DNA from: Warburgia ugandensis
Taxonomy: Eukaryota; Streptophyta; Magnoliopsida; Canellales; Canellaceae
Reading direction: 5' to 3'
Assembly (NCBI GenBank): GCA_035236585.1
Contig: CP141126.1
Location: 67,247,414 to 67,311,413, forward strand
DNA: 64,000 bases
The first letter of the stretch is position 1. Each line of letters begins with the position of its first letter. Both the position numbers and the translations under genes were made by a program. The notes beneath the pieces are model-generated. The model did no database searches. It was not told the origin of the DNA and was given only the letters and a program-made list of their open reading frames with translations. This document shows, piece by piece, positions 1 through 64,000 of the stretch.

Positions 1-1995
1 AATGTTACCATTCATTTCTACATAACAAGCAAACTTTAAGCAACAATTAGCATGCCTTTATGAAAGAAACTCCAATATCTAAAACATGGGACTTCTTACA
101 CTCAATGAATTCTATTTAGAACAATCAATTTCAAGCATTAACAAGCATTAAAAAGTAGAAGATTAGCAACATATATAGTAAAAAATGCTTGGTAATGTTA
201 CCATTCAAATGCATATTTAAGCAATAATTTGCATGCATGTTTAATGAAACATCGAAATGTAAAGCATGGTTCTTCTTAAACCCAATGTATTTTACCTAGT
301 ATGATCGTTTTTAAACATTTACAAGCATTAAAGAAGCAGAAAATTAGGAACATATATAGTAAAAAATGCATGTTAATGTTACCATTCATATGTGTATTAC
401 GATAAGCATACTTCAATCAATAATTTGCTTGCCTTATTGAATGAAACATTGAAATCTTAAACAAGGGTCTTCTTAGAATCATTGTATTCTATCTAGAATT
501 ATCAATTTTAAGCATTTACAAGCATTAAAGATGCAGAAAAATAGAAATATATATAGTAAAAAATGCATGGTAATGTTACTATTCAAACACATATTACAAC
601 AAGCATACTTCAAGCAATAATTTGCATGCCAATTTGAATGAAATGTCAAAATGTAAAAATATGAGCCTTCTTACACTCAATATATTCTATATACAATGAT
701 CAATTTCAATCATTAATAAGCTTTAAAGAAGCAAAAAATCAAGAACATATATAGTAGAAAATGCATGGTAGTGTTATCATTCAAATGCATACTTCAAGCA
801 ACAATTTGCATGCGTTTTTGAATGAAACATCAATATCTAAAACATGGGTCTTCTTACACAGTGTATTCTATTTAGAATAATCAATTTCAAGCATTTTCAA
901 GTAATGTCGAAGTAGAAGATCAGCAATATATATAGTAAAAAATGCATGGTAATGTTACCATTTAAACGCGTATTCAAGCAACAATTTGCATACCTTGTTG
1001 AATGAAACATCAAATTCTAAAACATGGGTCTACTTAGACTCAATGTATTCTATCTAGAATGATCAATTTCAAGTATTTCGAAGCATTAAAGATGCCAAAA
1101 ATTTGGAACATATATTGTAAAAAGCACATGGTAATGGTACCATTCAAACACGAATTACAACAAGCATACGATAAGCAACAAATTGCATGCTTTTTTGAAT
1201 GAAACATTAAAATCTAAAGCATGGAACTTCCCACACTCAATGTATTCTATTTAAAATTTTCAATTTCAAGCATTAGAGAAGCAGGAAATTAGGAACATAT
1301 ATCATAAAAATTGCATGGTAATGTTACCATTTAAACCCATATTCATGCAACAATTTGCATGCCTTCTTGAATGACTCAATGTATTCTATCTAGAATGATC
1401 AATTTCAACCATGTACATGCATTAAAGAAGTAGGAAATCAAGAACATATATAGTAAAAAATGCATGGTAATGTTACCATTCAAAAGCATAATTCAAGCAA
1501 CAATTTGCATGTCATTTTGAATGAAACATCAAAATTGAAAACATGGAACTTCTTAGACTCAATGTATCCTATCTGAAATGGTCAATTTTAAGCATTTGTA
1601 AGCATTAAAGAAGCAAAAAATCAGGAATATATATAGTAAAAAATGCATGGTAATGTTACCATCTAAATGACTATTACAACAAGCATAATTCAAGCGACAA
1701 TTCACATGCCTTTTTGAATGAAACATCAAATTTTAAAATATGGGTCTTCTTAGACTCAATGTATTCTATCTCAAATGATCAATTTAAACATTTACAAGCA
1801 TTGAAGAAGCAAAAAATCCAAAACATATATAGTAAAAAATGGATGATAATGTTACCATTCAAACACATATTAAAGCAACATTTTGTATGATTCTTGTATG
1901 AAATATCATAATCTAAAATGTGAGTCTTTTTAAACTCAATGTATTACATCTAGAATGATCAATTTTAACCATTTACGAGCATTAAAGAAGCATAA
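1..1995. repeat. AT-rich tandem satellite, ~11 diverged units
   Basis: The landmark GGTAATGTTACC (or a close variant) recurs at about 191, 372, 569, 767, 948, 1130, 1317, 1466, 1649 and 1845, and a partial copy opens the window. Spacings are 181, 198, 198, 181, 182, 187, 149, 183 and 196 bp. Each unit also carries ATATATAGTAAAAAATGCAT, a TTTGCATGCC block, a GAATGAAACATC block and a CTCAATGTATTCTATCTAG block. Units are clearly diverged by substitutions and small indels. No open reading frame runs through the units. The array continues beyond the left edge. A centromeric or pericentromeric satellite is possible from the unit length, but nothing in the sequence proves that. Confidence 0.88.
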
Positions 1996-2034
1996 AATCA
2001 AGAAATGAGAGAGATCTTGATGAGAGAAAACTTA

Positions 2035-2590
2035 TCCAACCTCCTCTCCTCTTCATCTTTCTTCTTCTTCTTCTTCTACTCCTCGTCCTTCCTCTCCTCA
2101 AGGGTTTTAAGTTTGAAAAATTTATGAGGGTAGGGGAGGGGGAGCACATGAAATCTCTCCTCTCCACTTCCTCTTCCTCTTCCTCTTCTTCTTCTTCTTC
2201 TTCTTCTTCTTCTTCTTCTTCTTCTTCTTCTTCTTCTTCTTCTTCTTCTTCTTCTTCTTCTTCTTCTCCTTGAGGGTTTTGGTATGAAAATTTTGTAGGG
2301 GTGGGGAAGGGCCAAGGGGGGTGTGATTTCTATCCTCTACTCTTCCTCTTTTCTTCTCCTATTTCTTCTTCTTCCATCTTTCTTTATTTCTCTCTCTTTC
2401 TCCTCTCCTCTTCTTCTTCTTCTTCTTCTCCTCAAGGGTTTTGGGGGTTTTGAAACATTTGTATGGGGGCAGGGGCTTGATTTCTCTCTTCTTGCTCTCC
2501 CATTTCTTCTTCTTCTTCCCTCTTTATCTCCTTCTCTTTTTTTCTCCTCTCCTCTCCTCTCCTCCTCTTCCTTTTCTCTTAAAAAACCAA
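2035..2590. repeat. Polypyrimidine tract with three ~170 bp sub-repeats
   Basis: Long runs of CTT and CTCCT are interrupted three times by a related block beginning TCCTCAAGGGTTTT or TCCTTGAGGGTTTT and followed by a G-rich stretch (about 2095, 2267 and 2431), giving spacings near 172 and 164 bp. It is a short tandem array whose pyrimidine part has expanded. Apparent reading frames here are low-complexity Leu/Ser/Phe or poly-Arg and are not genes. Confidence 0.8.
2184..2267. repeat. (CTT)n microsatellite
   Basis: About 28 uninterrupted CTT triplets lie inside the larger polypyrimidine repeat. Confidence 0.95.
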
Positions 2591-2949
2591 CCTATATTAA
2601 AGGTTCACTTTTGTACTGATACATTCCTGCACCTAAATTTTTGTTTAAATAATAAAAGCTGGCATATTAATAACCACATCATTTATTTCATTGATGTTTA
2701 ACCAGTGTTTGGCATGACATATGATGTGTAAACTTAAATTGATTAATTAAATCATTTTTCATACATCACATGATGCAAACACTTTAATTTGTCACCTCAT
2801 ATGCAATTGATTCCATCCATGCACCCTCCTCACCAGCTTCATGTACATAATCCATCTCACTCTCCTCGATTAGATTGATTGATGAAGGGTAATCAATTGC
2901 TGTGTCACTAGGTCATCTTCATCATAGAAATCTCTTGAGGAGGTTAATA
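2591..2949. other. Unassigned AT-rich spacer
   Basis: No gene, clear repeat or terminal motif is visible. It lies between the pyrimidine repeat and the 3' side of the CACTA transposase, so it may include the decayed 3' end of that element, but I could not find a CACTA terminus here. Confidence 0.4.
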
Positions 2950-3022
2950 AAATAGTTGACCATTTCATATCATGTCCATCTTATATATAAAATACATGTT
3001 TTACTTGACATGCCAAAATAAA

Positions 3023-6000
3023 CTAGTCATTTTGATAGCCACTCTTATTGAGGTCAACCAATGTCAAGTCGAGGGCATTAGTTCTTATGCTATCATTGTT
3101 GTGTTCGACCCAGTCGCACTTAAACACAACCATCGTTCTCCAGGTATAATCCAACTCCCATATCTCATGTATAACCCCATAATAAGTATTGTTAGCTACA
3201 ATTGGGTTGTCCTTTGACTTGGAAAAGAAAGTAGCTTTAACAACTAAGATAACACCACTACCTTGTTGTCTTCTTAACTTATCATAGTCTTTTGTGTGAA
3301 AGCAATAACCATTAATGGCGTATCCAGCATACTTTATTACTTCTAGTCGAGGTTCCATTTCCATCCAACCCAAGTCGTGAAGGAATGACAATGCTTATCT
3401 TTTAGCCACTTCTCTTTCTATGCATCTCTTAGATCCCTCTGTTTTAGGAAGTCCATGTGTATACTACACAATGATCAGAGTTGAAACTTATATAACATGG
3501 CTAATGTTAATAATAGAACATTACGTACATACCCTTTATTATACACATATATATGCCTCAACTTCAGCAATATTAATGATTCAATTAATTAATGTGAAAG
3601 AAACCAAAGAGAGAACATTAATTATGTACTCAATGTATGACAGAACTTCATCAACATTAATATTCTGCAAGACATAAAGGTGTACCTTCTCGCATTCCTT
3701 ACGATCAATGGTCGACACATGACCACTTAATTAAGGTTCACCAACTCTTGTATCAATTAATGCACATGAATGTTTCTTTCTTAGGATTCCAATACCATCA
3801 ACTCCTAATAAATACTTAGTGCAAAACTCGACTGCTTCTTCTACAATGTAACATTCGACAATACACCCCTCCGACTTATTATGATTTTAGACATACCCTT
3901 TGAACACCATCATGTACCTTTCAAATGTGTACATCCATTGCAAATAAATAGGTCCATACAACTTAATCTCATCAATGAGGTGCATTTTTAAGTGTACCAT
4001 GATATTGAAGATGGATGGTGGAAAGATTGTCTCAATCTTGAATAAGGTTGTCCCTAAATGCTCATGGATTTCTTATAATTTAGAAGTATCCACCACCTTC
4101 TTGCACAAAGCATTAAAAAAGTAGAAGAGCTTAGTAATAAATCCTCTCACTTTATCTGGAAGCACTGAACATATTGCTATGGGTAGAAGTTGTTGCATCA
4201 AGGCATGATAAACATAAGACTTCATCCCCAATAGTTTTAGCTCTTCCATGAAGACTATGTTTCTAAAGCTTGAAGAGTACCCATAAGGAACTTTGATATC
4301 TGACAGGTTTATACACACTATTCTTCTCTCCTCTTTGCTAAGCATATAATTTTCTTTAGGCAAGTATGTTCCTCAGCTGCCCCTATCCTATGGATTCAAC
4401 CTTCTCTTGAAACCCATTGTCATGAGATCCATTCAAGCTACAAGTCCGTGCTTTGTTTTTTTCGGCTTGTTGAGTAAGGTACTAGTCAAGCTTTCATAGA
4501 CATTCTTGTCAATGTGCTTGACAATAAGCATATGTCACATGTGTAGGGATTTCTAGTGTACAATTTCAAAGAATATTGGCTTCTTCTTCCAACATCTTTT
4601 AGAGTTGCTTTCATTTTTATGCAAAGTTGACTTCTTCTTCTTCCCCCATCATACATTAAGGTTCTCAACTTGTCCTAATACTTGTCATCCAGTCAACCTC
4701 TTTGGAGGTGTCCTAGTCTCCACACTATCATCAAATTCCCCCTTTTTAAGATGCTTTGGATGGTTTCTATGCAACCATCTTTTGTTCCTAGGAATGCCAT
4801 CTTCCTACCATGTTGAAGTCATGTGGCACATGTTTGGTCACTACAAATAGGACAGGCACTGTATCCCTTTACTATGCATCTAGCAAAATTATCGTATGCA
4901 GGAAAGTTGTTTATTGTCCATAGTAGTACAGCCTTTGGGCAGAGTGTCTCTTTCTTGTATGCATTATAAGATTCAACCCCTACTTTGTAGAATGTCCTAT
5001 GGTCATTGATCAATAAAGCCAAGTACATGTGGATGTCATTCCCAAGTTTCTTGGAACCCGATATTAACATAGTTAACATCTTGAACTTCCTCTTCATGCA
5101 TAACAATGGTGAAAGGTTGCAACAAATTGTTATAAGAGGTCAACAACTATACATACTACTCATAGAACCATGAGGATTAATCCCATCTATAGACATTGTA
5201 AGTTGTAGGTTCCTGGGTTCTCCAAAATCAGGCCACATGAAGTCTACAAGCATCCACACAAGGCTATATGCTAGATAGCGTAAGTAGTTATCACCCACTC
5301 TTTCCTTGGCCTGCCATACTAGTTTCTTTAATATGAAACATTCTTTGGAATCTTGGAATAAGGGGAAAATGCCATAGGATCTTTGCAAGGATATCTCTCA
5401 CTTGCCGATCACTTGAATTCTTCCTCATCTTCCATATTAAATGTTCATAAATTGGACATATAATTTTGTCTTTATGCTCCTTTATGTACAAAATGTAGTC
5501 ATTGGGTCACACATGTATCTTTTCGTACTTTAAGCCTAGTGTGGCCAAGGTTTTCTTTGCCTCCCATGTCGACCTAACCAATTTGTTCTCCTTGGCCAGC
5601 ATTTTACCAATGACTTTCAATAATTCTGTAAAACCATAATCTGAAATACTAAATCTTGACTTCACATTGTAAAGTTCTACCACTACAGGCAACTTGATAT
5701 AATCTGTACACCCAACGTACAATAGCTTATCGGCTTCCTCCAATGCAGTCTAAAATTGTATTAGGTCATCTTAAAAGTCATTGTATACATCTTGAAACAT
5801 AGGTGCAGTTGTCCTACTACCTTCACCACTTCCTAGAGTGGTTTCTATTTCATATACACATTCAACCATTGTCGAGGGCGTATGAGGTATTTCCTCTCCA
5901 TGCCACATATAGGGATGATAGCTTTCATCAACTCCATTGAAGCACAAATGTTCTCTCAACTCACCAATAGTAACCTTTTTTAAGTTTCCACATCTCAAAC

Positions 6001-6121
6001 ATAGACATCGTATTAGATTACAATCACCACCTGCCACAAGTGCAAACTCAATGAACTCTTCTATTCCCTCCTCATATTCCCTTGATCATCTTTTCACATG
6101 CATCCAAGCATATTTGTCCAT
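3023..6121 (-). pseudogene. CACTA TNP2-like transposase, broken
   Basis: Reading on the minus strand from a Met at 6121, the order of blocks matches the plant TNP2 family. First is a transposase-associated domain (MDKYAWMHVKR..., then a CLCLRCGN cysteine pair and YHPYMWHGEE, about 6121-5880). The Transposase_21 region follows (about 5750-4819), with FGEPRNLQLTMSIDGINPHG, ISGSKKLGNDIHMYLALLI, AVLLWTINNFPAYDNF and the zinc-like GYSACPIC. A DUF4218-like part comes next (4363-about 3850; GMKSYVYHALMQQLLPIAI, then a QWMYTFERYM-like stretch). Last is a DUF4216-like C terminus (3391-3023; GYAINGYCFHTKDY, YYGVIHEIWELDYTW, FKCDW). The frame is broken many times: there is a TGA about 11 codons after the Met, plus frameshifts between blocks, so no functional protein can be made. 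In a working element this enzyme cuts and joins the transposon ends. Confidence 0.9.
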
Positions 6122-6230
6122 TTTGTCCAAGGGTGAGAAGACTTTCTAGACATGAAAAGATTATAACAACAATATGGGATAGGCATTTAACCAAATACAT
6201 GGTGTGTACATAAAATGTACATAGTTAACA

Positions 6231-6263
6231 CACACATGCACACACACACACACACACACACAC
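6231..6263. repeat. (CA)n microsatellite
   Basis: An interrupted run of CA dinucleotides, with the longest pure part at 6239-6263. It lies between the transposase start and the subterminal repeats. Confidence 0.9.
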
Positions 6264-6599
6264 GTATATAGACATAATTTTAATACATATTAGAGGAGTC
6301 AACATTCAAGTCCAGGATTGGAAAAGGTAAGAATGAAGCAAACATGACTAATCCATACACATAAAAGTTCACAGTAATCCATACATATATATGAATATAT
6401 CACACAAATGCAAGAAGAAAAAATAAAAGGAATTTTATAGCCATAAACATCAAATAAAGTAAACATATGACCAAGTACAAGAATGAACACTACCCAACCG
6501 ATATCAATTGAGGAAATGCATGTTTAGGACAATGTGCATGTAAATCTAACCCAATGTTTGAGTTTTCATCGAAAATGCTAAGAGTCAATTGAGAACTTC
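6264..6599. other. AT-rich 5' region of the CACTA element
   Basis: I see no gene or distinct signal here. By position it would be the 5' untranslated part of the minus-strand CACTA transposase. Confidence 0.4.
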
Positions 6600-6779
6600 A
6601 ACTTATAAGACATGAAAAATATAATATTATTTTTAAAACCATCTTATATTATTAATAATATAACATGTTTTCAATATAACCGTCTTATAAAAATTTTATA
6701 TAGGAACCGTCTCATATTATTAACATAATATGGTTTTTTGTAAACTATCTTATATTCTTTTAAAAATATAGGACGGTTC
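6600..6779. repeat. CACTA-type subterminal repeat cluster
   Basis: At least five copies of a short motif occur in direct and inverted orientation: ACCATCTTATATTAT, AACCGTCTTATAAAA, AACCGTCTCATATTAT, AACTATCTTATATTC and, inverted, AAAATATAGGACGGTTC. Such dense, two-orientation repeats close to the transposase start are typical of CACTA ends. The final CACTA pentamer itself is missing or mutated. Confidence 0.6.
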
Positions 6780-6780
6780 T

Positions 6781-7695
6781 TGATATGATGCCCTTAAACC
6801 CAATCCTTATTGTAGAGCCATTCAATGTTTGGGGCATAGATTTCATGCGACCCTTTCCTAATTGTTTTAGAAATCTTTACATCTTAGTGAGGGTGCATTA
6901 CATGTCCAAGTGGGTGGAGGCTATATCCTACAAAACCAATGACCACAAACTTGTGGTAAAATTCTTAAAATAAAACATCTTTGTAAGGTTTGGCACTCCA
7001 AGAGCCATAATAATTGATGGGGGAAAACACTTTTGTAATATAGTGTTTAAGAATTTAAAGAAAAACTATGGTGTCAACCATAGGATAGCCACCCCTACCA
7101 CCCTCAGACCAATGGCCAAGTAGAGGTATCGGATAGGGAGATCAAGTTGATACTAGAAAAGACAGTCAATCCAAGTAGGAAAGACTAGTCTATGAGACTT
7201 AAAGATACTCATTAGGTTATAGCCACCTTATCACCTTGTCTACGGTAAGGCCTGCCACTTACTAGTAGAGTTAGAGCACAAGGCATATTGGGCTATAAAA
7301 AGCTTAATTTTGACTTAGATTCTACTAAGACCTACAGAAAACTCCAACTCAATGAGTTGGAAGAGTTGAGGAAAGATGCATATGACTCTGCACAAATATA
7401 CAAAGACCAGATGAAGGTTACAAATGATCACCAAATCTTAAGGAAATCCTTCACACCTAGATAAAAGGTCTTATTATATAACTTTAGATTGCATCTATTC
7501 CCAGGCAAACTCAGATCTAGATGGACGGGACCTTATATGGTATGCACAGTCTATCCTCATGGGGCCATTGAGATTGGGAAGGATGGAGAAATCCAAAAAG
7601 TCAATGGTCAGAGGTTAAAATCTTTCTTAGAAATTCCTAATCCTGAGATTGATGAGATATTGTTAGAGACACCTCATTATCATAACACACCTTAG
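6781..7695 (+). pseudogene. Athila/Tat-like Ty3-gypsy integrase fragment
   Basis: The stretch starts abruptly at [20 protein letters not shown] and shows the three acidic residues of a retroviral-type DDE integrase: the Asp in GIDFM (about 6837), the Asp in IIIDGGKHF (about 7015) and the Glu in [11 protein letters not shown] (about 7125). The C-terminal part (about 7489-7640) carries [15 protein letters not shown] and [10 protein letters not shown], typical of the Athila/Tat (non-chromodomain) branch. A TAA at about 6971, further stops and at least one frameshift split it into pieces. Protease, RT, RNase H and the integrase zinc finger are absent on the left, where CACTA DNA begins. It would have inserted element cDNA into the host genome; it is now a dead fragment. 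Confidence 0.85.
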
Positions 7696-7862
7696 ATTAC
7701 CATCATTACACTCATCATTATGTTTGTATGAAGATGTAAAACTTAGTGCTCCATAGGAGGCAACCTTGATGTTTTCTTTCTTCTTAAGATCTCCATCTTC
7801 TACATCTTTCCATTGTCATATAGAATCGTCTGTTTCAAACAATGGGGACAATGTTTCATTTA

Positions 7863-7872
7863 GGTTAAGGGG
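7863..7872 (+). promoter_or_regulatory. Polypurine-tract-like sequence
   Basis: GGTTAAGGGG follows the integrase fragment by about 170 bp and is followed at once by TGTAAATGC. Position and composition fit the plus-strand primer site found after integrase in Athila/Tat-type elements. Whether the following TG starts the LTR or a 3' untranslated region cannot be settled. Confidence 0.45.
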
Positions 7873-9155
7873 TGTAAATGCATATTGAGATTTTGAATTT
7901 TCTTGAGCTTTTTGAAAAAAAGAAAGAAAAATGTTTTGGGAAGAGTTCCCTTACTATGATAAGAACTGGATGTTTAGAATTTACTGATCCTATTGTTTTC
8001 CCCTCATAATGGGAAAAAATCTAACAAGTTTTTCATATTAGTCATGTGTTGAAGCATTTTATGAAAGCTAATTCTCAAAAATTATTTACACATAGCACAT
8101 AGTCAAGACTAATAGAGAGGTGTGACTTAGAGACCCTAGAAAATCAGTGGAGACCTATAACCCAATGAGCTTAAAAACTATCCTTTTTTTTTTAGAGTTA
8201 TAAGTAATTTCACAGTTTCACCAGTGTACATAACTTAGTGTGATCCTATTATCCTTGTTTTGGTAACAATCAATAATAAATAAGAGTAATATCTTTATTT
8301 TAAAAATATTTATTGAATCTGATAGGCTTTAGAAAGCCTAGGAAATGATATAGGCCACTTTGTTCAACCTAGAGACATAAAGCCTACCTAGTATATTCCA
8401 GACCACTAGTTAACCTTTGAGCCTATTATAATCCTTTCTTTCTTAACCTCACTCAACTTAACCTAGAAAAATTAGTAAAATAAATAACCACTACTCATTT
8501 TCAAAATGAGTAGAGAAGTTCAAAAGAGGACAAAAAGTCAAAGAAGTGAGAAAATTAGCAGTTTTTTCCAAAGAAGCCAAAACAAAAATAAAAGTGAAAA
8601 GAAATAAGTATAAAAAAAAAGAAGAGACAAAGTGAAAGACGAGAATGCAAAGGAAACTCACCTCAATACACTCAAAGAATAGTTGTCCAATAATAAAAAA
8701 AGAGGACCTCACTCAATTTTGAACCTTTGAAATCCTTATACCATTCTTTTTAGAACCCCATGCAAGCCTATGTTTCATCCTAGTTAAAGATCTATGGATC
8801 TTAGGTGGAACATAGCCTTAAAGAGGAGATAAAAATGAGATAAAGTAAACTACCCCTAATATTCATGGTAATGACATCTATTCTTAAGGATCACTTTCCT
8901 TTGTCTCTTTGATACTTGAAAATTTATGTGAACCATTAGCTTTGTAGAATCTAGTCACATAATGAGAGAAATATGTTTAAACCCTTATCTAAAAGTATAA
9001 CTGTGAGGATTTTAGGTCAAGACATATTTCATTAGAATTTAAGCATATCAAGTTAGAAGTCATGACTTATATGATTGCACACATACACTTCAAGAAATAA
9101 CTAGAATGAAATGTCTTTAGTATGTGTATGATTTGTAAAATTGTCAATCTTCTGT
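7873..9155 (+). other. Non-coding 3' part of the Athila/Tat-like element
   Basis: There is no reading frame. A reverse-complement relative lies to the right: CCTATATCATTTCCTAG at 18390-18406 matches the complement of 8337-8353, and CTCAAAGG...ACTAGTGG at 18318-18340 matches the complement of 8397-8420. This is therefore either LTR or 3' untranslated DNA of a family present twice in opposite orientation. Confidence 0.55.
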
Positions 9156-9160
9156 ATTAA
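9156..9160. repeat. Target site duplication, left copy
   Basis: ATTAA immediately precedes the solo LTR and is repeated exactly at 11475-11479. Confidence 0.9.
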
Positions 9161-11474
9161 TGTGACGACCCGGGTTTTCTCATGCATTTTTAAATGAAAA
9201 ATCTAAATTCCTAAGGTGGGATCCCGATTTGAAAAAAACAGTGCAATGCAGCAGAAAAATCTTTTATTTGGAATTCATCTTGAAAACCCCGAGTGTCATT
9301 TGTTTTCACAACAACTAATGTAGTTTTTGAACAGCTTTAGAAATCACAAATGCTTTTCCCTAGGTCTATCCAATCACAGCACACAGCCCAACTATAATTA
9401 AATACAAATACATGTCCAAAGGGTAGAGAGTTTACTTACATGTATAATTGTTTCCTTTTTTATTCACTTGCTCGTGGCACTAACATAGATATCCTCTACT
9501 CGTGGATGGAATTATCCTGAAAAATGTTAAGGATAGGGTGAGTATATACTATACTCAGTAGGAGTCTATCACTACTAGTTTTATAATGCATGCGATGTTT
9601 AAAATCATGTGCTCATAAAAACATATGCATGGTGTTCGAATAATCACGTTCAATATTGATATTAAAAGCCACTATCAAATCAGAATACTGATGACTTAAA
9701 GAAATATCATAATCCAAGTCGAAAGTATCATATATCATAATCATAAAAATATGCATCAGATGCTCAACTGAATCCAACTCATAGATATCTATCATAGTAT
9801 GGTCGACTAACCTTATATCATGCCATATGCAATGCACATAAATCCATGAAACCATAGGGTCCCACTATGCCCACGACCTCACCGCCGTGTGGTCCCCGAG
9901 TACCTAGGGACACAGGATCATATACCTCCATGGGGCATATGACACTTCGACTTAGGGACATAGGATCATAATGTATATGCAATCATTTACGAAACATATC
10001 TATGTACAAAACATTTATCACATGCATGCTGAACCAAGTCATGCTAAACAAGTCATATACTTATAACATATGTTCTCAAAACAATAATAGATCTTTTAAA
10101 AGAATCTAATAGTGATAGAGCACCTACCTAGCTAGGTCACGCTAACCCTTTTGTCCTCGGACGCTCCTGATCATGGTTTGGGGAATCAAGGTTAGTTTGG
10201 CCTATCTTTTATGGGTTTTAGAGTAATTGGTCTTATTAATTAGGCATTAAGGGTCCATGCTTATGCTTATGGGTGTCCTACGATCCTAATTGGGCCTTGG
10301 TATCCTCAGTTTTCCAAAGTTCTAGTGGCCACGAGCCACCATCCTATTCTAAGGGTCATGCCCACCTTTTATTGGACCTTGATTAGGGATTTTATAGCTT
10401 GGATGTGTCTGTGTCGTCGACACGGACACAACACTTTTTGCAGCACCTCAATCGAAGCTCTAGATCTCAAGTTATAAGCATTTTAGTGTCGTACGTACAT
10501 AGGAGTCTTAAAAATAAAAAGACGGAATGCTAGGGCGCTGGGCGTCTGCAACGTGCGCCCTGGCTTCCTTAAGGAACGAAAAAACGACGCACTGCTAGCG
10601 TGCTGCACGTCTGCAGCATGCACCTCAACTGGCGTGTCTGCAGACATGCTGGGTTTTCCGCCCGACTGTCCCTTTTGCGGGCGCATCCCTGGACGCGCCC
10701 ATTTGATTTTTCAAACTGGGGTCGATGTAGGACGTTCCGACTGGAACGTTTCGTCGTCTGGGGGACCGGGGCATCCTTAGGACACCTTGGTTTGACCCTT
10801 GTCAAACCAGTGCGGCCCAGGGAACGTCCCTGGGTCCTTGGTGGCTCTCCCGGGCTCCGTTTTGCATGGTTTTTCATGCAAAAACCTAGGGAAATTAATC
10901 TTGGAACTATGGTGGAGATGGGTTTTGAGGGATTTTGGGCGTACCTGGCTCGTTGCTGGGTTTTTCTCCTTGTTTTCTCCTCTAGGTCACTGCTCCATGA
11001 TGGGTTTTCTTCAACGTTTTGGGCTGCCATTAGAGGCGCCCAAGAGCTCTATTTATAGAGCTAAGAGAGGGTTCTGGAGGGGGCTCTCATTGCCTTTGAA
11101 TGGCGGTGGAGAAACCTCCAGAATGGCGGTGATTTCTCCTCCAATCACCGCTGTTCTAGAACTCTCTAGGAGGTGGAAGATGAAGGGTGCCCGTATCAAA
11201 ACGGGCCCCTGTGTTTTGCAGCTAAAACCCGTTTTTGTAAAAATTATAGTTTTGCCCCTGAACTTCAAAGGGCCATAACTTGCTCATTTTAACTTCGTTT
11301 TGGGTGATTTTGGTCTTGCTGGATTCATTTTCCTGAGACACATCTAATGGTACCATTTTTAGGACCAAGTTTCTGGGGTTAGTCAAGGAGACTAGTGAAA
11401 TGACCAAAATGCCCTTATCTTTAAAACTGAACTTTTCATGGGATTTTAATATTACAAAAATTGGGGTCATTACA
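9161..11474 (-). mobile_element. Solo LTR of a Tekay/Del-like chromovirus family
   Basis: The 2,314 bp sequence begins TGTGACGACCCGGG and ends GGGTCATTACA, so in element orientation (minus strand) it runs TGTAATGACC...GGTCGTCACA with canonical TG/CA ends. It is flanked by identical 5-bp ATTAA, as expected for Ty3-gypsy integration. It resembles the two LTRs at 21006-23664 and 27132-29804 in its first few hundred bases (CTCATGCATTTTTAAATG, CCCCGAGTGTCATTTG, AAGGATAGGGTGAGTATATA). No internal region remains, so it most likely arose by recombination between two LTRs. The several overlapping frames at 10480-11280 fall in the GC-richer promoter half of the LTR and are not genes. Confidence 0.92.
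11050..11057 (-). promoter_or_regulatory. LTR TATA box (solo LTR)
   Basis: On the minus strand this reads TATAAATA. It lies about 420 bp from the 5' end of the LTR in element orientation, in the same relative place as TATAAAAA in the two related LTRs. It is a candidate core promoter. Confidence 0.55.
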
Positions 11475-11479
11475 ATTAA
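11475..11479. repeat. Target site duplication, right copy
   Basis: ATTAA follows the LTR directly and matches 9156-9160. Confidence 0.9.
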
Positions 11480-12420
11480 GTTGTAAAAAAACTAGTGGAT
11501 CGCTAAGGAATGAACCTTAAGGAATTCTGTGGGTATGTTCACTGCAAACCCTCACAAAGCATAACTCGTCCACTATAGGTAACCTAATGGTTTAAGGGCT
11601 TATTGCATGTGCTAAATACAATTGTGAGTACCTACGAGAGTAGCACCTTGTATCATTTTCTTGAAAATTGATTTTTGTATGTTTTGCATAAAAACTACTC
11701 AATTAGTTACCCACATGTTACAACTTATAGGGATAAATTAGGAGTTTTAGATCAAAATTTGTAACACATGCATGCCTGACCTAATGAAGCATAATTTGAT
11801 ATTTTGTAGGTCCAAAAGCTAATCCAAGGTATGCATGTGATTAATCATTTTCTTCTAGGATTTAATTAGGGTTTTTTACTTTTTGTAAGATGTAAGATGG
11901 TGATTCTATGGGCGAGATCGATTAGATGAAATTGAAGATCAAGATCAAAATAGAGTCAAAGCCTTAAAATCATCACTTCAACTTGAAATCAAAGGTCAAG
12001 ATCATCTTGTGGACTAGTAATGGATGCAATTGTAGGAGTTAAAGATGGCCAAAGTGGGCCCATGAAGTAAGCTATGCATTCCAACCACCTTTGCATGGAA
12101 GCCACTTAAGCCACCCTAGCCATATAAGCCATAAGAAAAGGCGGCAAGCTAAGGAATTCTAGCCAAACTATAGAAGCCACTCAAGTCAAGGGATGAAGTC
12201 AAGAAAGCTACCAAAGCCAGCCATGAAGTCTAGTCAATGAAGCCTTCAAAGTTAGCCATCTAAGCTATCAGGCTAAGCTAAATGGAAGGCTAGGATTGGA
12301 TGAAATTCAAGATGATTATCCATGAGATTTAAAGTGATATTTTGAATATAATTAAGAAAAATATTTTATGATATGTTGGCATATGGACCAATAGGATGAG
12401 AGGCTTCCAATTTTTATGTT
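11480..12420 (+). repeat. Left arm of a diverged inverted pair (Athila/Tat-like DNA)
   Basis: This continues the 7873-9155 sequence beyond the solo LTR. Its reverse complement is recognisable at 14455-15210: GATATTTTGTAGGTC, ATGGATGCAATT, GGGCCCATG, CCACCTTTGCATGG and GGACCAATAGGA occur in the same order in both. A second block (11560-11630; TAACTCGTCCACTA, TGCTAAATA) matches the complement of 17340-17420. Identity is partial, with many indels, so the copies are old. No coding capacity was seen. Confidence 0.7.
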
Positions 12421-14454
12421 TTTCCCACCTTTTATCACTTTCCACCTCACCACCAGAGACCACCATGAATTTGACTTTCCATTCAAGAGTCCTACCATGC
12501 CATAAATCTTTCACCTTCCTAAACTCCTATCCTAACCACCCAACCAATCCTTAGACTGTAGGAAACCAATTAACCAATCAAAATTTTCCATCTCACCTCT
12601 ATTTCATAAGTTTTTCCTACACCTCACTTTCCTCCCACTTTTCTCTCACCTTCTTTCCTTACTCCTATCCCAACCAACCACAATTCTCCACCTCATTCTC
12701 TCCCTCTCTCTCTTATCTTACCCCACCCCACTTTCCTATTTTTTTAATCTCCAATGATCTTTGAAGGTGGAGACGACCCTTCCTATAAAGTAGGCATCCC
12801 CCACCTAACCCAACTCCTTAAAGTAGCCACCATCTCTCCCTTATTTCTTAATTGAAAACCCTAGCCTTTCCCCTATCCTTGCCATTCAAATTGAAGAATT
12901 TTCATCCCCACCATACTTAGCATTAGGGTACCCTAGAAAAAATGGAGAACAAGCATAAAAACCCAACAAACACCTATGCTAAGGACACTTTTACACTTAG
13001 GTAAAAAGATGTCTTCTCCCTTGGAAGGAGACACCCTCTTCCTAAAGCCCATCTCTTCTCTCTTTTGCTTTTATTTTGTGGACTCCTTGGGTGCTACTAT
13101 CTTCCTAAGGGCGTGTGCCATATTTTAGAAGTCCTCCACACCTCGTTTTGGGAATGTTTGCTTTAGCTTTCATGGTTATTTTCTCTTGCTTTATTTCTTA
13201 CTTAACATAGTTCTTTTCATGCTAGTTTCTACCTTGTCCTCTTTTGTTGTTCCTTGCCTTGGAAACTAAGATTCAAGGCTGGTTTTTCCTTGGAGTGATA
13301 GCCAAGGGAATTCATCTTAAATCTAGTTTCCCCTTTCCTTCCAAAGCTTTTGAATTCTGTTTTCAGATTCTATTGAGTTCCAGCTTTGTTTTTCATAAGT
13401 TTCCATTGGTCTTTGCTTATATGCCATAAGATTTCCATTGAATATTAAGCTTCATTGGAGGAGACATTGTTATTCTTTGTTTTTGAGCTCAAGTTAGAAG
13501 GAATAGTTGTGATTTTCTTTCAAAAGTGGACAGCAATCATCCATGTAATCAATTGTATGCCATAAACTTTTGATGATTAATGAAATGCATTATACTTGAT
13601 CATTGACCATGCTTCTTCTTAATTGTTTGCTTTATGTAGATGGGATATTGAGGAAGTTAATGTTTAATTCAGAAATTTCCAGAATTCTAATTAAAAGACC
13701 TCTAAAACCATGTGTCCAATCCAAGGATGGAATGCATGAGTTTGAGGGGCTTTAGTGCTGAAGTTGGAAAATCTTGTTGAATTGTTGGTTTACTTGTAGA
13801 TCCACAGTTTAATATTTCATATCAATTGATTTGAAATGCACTTAGCAAATCATGTTGGATCTATGCATGTAAACCATGGATTTGTGTGATTTGGTGAGTG
13901 AAAAGATTCGAAGTTGTGGAATTCATTCAAGTTAGGAAAAAGTAATTAAGTTGACCTTGTTTAGTTTGTTGTTAGTTGATAAAGTACATCCTCTTAATTT
14001 CCTTCACATTCCTTAGACAAATGTATGATCAAGAAAGTATTTATTAAAGCATGTTTTTCTTAGAGTAGTTGATGAATTACACATTTAGGAAAGTTACTTT
14101 AAGAAAGTTGTTTAATTGCACTTAAGAAAATTTCACTTTATGATAGTTTTGATTTTAGGAAAGTCATCAAATTAGAAAACCTTCTAGGAAAGTTTAATTT
14201 TAGAAAGTGCATGTTTTAGGAAATTTTTCAATTTTAGCATGTTTCTAATTCTTTCTTAGTTTCTAATTTCATGTGTAAATTTCCAATTTTAGTTGAGGCT
14301 AAAAATATCTCTTGAATTTTGGCTAGGTTAGATAGTTTAAAGTAGGGACCACTAGCATCACGTTAGTTCAACTCCTCATTGGATAGACCTCACTAGTGTG
14401 CTCTATTGCAAATGATTCATGCATTTGCAAGTTTAAATTAAAATAACTTCAAAA
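12421..14454 (+). other. LTR-like promoter and leader region, no gene
   Basis: Between the two inverted arms lies about 2 kb that is pyrimidine-rich at first, has a TATA-like CCTATAAAGTAGGC at about 12782, then TAACCCAACTCC and AAAACCCTAGCC, and later T-rich stretches. That order would suit the U3-R-U5 part of a plant LTR read on the plus strand. From about 14085 to 14225 the motif TTAGGAAAGT and close variants recur. Short frames exist but none has a recognisable domain. Confidence 0.4.
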
Positions 14455-15210
14455 TACATAAAATTGAAGGGGCCTCTTCCTATTGGTCCACATTGTACCT
14501 TATCCTAATGGATTTTCCCTCTATCTTAGAAATATCTCCATAAATCTCAAGGATAATTCTTTAGATTCTCTTGCAATCATGGCCTTCCATGTAGCATAGC
14601 TTATGTGGCTTGATGGCTAGGTTTGAGAGTTCCATTGGCTTGGCTTCATGGCTGGCTTAGATGGATTTCTTGGCTTAGCTTGATGGCTCAAGTCCTTTGA
14701 TTTGGTGGTTGGCTTAGCACCATAACTTTTTCTCTTATTCATTGCCTGAATATGGATAAGTGGCTTAAGTTCAACCCATGCAAAGGTGGTGGACTTTGCA
14801 TGGCTTATGCATGGGCCCATCTTGACCACCTTTAGATCTTTTAATTGCATCCATTGCTTGTCTAAAAAATGATCTTCATTATTGATCTCATTTTGGATTG
14901 ATGAATTTTTGGCTTTGATTCAATCTTTTGACCTTGATCTTCTATTTTCATCTTGATTGATCTTAGCCCTCGAATCACCATCTCACTTCCTACAAAAAGT
15001 TAAAAACTCTAATTAAAAGTTAGAAAAATATGAGTAATCACATACTTACCTAGGATTAGCCTCTTGACCTACAAAATATCAAATTTTCGAGTCATTAGGT
15101 CAAAATGCATGTGTTATGAGTTTTTGGTCAAAAACCCTAATTTACCCTGATAAGTTATAACACATGGGTAAATAATTAGGAGGTTTTTATGCAAAATTAG
15201 ACACTTATCA
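14455..15210 (-). repeat. Right arm of the diverged inverted pair
   Basis: Read on the minus strand this follows 12420 back to about 11680, including GGACCAATAGGA, the Ala/Lys-rich AGCC repeats, CACCTTTGCATGG, GGGCCCAT, ATGGATGCAATT and the TACAAAATATC complement. Its sequence is therefore a second, oppositely oriented copy of the same element family. The small frame at 14617-14850 merely reads through the simple AAGCC-rich repeats. Confidence 0.7.
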
Positions 15211-17330
15211 AAACTAAATCAAAACAAGTAAACCTAAGCTATGAAATAAAGTAAGAAAACTAACTAAACTAAACTAAACTAAACAAAAGGAAACTAAAGG
15301 AAACTAAATTAAATCTAACTAAGAAATGGAAAAGATGATTTTATTAATAAACTTCATTACAATAACAAAGAATGAATGGAATAAACAAAAAGAAGCTAGA
15401 AAAGAAAATTCCTTGAAGTGACCATTATAGGAGTCCTTCATTGTGTCACTCAACAAGGCTCTTTACTTGTTCTCTTCTTCTTTTTGGGGTTTGAACTCTG
15501 CTTTGGGTCTTCTTGTTGTGTTACTCAACAAGGGCATATACACTTACATTCAACCCAAAGTACATTAATGTACAACCAAGCTTTTCTCATCTCCTTAACC
15601 CAACATGCCACAAACCCAATGAAATCCTCAACAATGCTTTAGGAATTAGAAGATTCCTTAATTACATTAGAAGGTTTTCTTCCTATTCCTTTATTCCCAA
15701 ATCTCAAAGAAAGAAAAAAAGAAAAGAAAAGAAAGAAAGATGGAAGATAGAAGATGCAAAGGATTAGGAGAAGCTGGTGCATGTGATTCTAAGGGTGATG
15801 GGGAAATGAGGAAGATGATGGAAGTAAGAAATAAAGAAGAAATAAAATTGGAGATGGAAGAGCGTCCTTACCACTTTTCCAAAGGACTTACTTTAATCTT
15901 GTGAGAACTTTAGTAAAGGTAAACTCTCTCCATCTATTTCTCCTAGATTTAGCTTTCCAATACAAGGGAAAGGTAAGAGATCAATAGTTTTCCTTGTCTT
16001 TCATGTCTTATTTATGGAGTTTAAGAAGTGGAAGCCTTAAGGATGGAGGCTAGGATCTAAGAGAGAAAGGATAGGTGAATGGTTGAGATGGAAGAGAAGA
16101 TGTGATGTTTAAGTACTAGGAATAGAAAGGAAGGAAATGATTTTCATATGGAAGTATGGGAGATGTGAATGGAAAAAAATAAGAATGAATAGGAAAGAAT
16201 AAGAAAGAAATAAGCATGGGAAAGAAAGAGAATAAGTAGGAGAGGAAAGAAACATATAGAAAACAAAAGAGGTAGCTTAGGAGGGAAGGAAATGAGGGTT
16301 GGTGGGATTTAATCAATATTAGAGAGTGGCATTTGGGGAGGAGGTGCTTTTTTCCATGTGGGATTTTGGGGTGGAAATTGGCAGGTGGTAAGTTGAAAAG
16401 AAAGGGAAGTAACTGAATAGGTAGGTAAGGAATATGTAGAAAAGGAAATAGATGGGAAGAAAAGAGAAAGAAATGGAAATTAGGTAGAAGAAAATAATGG
16501 AATTCAAAATTAAAAAGTCCTAAAAGGGATTTGGGGGGGTGTGAATTCAAATGGGTGTATGTGGTTTATTATTAGAAGCCCTTAGATGAGATGAATATTA
16601 GATCAAGATGGGTGGTGGAGATCTTCCTTTACTTAGGGTTTGGGTTGACTTTTCAACACGGGAAAGGTGGCTAGGGTTTTGATCTTTCTAGTACTTCATT
16701 CCAAGCCCTTAGATCATGATTACCCTTAAATGGATAGGGTCCCATATTGATCTTCCTTAAGCTTCATTTTCTCTCCACCATTGGATTGGATTGTGTTAGG
16801 ATAAGTGGCCTTAATTCTTTAGAGATTTCTTCATGTTTCATGTGGAACCAAGTAGACTTCATTAACTTGAATGAATAATATATCCAATCATTGGTTGATC
16901 TTCTTCTTTAGGTTGAGTAGGAGAGAGAAAATAAGTGGAAACTCTTCATGTGGTTCCCAATCTTCTTTTATTTATGAGAATCTTTCATTGTATATGATCC
17001 CATTGTGAATTGAACTTCTCTCATAAGCTTCTTAAGGTGGTGAAATACATGCATTTATGCATGTATTGAGAATTCACCACATTTTTACCCTCATTGGAGT
17101 AAGAGTTGCTCATTAGGTTTTTTACTACTTTGACTTTAACAATGTCACCCAATGACTATTCTAAACCTTGACGACTTCATTTTTGGTGTGTGTGATCCAT
17201 GATGTGGCTTCAAAGGTGAAATTTCTCTTTAGGGGTAAAATTCGTAATTTTATGCAGTTTTTATTTGTACCTTGAACTTGCAAAATAGTATAATTAACCC
17301 TAAATAGTGATAAATAAGTGATTTTTTGGG
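15211..17330 (-). repeat. LTR-like insert, intact relative of the tandem-unit host sequence
   Basis: From CAAGTAAACCTAAGCTATG onward this stretch is related to the second half of every ~1.8 kb tandem unit (for example 30815-31637), and 16015-16150 matches 63866-64000 (TTTAAGAAGTG...CCTAAGGATGG...GATGGAAGAGAAGATG). Here the sequence runs through without the LINE, so it shows the undisturbed form. It interrupts homology between 11480-11700 and 15200/17340. On the minus strand it contains a TATA-like CCATAAATAAG (about 16010) and a later TTTATTAATAAAATC, which fits an LTR read leftward. No gene was recognised. Confidence 0.65.
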
Positions 17331-18450
17331 GCAATTTTATAAATTTTTTATATGTCATCTATATTTAGCATATGTAAAAAGTCTTTAAACCCCTAGTGAA
17401 TGAGTTGTATTCTTGTAAGAGTTTCTAGATTTGCTACCCATAAACATTATCAAAAACCTTATGAAAGTCCCTTATTTTTTTCTAAATTTTCTTATATTAA
17501 ACTCCTAACTTTAGCATACTAATAGAAATGATTGATAGGTCAAAATCCTACCCTGTGCTAAAGATATTCCATTAATTCATTAACTTTGAAGTGTGAGTGT
17601 GTGAAATAGCTACTATATATGCAATTATCAATCTCTAAGGAAATTATAACCTAAATTACCATCTAAATGCAAGTTTTGACTTCAAATATCATAGGGTATT
17701 CTTGATTCTCAGACAGGTGTAAATCTTTCATTAATATTGAGTAGAATAATGTTCATCTAGTCCAAAATTCTTACATATTCCATATAGAAGAATAATAACT
17801 TAGATATAGTTGGAATGGTCTCATGAAAGAATATCAACTATTAGGATTGTTACACTCTTTCAAATTCCCTTTCATCCATAAGCATATCCAACTCATATTC
17901 CTCCTAAGATCAAGTTATAACTTCTATTAGCACGATATATAAGCTTAGGATAGGGTTATGAAAAGAATGGGTATAAGGATAACAAAGGTTGTTTGGAAGA
18001 TATGTAAAGGTCTTCTAAGGTGTATTCATAGTTTTTTTCTCTCATAAGATCGAACATTTTCTTTTCATTAGCCTTCCCTTTCTTTTCTCATTTTTCTTAT
18101 TTTTTCACTTTTGATATATAACGTTTCTTTGAATTTTTTCCTATTTTCATACCTTTTGTTTATATCTTGAATTGTATTGCTTGTACTTTTCTCAAGATTA
18201 TTTGTCAACCATCTCTACATATTTCCAAAAAAATTAGCAAATGTATACATTATAAGGTTTTAATACGGATAATAGTTAATGGGTTCACAAAGAAAAGGCT
18301 TAATCTAAAAGCTCAAAGGGGTTTACTAGTGGAAAAAGTAACATAGGAAAGGCTAAAGGATTTGGGTTTACTAAGAATGTCCTATATCATTTCCTAGATT
18401 TCAATTGACTTAAACATAACCATAAACTCAAGAAATAATTGGTATGTCCA
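17331..18450 (-). repeat. Inverted relative of 7873-9155 and 11480-11640
   Basis: On the minus strand it reproduces, in order, blocks found on the plus strand at about 8330-8420, 9060-9110 and 11560-11630. The match is patchy. No integrase could be recognised where it would be expected, to the right of 18450. Confidence 0.55.
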
Positions 18451-21000
18451 TCAGATGTTTTCTTAATAGTTGACTAAGACAAGAATAATAATGGCAACTA
18501 GGAAATTAATGTTTGTTGAAGAAAATTTTAACATTATATATAACCTTTAGAAAGGAAAAATGGCTCTAAAGCATACATGGGTCAAGAGTCTCCATTTATC
18601 TTCTTTAGGATCTCTAAGTTATATTTTCTTTTCAACTTAAACTATATATATATATATATATGAATATTTTGTGCATTAAATATTTTGAGTTTATCTTTTC
18701 ATGGAATACTTTAGAAAAAGGATAAAATAGTGAATTAATTGTATACAAATCTATTAGAAAGCTAAATTTCAAAAGATAGCTTAAATAGTAAGAAAATCTT
18801 AATTCTCATCCTTGTAGAGGAACTTTACATAAGTTTTTACAAAAAATTTTATTTTTTCAATTTGTGTTAAAATAAATTCAAGAGAAATGACTTAAAAATA
18901 AATAACAAAAACTATGGACACATCAAAAATTGAATATCCTTCCCCATAATTAAATTAAACATTGTCTTCAGTATTATAAAGCATTAAAGCATGAAAATCT
19001 AAGTAACAGGAGAAGGGTTAGAAAGATTTTACTTGCACTTTCGAGATAGTGCAGTGATTTGTTAATGTTGACAAAGATTCAAAGCATACAATGATGATGC
19101 AAATGTAGCTCTATGACATCTAACTTAAACTAGTCTATGAAATCCTAAACCAAACTGTTTATGAAGGAGTTTTTAGCAAACTCACTCTATTTTAGAATTT
19201 CTCAGTAGTCTATGTACTTTTTCCACCTAAAGATTTATAGTGAGACTAACATAAGAAAATGAAAGACCATTATGATTCTAAATGTCTTGAGAACAACTTC
19301 AAATGAATGGCACCAATGGTTGCCACATTGAGGAATAATAGTGCCCATATCAAATAGTATTCCATATTCCTACTCCTCCCATACATTATCTTGTAGTAGG
19401 GAGTTAAGCTAGCTCTGCATTTCCTTAAAAGGTTATACTTGTTCTTCTAGAGGTAGGGAACTAGCTCAGCTTAACCCCTTAGTGTCTACTAATGTGCACC
19501 TTAGAGTTGGTTAATGTTCGGTAGTAACATTAACCAACTCTCCCTCCTATTTTGCCAAAACTGGGAAGATTTCAAATGAAACTAAACATCTATCTTGTGA
19601 ATGGTCAAATAAATCCTACAAGTTCAAATTGGATGCTCCTTTGGAACTGAATGGCTCAAATAGAATCTTAAGAGATGCAAGGAGTCCTACTTAGTATGTC
19701 CATTGAGAAGTGTCCATGAATGACTCATTATCCATTAAAGCATTCTCATCATACTTGAAGGTGTCTATATCAGAATCAAACTTAAAATTAGTAGGACATG
19801 CCTCAAGTGTATAATTACTAGAGGACGATAGTGATTGTTTGAGATTATCTATCTCATAAGGATCTTCTCATGATATTTTCAGGCTATATAGCCACTGTTG
19901 GGCTTCTCATTATCCTCAATTTGTTCAAATTCCTTAGCCCTTTTTATGAAGTTTACAGTTGTTTGACCCTTTTGAAATGCCATCTGCATACTAAATTATT
20001 TTGTCACTTCCTAGAATTCTAGTGTATTTTGCATATACAAAAGAACAATCTCTTCTAATGATTGTTCCCTCTACTATGGAGGAAATGACTAGTATGGTTC
20101 ATACTACTATGTCATTGGGGTATAGTGAAAGTGTTGATCAGGGTGGAACTATGATGCTCCTCCTTGATAATCCTAAGACCATGTTTGTTCAAGATGCATA
20201 AGCCATCTAGGATAGTCAGTCTCAGCATATCAACAATTTTTAAGGTTTGGAAATGCATTGGGTGCATTCACTTGCTCTTGATAATATTAATTGTTGGTGG
20301 AAATTGACGACCATGAAGTAGTGGGATATGTGGGGTGAGAATAGGTATAACAATTCTTATACTAAGGCTACCTAGATAACTCCCTGGCCTACCTAAAAGC
20401 ATTTAACCTATTCAATTCACTATCCATCCTATTGGCTAATCTATCTAATCCATTATCCATATTAAGGCTATACCCTGTTTCGATCTCATCCATTTCTTCA
20501 TGGCGTAAGGGTCAGAATGTGAAATCGTATGAGAGTGGTATTTTATCCCCTACTTCATGGACCATATTATTGGTAGGGTTAATGAGATCTACTTGCATAT
20601 ATAACCCTGGCTTAAGTTGACTCAAGTTTGTATACAGTGAAAGATATTCGTTATATACAATGAAAGAGTACTTTTTCTTTTTTCTTTTTCTACTTAGTCT
20701 AGGGGATCCTAAACTAGATAGTGCAACCTAAATGCACAAAAAATCAAGTAAAGGACACACAATTGAGTCTTAATCCAATGACAAACAAGCTGAAAGGTTT
20801 CTTTTTCTTCACTTTCTTTATTGGAGAGTAGCTTTTAGATTACGTCTAACCTAAGTAGCTCCTCCTCTCTTTCAGATTTGTCCTATTACTTACCAGTTAG
20901 ATCCTACCTTGATCAACCACTTCACACCCTCCTCCTCAATTAGGTTTAGATGATCTTAGTCATCGAATGTAGTAGCATAGCTAGATGTTTAAATACCAAT
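18451..21000 (-). other. Degenerate region with weak minus-strand coding traces
   Basis: No long frame survives. On the minus strand, 20000-19670 reads pieces such as AKEFEQIEDNEKPN and NFKFDSDIDTFKYDENAL, and 20522-20400 reads EEMDEIETGYSLNMD followed by a Leu/Asn/Arg-rich heptad-like stretch. These acidic, repeat-free peptides look like the remains of a retroelement gag-side frame, but I could not assign them to a family. A (TA)n tract sits at 18645-18661. The plus-strand frames at 20001 and 20432 are probably shadows. Confidence 0.35.
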
Positions 21001-21005
21001 ACAGT
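21001..21005. repeat. Probable target duplication, left (ACAGT)
   Basis: ACAGT precedes the left LTR. GCAGT follows the right LTR at 29805-29809, a 4 of 5 match that fits an old insertion. Confidence 0.6.
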
Positions 21006-23664
21006 TGTGATGACCCAGGTTTTCTCATGCATTTTTAAATGCAATATCTAATTTCCTAAGCCGAGATGCATCCCTATTTGAAAACCATTTTATAAAAACC
21101 ATGCAATGCAGTGGAAAATCTTTTGTTTTAAACTTATTTTGAAAACCCCGAGTGTCATTTGCTTTCACAACAACCAAAGTGGTTTTTGAAAAACTTTAGA
21201 AGTCATAAACGTTTTTCCCGAGGTCTATCCAGTCACAGCACACAACCCAACTGTAATTAAATACAAATACATGTCCAAAGGGTAGAGAGTTTACTCACAT
21301 GTATAGTTGTCTCTGTTGTTTATTCACTTGCTCGTAGCACTAATATCTCTTGAGACGTCTTCTATTTGTGAGTGGAATTATCCTGAAAAATGTTAAGGAT
21401 AGGGTGAGTATATATTATACTCAGTAGGAGTCTATCACTACTAGTTTTGCAATGCATGTTATGTTTAAAATCATATGCTCTTAAAAACATGTGCATGTTC
21501 AAACAATCATGTTCAATATCGATATTAAAAACCACTGTCGAATTGAAATACTGACGACTTATAGAATAGCATAGTCCAAGTCGAAAGTATCATATATCAT
21601 AAACATAATGATATGCATAATATGCTCAACTGAATCCACCTCATGGATATCTGGTATGGTCGACCAACCTCATGTCATGCCATATGCAATGCAAGTAAAT
21701 CCACGAAACCATAGGGCCCAAACTATGCCCACGACCTCGCCATCGTGTGGTCCCCGGGTACCTGAGGACACAGCGTCATAGCCTCCACGGGGCATATGAC
21801 ACATCGACCCAGTGCCGTGACACCAATGGTAGCCCCCTGTACCACATGCAGTCGATGTAGGGACATGCCCTTTTTGGGCGTGGTACCCATTCCACCTAGT
21901 AGTGGTAGAGGCTGGGAGGCCACCCCAACCTCTTAGCATAGCGCCCATGAGCTTAGTAGCCCAAACCATATACGATCAGATAAGGAAAAACATCTCTTTT
22001 CAAAACCTGTCCTCTTTGGGTCCCTCACAACTGCCTACCTAGTGTCTTTTGGGCACTTTAGTGTCTTTTGGTAACCCTCAAGGACATGCAATTTTTTGAG
22101 AACTCGATGCTCACAAATCATGCAATATATGCAATTGTTTGCAAAACATGTTTATGCATAAGGTATTTATCATATGCATGCTGAATTCATTCAAGTCATA
22201 AAATAAGTCATGCTAAACAAGTCATATACTTTTACTTAAAACATGCATTTTCAAAACAATCATGGCTCTTTTAAAAAGTCTAGTAGCGATAGAGCACCTA
22301 CCTCAAAGTCTCCTAGAGTCGTGTCCTTTATCACTCAACCCGCCCCTGGGTCTCATTTATAAACTCCTGGGTATGAATGGATACAAGGAGTCCTTATTAA
22401 TTTCAATCCATTTAGACATTAGATCGCTAGCTCTGCCTATTGGGTCCTTGGACCTTGCCTAATTCATTGTCAGGCTAGATCCTATGGTGTGGATCTACTT
22501 TCCAATAGTTAGACTCTGTAATTTATCCTCTAATCCTAACTTTAAAGTCTCATTAGGTCTATGTGCCCCAGTTCCTAGGACACCCGCGTATCTTGGTTGA
22601 ACCGCGACCGCCTTATGTGCGTGCGCCCAAAGGCCGTGCTAGGGACCGCATTTTGCACGCGCACATGCATGCTCAAGTGACGCGCTATGACGTGCATCAT
22701 TGCACGGACGCACCTTGTAGCATGGCGCGTCTCAGCTCCCAGGGCACTTTGTGCACCCTAGTCGAGCCAGGACCCGTGCCCCATGTTGCGTGCACACCTG
22801 AAGGTTGCACCTGGGAGAGTGTACGCACTGTCGTACACCTGGAAGCCGTCCCAGGGACCCAGTCCCAGGTGCATGTGCAGCATGGCATCCCTGGGACGCC
22901 TGGTTCATGCAGGGCCGGCCCAAGCCGGCTTGGAACGTTTTTCGGCCAGGAACCTGGTTGGAAAATGATTGGAAAAGACCAGATCGGCATGGATCTGGCC
23001 TTGGGGAAGCAAAACAGAGAGGAAAAGGAAAGAACGGCTTACCTGTAGCCTGGAAATGCCCTTTTTCCCCGCTGGGTGTGCCAGCTCGCCAGAAAACTCG
23101 AACAAGGGGGGAAACCCTATTGCCAGACCGGAACGGAGAAAGGGGACTTGGGAAATGGAAATGGCTGGCCTGACTTGGGCTTGGCCATTGCTGGAAAACA
23201 CAGAGAGACGGGTTTCCGATTTTTGCTAGAAACCCCAGTCCAAACGTTGCCAGAAAACGTGTTTTTGGAGAGGGGAGATGGGGTTTTTATAAAGGGGAGA
23301 AGGCGATGCCCCTCAATGGAAGTGCCACCCTTTCCCTTGCGGTGTTCTGGAGAAATCGGGAAAAACAGGTTTCTGGAGAAGTTTGGAGGTGGAAGATGAC
23401 AGGGGGTGTCGTTATCAAAACGCCCCCTGCGAAATTCCAGAAATACCCCTATCTTTAAACGGCCGTAACTTCTTCATACGAACTCCGTTTTGGGTGATTT
23501 TTGAGGCATTGGATTCTATTTTTCGAGTAGAATCTAATGGTACCAAGTTTCCTTACAAATTCCTTTGTCTACTATTTTAAATAAAATCAAACATTCAACA
23601 CAGTTCATTTCTCATAGAATGTCCAATTTTTGTTAAAAATAGCGTAAATTGCTCCGGCATTACA
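21006..23664 (-). repeat. 3' LTR (left-hand copy)
   Basis: It reads TGTGATGACCC...GGCATTACA on the plus strand, thus TGTAATGCC...GGGTCATCACA in element orientation, with intact TG/CA ends. The central 22560-23580 is GC-rich and CpG-rich, unlike the rest of the window. It aligns end to end with 27132-29804. The many overlapping frames in the GC-rich part (22563-23580) recur only partly in the other LTR and show no domain, so they are not called as genes. Confidence 0.9.
23284..23291 (-). promoter_or_regulatory. LTR TATA box
   Basis: On the minus strand this reads TATAAAAA inside the GC-rich block of the LTR. The same word lies at the equivalent position, 29397-29404, in the other LTR. Confidence 0.5.
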
Positions 23665-23670
23665 TTATTA

Positions 23671-23681
23671 CCCCCTTAAAA
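23671..23681 (-). promoter_or_regulatory. Polypurine tract
   Basis: On the minus strand TTTTAAGGGGG lies six bases before the 3' LTR, preceded by CGAGGATGAAATTC. This is the usual place and form of the plus-strand primer in Tekay/Del-type chromoviruses. Confidence 0.75.
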
Positions 23682-26600
23682 GAATTTCATCCTCGAAATT
23701 CCATAAATTATCATCTTCAAGGTATTTTGTCTCTTAGATAACTTCTTGGTGAATGCATTCCCCCCTTAGGAATCAAATCTAGGCTTAGCCTTAATTTATC
23801 ATTTCTATTGTTCCTTCTACAAGGCCTTACCTATAAGGGCCGCTTTCATTGCGTACTCTTATGCATACTCCCATACGTGCCAGTTTAACAATACTGGTTC
23901 TAGCTATAATTCATCTATCTCGAAATCCTTAGATGCCTAGACTTTTCTCATCATGTATTGGATAGTCTTCTCGTAGGATCATGCTTCTTTATTCATGTAT
24001 AGATTACTCCACACCTCTTTCAAGATCATATTATCTTATTTCTCATAGTCCTTTTTGAATATCATAGGATGATCCCTTTTTCTTCTTGTCTTTCATCTAG
24101 TGATCTCTTCATCATCCATATCTCCTTCTAATGATTGGTTATATGTCATTAGTAAGAGTCCAAAAGAAATTACCTTCTTTCTATTGTGTCTAACTTTGCT
24201 TCTTATCTTTTATATTTGTCCCCAAGATACTTCAATAACTGATATGGTATCATGTGCTCTATAGCCAAACTCTTAATTAACTTTGAATTTCAATTGTCTG
24301 TCATTTTCCATATATGACTTGATTTCCTTGACCAAGGTTTCATTCAAAATAAGATCATGATAGCCAATTAGTAGCATCTTCCATCGAAGACCTTATCATA
24401 TACTGAAAGTAAAATGTCCTAACTCTACATCCATTTTCATAATTATTGAATTCATTAAACGCTTTTATCGATGAAGATCTTATCCAAACTCAAGTCGATT
24501 CATCATCATGGGTCAAATGTTCTCGTCCAGAGGCCTATCTCACTATTCACATCAATTTGTCATTAGGATTTTCAATAATGTTCCTATTTATGCAAAGCAA
24601 AAAGTCTCTTATTCATCACCAAGTACCCTTACTAGGTCATGGTTGATTCCTTTGTCATCATCCTTGTTGTCCTCTCTTTGCTTAATGGTTTTCTTTGTAA
24701 TCTTTCAGTCCAAAAGTTCTATACTCAATCCAGTAGGGTTAGTCCTTAAGAAATTCCTTTAATTGATTTTTCGTAATTGATATATGCTTATAACAACTAA
24801 TTATTTGTCTAAAGTCAACGTAACATTAAATCTTCACATTATATTGTGCTAGCCATCTCACCTTTTCTCCTTCCATCCCCTATGTCAATATATTGTTTAA
24901 TTTTTTATCAAGGCTTTATCGTCAACCATGCAGTTTGTATTGTCAGGAGGTATCATCATAAGTAGTGATTTTTTTAATTCCTCAAATTTTATCCTTCAAG
25001 TGCCTCCTCATGCTTAGCTTATTCTAGCAGTTCTCATTCAATAGCTACTACATCAAGTTATACTGAAACTGTTAAATCATCAAATTTGGAAAACACTCAG
25101 GTAAGCATGGAACATTTTCGTAGACATAGAAAGACTTTATTTGATTACCTATTGGTCTCTTTCCAGATATATCTTCGTCATAAGCTTAAGGGTCTCTAAA
25201 GTGATTGGTACTTATCTACCTTTCTTTTCAATCCAAGTCAACAGTATCTTTCAGACCTACCGTGATTTCTATGGTTTGTCATGGTATCTATTCAGATTTG
25301 GAAAAATCTGTCTCACTGGTGGAGATCGCTCCTTATTTTTGCTTCTGTCTCAATTGCATCTGTCCTCATACCCTTCATTGACTTAGTCTAACAAGTAACT
25401 TCTTTTAGGTAAAACTCATGTTCAAATACTTATAATATCCCTTTGAGTATTTAATTAGGGTGGGATACCTTTATTTAGTCAACAGTACTTTAAAGGTAAT
25501 GACTAAATAATGGTCTTAAGATTTTTGGTCTTCCAATCTATAATTGTAAGACCTCCATTTTGATCCTTGATGGTACCCTACTTGCTAAATGGGCAAGTCA
25601 CTGTCCCAGCTTAATTCCTTTTTCAATATACTTTATTGGCAAGGTGGGAAATCACCAAATTTTCCTTTCTATGGATTATATCCATTGATGTTCCCCATAA
25701 GCTAATGAATCCGATAAGAGTCTAATTGTAATAATTAATATCAGACCATTTGTAGAATTTGATTTCTAGTTGGTCACCATTACTCTTCGAAAATTTCTTG
25801 TCCCATAATCTCCTGAAATTCGATACTCTACTCAAAATCTTAAACCCCATATGCTTTCTCTCTTTTATACTCTTTTATGATAAGATCACCCACTCATCTA
25901 GTATTATTCCTTTGCATTTGTTTGATCTACCTTCCTATGGGATTCAAGATGATAGAATTCTATGTATCTCTATAAAGTCATGATCTTCTTCTTTTGAATA
26001 TTCAATATTTCATTGAATACTTATCGTTACATTTCTATCTCTTTCTTTCTTTTCTTCAAAATCCTCATTTTTGTCTACATAGATCAATGTCTTCATGTGC
26101 TTTGTTGCCTATAATCGATACTGCATCTACTCCTTTACTTAACAGATATGATAAACTGAATGCTTCTCAAAAATTCTAAACTATATTAAGATCATTGAAA
26201 TCGTCAATTGCCTATAGCCTCAATAAAATTCATACAATGTCCTAATAATGGAATTGACATTTTGGTCATGCTATACTTTTCTTACAAGTTCATGTTAGGA
26301 TCAATCTATTATCACAAATCTATCATCCCCAATATTATTGTCAAAAATATTTTGACAACTCGGTCGAATTCACTTCCCTATCATATTCGTGTTATGTTTC
26401 TCTTAATCACATACTCTGTCACTTGTATGCATCTTCTGATTTGCTCCATAATACTCAGGTAGTTATTAGTTGATAGCTCTTCACTCTTCATAAGACTCCA
26501 ATTAAGGTATACAAAATTGAGCTAAGTCCTTCAGGATCTATACCTTTGTGATCTAGTATGAGTCACAATTATCTCCTAATATCATCTTACATTCTCATCC

Positions 26601-27115
26601 CTCTTAGATTATCATCAACATTTTCTCAAAGTCTGTCTTTTACATCCCCTATCATACTTATATCATATCCTTGTGATAGTGTACTCATATTCTGATATTC
26701 TTTATGATGGTAAGATAGCCATCTAGGTTTGTTCGATGTTCTTATCTTCGGTGAGATTGATCTATTACAAGTTAGAACTATCTACTAACAAGTCCACTAA
26801 CATCTTCATTCATCATTCTCATCATAATATAATTTATATATGAGTTTTCATATTTGCACCATACAACAATCCTTAATCCTTAAGTCGTCTTAGAATAAAT
26901 TTTGGATAAGGGTTGCACTATCCTCTATCTAATTATTTGTTAAACCAAGCTGTATTTCACCTATTTATTTATGGTGATATGCCTTGAGCATTAATATTGT
27001 AATCCTCAAATAGTAGTAGTCATCTCTACTACTCCTATTTATACTACTTCTCCTTGATTTTCTCTATTGTCTATGACCCTTGGACATGCTAGACTGGCTG
27101 TGAAAGGATAAAACT

Positions 27116-27129
27116 GGGCTCTAATACCA
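27116..27129 (-). promoter_or_regulatory. Primer binding site, initiator tRNA-Met
   Basis: The minus strand reads TGGTATTAGAGCCC two bases after the end of the 5' LTR. It matches the usual plant iMet primer site TGGTATCAGAGCC with one mismatch. This fixes the orientation of the element. Confidence 0.85.
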
Positions 27130-27131
27130 AC

Positions 27132-29804
27132 TATGACGACCCAGGTTTTCTCATGCATTTTTAAATGCAATATCTAATTTCTTAAGGCGGGATGCATCCC
27201 TATTTGAAAACCATTTTATAAAAACCATGCAATGCAGTGGAAAATCTTTTGTTTTAAACTTATTTTGAAAACCCCGAGTGTCATTTGCTTTCACAACAGC
27301 CAAAGTAGTTTTTGAAAAACTTTAGAAGTCATAAACGTTTTTTCCCAACTCTATCCAGTCACAGCACATAGCCCAACTGTAATTAAATATAAATACATGT
27401 CCAAAGGGTAGAGAGTTTACTCACATGTATAGTTGTCTCCCTTGTTTATTCACTTGCTCGTATCACTAATATCTCCTGAGACATCTTCTATTTGTGAGTG
27501 GAATTATCCTAAAAAATGTTAAGGATAGGGTGAGTATATATTATACTCAGTAGGAGTCTATCACTACTAGTTTTGTAATACATGCTATGTTTAAAATCAT
27601 ATGCTCTTAAAAACATGTGCATGTTCGAACAATCACGTTTAATATCGATATTAAGAACCACTATCGAATTGAAATACTGACGACTTAAAGAATAGCATAG
27701 TTCAAGTCGAAAGTATCATATATCATAAACATAATGATATGCATAATATGCTCAACTGAATCCACCTCATGGATACCTGGTATGGTCGACCAACCTCATG
27801 TCATGCCATATGCAATGCAAGTAAATCCACGAAACCATAGGGCCCAAACTATGCCCACGACCTCGCTGCCGTGTGGTCCCTGGGTACCTGAGGACACAAT
27901 GTCATAGCCTCCATGGGGCATATGACACATCGACCTAGTGCCGTGACACCAGTGGTAGCCCCCTGTACCACATGCAATCGACTTAGGGACATGCCCTTTT
28001 TGGGCATGGTACCCATTCCACCTAGTAGTGGTAGAGGCTAGGAGGCCACCCCAACCTCTCGGTATTGCGCCCACGAGCTTACTAGCCCAAATCATATACA
28101 ATGAAACAAGCAAAAACATCTCTTTTCAAAACCTGTCCTCTTTGGGTCCCTCACAACTGCCTACCCAGCGTCTTTTGGGCACTCCAACGTCTTTTGGTAA
28201 CCCTTAAGGACATGTAATTTTTCAAGAACTCGATGCTCGCAAATCATGCAATATATGCAATTGTTTGGAAAAATGTTTATGCATAAGGTATTTATCATAT
28301 GCATGTTGAATTCATTCAAGTCATAAAATAAGTCATGCTAAACAAGTCATATACTTCTACTTAAAACATGCATTTTCAAAACAATCATGGCTCTTTTAAA
28401 AAGTCTAGTAGCAATAAAGCACCTACCTCAAAGTCTCCTGGAGTCGCATCCTTTATCACTCAACCCGTCCCTGGGTCTCATTTATAAACTCCTGGGTATG
28501 AATGGATACAAGGAGTCCTTATTAATTTCAATCCATTTAGACATTAGATCACTAGCTTTGCCTATTAGGTCCCTAGACCTTGCCTAATTCATTGTCAGGC
28601 TAGATCCTATGGTGTGGATCTACTTTCCAAAAGTTAGACTCTGTAATTTATCCTCTAATCCTGACTTTAAAGTCTCATTAGGTTCACGTGCCCCAGTTCC
28701 CAGGACACCCGGGTATCCTAGTTGAACCACGACCGCCTTACGTGCGTGCGCCCAAAGGCTGTGCTAGGGACCGCATTTTGCACGCGCACATGCATGCTCA
28801 AGTGATGCGCTATGACACGCATCATCGCACGGACGCACCTTGTAGCATGGCTCATCTCAGCTCCCAGGGCACCCTTTGCACCCTGGTCGAGCCAGGACCC
28901 GTGCCCCATGTCGTGCGCACACCTGGGAGAGTGTACGCACTATTGTACACCTGGAACCCGTCCCAGGGACCTAGACCCAGGTGCACGTGCAGCATGGCGT
29001 CCATGGGACGCCTAGTTCGTGCGAGGCTGGCCCAAGCCAGCTTGGAAAGTTTTTCGGCTAGGAACCTGGCTGGAAAAGGACTGCAAAAGACCAGATCCGG
29101 CATGGATCTGGCCCTGGGGAAGCAAAATGGAGAGGAAAAGGTAAGAACGGCTTACCTGTAGCCTGGAAACGCCCTTTTTCGTCGGTGGGTGTGCCTGCTT
29201 GCCGAAAAACTCGAACAAGTGGGGAAATCCTATTGCCAGACTGGAACGGAGAAAGGGGACATAGGAAATGGCAATGGTTGGCCTGACTTAGGCCTGGCCA
29301 TTGCCGAAAAACATAGAGAGATGGGTTTTCGGTTTTTGTCGGAAACCCCAGTCCTAACGTTGCCAAAAAATGTGTTTTTGGAGAGGGGAGATGGGGTTTT
29401 TATAGAGGGGAGAAGGCGGTGCCCCTCAATGGCGGTGCTGCCCTTTCCCCTGGGGTGTTCTGGAGAAATCGGGAAAAACGAGTTTCTGGAGAAGTCTGGA
29501 GGTGGAAGACGACAGGGGGTGCCGTTATCAAAATGGCCCCCTGCATTTTTCGTCTTTTTCATTTTTTGTTTAAATTCTAGAATTACCCCTATCTTTAAAC
29601 GGCCATAACTTCTTCATACGAACTCCATTTTGGGTGATTTTTGAGGCGTTGTATTCCATTTTTGAAGTAAAATCTAATGGTACCAAGTTTCCTCACAAAT
29701 TCCTTCATTTAATATTTTAAATAAAATCAAACATTCAACACAGTTCATTTCTCATAGAATGTCCAATTTTTGTTAAAAATAGCGTAAATTGCTCAGGCAT
29801 TATA
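27132..29804 (-). repeat. 5' LTR (right-hand copy)
   Basis: It is similar throughout to 21006-23664. Both terminal dinucleotides are altered: the left end reads TATGACG instead of TGTGATG, and the right end reads GGCATTATA instead of GGCATTACA. Both changes are transitions. The GC-rich block is at 28690-29560. Frames there (for example 28688-29161) are LTR sequence without a domain. Confidence 0.9.
29397..29404 (-). promoter_or_regulatory. LTR TATA box
   Basis: The minus strand reads TATAAAAA at the position equivalent to 23284-23291. As this is the 5' LTR, it is the one that would have driven the element. Confidence 0.5.
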
Positions 29805-29856
29805 GCAGTTGATGATGTAGGGGCCATTAGAGTAGCAATAGGTCACCTCCTACCAA
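29805..29856. other. Unique flank left of the tandem array
   Basis: These 52 bases (GCAGTTGATGATGTAGG...) occur once. They join the retrotransposon to the first tandem unit and show that the duplicated segment starts at or just after 29857. Confidence 0.7.
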
Positions 29857-31677
29857 GAGGGTCCCATGAGTTTGTAAGCTACTAAGGTCTCTTTTAGATT
29901 AATTTAATTTAATTGTTAAGGCTAGGGTTGCATGTAAGGTGATACTTATCGTAGGTGGGCCAAGAGATGGTGATCAATCCACCCTGATCTTGTTGGGGTG
30001 AGTGCCATTACCAATTCAATTAAGCATTCCCACATAGTTCAAATCAACCTATATTCACATTAAAGCATGTCAATGTATCCTAAATGCAAATCTAATGCAA
30101 ACCCTAGAATGCAATAACTAAGGAGATTCTTTCTATATGCTCTTCACTATCATCCAAGTGCAACTAATCTAACAATGCAACTAATTTAGAAAATGGAAAG
30201 AATTGAAAAATAGTCTCATAGTGGGGCCTTGGAATCAGTCTTCTCATATATGTGTGGGTCCATGTACATGCTACCTCCCCTTCTAGGTTAGGATGGCCCA
30301 CCCTTGACCAATATTATTACAACTCTTTATTTTAAACTTAAATTGTAAAATATTTACAAGCATGTTCTCACTACAATCTACTTAGATAAAAAAAAATATG
30401 AAAAGAAACTATCCTAATGTCTTCCTCATGGTCCTTCTTCTTTTCCAAATTCCTATACAAATGAAAAGAAAATATCAAATTCTATAAGATAAGGAAAGTA
30501 TGCTAAAATGGAAACAATTCTATATGTGATCCTATGACTAAAAGTAGTGATAAACCATTACAAACCAAATTTAATTAAAACTCCGTTGCAAATTCCCGAC
30601 AGCTGCACCAAAAACTTGATGTGTCTTAATTAATTACCTCAAGTACATGGCTTTATTAGCTTATAGAATTGGAAAATGCAAGTTGATCCCACAAAGACTC
30701 CTTCATAAACAAGTTAATTAAAATTAAGTTTTTTACTCTAACCTAGCCAATCAAGAAAAGAAATTGAAAGAACTCTAAATTAAATAACTAATCCTAGCTA
30801 ACCAAATCAAAGCAAGTAAACCTAAGCTATGAAATATAGGTAAAAAAATAAAATACTTACTAAAATAAACTAAAAAAACAAAAAGAAAGCAAAGGAAACT
30901 AAATTAAAATTAACTAAGGAATGAAAAAGATAATTTCATTGATAAACTTCATTACAATTACAAGGAATGAAAGGAATAAATAAAATAACGAAAGAAAAGA
31001 AACTTCCTTAAAGTGGCCACTATAGGAGTCCTTTATTATGTGACTCAACAAGGCTCTTTACATGTCCTCTTCTTCTTTTTTGGGCTTGAACTTTGCTTTA
31101 TAGTCTTCATGTTGTGCACTCAACAAATGCATATACACTTACATTCAACTCACTGTACACTAAGCTACAACCCAGCTTTTCTCATCTCCTTAACCCAACA
31201 TGTTATAGACCCAATGAAATTCTCAAACCATGCTCAAGGAATTAGAAGATTCATGACTTAGCATTAGAAGGTGTTCTTCCTTTTGCTTTATTATCAAATC
31301 CTAAAGGAAGAAAAAAAATCAAAGAAAGATGAAGAAAGTGGTGTGTGTGTGTGTGTGATTCTAAGGGTGATGGAGGGTGTATGTAATGCAATGGAAGAAT
31401 GGAAAATAAAGAAAGGGGAATGAGGAAAATGGAACAACGAAAGAGAAAGGGAATTGGAGATGGAAGAGCTTCCTTACCTCTTCTCCATGGTATTAGATTT
31501 GATCTTGTGGTAGCTTTGGTAAAGGTGATCTCTCTCCCTCCATTTCTCGTAGATTTAGTTTTTGAGTACAAGGGAAAGATAAGAGATCAAAAGTTTTACT
31601 TATCTTTTACATATTTTTATAGATTTTAAGAAGTGTAACTCTGCCAATGCTGGTCCCAAGCCCAGATGAAAAAGGAG
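29857..31677. repeat. Tandem unit 1
   Basis: 1,821 bp. Markers: GACCAATATT, GACAGCTGCACC, CACTGTAC, CCCAGATG. (GT)8. It is the only unit preceded by unique DNA. Confidence 0.95.
30594..30610 (-). promoter_or_regulatory. Possible degenerate tRNA-Asp-type primer site
   Basis: On the minus strand TGGTGCAGCTGTCGGG resembles the TGGCGCCGTTGCCGGGGA primer site of Athila/Tat elements, with several mismatches. It follows TGATGTGTC (30617 on the plus strand), which could be the end of a leftward LTR. It is repeated in every unit; five units carry AATTT in place of AGCTG. This is a weak call. Confidence 0.3.
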
Positions 31678-33501
31678 GAGGGTCCCATGAGTTTGTAAGC
31701 TACTAAGGTCTCTTTTAGATTAATTTAATTTAATTGTTAAGGCTAGGGTTGCATGTAAGGTGATACTTATCGTAGGTGGGCCAAGAGATGGTGATCAATC
31801 CACCCTGATCTTGTTGGGGTGAGTGCCATTACCAATTCAATTAAGCATTCCCACATAGTTCAAATCAACCTATATTCACATTAAAGCATGTCAATGTATC
31901 CTAAATGCAAATCTAATGCAAACCCTAGAATGCAATAACTAAGGAGATTCTTTCTATATGCTCTTCACTATCATCCAAGTGCAACTAATCTAACAATGCA
32001 ACTAATTTAGAAAATGGAAAGAATTGAAAAATAGTCTCATAGTGGGGCCTTGGAATCAGTCTTCTCATATATGTGTGGGTCCATGTACATGCTACCTCCC
32101 CTTCTAGGTTAGGATGGCCCACCCTTGACCTATATTATTACAACTCTTTATTTTAAACTTAAATTGTAAAATATTTACAAGCATGTTCTCACTACAATCT
32201 ACTTAGATAAAAAAAATATGAAAAGAAACTATCCTAATGTCTTCCTCATGGTCCTTCTTCTTTTCCAAATTCCTATACAAATGAAAAGAAAATATCAAAT
32301 TCTATAAGATAAGGAAAGTATGCTAAAATGGAAACAATTCTATATGTGATCCTATGACTAAAAGTAGTGATAAACCATTACAAACCAAATTTAATTAAAA
32401 CTCCGTTGCAAATTCCCGACAGCTGCACCAAAAACTTGATGTGTCTTAATTAATTACCTCAAGTACATGGCTTTATTAGCTTATAGAATTGGAAAATGCA
32501 AGTTGATCCCACAAAGACTCCTTCATAAACAAGTTAATTAAAATTAAGTTTTTTACTCTAACCTAGCCAATCAAGAAAAGAAATTGAAAGAACTCTAAAT
32601 TAAATAACTAATCCTAGCTAACCAAATCAAAGCAAGTAAACCTAAGCTATGAAATATAGGTAAAAAAATAAAATACTTACTAAAATAAACTAAAAAACCA
32701 AAAAGAACGCAAAGGAAACTAAATTAAAATTAACTAAGGAATGAAAAAGATAATTTCATTGATAAACTTCATTACAATTACAAGGAATGAAAGGAATAAA
32801 TAAAATAACGAAAGAAAAGAAACTTCCTTAAAGTGGCCACTATAGGAGTCCTTTATTATGTGACTCAACAAGGCTCTTTACATGTCCTCTTCTTCTTTTT
32901 TGGGCTTGAACTTTGCTTTATAGTCTTCATGTTGTGCACTCAACAAATGCATATACACTTACTTTCAACTCACAGTACACTAAGCTACAACCCAGCTTTT
33001 CTCATCTCCTTAACCCAACATGTTATAGACCCAATGAAATTCTCAAACCATGCTCAAGGAATTAGAAGATTCATGACTTAGCATTAGAAGGTGTTCTTCC
33101 TTTTGCTTTATTATCAAATCCTAAAGGAAGAAAAAAAATCAAAGAAAGATGAAGAAAGTGGTGTGTGTGTGTGTGTGTGTGATTCTAAGGGTGATGGAGG
33201 GTGTATGTAATGCAATGGAAGAATGGAAAATAAAGAAAGGGGAATGAGGAAAATGGAACAACGAAAGAGAAAGGGAATTGGAGATGGAAGAGCTTCCTTA
33301 CCTCTTCTCCATGGTATTAGATTTGATCTTGTGGTAGCTTTGGTAAAGGTGATCTCTCTCCCTCCATTTCTCGTAGATTTAGTTTTTGAGTACAAGGGAA
33401 AGATAAGAGATCAAAAGTTTTACTTATCTTTTACATATTTTTATAGATTTTAAGAAGTGTAACTCTGCCAATGCTGGTCCCAAGCCCAGATGAAAAAGGA
33501 G
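31678..33501. repeat. Tandem unit 2
   Basis: 1,824 bp. Markers: GACCTATATT, GACAGCTGCACC, CACAGTAC, CCCAGATG. Private variants: AAACCAAAAAGAACGC and CTTACTTTCAAC. (GT)10. Confidence 0.95.
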
Positions 33502-35328
33502 GAGGGTCCCATGAGTTTGTAAGCTACTAAGGTCTCTTTTAGATTAATTTAATTTAATTGTTAAGGCTAGGGTTGCATGTAAGGTGATACTTATCGTAGG
33601 TGGGCCAAGAGATGGTGATCAATCCACCCTGATCTTGTTGGGGTGAGTGCCATTACCAATTCAATTAAGCATTCCCACATAGTTCAAATCAACCTATATT
33701 CACATTAAAGCATGTCAATGTATCCTAAATGCAAATCTAATGCAAACCCTAGAATGCAATAACTAAGGAGATTCTTTCTATATGCTCTTCACTATCATCC
33801 AAGTGCAACTAATCTAACAATGCAACTAATTTAGAAAATGGAAAGAATTGAAAAATAGTCTCATAGTGGGGCCTTGGAATCAGTCTTCTCATATATGTGT
33901 GGGTCCATGTACATGCTACCTCCCCTTCTAGGTTAGGATGGCCCACCCTTGACCTATATTATTACAACTCTTTATTTTAAACTTAAATTGTAAAATATTT
34001 ACAAGCATGTTCTCACTACAATCTACTTAGATAAAAAAAATATGAAAAGAAACTATCCTAATGTCTTCCTCATGGTCCTTCTTCTTTTCCAAATTCCTAT
34101 ACAAATGAAAAGAAAATATCAAATTCTATAAGATAAGGAAAGTATGCTAAAATGGAAACAATTCTATATGTGATCCTATGACTAAAAGTAGTGATAAACC
34201 ATTACAAACCAAATTTAATTAAAACTCCGTTGCAAATTCCCGACAGCTGCACCAAAAACTTGATGTGTCTTAATTAATTACCTCAAGTACATGGCTTTAT
34301 TAGCTTATAGAATTGGAAAATGCAAGTTGATCCCACAAAGACTCCTTCATAAACAAGTTAATTAAAATTAAGTTTTTTTACTCTAACCTAGCCAATCAAG
34401 AAAAGAAATTGAAAGAACTCTAAATTAAATAACTAATCCTAGCTAACCAAATCAAAGCAAGTAAACCTAAGCTATGAAATATAGGTAAAAAAATAAAATA
34501 CTTACTAAAATAAACTAAAAAAACAAAAAAGAAAGCAAAGGAAACTAAATTAAAATTAACTAAGGAATGAAAAAGATAATTTCATTGATAAACTTCATTA
34601 CAATTACAAGGAATGAAAGGAATAAATAAAATAACGAAAGAAAAGAAACTTCCTTAAAGTGGCCACTATAGGAGTCCTTTATTATGTGACTCAACAAGGC
34701 TCTTTACATGTCCTCTTCTTCTTTTTTGGGCTTGAACTTTGCTTTATAGTCTTCATGTTGTGCACTCAACAAATGCATATACACTTACATTCAACTCACT
34801 TGTACACTAAGCTACAACCCAGCTTTTCTCATCTCCTTAACCCAACATGTTATAGACCCAATGAAATTCTCAAACCATGCTCAAGGAATTAGAAGATTCA
34901 TGACTTAGCATTAGAAGGTGTTCTTCCTTTTGCTTTATTATCAAATCCTAAAGGAAGAAAAAAAATCAAAGAAAGATGAAGAAAGTGGTGTGTGTGTGTG
35001 TGTGTGTGATTCTAAGGGTGATGGAGGGTGTATGTAATGCAATGGAAGAATGGAAAATAAAGAAAGGGGAATGAGGAAAATGGAACAACGAAAGAGAAAG
35101 GGAATTGGAGATGGAAGAGCTTCCTTACCTCTTCTCCATGGTATTAGATTTGATCTTGTGGTAGCTTTGGTAAAGGTGATCTCTCTCCCTCCATTTCTCG
35201 TAGATTTAGTTTTTGAGTACAAGGGAAAGATAAGAGATCAAAAGTTTTACTTATCTTTTACATATTTTTATAGATTTTAAGAAGTGTAACTCTGCCAATG
35301 CTGGTCCCAAGCCCAGATGAAAAAGGAG
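33502..35328. repeat. Tandem unit 3
   Basis: 1,827 bp. Markers: GACCTATATT, GACAGCTGCACC, CACTTGTAC (one extra T), CCCAGATG. Confidence 0.95.
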
Positions 35329-37154
35329 GAGGGTCCCATGAGTTTGTAAGCTACTAAGGTCTCTTTTAGATTAATTTAATTTAATTGTTAAGGCTAGGGT
35401 TGCATGTAAGGTGATACTTATCGTAGGTGGGCCAAGAGATGGTGATCAATCCACCCTGATCTTGTTGGGGTGAGTGCCATTACCAATTCAATTAAGCATT
35501 CCCACATAGTTCAAATCAACCTATATTCACATTAAAGCATGTCAATGTATCCTAAATGCAAATCTAATGCAAACCCTAGAATGCAATAACTAAGGAGATT
35601 CTTTCTATATGCTCTTCACTATCATCCAAGTGCAACTAATCTAACAATGCAACTAATTTAGAAAATGGAAAGAATTGAAAAATAGTCTCATAGTGGGGCC
35701 TTGGAATCAGTCTTCTCATATATGTGTGGGTCCATGTACATGCTACCTCCCCTTCTAGGTTAGGATGGCCCACCCTTGACCTATATTATTACAACTCTTT
35801 ATTTTAAACTTAAATTGTAAAATATTTACAAGCATGTTCTCACTACAATCTACTTAGATAAAAAAAAAATATGAAAAGAAACTATCCTAATGTCTTCCTC
35901 ATGGTCCTTCTTCTTTTCCAAATTCCTATACAAATGAAAAGAAAATATCAAATTCTATAAGATAAGGAAAGTATGCTAAAATGGAAACAATTCTATATGT
36001 GATCCTATGACTAAAAGTAGTGATAAACCATTACAAACCAAATTTAATTAAAACTCCGTTGCAAATTCCCGACAGCTGCACCAAAAACTTGATGTGTCTT
36101 AATTAATTACCTCAAGTACATGGCTTTATTAGCTTATAGAATTGGAAAATGCAAGTTGATCCCACAAAGACTCCTTCATAAACAAGTTAATTAAAATTAA
36201 GTTTTTTTACTCTAACCTAGCCAATCAAGAAAAGAAATTGAAAGAACTCTAAATTAAATAACTAATCCTAGCTAACCAAATCAAAGCAAGTAAACCTAAG
36301 CTATGAAATATAGGTAAAAAAATAAAATACTTACTAAAATAAACTAAAAAAACAAAAAAGAAAGCAAAGGAAACTAAATTAAAATTAACTAAGGAATGAA
36401 AAAGATAATTTCATTGATAAACTTCATTACAATTACAAGGAATGAAAGGAATAAATAAAATAACGAAAGAAAAGAAACTTCCTTAAAGTGGCCACTATAG
36501 GAGTCCTTTATTATGTGACTCAACAAGGCTCTTTACATGTCCTCTTCTTCTTTTTTGGGCTTGAACTTTGCTTTATAGTCTTCATGTTGTGCACTCAACA
36601 AATGCATATACACTTACATTCAACTCACTGTACACTAAGCTACAACCCAGCTTTTCTCATCTCCTTAACCCAACATGTTATAGACCCAATGAAATTCTCA
36701 AACCATGCTCAAGGAATTAGAAGATTCATGACTTAGCATTAGAAGGTGTTCTTCCTTTTGCTTTATTATCAAATCCTAAAGGAAGAAAAAAAATCAAAGA
36801 AAGATGAAGAAAGTGGTGTGTGTGTGTGTGTGTGATTCTAAGGGTGATGGAGGGTGTATGTAATGCAATGGAAGAATGGAAAATAAAGAAAGGGGAATGA
36901 GGAAAATGGAACAACGAAAGAGAAAGGGAATTGGAGATGGAAGAGCTTCCTTACCTCTTCTCCATGGTATTAGATTTGATCTTGTGGTAGCTTTGGTAAA
37001 GGTGATCTCTCTCCCTCCATTTCTCGTAGATTTAGTTTTTGAGTACAAGGGAAAGATAAGAGATCAAAAGTTTTACTTATCTTTTACATATTTTTATAGA
37101 TTTTAAGAAGTGTAACTCTGCCAATGCTGGTCCCAAGCCCGGATGAAAAAGGAG
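35329..37154. repeat. Tandem unit 4
   Basis: 1,826 bp. Markers: GACCTATATT, GACAGCTGCACC, CACTGTAC, CCCGGATG. Confidence 0.95.
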
Positions 37155-38975
37155 GAGGGTCCCATGAGTTTGTAAGCTACTAAGGTCTCTTTTAGATTAA
37201 TTTAATTTAATTGTTAAGGCTAGGGTTGCATGTAAGGTGATACTTATCGTAGGTGGGCCAAGAGATGGTGATCAATCCACCCTGATCTTGTTGGGGTGAG
37301 TGCCATTACCAATTCAATTAAGCATTCCCACATAGTTCAAATCAACCTATATTCACATTAAAGCATGTCAATGTATCCTAAATGCAAATCTAATGCAAAC
37401 CCTAGAATGCAATAACTAAGGAGATTCTTTCTATATGCTCTTCACTATCATCCAAGTGCAACTAATCTAACAATGCAACTAATTTAGAAAATGGAAAGAA
37501 TTGAAAAATAGTCTCATAGTGGGGCCTTGGAATCAGTCTTCTCATATATGTGTGGGTCCATGTACATGCTACCTCCCCTTCTAGGTTAGGATGGCCCACC
37601 CTTGACCTATATTATTACAACTCTTTATTTTAAACTTAAATTGTAAAATATTTACAAGCATGTTCTCACTACAATCTACTTAGATAAAAAAATATGAAAA
37701 GAAACTATCCTAATGTCTTCCTCATGGTCCTTCTTCTTTTCCAAATTCCTATACAAATGAAAAGAAAATATCAAATTCTATAAGATAAGGAAAGTATGCT
37801 AAAATGGAAACAATTCTATATGTGATCCTATGACTAAAAGTAGTGATAAACCATTACAAACCAAATTTAATTAAAACTCCGTTGCAAATTCCCGACAATT
37901 TGCACCAAAAACTTGATGTGTCTTAATTAATTACCTCAAGTACATGGCTTTATTAGCTTATAGAATTGGAAAATGCAAGTTGATCCCACAAAGACTCCTT
38001 CATAAACAAGTTAATTAAAATTAAGTTTTTTTACTCTAACCTAGCCAATCAAGAAAAGAAATTGAAAGAACTCTAAATTAAATAACTAATCCTAGCTAAC
38101 CAAATCAAAGCAAGTAAACCTAAGCTATGAAATATAGGTAAAAAATAAAATACTTACTAAAATAAACTAAAAAAACAAAAAGAAAGCAAAGGAAACTAAA
38201 TTAAAATTAACTAAGGAATGAAAAAGATAATTTCATTGATAAACTTCATTACAATTACAAGGAATGAAAGGAATAAATAAAATAACGAAAGAAAAGAAAC
38301 TTCCTTAAAGTGGCCACTATAGGAGTCCTTTATTATGTGACTCAACAAGGCTCTTTACATGTCCTCTTCTTCTTTTTTGGGCTTGAACTTTGCTTTATAG
38401 TCTTCATGTTGTGCACTCAACAAATGCATATACACTTACATTCAACTCACTGTACACTAAGCTACAACCCAGCTTTTCTCATCTCCTTAACCCAACATGT
38501 TATAGACCCAATGAAATTCTCAAACCATGCTCAAGGAATTAGAAGATTCATGACTTAGCATTAGAAGGTGTTCTTCCTTTTGCTTTATTATCAAATCCTA
38601 AAGGAAGAAAAAAATCAAAGAAAGATGAAGAAAGTGGTGTGTGTGTGTGTGTGTGATTCTAAGGGTGATGGAGGGTGTATGTAATGCAATGGAAGAATGG
38701 AAAATAAAGAAAGGGGAATGAGGAAAATGGAACAACGAAAGAGAAAGGGAATTGGAGATGGAAGAGCTTCCTTACCTCTTCTCCATGGTATTAGATTTGA
38801 TCTTGTGGTAGCTTTGGTAAAGGTGATCTCTCTCCCTCCATTTCTCGTAGATTTAGTTTTTGAGTACAAGGGAAAGATAAGAGATCAAAAGTTTTACTTA
38901 TCTTTTACATATTTTTATAGATTTTAAGAAGTGTAACTCTGCCAATGCTGGTCCCAAGCCCGGATGAAAAAGGAG
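37155..38975. repeat. Tandem unit 5
   Basis: 1,821 bp. Markers: GACCTATATT, GACAATTTGCACC, CACTGTAC, CCCGGATG. Confidence 0.95.
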
Positions 38976-40802
38976 GAGGGTCCCATGAGTTTGTAAGCTA
39001 CTAAGGTCTCTTTTAGATTAATTTAATTTAATTGTTAAGGCTAGGGTTGCATGTAAGGTGATACTTATCGTAGGTGGGCCAAGAGATGGTGATCAATCCA
39101 CCCTGATCTTGTTGGGGTGAGTGCCATTACCAATTCAATTAAGCATTCCCACATAGTTCAAATCAACCTATATTCACATTAAAGCATGTCAATGTATCCT
39201 AAATGCAAATCTAATGCAAACCCTAGAATGCAATAACTAAGGAGATTCTTTCTATATGCTCTTCACTATCATCCAAGTGCAACTAATCTAACAATGCAAC
39301 TAATTTAGAAAATGGAAAGAATTGAAAAATAGTCTCATAGTGGGGCCTTGGAATCAGTCTTCTCATATATGTGTGGGTCCATGTACATGCTACCTCCCCT
39401 TCTAGGTTAGGATGGCCCACCCTTGACCTATATTATTACAACTCTTTATTTTAAACTTAAATTGTAAAATATTTACAAGCATGTTCTCACTACAATCTAC
39501 TTAGATAAAAAAAAAAATATTAAAAGAAACTATCCTAATGTCTTCCTCATGGTCCTTCTTCTTTTCCAAATTCCTATACAAATGAAAAGAAAATATCAAA
39601 TTCTATAAGATAAGGAAAGTATGCTAAAATGGAAACAATTCTATATGTGATCCTATGACTAAAAGTAGTGATAAACCATTACAAACCAAATTTAATTAAA
39701 ACTCCGTTGCAAATTCCCGACAGCTGCACCAAAAACTTGATGTGTCTTAATTAATTACCTCAAGTACATGGCTTTATTAGCTTATAGAATTGGAAAATGC
39801 AAGTTGATCCCACAAAGACTCCTTCATAAACAAGTTAATTAAAATTAAGTTTTTTACTCTAACCTAGCCAATCAAGAAAAGAAATTGAAAGAACTCTAAA
39901 TTAAATAACTAATCCTAGCTAACCAAATCAAAGCAAGTAAACCTAAGCTATGAAATATAGGTAAAAAAATAAAATACTTACTAAAATAAACTAAAAAAAC
40001 AAAAAGAAAGCAAAGGAAACTAAATTAAAATTAACTAAGGAATGAAAAAGATAATTTCATTGATAAACTTCATTACAATTACAAGGAATGAAAGGAATAA
40101 ATAAAATAACGAAAGAAAAGAAACTTCCTTAAAGTGGCCACTATAGGAGTCCTTTATTATGTGACTCAACAAGGCTCTTTACATGTCCTCTTCTTCTTTT
40201 TGGGCTTGAACTTTGCTTTATAGTCTTCATGTTGTGCACTCAACAAATGCATATACACTTACATTCAACTCACTGTACACTAAGCTACAACCCAGCTTTT
40301 CTCATCTCCTTAACCCAACATGTTATAGACCCAATGAAATTCTCAAACCATGCTCAAGGAATTAGAAGATTCATGACTTAGCATTAGAAGGTGTTCTTCC
40401 TTTTGCTTTATTATCAAATCCTAAAGGAAGAAAAAAAAATCAAAGAAAGATGAAGAAAGTGGTGTGTGTGTGTGTGTGTGTGATTCTAAGGGTGATGGAG
40501 GGTGTATGTAATGCAATGGAAGAATGGAAAATAAAGAAAGGGGAATGAGGAAAATGGAACAACGAAAGAGAAAGGGAATTGGAGATGGAAGAGCTTCCTT
40601 ACCTCTTCTCCATGGTATTAGATTTGATCTTGTGGTAGCTTTGGTAAAGGTGATCTCTCTCCCTCCATTTCTCGTAGATTTAGTTTTTGAGTACAAGGGA
40701 AAGATAAGAGATCAAAAGTTTTACTTATCTTTTACATATTTTTATAGATTTTAAGAAGTGTAACTCTGCCAATGCTGGTCCCAAGCCCGGATGAAAAAGG
40801 AG
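38976..40802. repeat. Tandem unit 6
   Basis: 1,827 bp. Markers: GACCTATATT, GACAGCTGCACC, CACTGTAC, CCCGGATG. Private ATATTAAAAGAAAC at about 39516, and one T fewer in the TTCTTTTTGGGC run, which removes the 82-codon frame. Confidence 0.95.
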
Positions 40803-42622
40803 GAGGGTCCCATGAGTTTGTAAGCTACTAAGGTCTCTTTTAGATTAATTTAATTTAATTGTTAAGGCTAGGGTTGCATGTAAGGTGATACTTATCGTAG
40901 GTGGGCCAAGAGATGGTGATCAATCCACCCTGATCTTGTTGGGGTGAGTGCCATTACCAATTCAATTAAGCATTCCCACATAGTTCAAATCAACCTATAT
41001 TCACATTAAAGCATGTCAATGTATCCTAAATGCAAATCTAATGCAAACCCTAGAATGCAATAACTAAGGAGATTCTTTCTATATGCTCTTCACTATCATC
41101 CAAGTGCAACTAATCTAACAATGCAACTAATTTAGAAAATGGAAAGAATTGAAAAATAGTCTCATAGTGGGGCCTTGGAATCAGTCTTCTCATATATGTG
41201 TGGGTCCATGTACATGCTACCTCCCCTTCTAGGTTAGGATGGCCCACCCTTGACCTATATTATTACAACTCTTTATTTTAAACTTAAATTGTAAAATATT
41301 TACAAGCATGTTCTCACTACAATCTACTTAGATAAAAAAAAATATGAAAAGAAACTATCCTAATGTCTTCCTCATGGTCCTTCTTCTTTTCCAAATTCCT
41401 ATACAAATGAAAAGAAAATATCAAATTCTATAAGATAAGGAAAGTATGCTAAAATGGAAACAATTCTATATGTGATCCTATGACTAAAAGTAGTGATAAA
41501 CCATTACAAACCAAATTTAATTAAAACTCCGTTGCAAATTCCCGACAGCTGCACCAAAAACTTGATGTGTCTTAATTAATTACCTCAAGTACATGGCTTT
41601 ATTAGCTTATAGAATTGGAAAATGCAAGTTGATCCCACAAAGACTCCTTCATAAACAAGTTAATTAAAATTAAGTTTTTTACTCTAACCTAGCCAATCAA
41701 GAAAAGAAATTGAAAGAACTCTAAATTAAATAACTAATCCTAGCTAACCAAATCAAAGCAAGTAAACCTAAGCTATGAAATATAGGTAAAAAATAAAATA
41801 CTTACTAAAATAAACTAAAAAACAAAAAGAAAGCAAAGGAAACTAAATTAAAATTAACTAAGGAATGAAAAAGATAATTTCATTGATAAACTTCATTACA
41901 ATTACAAGGAATGAAAGGAATAAATAAAATAACGAAAGAAAAGAAACTTCCTTAAAGTGGCCACTATAGGAGTCCTTTATTATGTGACTCAACAAGGCTC
42001 TTTACATGTCCTCTTCTTCTTTTTTGGGCTTGAACTTTGCTTTATAGTCTTCATGTTGTGCACTCAACAAATGCATATACACTTACATTCAACTCACGTA
42101 CACTAAGCTACAACCCAGCTTTTCTCATCTCCTTAACCCAACATGTTATAGACCCAATGAAATTCTCAAACCATGCTCAAGGAATTAGAAGATTCATGAC
42201 TTAGCATTAGAAGGTGTTCTTCCTTTTGCTTTATTATCAAATCCTAAAGGAAGAAAAAAAATCAAAGAAAGATGAAGAAAGTGGTGTGTGTGTGTGTGTG
42301 TGATTCTAAGGGTGATGGAGGGTGTATGTAATGCAATGGAAGAATGGAAAATAAAGAAAGGGGAATGAGGAAAATGGAACAACGAAAGAGAAAGGGAATT
42401 GGAGATGGAAGAGCTTCCTTACCTCTTCTCCATGGTATTAGATTTGATCTTGTGGTAGCTTTGGTAAAGGTGATCTCTCTCCCTCCATTTCTCGTAGATT
42501 TAGTTTTTGAGTACAAGGGAAAGATAAGAGATCAAAAGTTTTACTTATCTTTTACATATTTTTATAGATTTTAAGAAGTGTAACTCTGCCAATGCTGGTC
42601 CCAAGCCCAGATGAAAAAGGAG
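40803..42622. repeat. Tandem unit 7
   Basis: 1,820 bp. Markers: GACCTATATT, GACAGCTGCACC, CACGTAC (one base fewer), CCCAGATG. Confidence 0.95.
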
Positions 42623-44445
42623 GAGGGTCCCATGAGTTTGTAAGCTACTAAGGTCTCTTTTAGATTAATTTAATTTAATTGTTAAGGCTAGGGTTGCATG
42701 TAAGGTGATACTTATCGTAGGTGGGCCAAGAGATGGTGATCAATCCACCCTGATCTTGTTGGGGTGAGTGCCATTACCAATTCAATTAAGCATTCCCACA
42801 TAGTTCAAATCAACCTATATTCACATTAAAGCATGTCAATGTATCCTAAATGCAAATCTAATGCAAACCCTAGAATGCAATAACTAAGGAGATTCTTTCT
42901 ATATGCTCTTCACTATCATCCAAGTGCAACTAATCTAACAATGCAACTAATTTAGAAAATGGAAAGAATTGAAAAATAGTCTCATAGTGGGGCCTTGGAA
43001 TCAGTCTTCTCATATATGTGTGGGTCCATGTACATGCTACCTCCCCTTCTAGGTTAGGATGGCCCACCCTTGACCAATATTATTACAACTCTTTATTTTA
43101 AACTTAAATTGTAAAATATTTACAAGCATGTTCTCACTACAATCTACTTAGATAAAAAAAATATGAAAAGAAACTATCCTAATGTCTTCCTCATGGTCCT
43201 TCTTCTTTTCCAAATTCCTATACAAATGAAAAGAAAATATCAAATTCTATAAGATAAGGAAAGTATGCTAAAATGGAAACAATTCTATATGTGATCCTAT
43301 GACTAAAAGTAGTGATAAACCATTACAAACCAAATTTAATTAAAACTCCGTTGCAAATTCCCGACAGCTGCACCAAAAACTTGATGTGTCTTAATTAATT
43401 ACCTCAAGTACATGGCTTTATTAGCTTATAGAATTGGAAAATGCAAGTTGATCCCACAAAGACTCCTTCATAAACAAGTTAATTAAAATTAAGTTTTTTA
43501 CTCTAACCTAGCCAATCAAGAAAAGAAATTGAAAGAACTCTAAATTAAATAACTAATCCTAGCTAACCAAATCAAAGCAAGTAAACCTAAGCTATGAAAT
43601 ATAGGTAAAAAAATAAAATACTTACTAAAATAAACTAAAAAAACAAAAAGAAAGCAAAGGAAACTAAATTAAAATTAACTAAGGAATGAAAAAGATAATT
43701 TCATTGATAAACTTCATTACAATTACAAGGAATGAAAGGAATAAATAAAATAACGAAAGAAAAGAAACTTCCTTAAAGTGGCCACTATAGGAGTCCTTTA
43801 TTATGTGACTCAACAAGGCTCTTTACATGTCCTCTTCTTCTTTTTTGGGCTTGAACTTTGCTTTATAGTCTTCATGTTGTGCACTCAACAAATGCATATA
43901 CACTTACATTCAACTCACTGTACACTAAGCTACAACCCAGCTTTTCTCATCTCCTTAACCCAACATGTTATAGACCCAATGAAATTCTCAAACCATGCTC
44001 AAGGAATTAGAAGATTCATGACTTAGCATTAGAAGGTGTTCTTCCTTTTGCTTTATTATCAAATCCTAAAGGAAGAAAAAAATCAAAGGAAGATGAAGAA
44101 AGTGGTGTGTGTGTGTGTGTGTGTGATTCTAAGGGTGATGGAGGGTGTATGTAATGCAATGGAAGAATGGAAAATAAAGAAAGGGGAATGAGGAAAATGG
44201 AACAACGAAAGAGAAAGGGAATTGGAGATGGAAGAGCTTCCTTACCTCTTCTCCATGGTATTAGATTTGATCTTGTGGTAGCTTTGGTAAAGGTGATCTC
44301 TCTCCCTCCATTTCTCGTAGATTTAGTTTTTGAGTACAAGGGAAAGATAAGAGATCAAAAGTTTTACTTATCTTTTACATATTTTTATAGATTTTAAGAA
44401 GTGTAACTCTGCCAATGCTGGTCCCAAGCCCGGATGAAAAAGGAG
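42623..44445. repeat. Tandem unit 8
   Basis: 1,823 bp. Markers: GACCAATATT, GACAGCTGCACC, CACTGTAC, CCCGGATG. Private TCAAAGGAAGATG at about 44083. Confidence 0.95.
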
Positions 44446-46273
44446 GAGGGTCCCATGAGTTTGTAAGCTACTAAGGTCTCTTTTAGATTAATTTAATTTA
44501 ATTGTTAAGGCTAGGGTTGCATGTAAGGTGATACTTATCGTAGGTGGGCCAAGAGATGGTGATCAATCCACCCTGATCTTGTTGGGGTGAGTGCCATTAC
44601 CAATTCAATTAAGCATTCCCACATAGTTCAAATCAACCTATATTCACATTAAAGCATGTCAATGTATCCTAAATGCAAATCTAATGCAAACCCTAGAATG
44701 CAATAACTAAGGAGATTCTTTCTATATGCTCTTCACTATCATCCAAGTGCAACTAATCTAACAATGCAACTAATTTAGAAAATGGAAAGAATTGAAAAAT
44801 AGTCTCATAGTGGGGCCTTGGAATCAGTCTTCTCATATATGTGTGGGTCCATGTACATGCTACCTCCCCTTCTAGGTTAGGATGGCCCACCCTTGACCAA
44901 TATTATTACAACTCTTTATTTTAAACTTAAATTGTAAAATATTTACAAGCATGTTCTCACTACAATCTACTTAGATAAAAAAAAATATGAAAAGAAACTA
45001 TCCTAATGTCTTCCTCATGGTCCTTCTTCTTTTCCAAATTCCTATACAAATGAAAAGAAAATATCAAATTCTATAAGATAAGGAAAGTATGCTAAAATGG
45101 AAACAATTCTATATGTGATCCTATGACTAAAAGTAGTGATAAACCATTACAAACCAAATTTAATTAAAACTCCGTTGCAAATTCCCGACAATTTGCACCA
45201 AAAACTTGATGTGTCTTAATTAATTACCTCAAGTACATGGCTTTATTAGCTTATAGAATTGGAAAATGCAAGTTGATCCCACAAAGACTCCTTCATAAAC
45301 AAGTTAATTAAAATTAAGTTTTTTTACTCTAACCTAGCCAATCAAGAAAAGAAATTGAAAGAACTCTAAATTAAATAACTAATCCTAGCTAACCAAATCA
45401 AAGCAAGTAAACCTAAGCTATGAAATATAGGTAAAAAAATAAAATACTTACTAAAATAAACTAAAAAACAAAAAGAAAGCAAAGGAAACTAAATTAAAAT
45501 TAACTAAGGAATGAAAAAGATAATTTCATTGATAAACTTCATTACAATTACAAGGAATGAAAGGAATAAATAAAATAACGAAAGAAAAGAAACTTCCTTA
45601 AAGTGGCCACTATAGGAGTCCTTTATTATGTGACTCAACAAGGCTCTTTACATGTCCTCTTCTTCTTTTTTGGGCTTGAACTTTGCTTTATAGTCTTCAT
45701 GTTGTGCACTCAACAAATGCATATACACTTACATTCAACTCACTTTGTACACTAAGCTACAACCCAGCTTTTCTCATCTCCTTAACCCAACATGTTATAG
45801 ACCCAATGAAATTCTCAAACCATGCTCAAGGAATTAGAAGATTCATGACTTAGCATTAGAAGGTGTTCTTCCTTTTGCTTTATTATCAAATCCTAAAGGA
45901 AGAAAAAAAATCAAAGAAAGATGAAGAAAGTGGTGTGTGTGTGTGTGTGTGTGATTCTAAGGGTGATGGAGGGTGTATGTAATGCAATGGAAGAATGGAA
46001 AATAAAGAAAGGGGAATGAGGAAAATGGAACAACGAAAGAGAAAGGGAATTGGAGATGGAAGAGCTTCCTTACCTCTTCTCCATGGTATTAGATTTGATC
46101 TTGTGGTAGCTTTGGTAAAGGTGATCTCTCTCCCTCCATTTCTCGTAGATTTAGTTTTTGAGTACAAGGGAAAGATAAGAGATCAAAAGTTTTACTTATC
46201 TTTTACATATTTTTATAGATTTTAAGAAGTGTAACTCTGCCAATGCTGGTCCCAAGCCCGGATGAAAAAGGAG
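44446..46273. repeat. Tandem unit 9
   Basis: 1,828 bp. Markers: GACCAATATT, GACAATTTGCACC, CACTTTGTAC, CCCGGATG. Confidence 0.95.
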
Positions 46274-48101
46274 GAGGGTCCCATGAGTTTGTAAGCTACT
46301 AAGGTCTCTTTTAGATTAATTTAATTTAATTGTTAAGGCTAGGGTTGCATGTAAGGTGATACTTATCGTAGGTGGGCCAAGAGATGGTGATCAATCCACC
46401 CTGATCTTGTTGGGGTGAGTGCCATTACCAATTCAATTAAGCATTCCCACATAGTTCAAATCAACCTATATTCACATTAAAGCATGTCAATGTATCCTAA
46501 ATGCAAATCTAATGCAAACCCTAGAATGCAATAACTAAGGAGATTCTTTCTATATGCTCTTCACTATCATCCAAGTGCAACTAATCTAACAATGCAACTA
46601 ATTTAGAAAATGGAAAGAATTGAAAAATAGTCTCATAGTGGGGCCTTGGAATCAGTCTTCTCATATATGTGTGGGTCCATGTACATGCTACCTCCCCTTC
46701 TAGGTTAGGATGGCCCACCCTTGACCAATATTATTACAACTCTTTATTTTAAACTTAAATTGTAAAATATTTACAAGCATGTTCTCACTACAATCTACTT
46801 AGATAAAAAAAAATATGAAAAGAAACTATCCTAATGTCTTCCTCATGGTCCTTCTTCTTTTCCAAATTCCTATACAAATGAAAAGAAAATATCAAATTCT
46901 ATAAGATAAGGAAAGTATGCTAAAATGGAAACAATTCTATATGTGATCCTATGACTAAAAGTAGTGATAAACCATTACAAACCAAATTTAATTAAAACTC
47001 CGTTGCAAATTCCCGACAATTTGCACCAAAAACTTGATGTGTCTTAATTAATTACCTCAAGTACATGGCTTTATTAGCTTATAGAATTGGAAAATGCAAG
47101 TTGATCCCACAAAGACTCCTTCATAAACAAGTTAATTAAAATTAAGTTTTTTTACTCTAACCTAGCCAATCAAGAAAAGAAATTGAAAGAACTCTAAATT
47201 AAATAACTAATCCTAGCTAACCAAATCAAAGCAAGTAAACCTAAGCTATGAAATATAGGTAAAAAAATAAAATACTTACTAAAATAAACTAAAAAACAAA
47301 AAAGAAAGCAAAGGAAACTAAATTAAAATTAACTAAGGAATGAAAAAGATAATTTCATTGATAAACTTCATTACAATTACAAGGAATGAAAGGAATAAAT
47401 AAAATAACGAAAGAAAAGAAACTTCCTTAAAGTGGCCACTATAGGAGTCCTTTATTATGTGACTCAACAAGGCTCTTTACATGTCCTCTTCTTCTTTTTT
47501 GGGCTTGAACTTTGCTTTATAGTCTTCATGTTGTGCACTCAACAAATGCATATACACTTACATTCAACTCACTTTGTACACTAAGCTACAACCCAGCTTT
47601 TCTCATCTCCTTAACCCAACATGTTATAGACCCAATGAAATTCTCAAACCATGCTCAAGGAATTAGAAGATTCATGACTTAGCATTAGAAGGTGTTCTTC
47701 CTTTTGCTTTATTATCAAATCCTAAAGGAAGAAAAAAATCAAAGAAAGATGAAGAAAGTGGTGTGTGTGTGTGTGTGTGTGATTCTAAGGGTGATGGAGG
47801 GTGTATGTAATGCAATGGAAGAATGGAAAATAAAGAAAGGGGAATGAGGAAAATGGAACAACGAAAGAGAAAGGGAATTGGAGATGGAAGAGCTTCCTTA
47901 CCTCTTCTCCATGGTATTAGATTTGATCTTGTGGTAGCTTTGGTAAAGGTGATCTCTCTCCCTCCATTTCTCGTAGATTTAGTTTTTGAGTACAAGGGAA
48001 AGATAAGAGATCAAAAGTTTTACTTATCTTTTACATATTTTTATAGATTTTAAGAAGTGTAACTCTGCCAATGCTGGTCCCAAGCCCGGATGAAAAAGGA
48101 G
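46274..48101. repeat. Tandem unit 10
   Basis: 1,828 bp. It has the same marker set as unit 9: GACCAATATT, GACAATTTGCACC, CACTTTGTAC, CCCGGATG. Confidence 0.95.
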
Positions 48102-49926
48102 GAGGGTCCCATGAGTTTGTAAGCTACTAAGGTCTCTTTTAGATTAATTTAATTTAATTGTTAAGGCTAGGGTTGCATGTAAGGTGATACTTATCGTAGG
48201 TGGGCCAAGAGATGGTGATCAATCCACCCTGATCTTGTTGGGGTGAGTGCCATTACCAATTCAATTAAGCATTCCCACATAGTTCAAATCAACCTATATT
48301 CACATTAAAGCATGTCAATGTATCCTAAATGCAAATCTAATGCAAACCCTAGAATGCAATAACTAAGGAGATTCTTTCTATATGCTCTTCACTATCATCC
48401 AAGTGCAACTAATCTAACAATGCAACTAATTTAGAAAATGGAAAGAATTGAAAAATAGTCTCATAGTGGGGCCTTGGAATCAGTCTTCTCATATATGTGT
48501 GGGTCCATGTACATGCTACCTCCCCTTCTAGGTTAGGATGGCCCACCCTTGACCAATATTATTACAACTCTTTATTTTAAACTTAAATTGTAAAATATTT
48601 ACAAGCATGTTCTCACTACAATCTACTTAGATAAAAAAAAATATGAAAAGAAACTATCCTAATGTCTTCCTCATGGTCCTTCTTCTTTTCCAAATTCCTA
48701 TACAAATGAAAAGAAAATATCAAATTCTATAAGATAAGGAAAGTATGCTAAAATGGAAACAATTCTATATGTGATCCTATGACTAAAAGTAGTGATAAAC
48801 CATTACAAACCAAATTTAATTAAAACTCCGTTGCAAATTCCCGGCAGCTGCACCAAAAACTTGATGTGTCTTAATTAATTACCTCAAGTACATGGCTTTA
48901 TTAGCTTATAGAATTGGAAAATGCAAGTTGATCCCACAAAGACTCCTTCATAAACAAGTTAATTAAAATTAAGTTTTTTACTCTAACCTAGCCAATCAAG
49001 AAAAGAAATTGAAAGAACTCTAAATTAAATAACTAATCCTAGCTAACCAAATCAAAGCAAGTAAACCTAAGCTATGAAATATAGGTAAAAAAATAAAATA
49101 CTTACTAAAATAAACTAAAAAAACAAAAAGAAAGCAAAGGAAACTAAATTAAAATTAACTAAGGAATGAAAAAGATAATTTCATTGATAAACTTCATTAC
49201 AATTACAAGGAATGAAAGGAATAAATAAAATAACGAAAGAAAAGAAACTTCCTTAAAGTGGCCACTATAGGAGTCCTTTATTATGTGACTCAACAAGGCT
49301 CTTTACATGTCCTCTTCTTCTTTTTTGGGCTTGAACTTTGCTTTATAGTCTTCATGTTGTGCACTCAACAAATGCATATACACTTACATTCAACTCACTG
49401 TACACTAAGCTACAACCCAGCTTTTCTCATCTCCTTAACCCAACATGTTATAGACCCAATGAAATTCTCAAACCATGCTCAAGGAATTAGAAGATTCATG
49501 ACTTAGCATTAGAAGGTGTTCTTCCTTTTGCTTTATTATCAAATCCTAAAGGAAGAAAAAAAATCAAAGAAAGATGAAGAAAGTGGTGTGTGTGTGTGTG
49601 TGTGTGATTCTAAGGGTGATGGAGGGTGTATGTAATGCAATGGAAGAATGGAAAATAAAGAAAGGGGAATGAGGAAAATGGAACAACGAAAGAGAAAGGG
49701 AATTGGAGATGGAAGAGCTTCCTTACCTCTTCTCCATGGTATTAGATTTGATCTTGTGGTAGCTTTGGTAAAGGTGATCTCTCTCCCTCCATTTCTCGTA
49801 GATTTAGTTTTTGAGTACAAGGGAAAGATAAGAGATCAAAAGTTTTACTTATCTTTTACATATTTTTATAGATTTTAAGAAGTGTAACTCTGCCAATGCT
49901 GGTCCCAAGCCCGGATGAAAAAGGAG
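48102..49926. repeat. Tandem unit 11
   Basis: 1,825 bp. Markers: GACCAATATT, CACTGTAC, CCCGGATG, and a private CCCGGCAGCTG at 48841. Confidence 0.95.
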
Positions 49927-51752
49927 GAGGGTCCCATGAGTTTGTAAGCTACTAAGGTCTCTTTTAGATTAATTTAATTTAATTGTTAAGGCTAGGGTTG
50001 CATGTAAGGTGATACTTATCGTAGGTGGGCCAAGAGATGGTGATCAATCCACCCTGATCTTGTTGGGGTGAGTGCCATTACCAATTCAATTAAGCATTCC
50101 CACATAGTTCAAATCAACCTATATTCACATTAAAGCATGTCAATGTATCCTAAATGCAAATCTAATGCAAACCCTAGAATGCAATAACTAAGGAGATTCT
50201 TTCTATATGCTCTTCACTATCATCCAAGTGCAACTAATCTAACAATGCAACTAATTTAGAAAATGGAAAGAATTGAAAAATAGTCTCATAGTGGGGCCTT
50301 GGAATCAGTCTTCTCATATATGTGTGGGTCCATGTACATGCTACCTCCCCTTCTAGGTTAGGATGGCCCACCCTTGACCAATATTATTACAACTCTTTAT
50401 TTTAAACTTAAATTGTAAAATATTTACAAGCATGTTCTCACTACAATCTACTTAGATAAAAAAAATATGAAAAGAAACTATCCTAATGTCTTCCTCATGG
50501 TCCTTCTTCTTTTCCAAATTCCTATACAAATGAAAAGAAAATATCAAATTCTATAAGATAAGGAAAGTATGCTAAAATGGAAACAATTCTATATGTGATC
50601 CTATGACTAAAAGTAGTGATAAACCATTACAAACCAAATTTAATTAAAACTCCGTTGCAAATTCCCGACAATTTGCACCAAAAACTTGATGTGTCTTAAT
50701 TAATTACCTCAAGTACATGGCTTTATTAGCTTATAGAATTGGAAAATGCAAGTTGATCCCACAAAGACTCCTTCATAAACAAGTTAATTAAAATTAAGTT
50801 TTTTACTCTAACCTAGCCAATCAAGAAAAGAAATTGAAAGAACTCTAAATTAAATAACTAATCCTAGCTAACCAAATCAAAGCAAGTAAACCTAAGCTAT
50901 GAAATATAGGTAAAAAAATAAAATACTTACTAAAATAAACTAAAAAACAAAAAGAAAGCAAAGGAAACTAAATTAAAATTAACTAAGGAATGAAAAAGAT
51001 AATTTCATTGATAAACTTCATTACAATTACAAGGAATGAAAGGAATAAATAAAATAACGAAAGAAAAGAAACTTCCTTAAAGTGGCCACTATAGGAGTCC
51101 TTTATTATGTGACTCAACAAGGCTCTTTACATGTCCTCTTCTTCTTTTTTGGGCTTGAACTTTGCTTTATAGTCTTCATGTTGTGCACTCAACAAATGCA
51201 TATACACTTACATTCAACTCACTTTGTACACTAAGCTACAACCCAGCTTTTCTCATCTCCTTAACCCAACATGTTATAGACCCAATGAAATTCTCAAACC
51301 ATGCTCAAGGAATTAGAAGATTCATGACTTAGCATTAGAAGGTGTTCTTCCTTTTGCTTTATTATCAAATCCTAAAGGAAGAAAAAAAATCAAAGAAAGA
51401 TGAAGAAAGTGGTGTGTGTGTGTGTGTGTGTGATTCTAAGGGTGATGGAGGGTGTATGTAATGCAATGGAAGAATGGAAAATAAAGAAAGGGGAATGAGG
51501 AAAATGGAACAACGAAAGAGAAAGGGAATTGGAGATGGAAGAGCTTCCTTACCTCTTCTCCATGGTATTAGATTTGATCTTGTGGTAGCTTTGGTAAAGG
51601 TGATCTCTCTCCCTCCATTTCTCGTAGATTTAGTTTTTGAGTACAAGGGAAAGATAAGAGATCAAAAGTTTTACTTATCTTTTACATATTTTTATAGATT
51701 TTAAGAAGTGTAACTCTGCCAATGCTGGTCCCAAGCCCAGATGAAAAAGGAG
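49927..51752. repeat. Tandem unit 12
   Basis: 1,826 bp. Markers: GACCAATATT, GACAATTTGCACC, CACTTTGTAC, CCCAGATG. Confidence 0.95.
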
Positions 51753-53578
51753 GAGGGTCCCATGAGTTTGTAAGCTACTAAGGTCTCTTTTAGATTAATT
51801 TAATTTAATTGTTAAGGCTAGGGTTGCATGTAAGGTGATACTTATCGTAGGTGGGCCAAGAGATGGTGATCAATCCACCCTGATCTTGTTGGGGTGAGTG
51901 CCATTACCAATTCAATTAAGCATTCCCACATAGTTCAAATCAACCTATATTCACATTAAAGCATGTCAATGTATCCTAAATGCAAATCTAATGCAAACCC
52001 TAGAATGCAATAACTAAGGAGATTCTTTCTATATGCTCTTCACTATCATCCAAGTGCAACTAATCTAACAATGCAACTAATTTAGAAAATGGAAAGAATT
52101 GAAAAAATAGTCTCATAGTGGGGCCTTGGAATCAGTCTTCTCATATATGTGTGGGTCCATGTACATGCTACCTCCCCTTCTAGGTTAGGATGGCCCACCC
52201 TTGACCAATATTATTACAACTCTTTATTTTAAACTTAAATTGTAAAATATTTACAAGCATGTTCTCACTACAATCTACTTAGATAAAAAAAAAATATGAA
52301 AAGAAACTATCCTAATGTCTTCCTCATGGTCCTTCTTCTTTTCCAAATTCCTATACAAATGAAAAGAAAATATCAAATTCTATAAGATAAGGAAAGTATG
52401 CTAAAATGGAAACAATTCTATATGTGATCCTATGACTAAAAGTAGTGATAAACCATTACAAACCAAATTTAATTAAAACTCCGTTGCAAATTCCCGACAA
52501 TTTGCACCAAAAACTTGATGTGTCTTAATTAATTACCTCAAGTACATGGCTTTATTAGCTTATAGAATTGGAAAATGCAAGTTGATCCCACAAAGACTCC
52601 TTCATAAACAAGTTAATTAAAATTAAGTTTTTTTACTCTAACCTAGCCAATCAAGAAAAGAAATTGAAAGAACTCTAAATTAAATAACTAATCCTAGCTA
52701 ACCAAATCAAAGCAAGTAAACCTAAGCTATGAAATATAGGTAAAAAAATAAAATACTTACTAAAATAAACTAAAAAAACAAAAAGAAAGCAAAGGAAACT
52801 AAATTAAAATTAACTAAGGAATGAAAAAGATAATTTCATTGATAAACTTCATTACAATTACAAGGAATGAAAGGAATAAATAAAATAACGAAAGAAAAGA
52901 AACTTCCTTAAAGTGGCCACTATAGGAGTCCTTTATTATGTGACTCAACAAGGCTCTTTACATGTCCTCTTCTTCTTTTTGGGCTTGAACTTTGCTTTAT
53001 AGTCTTCATGTTGTGCACTCAACAAATGCATATACACTTACATTCAACTCACTGTACACTAAGCTACAACCCAGCTTTTCTCATCTCCTTAACCCAACAT
53101 GTTATAGACCCAATGAAATTCTCAAACCATGCTCAAGGAATTAGAAGATTCATGACTTAGCATTAGAAGGTGTTCTTCCTTTTGCTTTATTATCAAATCC
53201 TAAAGGAAGAAAAAAAATCAAAGAAAGATGAAGAAAGTGGTGTGTGTGTGTGTGTGTGATTCTAAGGGTGATGGAGGGTGTATGTAATGCAATGGAAGAA
53301 TGGAAAATAAAGAAAGGGGAATGAGGAAAATGGAACAACGAAAGAGAAAGGGAATTGGAGATGGAAGAGCTTCCTTACCTCTTCTCCATGGTATTAGATT
53401 TGATCTTGTGGTAGCTTTGGTAAAGGTGATCTCTCTCCCTCCATTTCTCGTAGATTTAGTTTTTGAGTACAAGGGAAAGATAAGAGATCAAAAGTTTTAC
53501 TTATCTTTTACATATTTTTATAGATTTTAAGAAGTGTAACTCTGCCAATGCTGGTCCCAAGCCCAGATGAAAAAGGAG
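51753..53578. repeat. Tandem unit 13, joined to the full LINE
   Basis: 1,826 bp. Markers: GACCAATATT, GACAATTTGCACC, CACTGTAC, CCCAGATG. Private extra A in TTGAAAAAATAG at about 52100. Its last 40 bp are the true 5' end of the LINE, which continues past 53585. Confidence 0.95.
53521..53538. repeat. LINE target site duplication, 5' copy
   Basis: TAGATTTTAAGAAGTGTA (18 bp) is identical to 63866-63883 on the far side of the LINE. Because it lies inside the amplified interval, every tandem unit carries it too. Confidence 0.95.
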
Positions 53579-53584
53579 GAGGGT

Positions 53585-53860
53585 CTTGCGTCAGGTGTCA
53601 ACTGGCAAGGGGGAAGTTGAAGATGATTCTGTTATTTCTTTCTTACAAATGAATATGCATTTATATATTAGTGTGTGAGGAAGAAATGAAAATCATCTCC
53701 AGCTTCTTAAAATATGGCCACCCTTGTGCCAGGTTGCCAGCTGGCAAGGGTTTAGTTGAAGATTATTTTTATTATTTCTTTTATGCTTGCAAATGAATAT
53801 GCATTTGTATATTAGTTTGTAAGGAAGAAATGAAAATCATCTTCAGCTTTTTAAAACTAC
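53585..53860 (+). repeat. Two ~138 bp direct repeats in the LINE leader
   Basis: CTTGCGTCAGG...CTGGCAAGG at 53585 recurs as CTTGTGCCAGG...CTGGCAAGG at 53723. Both copies continue through AGTTGAAGAT, AATGAATATGCATTT and GGAAGAAATGAAAATCATC. The second copy overlaps the start of the open frame at 53830. Confidence 0.85.
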
Positions 53861-55846
53861 AGCAACCCAAACATGACATGAATCAAAAACAGACATTCCC
53901 TCAAGCTAGGGCGTTCCCCATAAGCAACACGTTACATCAGATCCCAGGTGCGGTGAAAAATAGGCAAGGGTTGCTAGGGCATTCTCCCAGAAGCGATGCG
54001 CTACATCGGATCCCGAGTGTAGTGAAAAGTGGGCAAGGGCTGTTAGAGCGTCCTGTCAGAAGTGATGTGCTGCATCAGAACCCAAGTGTAGTGAAAAGTG
54101 GACATGGGTTCACACCATGGAGGTTGAGAAAGGCGGCAGTAAATAGGGTATCTCCAGAACATAAGATTCGCATCGGTACATGGAATATAGGGACATTGAC
54201 AGGTAAGAGTTTGGAGTTAGTAAATGCAATGAAATGTAGGAGAGTCAACATCACTTGTCTTCAAGAAACCAAGTGGAAAGGGGCTAAAGCTAAAGAAATA
54301 GATGGGTATAAATTATGGTATGTAGGAAAGGAAAATAACAGAAATGGGGTAGGAATAATAGTGGATAAGGAATTAAAGGATAAAGTTGTGGACGTTAAAA
54401 GAATCAGTGATAGAATTATAATAATAAAAAATGTTCTAGGAGAGCAGATTATAAATGTTATAAGTGCATATGCACCACAAGTAGGGTTACAAGATATAAT
54501 CAAGAGACAGTTTTGGGAAGATATGGAGGGAGTCATACAAGAAATTCCCAACACTGAGGGGATATTTATAGGAGCAGACTTAAATGGCCATGTACGAAAA
54601 GATAAGGAAGGATGTGATAGCATGCACGGAGGGTATGGTATAGGTGAACGAAATGAGATGGGGGAGAATATCCTCGATTTTGCTTTGTCATATAACCTGT
54701 CCATTGCAAATACACTCTTTAAGAAGAGGGATGAACACTTAATGACCTTTAAAAGTGGACTTCATAAAAGCTAAATAGACTTTTTTCTACTTAGGAATAA
54801 TGAATGATCTATATGTAAGGCTTGTAAGGTGATACCTGGTGAGAGTTTAACCTCACAACATAGGTTAATGGTTATGGATATCCATATTAAAAGATGGAGT
54901 AAAAGAATTGAACTTAATACACATCCAAAAACTAAGTGGTGGAACTTAAAAGGAGAGAAAATAACCTCATTCAAAAATAAGTTGATGGTAGAAGGAAATT
55001 GGAACTATGAAGTAGAAGTAAATACCATGTGGACTAATATGGCTGAGCCCATTAAGAAAGTGGCAAAAGATGTCTTAGGAGTATCTAAAGGTAAAAGGCT
55101 ATTAGAAAAGGAAAAATAGTGGTGGAGTGAAACAGTGCAAAAAGTTATTATTAAAAAAAAAAGGATGAGTTTTAAAGCTTGGCAGAAGATTAGAAATAAT
55201 GAAAACTATGAACAATATAAGAATGCTAAAAACGCTACTAAGAGAATAGTAAGTGAGGCTAAACTTAAAGCATATAATGAGCTCTATAATAAATTAGGAA
55301 CACGAGAAGGTGAGAAAGATGTGTTTAAACTTGCAAAAGTAAGAGAACAGAAGGGTAAGGACTTAGATCATGTTAGGTGTATTAGAAGCGATGATCAAAG
55401 GGTATTAGTCAAAGAAGAGGAGATCAAACAAAGGTGGGAAACATACTTTCAAAAATTATTAAATGATAATGGCTTTGAGAATATAGGGATTGAAAATAAT
55501 ATAAATCTAAATAACATTGGATATTATAGATATAAACATAGGATTAGAATACCTGAAGTAAAAGAGGTCTTGAAAAAGATGAAATCAAGAAAGGCCATGG
55601 GGCCTGATGGTGTACCAATAGAGGTTTGGAAGCATATAGGAGATATTGGGGTAGTTTGGTTGACCAAGTTGTTTAACAAGATTATAAAATCAAAGAAAAT
55701 GCCTAATGAGTGGAGGAAAAGCTCTATTGTACCAATCTATAAGAATAAAGGTGACATTCAGAGCTACACTAATTATCGAGGGATCAAACTTATGACCCAC
55801 ACCATAAAACTTTTTGAAAGAGTGATTGAGAAGAGGCTACGTCTCC
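53830..55846 (+). pseudogene. RTE LINE polyprotein, 5' part: endonuclease and start of RT
   Basis: From Met 53830 the frame has an N-terminal region with three 23-residue repeats (residues about 26-94). An exonuclease-endonuclease-phosphatase fold endonuclease begins near residue 112, with the motifs GTWNIGT, CLQETKW (catalytic Glu), GADLNGHV (Asp and Asn) and a late TSQHRL (His). After a basic linker the N-terminal RT part appears at about 55555-55840 (SRKAMGPDGVPIEVWK, MPNEWRKSSIVPIYKNKGD, NYRGIKL). In-frame stops lie at 54772 (TAA), 54805 (TGA) and 55117 (TAG); the reading frame is otherwise kept. The enzyme would nick target DNA and prime reverse transcription there. The frame ends where the chromovirus begins. 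The Met at 53830 is the first in frame after the leader, so the true start is uncertain. Confidence 0.9.
53905..54111 (+). repeat. Three 69-bp (23-residue) repeats in the LINE frame
   Basis: Units begin at 53905, 53974 and 54043 and encode a pattern RSDxLHxxPSxVKSGxG. The first copy is the most diverged. Each keeps the reading frame. Confidence 0.85.
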
Positions 55847-58800
55847 ACACACTCATTTATATCATATGACTTCGTATCATGCATGAAATGTACAAAATAC
55901 AAATTGGGTATTTGTTTAGAAGTCAACACCCTAGTAGGAGAACCAGTTATAGCACATGAGTTCTTACAAGAAGTACCGATACATATATCAGAATAAGAAC
56001 TTAGTGCAGACTTAATACTATTGAACATGTCAGACTTTGATGTCATCTTAGGCATGGATTGGCTCGCAGACCATGAGGCAATGGTTGACTGTGGGAAGAA
56101 AAGAGTCACACTCAGCAATCCTAAAAGCGAAATCATTACCTTTCAGGGAAGGCTAAATGTCCCAGGAATGACCATTATATCAGCAATGCAGGCATCACGA
56201 CTTATAACTAGAGGATGCCTAGCCTATGTAACTAATGTAGTGACTCAAGAGGAGTTAGGGCCAAAGATTCAAGAAATAGAAGTGGTATGGGAATTTCACG
56301 ATGTTTTTCCAGAGGAATTGCCTGGGTTACCACCAAAAAGAGAGTTGGAGTTTTCTATCGAACTCCTACCAGGAACAGCTCCAATCTCTAAGGGCCCTTA
56401 CCACATGGCACCAGCTGAACTAAAGCAGTTAAAGGTGCAGTTACAAGAGTTGATGGACCAGGGATTTATTCGACCAAGTGTATCACCATGGGGAGCCCCT
56501 GTGTTATTTGTCAAAAAGAAAGATGGATCTATGAGACTGTGCATAGACTATCAATTGTTGAATGGGGTCACAGTTAAGAACAAATATCCATTGCAACGCA
56601 TTGATGATCTCTTCGACCAGTTACAGCCAGCCAAAGTATTTTCAAAGATAGATATGAGATCTGGTTATCATCAGCTGAGGATAAAGGACGAGGATATCTC
56701 GAAGATAGCATTCATAACTAGGTATGGTCACTATGAATTCCTAGTTATGCCTTTTGAACTAATGAATGCACCTGCAGCTTTTATGGATTTGATGAATCGG
56801 GTATTCCAAGAATATCTTGACAAGTTTGTCATTGTATTCGTCGATGATATTCTAGTATACTCCAGTAGTAGAGATGAACACCGAGAGCATTTAAAAATCG
56901 TGTTGAGCACACTCCAGACTCATAAGTTATATGCAAAATTCTCGAAGTGTGAATTTTGGCTTGACCAACTACAGTTTCTCAGGCATGTTATCTTTGCAGA
57001 CGGTATTGCAGTTGATCCTAAGAAGATAGAAGCAATCATGAATTGGGAAAGGCCAAAGACTGTATCGGAGATCCGTAGCTTTCTCGGGTTAGCAGGGTAT
57101 TACAGGAGATTTATTGAGGGATTTTCTCGCATAACACAACCCATGACCCAACTGACCAGGAAGGAGAAAAAATTTGAATGGACTGATGAATGTGAAAGGA
57201 GTTACCTAGAGTTGAAAAGGAGACTCACCACCGCTCCTATTCTGACCTTGCCAGTCGGTAGTGGAGGATTCGTGGTATATAGTGATGCCTCAGGCAAGGG
57301 ACTTGGATGCGTGTTAATGCAACATGGAAAAGTGATTGCTTATGCCTCTAGACAGTTGAAGACTCATGAAGTAAACTATCCCACACATGATTTAGAGTTG
57401 GCTGCTATGGTTTTCGCTCCAAAGATCTGGAGACATTATTTGTATGTCGAAAGGTTCAAAGTCTTTACAGATCATAAAAGCCTTAAGTACATATTCTCAC
57501 AGAGTGATCTCAATATGAGGCAACGACGTTGGATGGAATACCTAAAAGACTATGACTTTACCATCCAGTACCATCCTGGTAAGGCCAATGTCGTAGCTGA
57601 TGCTCTCAGTAGGAAGATGAAAGGAAGGATAGCAAATGTCACTGTAAGATCAGCCTTCACAGATCGTATATTGCGAGCTCAAAATGAGTGTGAAGAAACT
57701 CAAGGCATGAGTAGTAAGACTAGATTCTCAATGGGTACTGATGGAAGAGTACGCTTTTAGGGTAGACTTGTAGTCCCAGCAGTAGCCGAGCTAAGACAGG
57801 AAATATGAAGAGGCACATAACTCAAAGTTTACCATTCACCCTGGGGGTACAAAAATGTATCAAGACTTGAGGAGGAATTTTTGGTGGCAGGGCATGAAAA
57901 GAGACATTGGTGAGTGTGTAGCAAGATGTCTAACATGTCAGAGGGTGAAGGCAGAGCATCAGAGACCATCAGGACTATTACAAACTTTAGAACTCCCAGA
58001 ATGGAAGTGGGATCATGTTACGATGGACTTTGTAGTGGGATTACCTCGAACCTCTAGTGGGCACGACATGATTTGGGTAATAGTGGATAGACTGACTAAG
58101 TCTGCACACTTTCTTCCCATTCGATAGAGGCAATCACTGGAGAGTTTGGCAAAGTTGTATATTTAGGAGATTGTAAGTTTACATGGAGTACCTTTGACCA
58201 TTATATCAGACAGGGATAGCAGATTCACATCACATTTTTGGCAAAGTGTACAGGAAGGACTTGGTACCTCGCAAAGATTTAGTATAGCTTTTCACCCACA
58301 GACTGATGGACAGTCTGAGCGAACTATTCAGACGCTTGAAGATATGCTCAGGGCTTGTACTTTAGAGTGGAAAGGTAACTGGGATGAACATCTTCCCTTG
58401 ATAGAGTTTGCATATAATAACAGTTACCACTCTAGCATTGGCATGGCACTGTACGAGGCATTATATGGTAGACCTTGTCGAACACCAACTTGTTGGAGCG
58501 ATATTGGTGAACAACAATTTGCGAAGTCAGAATTAATCGAGCAGTGTGCAGAGAAGGTACGAATTATCCAGAAGCGGTTATTGGCTGCCCATAGTAGACA
58601 AAAGAGCTATGCGGATAGGAGGCGCAGAGATCTTGAATTTATAGTTGGAGATCATGTTTTCTTGAAGGTCTCACCAACTAAGGGAGTGACGAGGTTTGGA
58701 ATTAAGGGCAAACTGAGCCTTAGATTCATAGGACCATTTGAAATCCTGGAAAGAATTGGACAAGTGGCATACCGACTAGCACTTCCACCACGGTTATCAG

Positions 58801-59075
58801 AGGTACATAATGTATTCCATGTGTCAATGCTCAGGAAATATGTTCCCAATCCTACCCATGTGTTGGAGCAAGTGCCAATTAAACTACAATCTGATCTAAC
58901 TTTTGAGACGAAGCCAGTACAGATCCTAGACCAGAAGGAGAAGACTTTGAGAAACAAGACTATCCCATTTGTCAAAGTATTATGGCATCATCATACGATT
59001 GAAGAAGCTACCTGGGAAGTGGAAAGTGACATGAGATAGAGGTTTCCAGAGTTGTTCACTGTACTACCTTGAAAT
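55847..59075 (+). pseudogene. Chromovirus pol: protease remnant, RT, RNase H, integrase, chromodomain
   Basis: The order is as in Ty3-gypsy elements. The protease remnant starts at THSFISYDF (55847) and keeps DVILGMDWL (about 56040); the catalytic Asp upstream is lost. RT spans about 56330-56930, with [12 protein letters not shown] and FVDDIL (about 56837). RNase H has [10 protein letters not shown] (57277), DLELAAM and FTDHKSLKY. Integrase has an HHCC zinc finger (about 57817-57950, ending CLTCQ), then DDE residues in TMDFVVG, ISDRDSRF and GQSERTIQ, and the GPFEILERIG and VFHVSMLRKY blocks. The chromodomain is at about 58915-59075 (PVQILDQKEK, VKVLWHHH, EEATWE). Breaks: stops near 55995, at 57758, 58125, 58164 and 59037, and a frameshift near 57805. 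Conserved catalytic residues are otherwise present, so it is a fairly young pseudogene. Confidence 0.92.
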
Positions 59076-59081
59076 TTCGTC

Positions 59082-59093
59082 AGTAGGGAAGAT
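59082..59093 (+). promoter_or_regulatory. Polypurine tract of the nested chromovirus
   Basis: AGTAGGGAAGAT directly precedes the LTR start TGTAATAACG and follows GAAATTTCG, the same context as in the element at 21006-29804. Confidence 0.6.
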
Positions 59094-59780
59094 TGTAATA
59101 ACGTACATTTTATAATATATGTATTTCTTGTATGGAATTGACAACAAAATAGTTAAATGCCCTAATGGCTATAGAATGAATGGGGGAAACTCTAGAATTA
59201 GAGTTCAAGTCCCCAAAGACAACCTTTTTGGAGAAATTCCCAACCCAAAAGCCAGGAAGTGTCCAGGTGCAATGAACCTAGATAATTCTGGTTAGTTGGG
59301 AAAGGATGAAGATAAGCATCTAATTATAATCAGATATGGGATAAAATTGACAAGAAGATAAGAATAAAGACAGAGAATTAGGAAAAGATAGGATACTTAA
59401 CAAATTAGATTAGATAGATAGGAGATAGGATAGGAAAGAAGGAAAGTCAAATGGAATTAGGATAAGAAGGGGAGAAGAAGAAAGGATACGTGAAACACAA
59501 AGAAAGAGGAAGAGAAAGAGAGAAAAAGAAAAGAGAGAAAAGGAGAGAAAGAAAGAAAGAGGAAGAGAGAGAGAGAGAGAGAGAGAAGAAGGAGAGGGGA
59601 ACAAGCTACGCCAAGAATTACGAACCAATTTGCGTTTTGGATAAGAAGGCTGTAGAAGAACGATCGCATCTGCGAGGTAGGGGATTGCTTAGGAACTGCT
59701 CTAAATTAACTTGACTTTTAACTTAGGTTAGGAAATCATGCATGTGTTTTGATATGAGATAATAGGATTAATGCCTAAAG

Positions 59781-59805
59781 ATTATTATTATTATTATTAT
59801 TATTA
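59781..59805. repeat. (TTA)n microsatellite
   Basis: Eight TTA-type triplets inside the LTR. Confidence 0.9.
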
Positions 59806-61564
59806 CAGATTTGTTTTGCATGAATACCTTGAACGATTAGATCTGGTTTCATTGTGCATGCATACTTGTGAATGATGCATGATCCTGCTGATTATCACCT
59901 TTGTTGGGTCTGTTTTTATTTTGTTTTGTTGTTTGTCACCATGAAAAGAAAAAAAAAAAAAAGAAGAAGTAGGTAGGCGCTGCCCTAAGAAATCATTATA
60001 AATATGGGTGTGAAAGTGAGCCGCAATAAGTGGTGAATGGCTCTCATATGAAGCTGTCATCTAGCATTCGTCTATTGGTAACATCTGACCATGACTTCCG
60101 TCCAAGCATAAACCTGGTCAGGTGCAGATTGGCAAGTTATAACATGCAGTGAAACTACTGTTCTAGCATTGATGGTGCAGTTGTTCATAGCAGTAGAAAA
60201 AAAAAAGGAAGAGAAAAAGATAGGACAAAAAAAAGAAGTAAAACAGTAGTCTGAATTGTTTGCGTCAGATGCCCATTTCCAACTGACATGCATATGCATT
60301 AGAAAATCCTTCCTGAATGATCTTAAATCTCTTTGGTGTCTCTTTAGAGACATTCGATAAAATTGGTAAGATACTGAAAATGTGATGAAGGGTCTTGAAT
60401 TTTCTTGGAGGCCATGGAGGATTATTAATTGCTTTGAAATCCAAGTTTGGACGAGAGTAGATTCAAAGGTGTATACAAATAATATGACTCACTATTTACA
60501 AAGAGCAATGATTGTTATAGAGATATATTCATTGGACATGCATACGTAGGATGCCTTTTCTAGATCTAGGCCATTTATTTTGTTCAACCAGCCAATCTTA
60601 TCCAAGGAGCTTCATTTTGTTGCATAAGTATGGGAGGCTAGATATGGTGAATGGATTAGATCTTGTAAAGATCACACTTGTCCCATGGAAAAAAAAAAAA
60701 GAAGAGAGCGTCTCTTGTATCATTGCTCGTATCTGAATGTGGATGCCTTTCTTTATCAATATAGTTCAAACTTCGCTTTGGAAACTAACTTAACGTTGGC
60801 AATAGAATGGCAAGTTGGGTGAGGAATCAAGATCAAGGAGGCTAACAGAATATTTTGTGACTATTGTCATATGGTTTTGATTCCAAACTTGTGATGCTTG
60901 AAACGTGCTTTAGATAACGGTTATTTCGAAGAGGAAAGCTAAAATGATTGCTCCATGGGTGCCGTCTAATTTCTATATTTTACATTCACTCTTAGCGCAT
61001 AGCATTGAGTGGATGGGCAGGCGCCCAGCACAGGGTGGAATGCTTGGCGCTCATTGCATAGACAGCACGCGTGGTACTCCAGCAATAGTAATGGCGTGTT
61101 TAGAATCCAGCATATGCTTATTACTTATTTATGATACACTTAAGTCCTAGGCGTAGCACACACTTGTATGGTCAGTAGGCATAAGTGTATTCATTAAGAA
61201 CCACTGCATGCATGGCCCCATAGAATTTTGATCAATATCATAAGATATTTTTTTTGTCTTGATCTATGAATAAATGTTTATATGTGAGCATAGTCTCTGA
61301 TTGTTCATATGTGTAACTTGAAACTTAATTGTTAAGCACCAAGTTTAGTCTATGAAATCAACCGATTGATTCCTACATGCTATGCAATAGAATGTAAGCA
61401 TAAGATCTTGACAATGTTGGGCTATGAATATACGAGTATCTGTCCTATGACTAGCATAAGCTAGTGGATGATTCATGTTTATTGACATATGCTTGCTAAT
61501 GGGAAAGTCATAAATACCTTCATAAGATGCATTAAGCAATGTGAAATGATCTAATGAGTGAAAA

Positions 61565-61634
61565 ATTAGGCAACTCAAGAGAGTTGTGCCTAGCCTAAAA
61601 TTAGGCGACTCATTAGAGTTGAGCCTAGCCTGGG
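61565..61634. repeat. Two 35-bp repeats with internal dyads
   Basis: ATTAGGCAACTC...GAGTTGTGCCTAGCCT and ATTAGGCGACTC...GAGTTGAGCCTAGCCT follow each other in the LTR. Each contains an inverted repeat (AGGCAACTC with GAGTTGTGCCT) that could fold into a hairpin. Confidence 0.7.
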
Positions 61635-62630
61635 GCAAATTCTAAGCCCACCTGGTTGCTATGCTAGGAAGTCTAGTTGGCGACTAGCTTCTGAAATGAG
61701 ATACCTATCCTAAGAGGCATATTGTAGAGAGTATTGTATCATGGGGAGACTGCTCTCTTGTTATCCAGTGCCCCCATGAGGACTGGTGTAGCCCGTGTGG
61801 TATCCACGGCCGAACGTAGTTGGATGTGAGTCCTCTACGTGCATAGTATACCATATAATTATCAGACATAGACTGACATGTCGGTCCATCCTCGAGGATA
61901 TTGACCATTGACCAAATAGGTTGTGGTAGGACGTTACCAATCTGTGATACAACATATTGTCATACGTCATTCTTTGATAAAAGTCCTAATGGGCTTGTAT
62001 GTATAAGATTTGTAGGACATATTAGAATTTATTGGGAATGCTAGATTTTTTTTAAAAAGGCATAATTGTTTTATAATGTTTATATCATAATTATGATTGA
62101 TCATGGAAGTGTTTGCACAAAAATTATGCCAATGTCTTTGCCGTGGTTTTCAAACGGTTGGTTTAGACATGTTCCTATTGAGTCGTTGTACTCACCCCTA
62201 CAAAACATTTCAGGTGAAGCGCGAGAGGACTAAGCAGTCGACTAGACCAAATTAAATAAGGAGACTAAGAAGAGAAGTATGGATAAGCAATTAGTTAGAT
62301 ATGTTATTTGTTATCTTTCATTTTGAAATAATGAACACTTGATGATGAATGTAATAAGATAAGCGACTTTGATATATTAAATCTGAACATTGATTTGAAT
62401 TCAAATTTCTTATTGTTTGGGCTGTGACCAGGGAGATCCTGTAATGGTATATTTATATTCCACTATTATATGTGAAGGTTTTACTGTGACACTAGGCTGA
62501 AGGGGGAATTGAGAAAAAAATAAATATGCATTATATATATTTCAAATGTTTAAAAAAAAAAAATCCTGCAGGAGAGTTAAATTTTGAAATTTTATTTCAA
62601 AAATTCTTTTCCAAAACCCGGGTCGCCACA

Positions 62631-63782
62631 ATTGCTAAGAATCAGTTTGGTTTCATGCCTGGGAGGTCTACCATGGAAGCTATTTTCTTACTAAGACAAT
62701 TAGTAGAGAAATATAGGGTGAGGAGGAAAGACCTACATATGGTCTTTATCGATTTAGAGAAAGCTTATGATAGAATCCTTAGAGAGTTAATATGGAGGGT
62801 GTTGGGTGGTAAGGGGGTTTCTCAGGGGTATATAGATATAATTAAACATATGTATGAGGGAGCGGTAACAAATGTTAAGACCACTAGTGGCGTGACTGGT
62901 GATTTTCTTGTCACTATAGGATTGCACCAAGGATCGGCATTGAGTCCATACCTCTTCACATTAGTTATGGATGAGTTAACAAAACATTTACACAAGGAGA
63001 TTCCCTTGTGCATGCTATTTGTAGATGATATAGTCTTACTTGATGAGACAAGGGAGGGTGTAAACATAAAGTTAGAATTATGGAGAGAAGCATTAGAATC
63101 TAAAGGATTTAAAATTAGCCGAACTAAGACAGAATATATGGAATGTAATTTTAGTAAGGAGAGTAGGACTGGAACACCAGTCAAGATTGGTAACCAAGAA
63201 GTCCCCGTGAAAGACCTCTTTCAGTACTTAGGATCATTGATCCATGAGAGTGGAGAGATTGAGAGGGAGGTTACCCAGAGAATCCAAGCGGGTTGGAACA
63301 AATAGAGATGTGCATCTGGAGTTTTATGTGATCGGCGGGTGCCACTCAAACTAAAAGGAAAGTTCTATAGAATGGCTATAAGGCCGACCATGCTCTATGG
63401 ATCAGAGTGTTGGCTAGTTATGAAACATGATACTCATAGGATGAGCATCGCAGAAATGAGGATGTTGAGAATGAGTGGTAAGACAGGAAAGGACATAATT
63501 AGAAATGAAAATATTAGAGAAAATTTAGGGGTAGCACCAATAGGTAATAAGATGAGGGAGATTAGACTTAGATGGTTTGTGCATGTCCAAAGGAGACCAA
63601 CAAAAGCACCAGCTAGAAGGAGTGAGGCAATACAAGTAGAAGGTTCTAAAAGGGCAAGGGGAAGGCCCAAAAGAACGTGGATAGAAGTGGTGAGGAAAGA
63701 TTTAAAAACTTTGGGATTAAATGAAACCATGGTATTTAATAGAGTGGAATGGAGGAATAAGATTCATGTGGCCGACCCCTAA
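62631..63782 (+). pseudogene. RTE LINE polyprotein, 3' part: RT and C terminus
   Basis: It resumes the LINE frame with NQFGFMPGRSTMEAIF, then FIDLEKAYDR, LHQGSALSPYLF and the catalytic FVDDIVLL (about 63017), followed by the KTEYM and FQYLGS thumb-side motifs and a C-terminal YGSECW...RMLRMSG...LRWFVHVQRRP segment typical of the clade. One TAG at 63303 splits it. It ends with VADP and TAA at 63780, just before the tail. Translation in the present sequence could only begin within the preceding LTR, so the two halves of the enzyme are physically separated by 6.8 kb. Confidence 0.92.
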
Positions 63783-63796
63783 TTGGGATAAGGTCT

Positions 63797-63865
<69 letters not shown>
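63797..63865 (+). repeat. (GAT)n LINE tail
   Basis: About 23 GAT triplets follow ATTGGGATAAGGTCTT and end directly at the target duplication. Simple-repeat tails rather than poly(A) are usual for RTE LINEs. Confidence 0.95.
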
Positions 63866-63866
<1 letters not shown>

Positions 63867-63883
63867 AGATTTTAAGAAGTGTA
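63866..63883. repeat. LINE target site duplication, 3' copy
   Basis: It is identical over 18 bp to 53521-53538. Confidence 0.95.
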
Positions 63884-64000
63884 GGCCCTAAGGATGGATG
63901 GCTAAGATCTAAGGGATAAAGGATAGTTGAATGGTTGAGATGGAAGAGAAGATGGGAAGTTAATGTACAAGGAATAGAAAGGGAGGCACAACTTTCATAT
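63884..64000 (-). repeat. LTR-like host sequence resuming after the LINE
   Basis: GGCCCTAAGGATGG...GGATAAAGGATAGTTGAATGG...GATGGAAGAGAAGATG closely parallels 16034-16150 within the insert at 15211-17330. This confirms that the LINE split a copy of that LTR-like repeat. It continues beyond the window. Confidence 0.8.

Follow-up and report, generated by a model that had tools for sequence, protein, structure and literature searches.

The DNA considered here, referred to below as the window, is 64,000 nt from Warburgia ugandensis (GCA_035236585.1, contig CP141126.1, 67,247,414-67,311,413 of the forward strand). It holds a tandem array whose units combine parts of two different transposons, an LTR retrotransposon (the host) and a LINE. 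The features, in window coordinates, are as follows.

15212-16149, minus strand: host-LTR relative without the LINE, an empty site in the window itself (L020; self-BLAST, alignment)
29803-29856: unduplicated left flank, host retrotransposon leader, up to an inserted LTR element (relatives)
29857-53585: array of 13 tandem units of ~1,825 bp plus the 7-bp common junction word (self-BLAST, junction positions, genome-wide junction search)
29857-29863: GAGGGTC, the word at the left break point, in host leader (present in 2 of 4 aligned relatives)
29857-30616, minus strand: first unit, host leader part (17 of 49 genomic matches begin just past it)
30592-30610, minus strand: PBS-like stretch (14 of 19 positions match the presumed plant tRNA-Asp complement)
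30617-31637, minus strand: first unit, part of the host LTR through the target duplication, TSD (LTR pair in L021; genomic matches)
53520-53538: left TSD of the LINE in the last unit, repeated in all 13 units (sequence match)
53539-53585, plus strand: LINE head, 47 bp, in the last unit, repeated in all 13 units (family alignment)
53579-53585: GAGGGTC, the word at the right break point, LINE bases 41-47 (break-point comparison)
53539-55860 (right limit approximate), plus strand: LINE 5′ part, with 138-bp and 69-bp internal repeats, a weak endonuclease match and the start of the reverse transcriptase (domain search)
55861-62627 (approximate), plus strand: 5′-truncated Ty3/gypsy-type retrotransposon sequence inside the LINE (protease, reverse transcriptase, RNase H and integrase-related domains)
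62628-63864 (left limit approximate), plus strand: LINE 3′ part, the remaining reverse transcriptase and a (TGA)n tail (domain search)
63865-63883: right TSD of the LINE, at the end of the (TGA)n tail (TSD match)
63884-64000, minus strand: host LTR continuing past the LINE (relatives; ~0.9 kb further in L022)

Self-BLAST of the window gives direct repeats with a step of ~1.82 kb spanning 29857-53585, and the junction positions divide them into 13 head-to-tail units which, in order, are 1821, 1824, 1827, 1826, 1821, 1827, 1820, 1823, 1828, 1828, 1825, 1826 and 1826 bp long (1,820-1,828 bp). The sequence-only reading, made before any of these analyses, had counted 13 copies of an ~1,825-bp unit, each ending with the left TSD of the LINE and the first 47 bp of that element, and both statements hold for every unit. 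The extent is exact: 13 units are followed by the 7-bp GAGGGTC, and unduplicated parental sequence borders the whole on both sides. Each unit consists of host leader, part of the host LTR, the 19-bp TSD ATAGATTTTAAGAAGTGTA and LINE bases 1-47. Of the 14 TSD copies in the window, 13 lie one per unit, close to the unit's end, and the other is at 63865; in all 13 units the 47-bp head directly follows the TSD, with a single variable site (7 G versus 6 A). No Rfam family at gathering thresholds and no tRNA gene was found within the window, and Pfam scans of short ORFs inside and around the array gave nothing informative. A TATA-like stretch was noticed by eye only.

The units are strikingly uniform. 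Pairwise substitution differences average 0.20%, with a maximum of 0.44% and a minimum of 0 (units 9 and 10), and a chance repeat is ruled out by 13 long units more than 99.5% alike by substitutions. Could an assembler simply have stacked one or a few real units, given that the copy number of 13 derives from one assembly? Such likeness, with not one substitution between two of the units, is what stacking would give, and a 23.7-kb array may exceed the length of the reads used; nevertheless, with gaps counted all 13 sequences are distinct, the parental flanks are clean at both ends, and the 7-bp microhomology joint described below resembles a biological break, so that an artefact is very improbable.

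As to parentage, the sequence-only reading that the units hold host LTR-like DNA was borne out, and extended, by a relative that retains two LTRs. In that relative, L021, two ~2.2-kb direct repeats (257-2485 and 7133-9283 of its sequence) share 78% identity and are paired LTRs, and it is because of this pair that the host DNA of the unit can be read as LTR plus leader. Genomic matches to the unit begin at unit position 755-773 in 17 of 49 cases. As for coding domains, the 2 ORFs of L021 that were scanned yielded no gag or pol domain, and Pfam scans of host-relative ORFs gave nothing but one gag match (PF03732, 3.4e-6, in one ORF of L023) and no pol. The search for a primer binding site used what we take to be the complement of plant tRNA-Asp. 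Eight of the 13 units match it at 14-15 of 19 positions and the other 5 at fewer; all 8 window sites that score 14 or more fall at this one unit position. In a shuffle control made with unit 13, whose own site has fewer than 14 matches, 14 was reached in 1 of 300. A tRNA-Asp primer binding site together with lineage-specific pol marks the Tat/Athila lineage. The host is an old, decayed LTR retrotransposon on the minus strand.

The second parent has a non-LTR reverse transcriptase (RVT_1, 9.3e-28) accompanied by an endonuclease match (Exo_endo_phos, 6.2e-4, at 20 bits against a curated cut-off of 24.5), the combination by which a LINE is recognised. Among PDB sequences it is best matched by R2 reverse transcriptases, L1 being one of the 14 matches, and a protein search with a piece of it gave 460 relatives, the organism-named ones among the 120 matches listed being plants. 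The (TGA)n microsatellite tail (compare PMC2887409), and a resemblance to plant RTE sequences, suggest an RTE-like clade. That only the last unit continues into the LINE beyond the head agrees with the sequence-only reading; its further claim, that the LINE reached there is whole, does not survive, as a Ty3/gypsy-type insert (~55.86-62.63 kb, limits read by eye) divides it and its reading frame is broken.

Which came first, the LINE or the array? Host relatives are continuous across the LINE insertion site in 10 of the 20 fetched, one being the window's own empty site L020, and the LINE head has no match in any of the 20 (E up to 0.01). None of the 49 genomic matches to the unit reaches more than 5 bases into the LINE head (from query base 1787), the whole-genome unit search behind them having scored 39 of 6,708 candidates, with very common words skipped and the array itself unlisted, so that it is no census. 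The LINE family tells the same from its side. Alignment runs from the head's first base in 31 of the 39 other scored copies (40 scored of 8,461 first-look candidates), and among 13 of 20 LINE loci (those with plus-strand matches) inspected for what lies upstream that sequence differs, 9 of the 12 other copies starting at the head's first base. With up to 2 mismatches one head pattern is found at 514 places in the genome, of which 12 are joints of the array. The head, then, marks where a LINE family dispersed in the genome has its 5′ end.

Host relatives span the site with no head, and the LINE family starts at the head elsewhere; the proposal that LINE insertion preceded amplification is thus supported, with TSD and head in 13 of 13 units. 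The opposite order would have an array of host LTR in place first, with the LINE landing in one unit and gene conversion then spreading its head to all. Exchange between units clearly occurs, as described below, but the right border of the unit falls within the LINE, whose bases 41-47 form the joint; had the array predated the LINE, a border would be expected in host DNA, and no such joint is seen in the array. With no head match in any of the 20 fetched relatives either, this order is barely credible, and insertion into a pre-existing array was rejected on the position of the border inside the LINE.

For an array that began from LINE-bearing DNA, how was one unit joined to the next? Both parental break points survive, and what they have in common is exactly 7 bp, the word GAGGGTC. 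In 4 of 20 genomic relatives (L002, L003, L007, L009) the left flank (29803-29856) runs without a break into the unit start, and in the alignment of these the word is kept exactly in L003 and L009 and differs in L002 and L007. By chance a match of at least 7 bp at the break points arose in 0.00075 of 200,000 random pairs. The unit-to-unit junction was sought as a pattern through the 1.12-Gb assembly and found 12 times, all 12 being the internal joints of the array (the reversed pattern gave 0 matches); a dispersed array family is ruled out by this confinement. Tandem copies of the unit at another locus, which the sequence-only reading had named in advance as evidence against itself, were looked for with this same junction, and none was found. 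Nor do the 88 other LINE heads listed show a second array. Strictly defined, satellite DNA implies long arrays, usually at many loci or forming a large share of a genome, and here there is one array of 23.7 kb with its junction nowhere else in 1.12 Gb; it is therefore termed a single-locus, macrosatellite-like composite array and not a satellite family. Near-identical head-to-tail units, whose source transposons (host LTR and leader, LINE family) are also dispersed in the genome, are the features of a transposon-derived tandem repeat, and since every one of the 13 units holds parts of two different transposons, LTR/leader and LINE head, the monomer is a composite one.

Unit variants are shuffled among the copies. 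At 4 chosen informative substitution sites all 6 pairs show four combinations, though one of the sites is at a CpG and one is next to a homopolymer, where the same change may have recurred or a base may have been misread; with gap sites included (17 sites, many of them gaps in runs) 93 of 136 pairs do so. Along the array, site 455 forms three runs (runs test 0.008), and the runs tests of the other 3 of the 4 sites were not significant. Adjacent units do not clearly resemble one another more than units far apart do (adjacent-distance test 0.20; Mantel r 0.16, p 0.10), and with 3 of 4 runs tests null, stepwise duplication of neighbours is not supported.

Very probably a LINE entered a decayed LTR, a single tandem duplication was joined by microhomology, and unequal exchange and conversion then led to 13 copies. 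A member of the dispersed LINE family inserted in the host LTR, creating the 19-bp TSD, and the interval from GAGGGTC of the host leader to GAGGGTC at LINE bases 41-47 was later joined end to start. The pathway may have been microhomology-mediated, e.g. end joining between sister chromatids or template switching at a fork, and its first product a two-copy tandem. Unequal exchange and gene conversion between ~1.8-kb copies would then have raised the number to 13, and the same exchanges presumably shuffled the variants. An alternative keeps GAGGGTC as the founding joint and derives the copies from a one-unit extrachromosomal circle that underwent rolling-circle copying and then recombined back into its own locus. 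Closure at that word would give 12 identical joints and unchanged outer flanks, and the weak similarity of neighbours does not favour stepwise growth; such a route is one that its authors could not exclude in a study of maize arrays (Sharma et al. 2013, PMC3648361). It is nonetheless unlikely here: the incompatible variant combinations demand exchange among units regardless, and the scattered junction copies that circle re-insertion could leave behind were not found elsewhere.

In the maize CRM1TR and CRM4TR arrays, three loci in total and in or near centromeres, the tandem units come from around the border of a retrotransposon's LTR and untranslated leader, a start by illegitimate recombination being proposed together with gene conversion between units (Sharma et al. 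2013, PMC3648361). The Warburgia array shares with them, as that account presents them, the LTR/leader origin and inter-unit exchange. However, their units derive from one kind of element, while here a TSD and the head of a second element are added, and though those authors found no short direct repeats to account for a one-step joint, here a single 7-bp match explains it (PMC3648361). The Sobo satellite of wild potato, as described in the same paper, has a similarly large and partly LTR-like monomer (4.7 kb), but extends for ~360 kb and is described there with no mention of a LINE head (PMC3648361). In Lathyrus, sequence of Ogre LTR retrotransposons has likewise been expanded into arrays; those grow from short tandem repeats that the element already carries 3′ of its coding region, whereas the host repeat of the present array showed no such earlier array (Vondrak et al. 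2019, PMC7004042). Similar in composition are the monomers from ‘TE graveyards’, pieces of several transposons for which nested insertion later made tandem has been proposed, as here; those monomers cannot be assigned to a specific transposon, and here parents, insertion site, TSD and break points are readable (2025 review, PMC12628747). No other description of a composite LTR/LINE-head array appeared among the open-licence papers listed in the searches.

Composite tandem repeats derived from transposons are already known, and the array is a well-preserved new case of them; what is new is the survival of both parental break points with 7 bp in common, and the shuffled unit variants. The origin of satellite monomers of mixed transposon content is regarded as an open question (PMC12628747), and this locus is one case in which the order of insertion, joint, expansion and exchange can be read, illustrating a possible start for a repeat array of mixed origin. 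With both parents still legible and a known 7-bp joint, the model is testable by comparison across individuals and related species. The array itself most likely has no function. More speculatively, and with less probability than not, it may be a composite satellite at its founding stage, the LINE 5′ end having supplied the second short word and so made a nested insertion self-amplifying. The right break lies at the border between the LINE head and the LINE's own 138-bp internal repeats, and on this less likely reading the LINE 5′ region may for that reason be fragile or transcribed, and able to seed arrays of this sort in the Warburgia genome.

Is the repetition at 29857-53585 indeed 13 head-to-tail copies of LTR-like host DNA, each with the head of a LINE, as the sequence-only reading had it? 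Self-comparison of the window (C1:67247414-67311413 in the 1.12-Gb, 14-contig assembly) bears this out, as it gives direct repeats in ~1.82-kb steps over that whole interval, with unit joints at 31678, 33502 and onwards to 51753, and 13 units of 1,820–1,828 bp each. The parts of a unit are as follows.

Leftmost on the plus strand, 760 bp, minus-strand element: leader of the LTR retrotransposon
After the leader, ~1,020 bp, minus-strand element: host LTR, with the 19-bp target duplication at its end
Right end, 47 bp: LINE

With gaps counted all 13 unit sequences are distinct; substitution-variable columns number 12, units 9 and 10 are zero substitutions apart, and the pairwise substitution difference has a mean of 0.20% and a maximum of 0.44%. 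The neutral rate in plants is ~0.7–1.3 × 10^-8 per site per year. At such rates, and assuming no homogenisation, one might guess at ~0.1 million years, in order of magnitude, for the divergence of the units, a figure that homogenisation of units keeps at the level of a guess.

The middle part of the unit is read as LTR on three grounds: in L021, a relative of the host repeat, this stretch is present in two direct repeats (~2.2 kb, 78% identity); 17 of 49 genomic matches to the unit start at unit position 755–773, as expected for LTR ends; and a primer-binding-site-like stretch lies just outside the LTR border. Against the reference sequence used, the last has 14–15 matches out of 19 in eight units and fewer than 14 in the remaining five, and at least 14 are found nowhere else in the window. 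A TATA-like stretch picked out by eye, CTATAAAAATA, is in the host LTR of each unit (e.g., 31612-31622, minus strand) and shares bases with the LINE target duplication. Were it to function as promoter of the LTR, the array would have 13 copies of that as well, in antisense orientation to the LINE; promoter activity of the LINE leader, on which the sequence-only reading remarked, is conjecture.

The 47-bp head is, from comparison of copies, the 5′ end of the LINE family. When 40 copies out of 8,461 first-look candidates in the genome were scored, 32 (31 without the window's LINE) aligned from the head's first base; all copies other than the window's are 92–94% identical to it. At 13 of 20 fetched loci, those with plus-strand matches, upstream sequence varies from copy to copy, and nine of the 12 copies other than the window's begin at that same base. 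The target duplication occurs 14 times in the window, 13 at unit ends and one at 63865, the end of the LINE's (TGA)n tail. The LINE is not whole: its reading frame is broken, and it is interrupted by pieces of Ty3/gypsy type (protease, RT, RNase H and integrase-related). Among matches listed with an organism in the name, protein relatives of a piece of the LINE are from plants, e.g., Stephania, Rhododendron, Malus and Zea. Internal repeats, two of 138 bp and about three of 69 bp, lie in the LINE's 5′ region (53539-54108), a stretch across which family copies also align; the first 138-bp copy begins at 53585, which is also the last base of the right break point word. One CpG position inside the head (unit column 1821, LINE base 27) occurs as G and as A, in the array's units (7 G, 6 A) as well as in the family (8 G, 5 A in 13 rows, window's LINE included).

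At the joint, the left parent (...CCAAGAGGGTCCCATG) and the right parent (...AGGAGGGTCTTGCG) have GAGGGTC exactly in common; of 200,000 break pairs drawn at random from the surrounding sequence, a fraction of 0.00075 have at least seven bases in common. The word is unchanged at the left break place in two of four aligned host relatives. Genome-wide uniqueness, a check the sequence-only reading had proposed, was pursued by joint pattern: all 12 matches to the 27-base joint in the whole assembly (≤3 mismatches) are in the array, and its reversed control gave 0. A second pattern (≤2 mismatches) gave 514 matches, including 12 perfect ones, all in the array; of the 100 matches listed, the 88 besides these resemble scattered LINE heads, no two of them at array spacing.

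Which came first, insertion or amplification? In 10 of 20 fetched host relatives, one of them the window's own 15212-16149, the LINE's right-flank sequence directly adjoins the left-flank sequence, and the head has no match in any of the 20. The left flank, 29803-29863, runs on into the unit start in four of the 20, which places the left break inside the host element. With LINE-free host copies elsewhere and the left break in the host element, the unit spans the insertion point and its amplification came later than insertion, the order originally proposed. Diverged matches to the LINE 5′ region occur elsewhere in two of the 20 loci, L011 and L015; that at L015:1190-1488 (74% alike) is beside the host LTR relative's other border and is without the head.

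From the informative substitution sites four were chosen (455, 749, 1027 and 1821, with 751 omitted as one change together with 749); all four combinations are present in six of six pairs of these, and with gap sites included 93 of 136 site pairs are incompatible, hence sequence has been exchanged between units. Exchange and conversion are thus supported. Along the array, variants of one site form three runs (0.008), the three other sites have no significant runs, and overall similarity of neighbouring units is not significant; the data support no particular step size for array growth.

Two described cases come nearest: tandem arrays of maize, CRM1TR and CRM4TR, whose units also derive from the LTR/leader region (PMC3648361), and a scenario for composite monomers set out in a 2025 review (PMC12628747). 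Another review, PMC9659126, lists satellites made from LINE pieces, and examples in it derive from 3′ ends or coding parts. As an instance of a kind already known, the locus is good and testable, and what it adds is one case where the insertion scar, the joint and the two parental sequences can all still be read.

Further features of the window include these.

1-2004: diverged tandem array of 197-bp period, at the window start
21007-29802: LTR-type element, terminal repeats ~2.65 kb, 92–93% identical

The latter lies on the left of the array with a gap of 54 bp, and its scanned ORFs have no Pfam match above cut-off; a stretch at 9161-9955 is related to it. At 3023-3394 there is a weak DUF4216 match (2.4e-6; 28.4 bits, under the curated cut-off of 30.6). 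To the right of the window (L022:3-9701), the host LTR extends ~0.9 kb past the window end, is split by a ~8.6-kb insertion that itself has a pair of repeats (4590-6027 and 8156-9568, 86.5%), and then resumes; in all, the host LTR carries at least two nested insertions. An inverted pair, 11682-12423 and 14451-15196 (75% identical), stops right at the start of the empty-site LTR relative.
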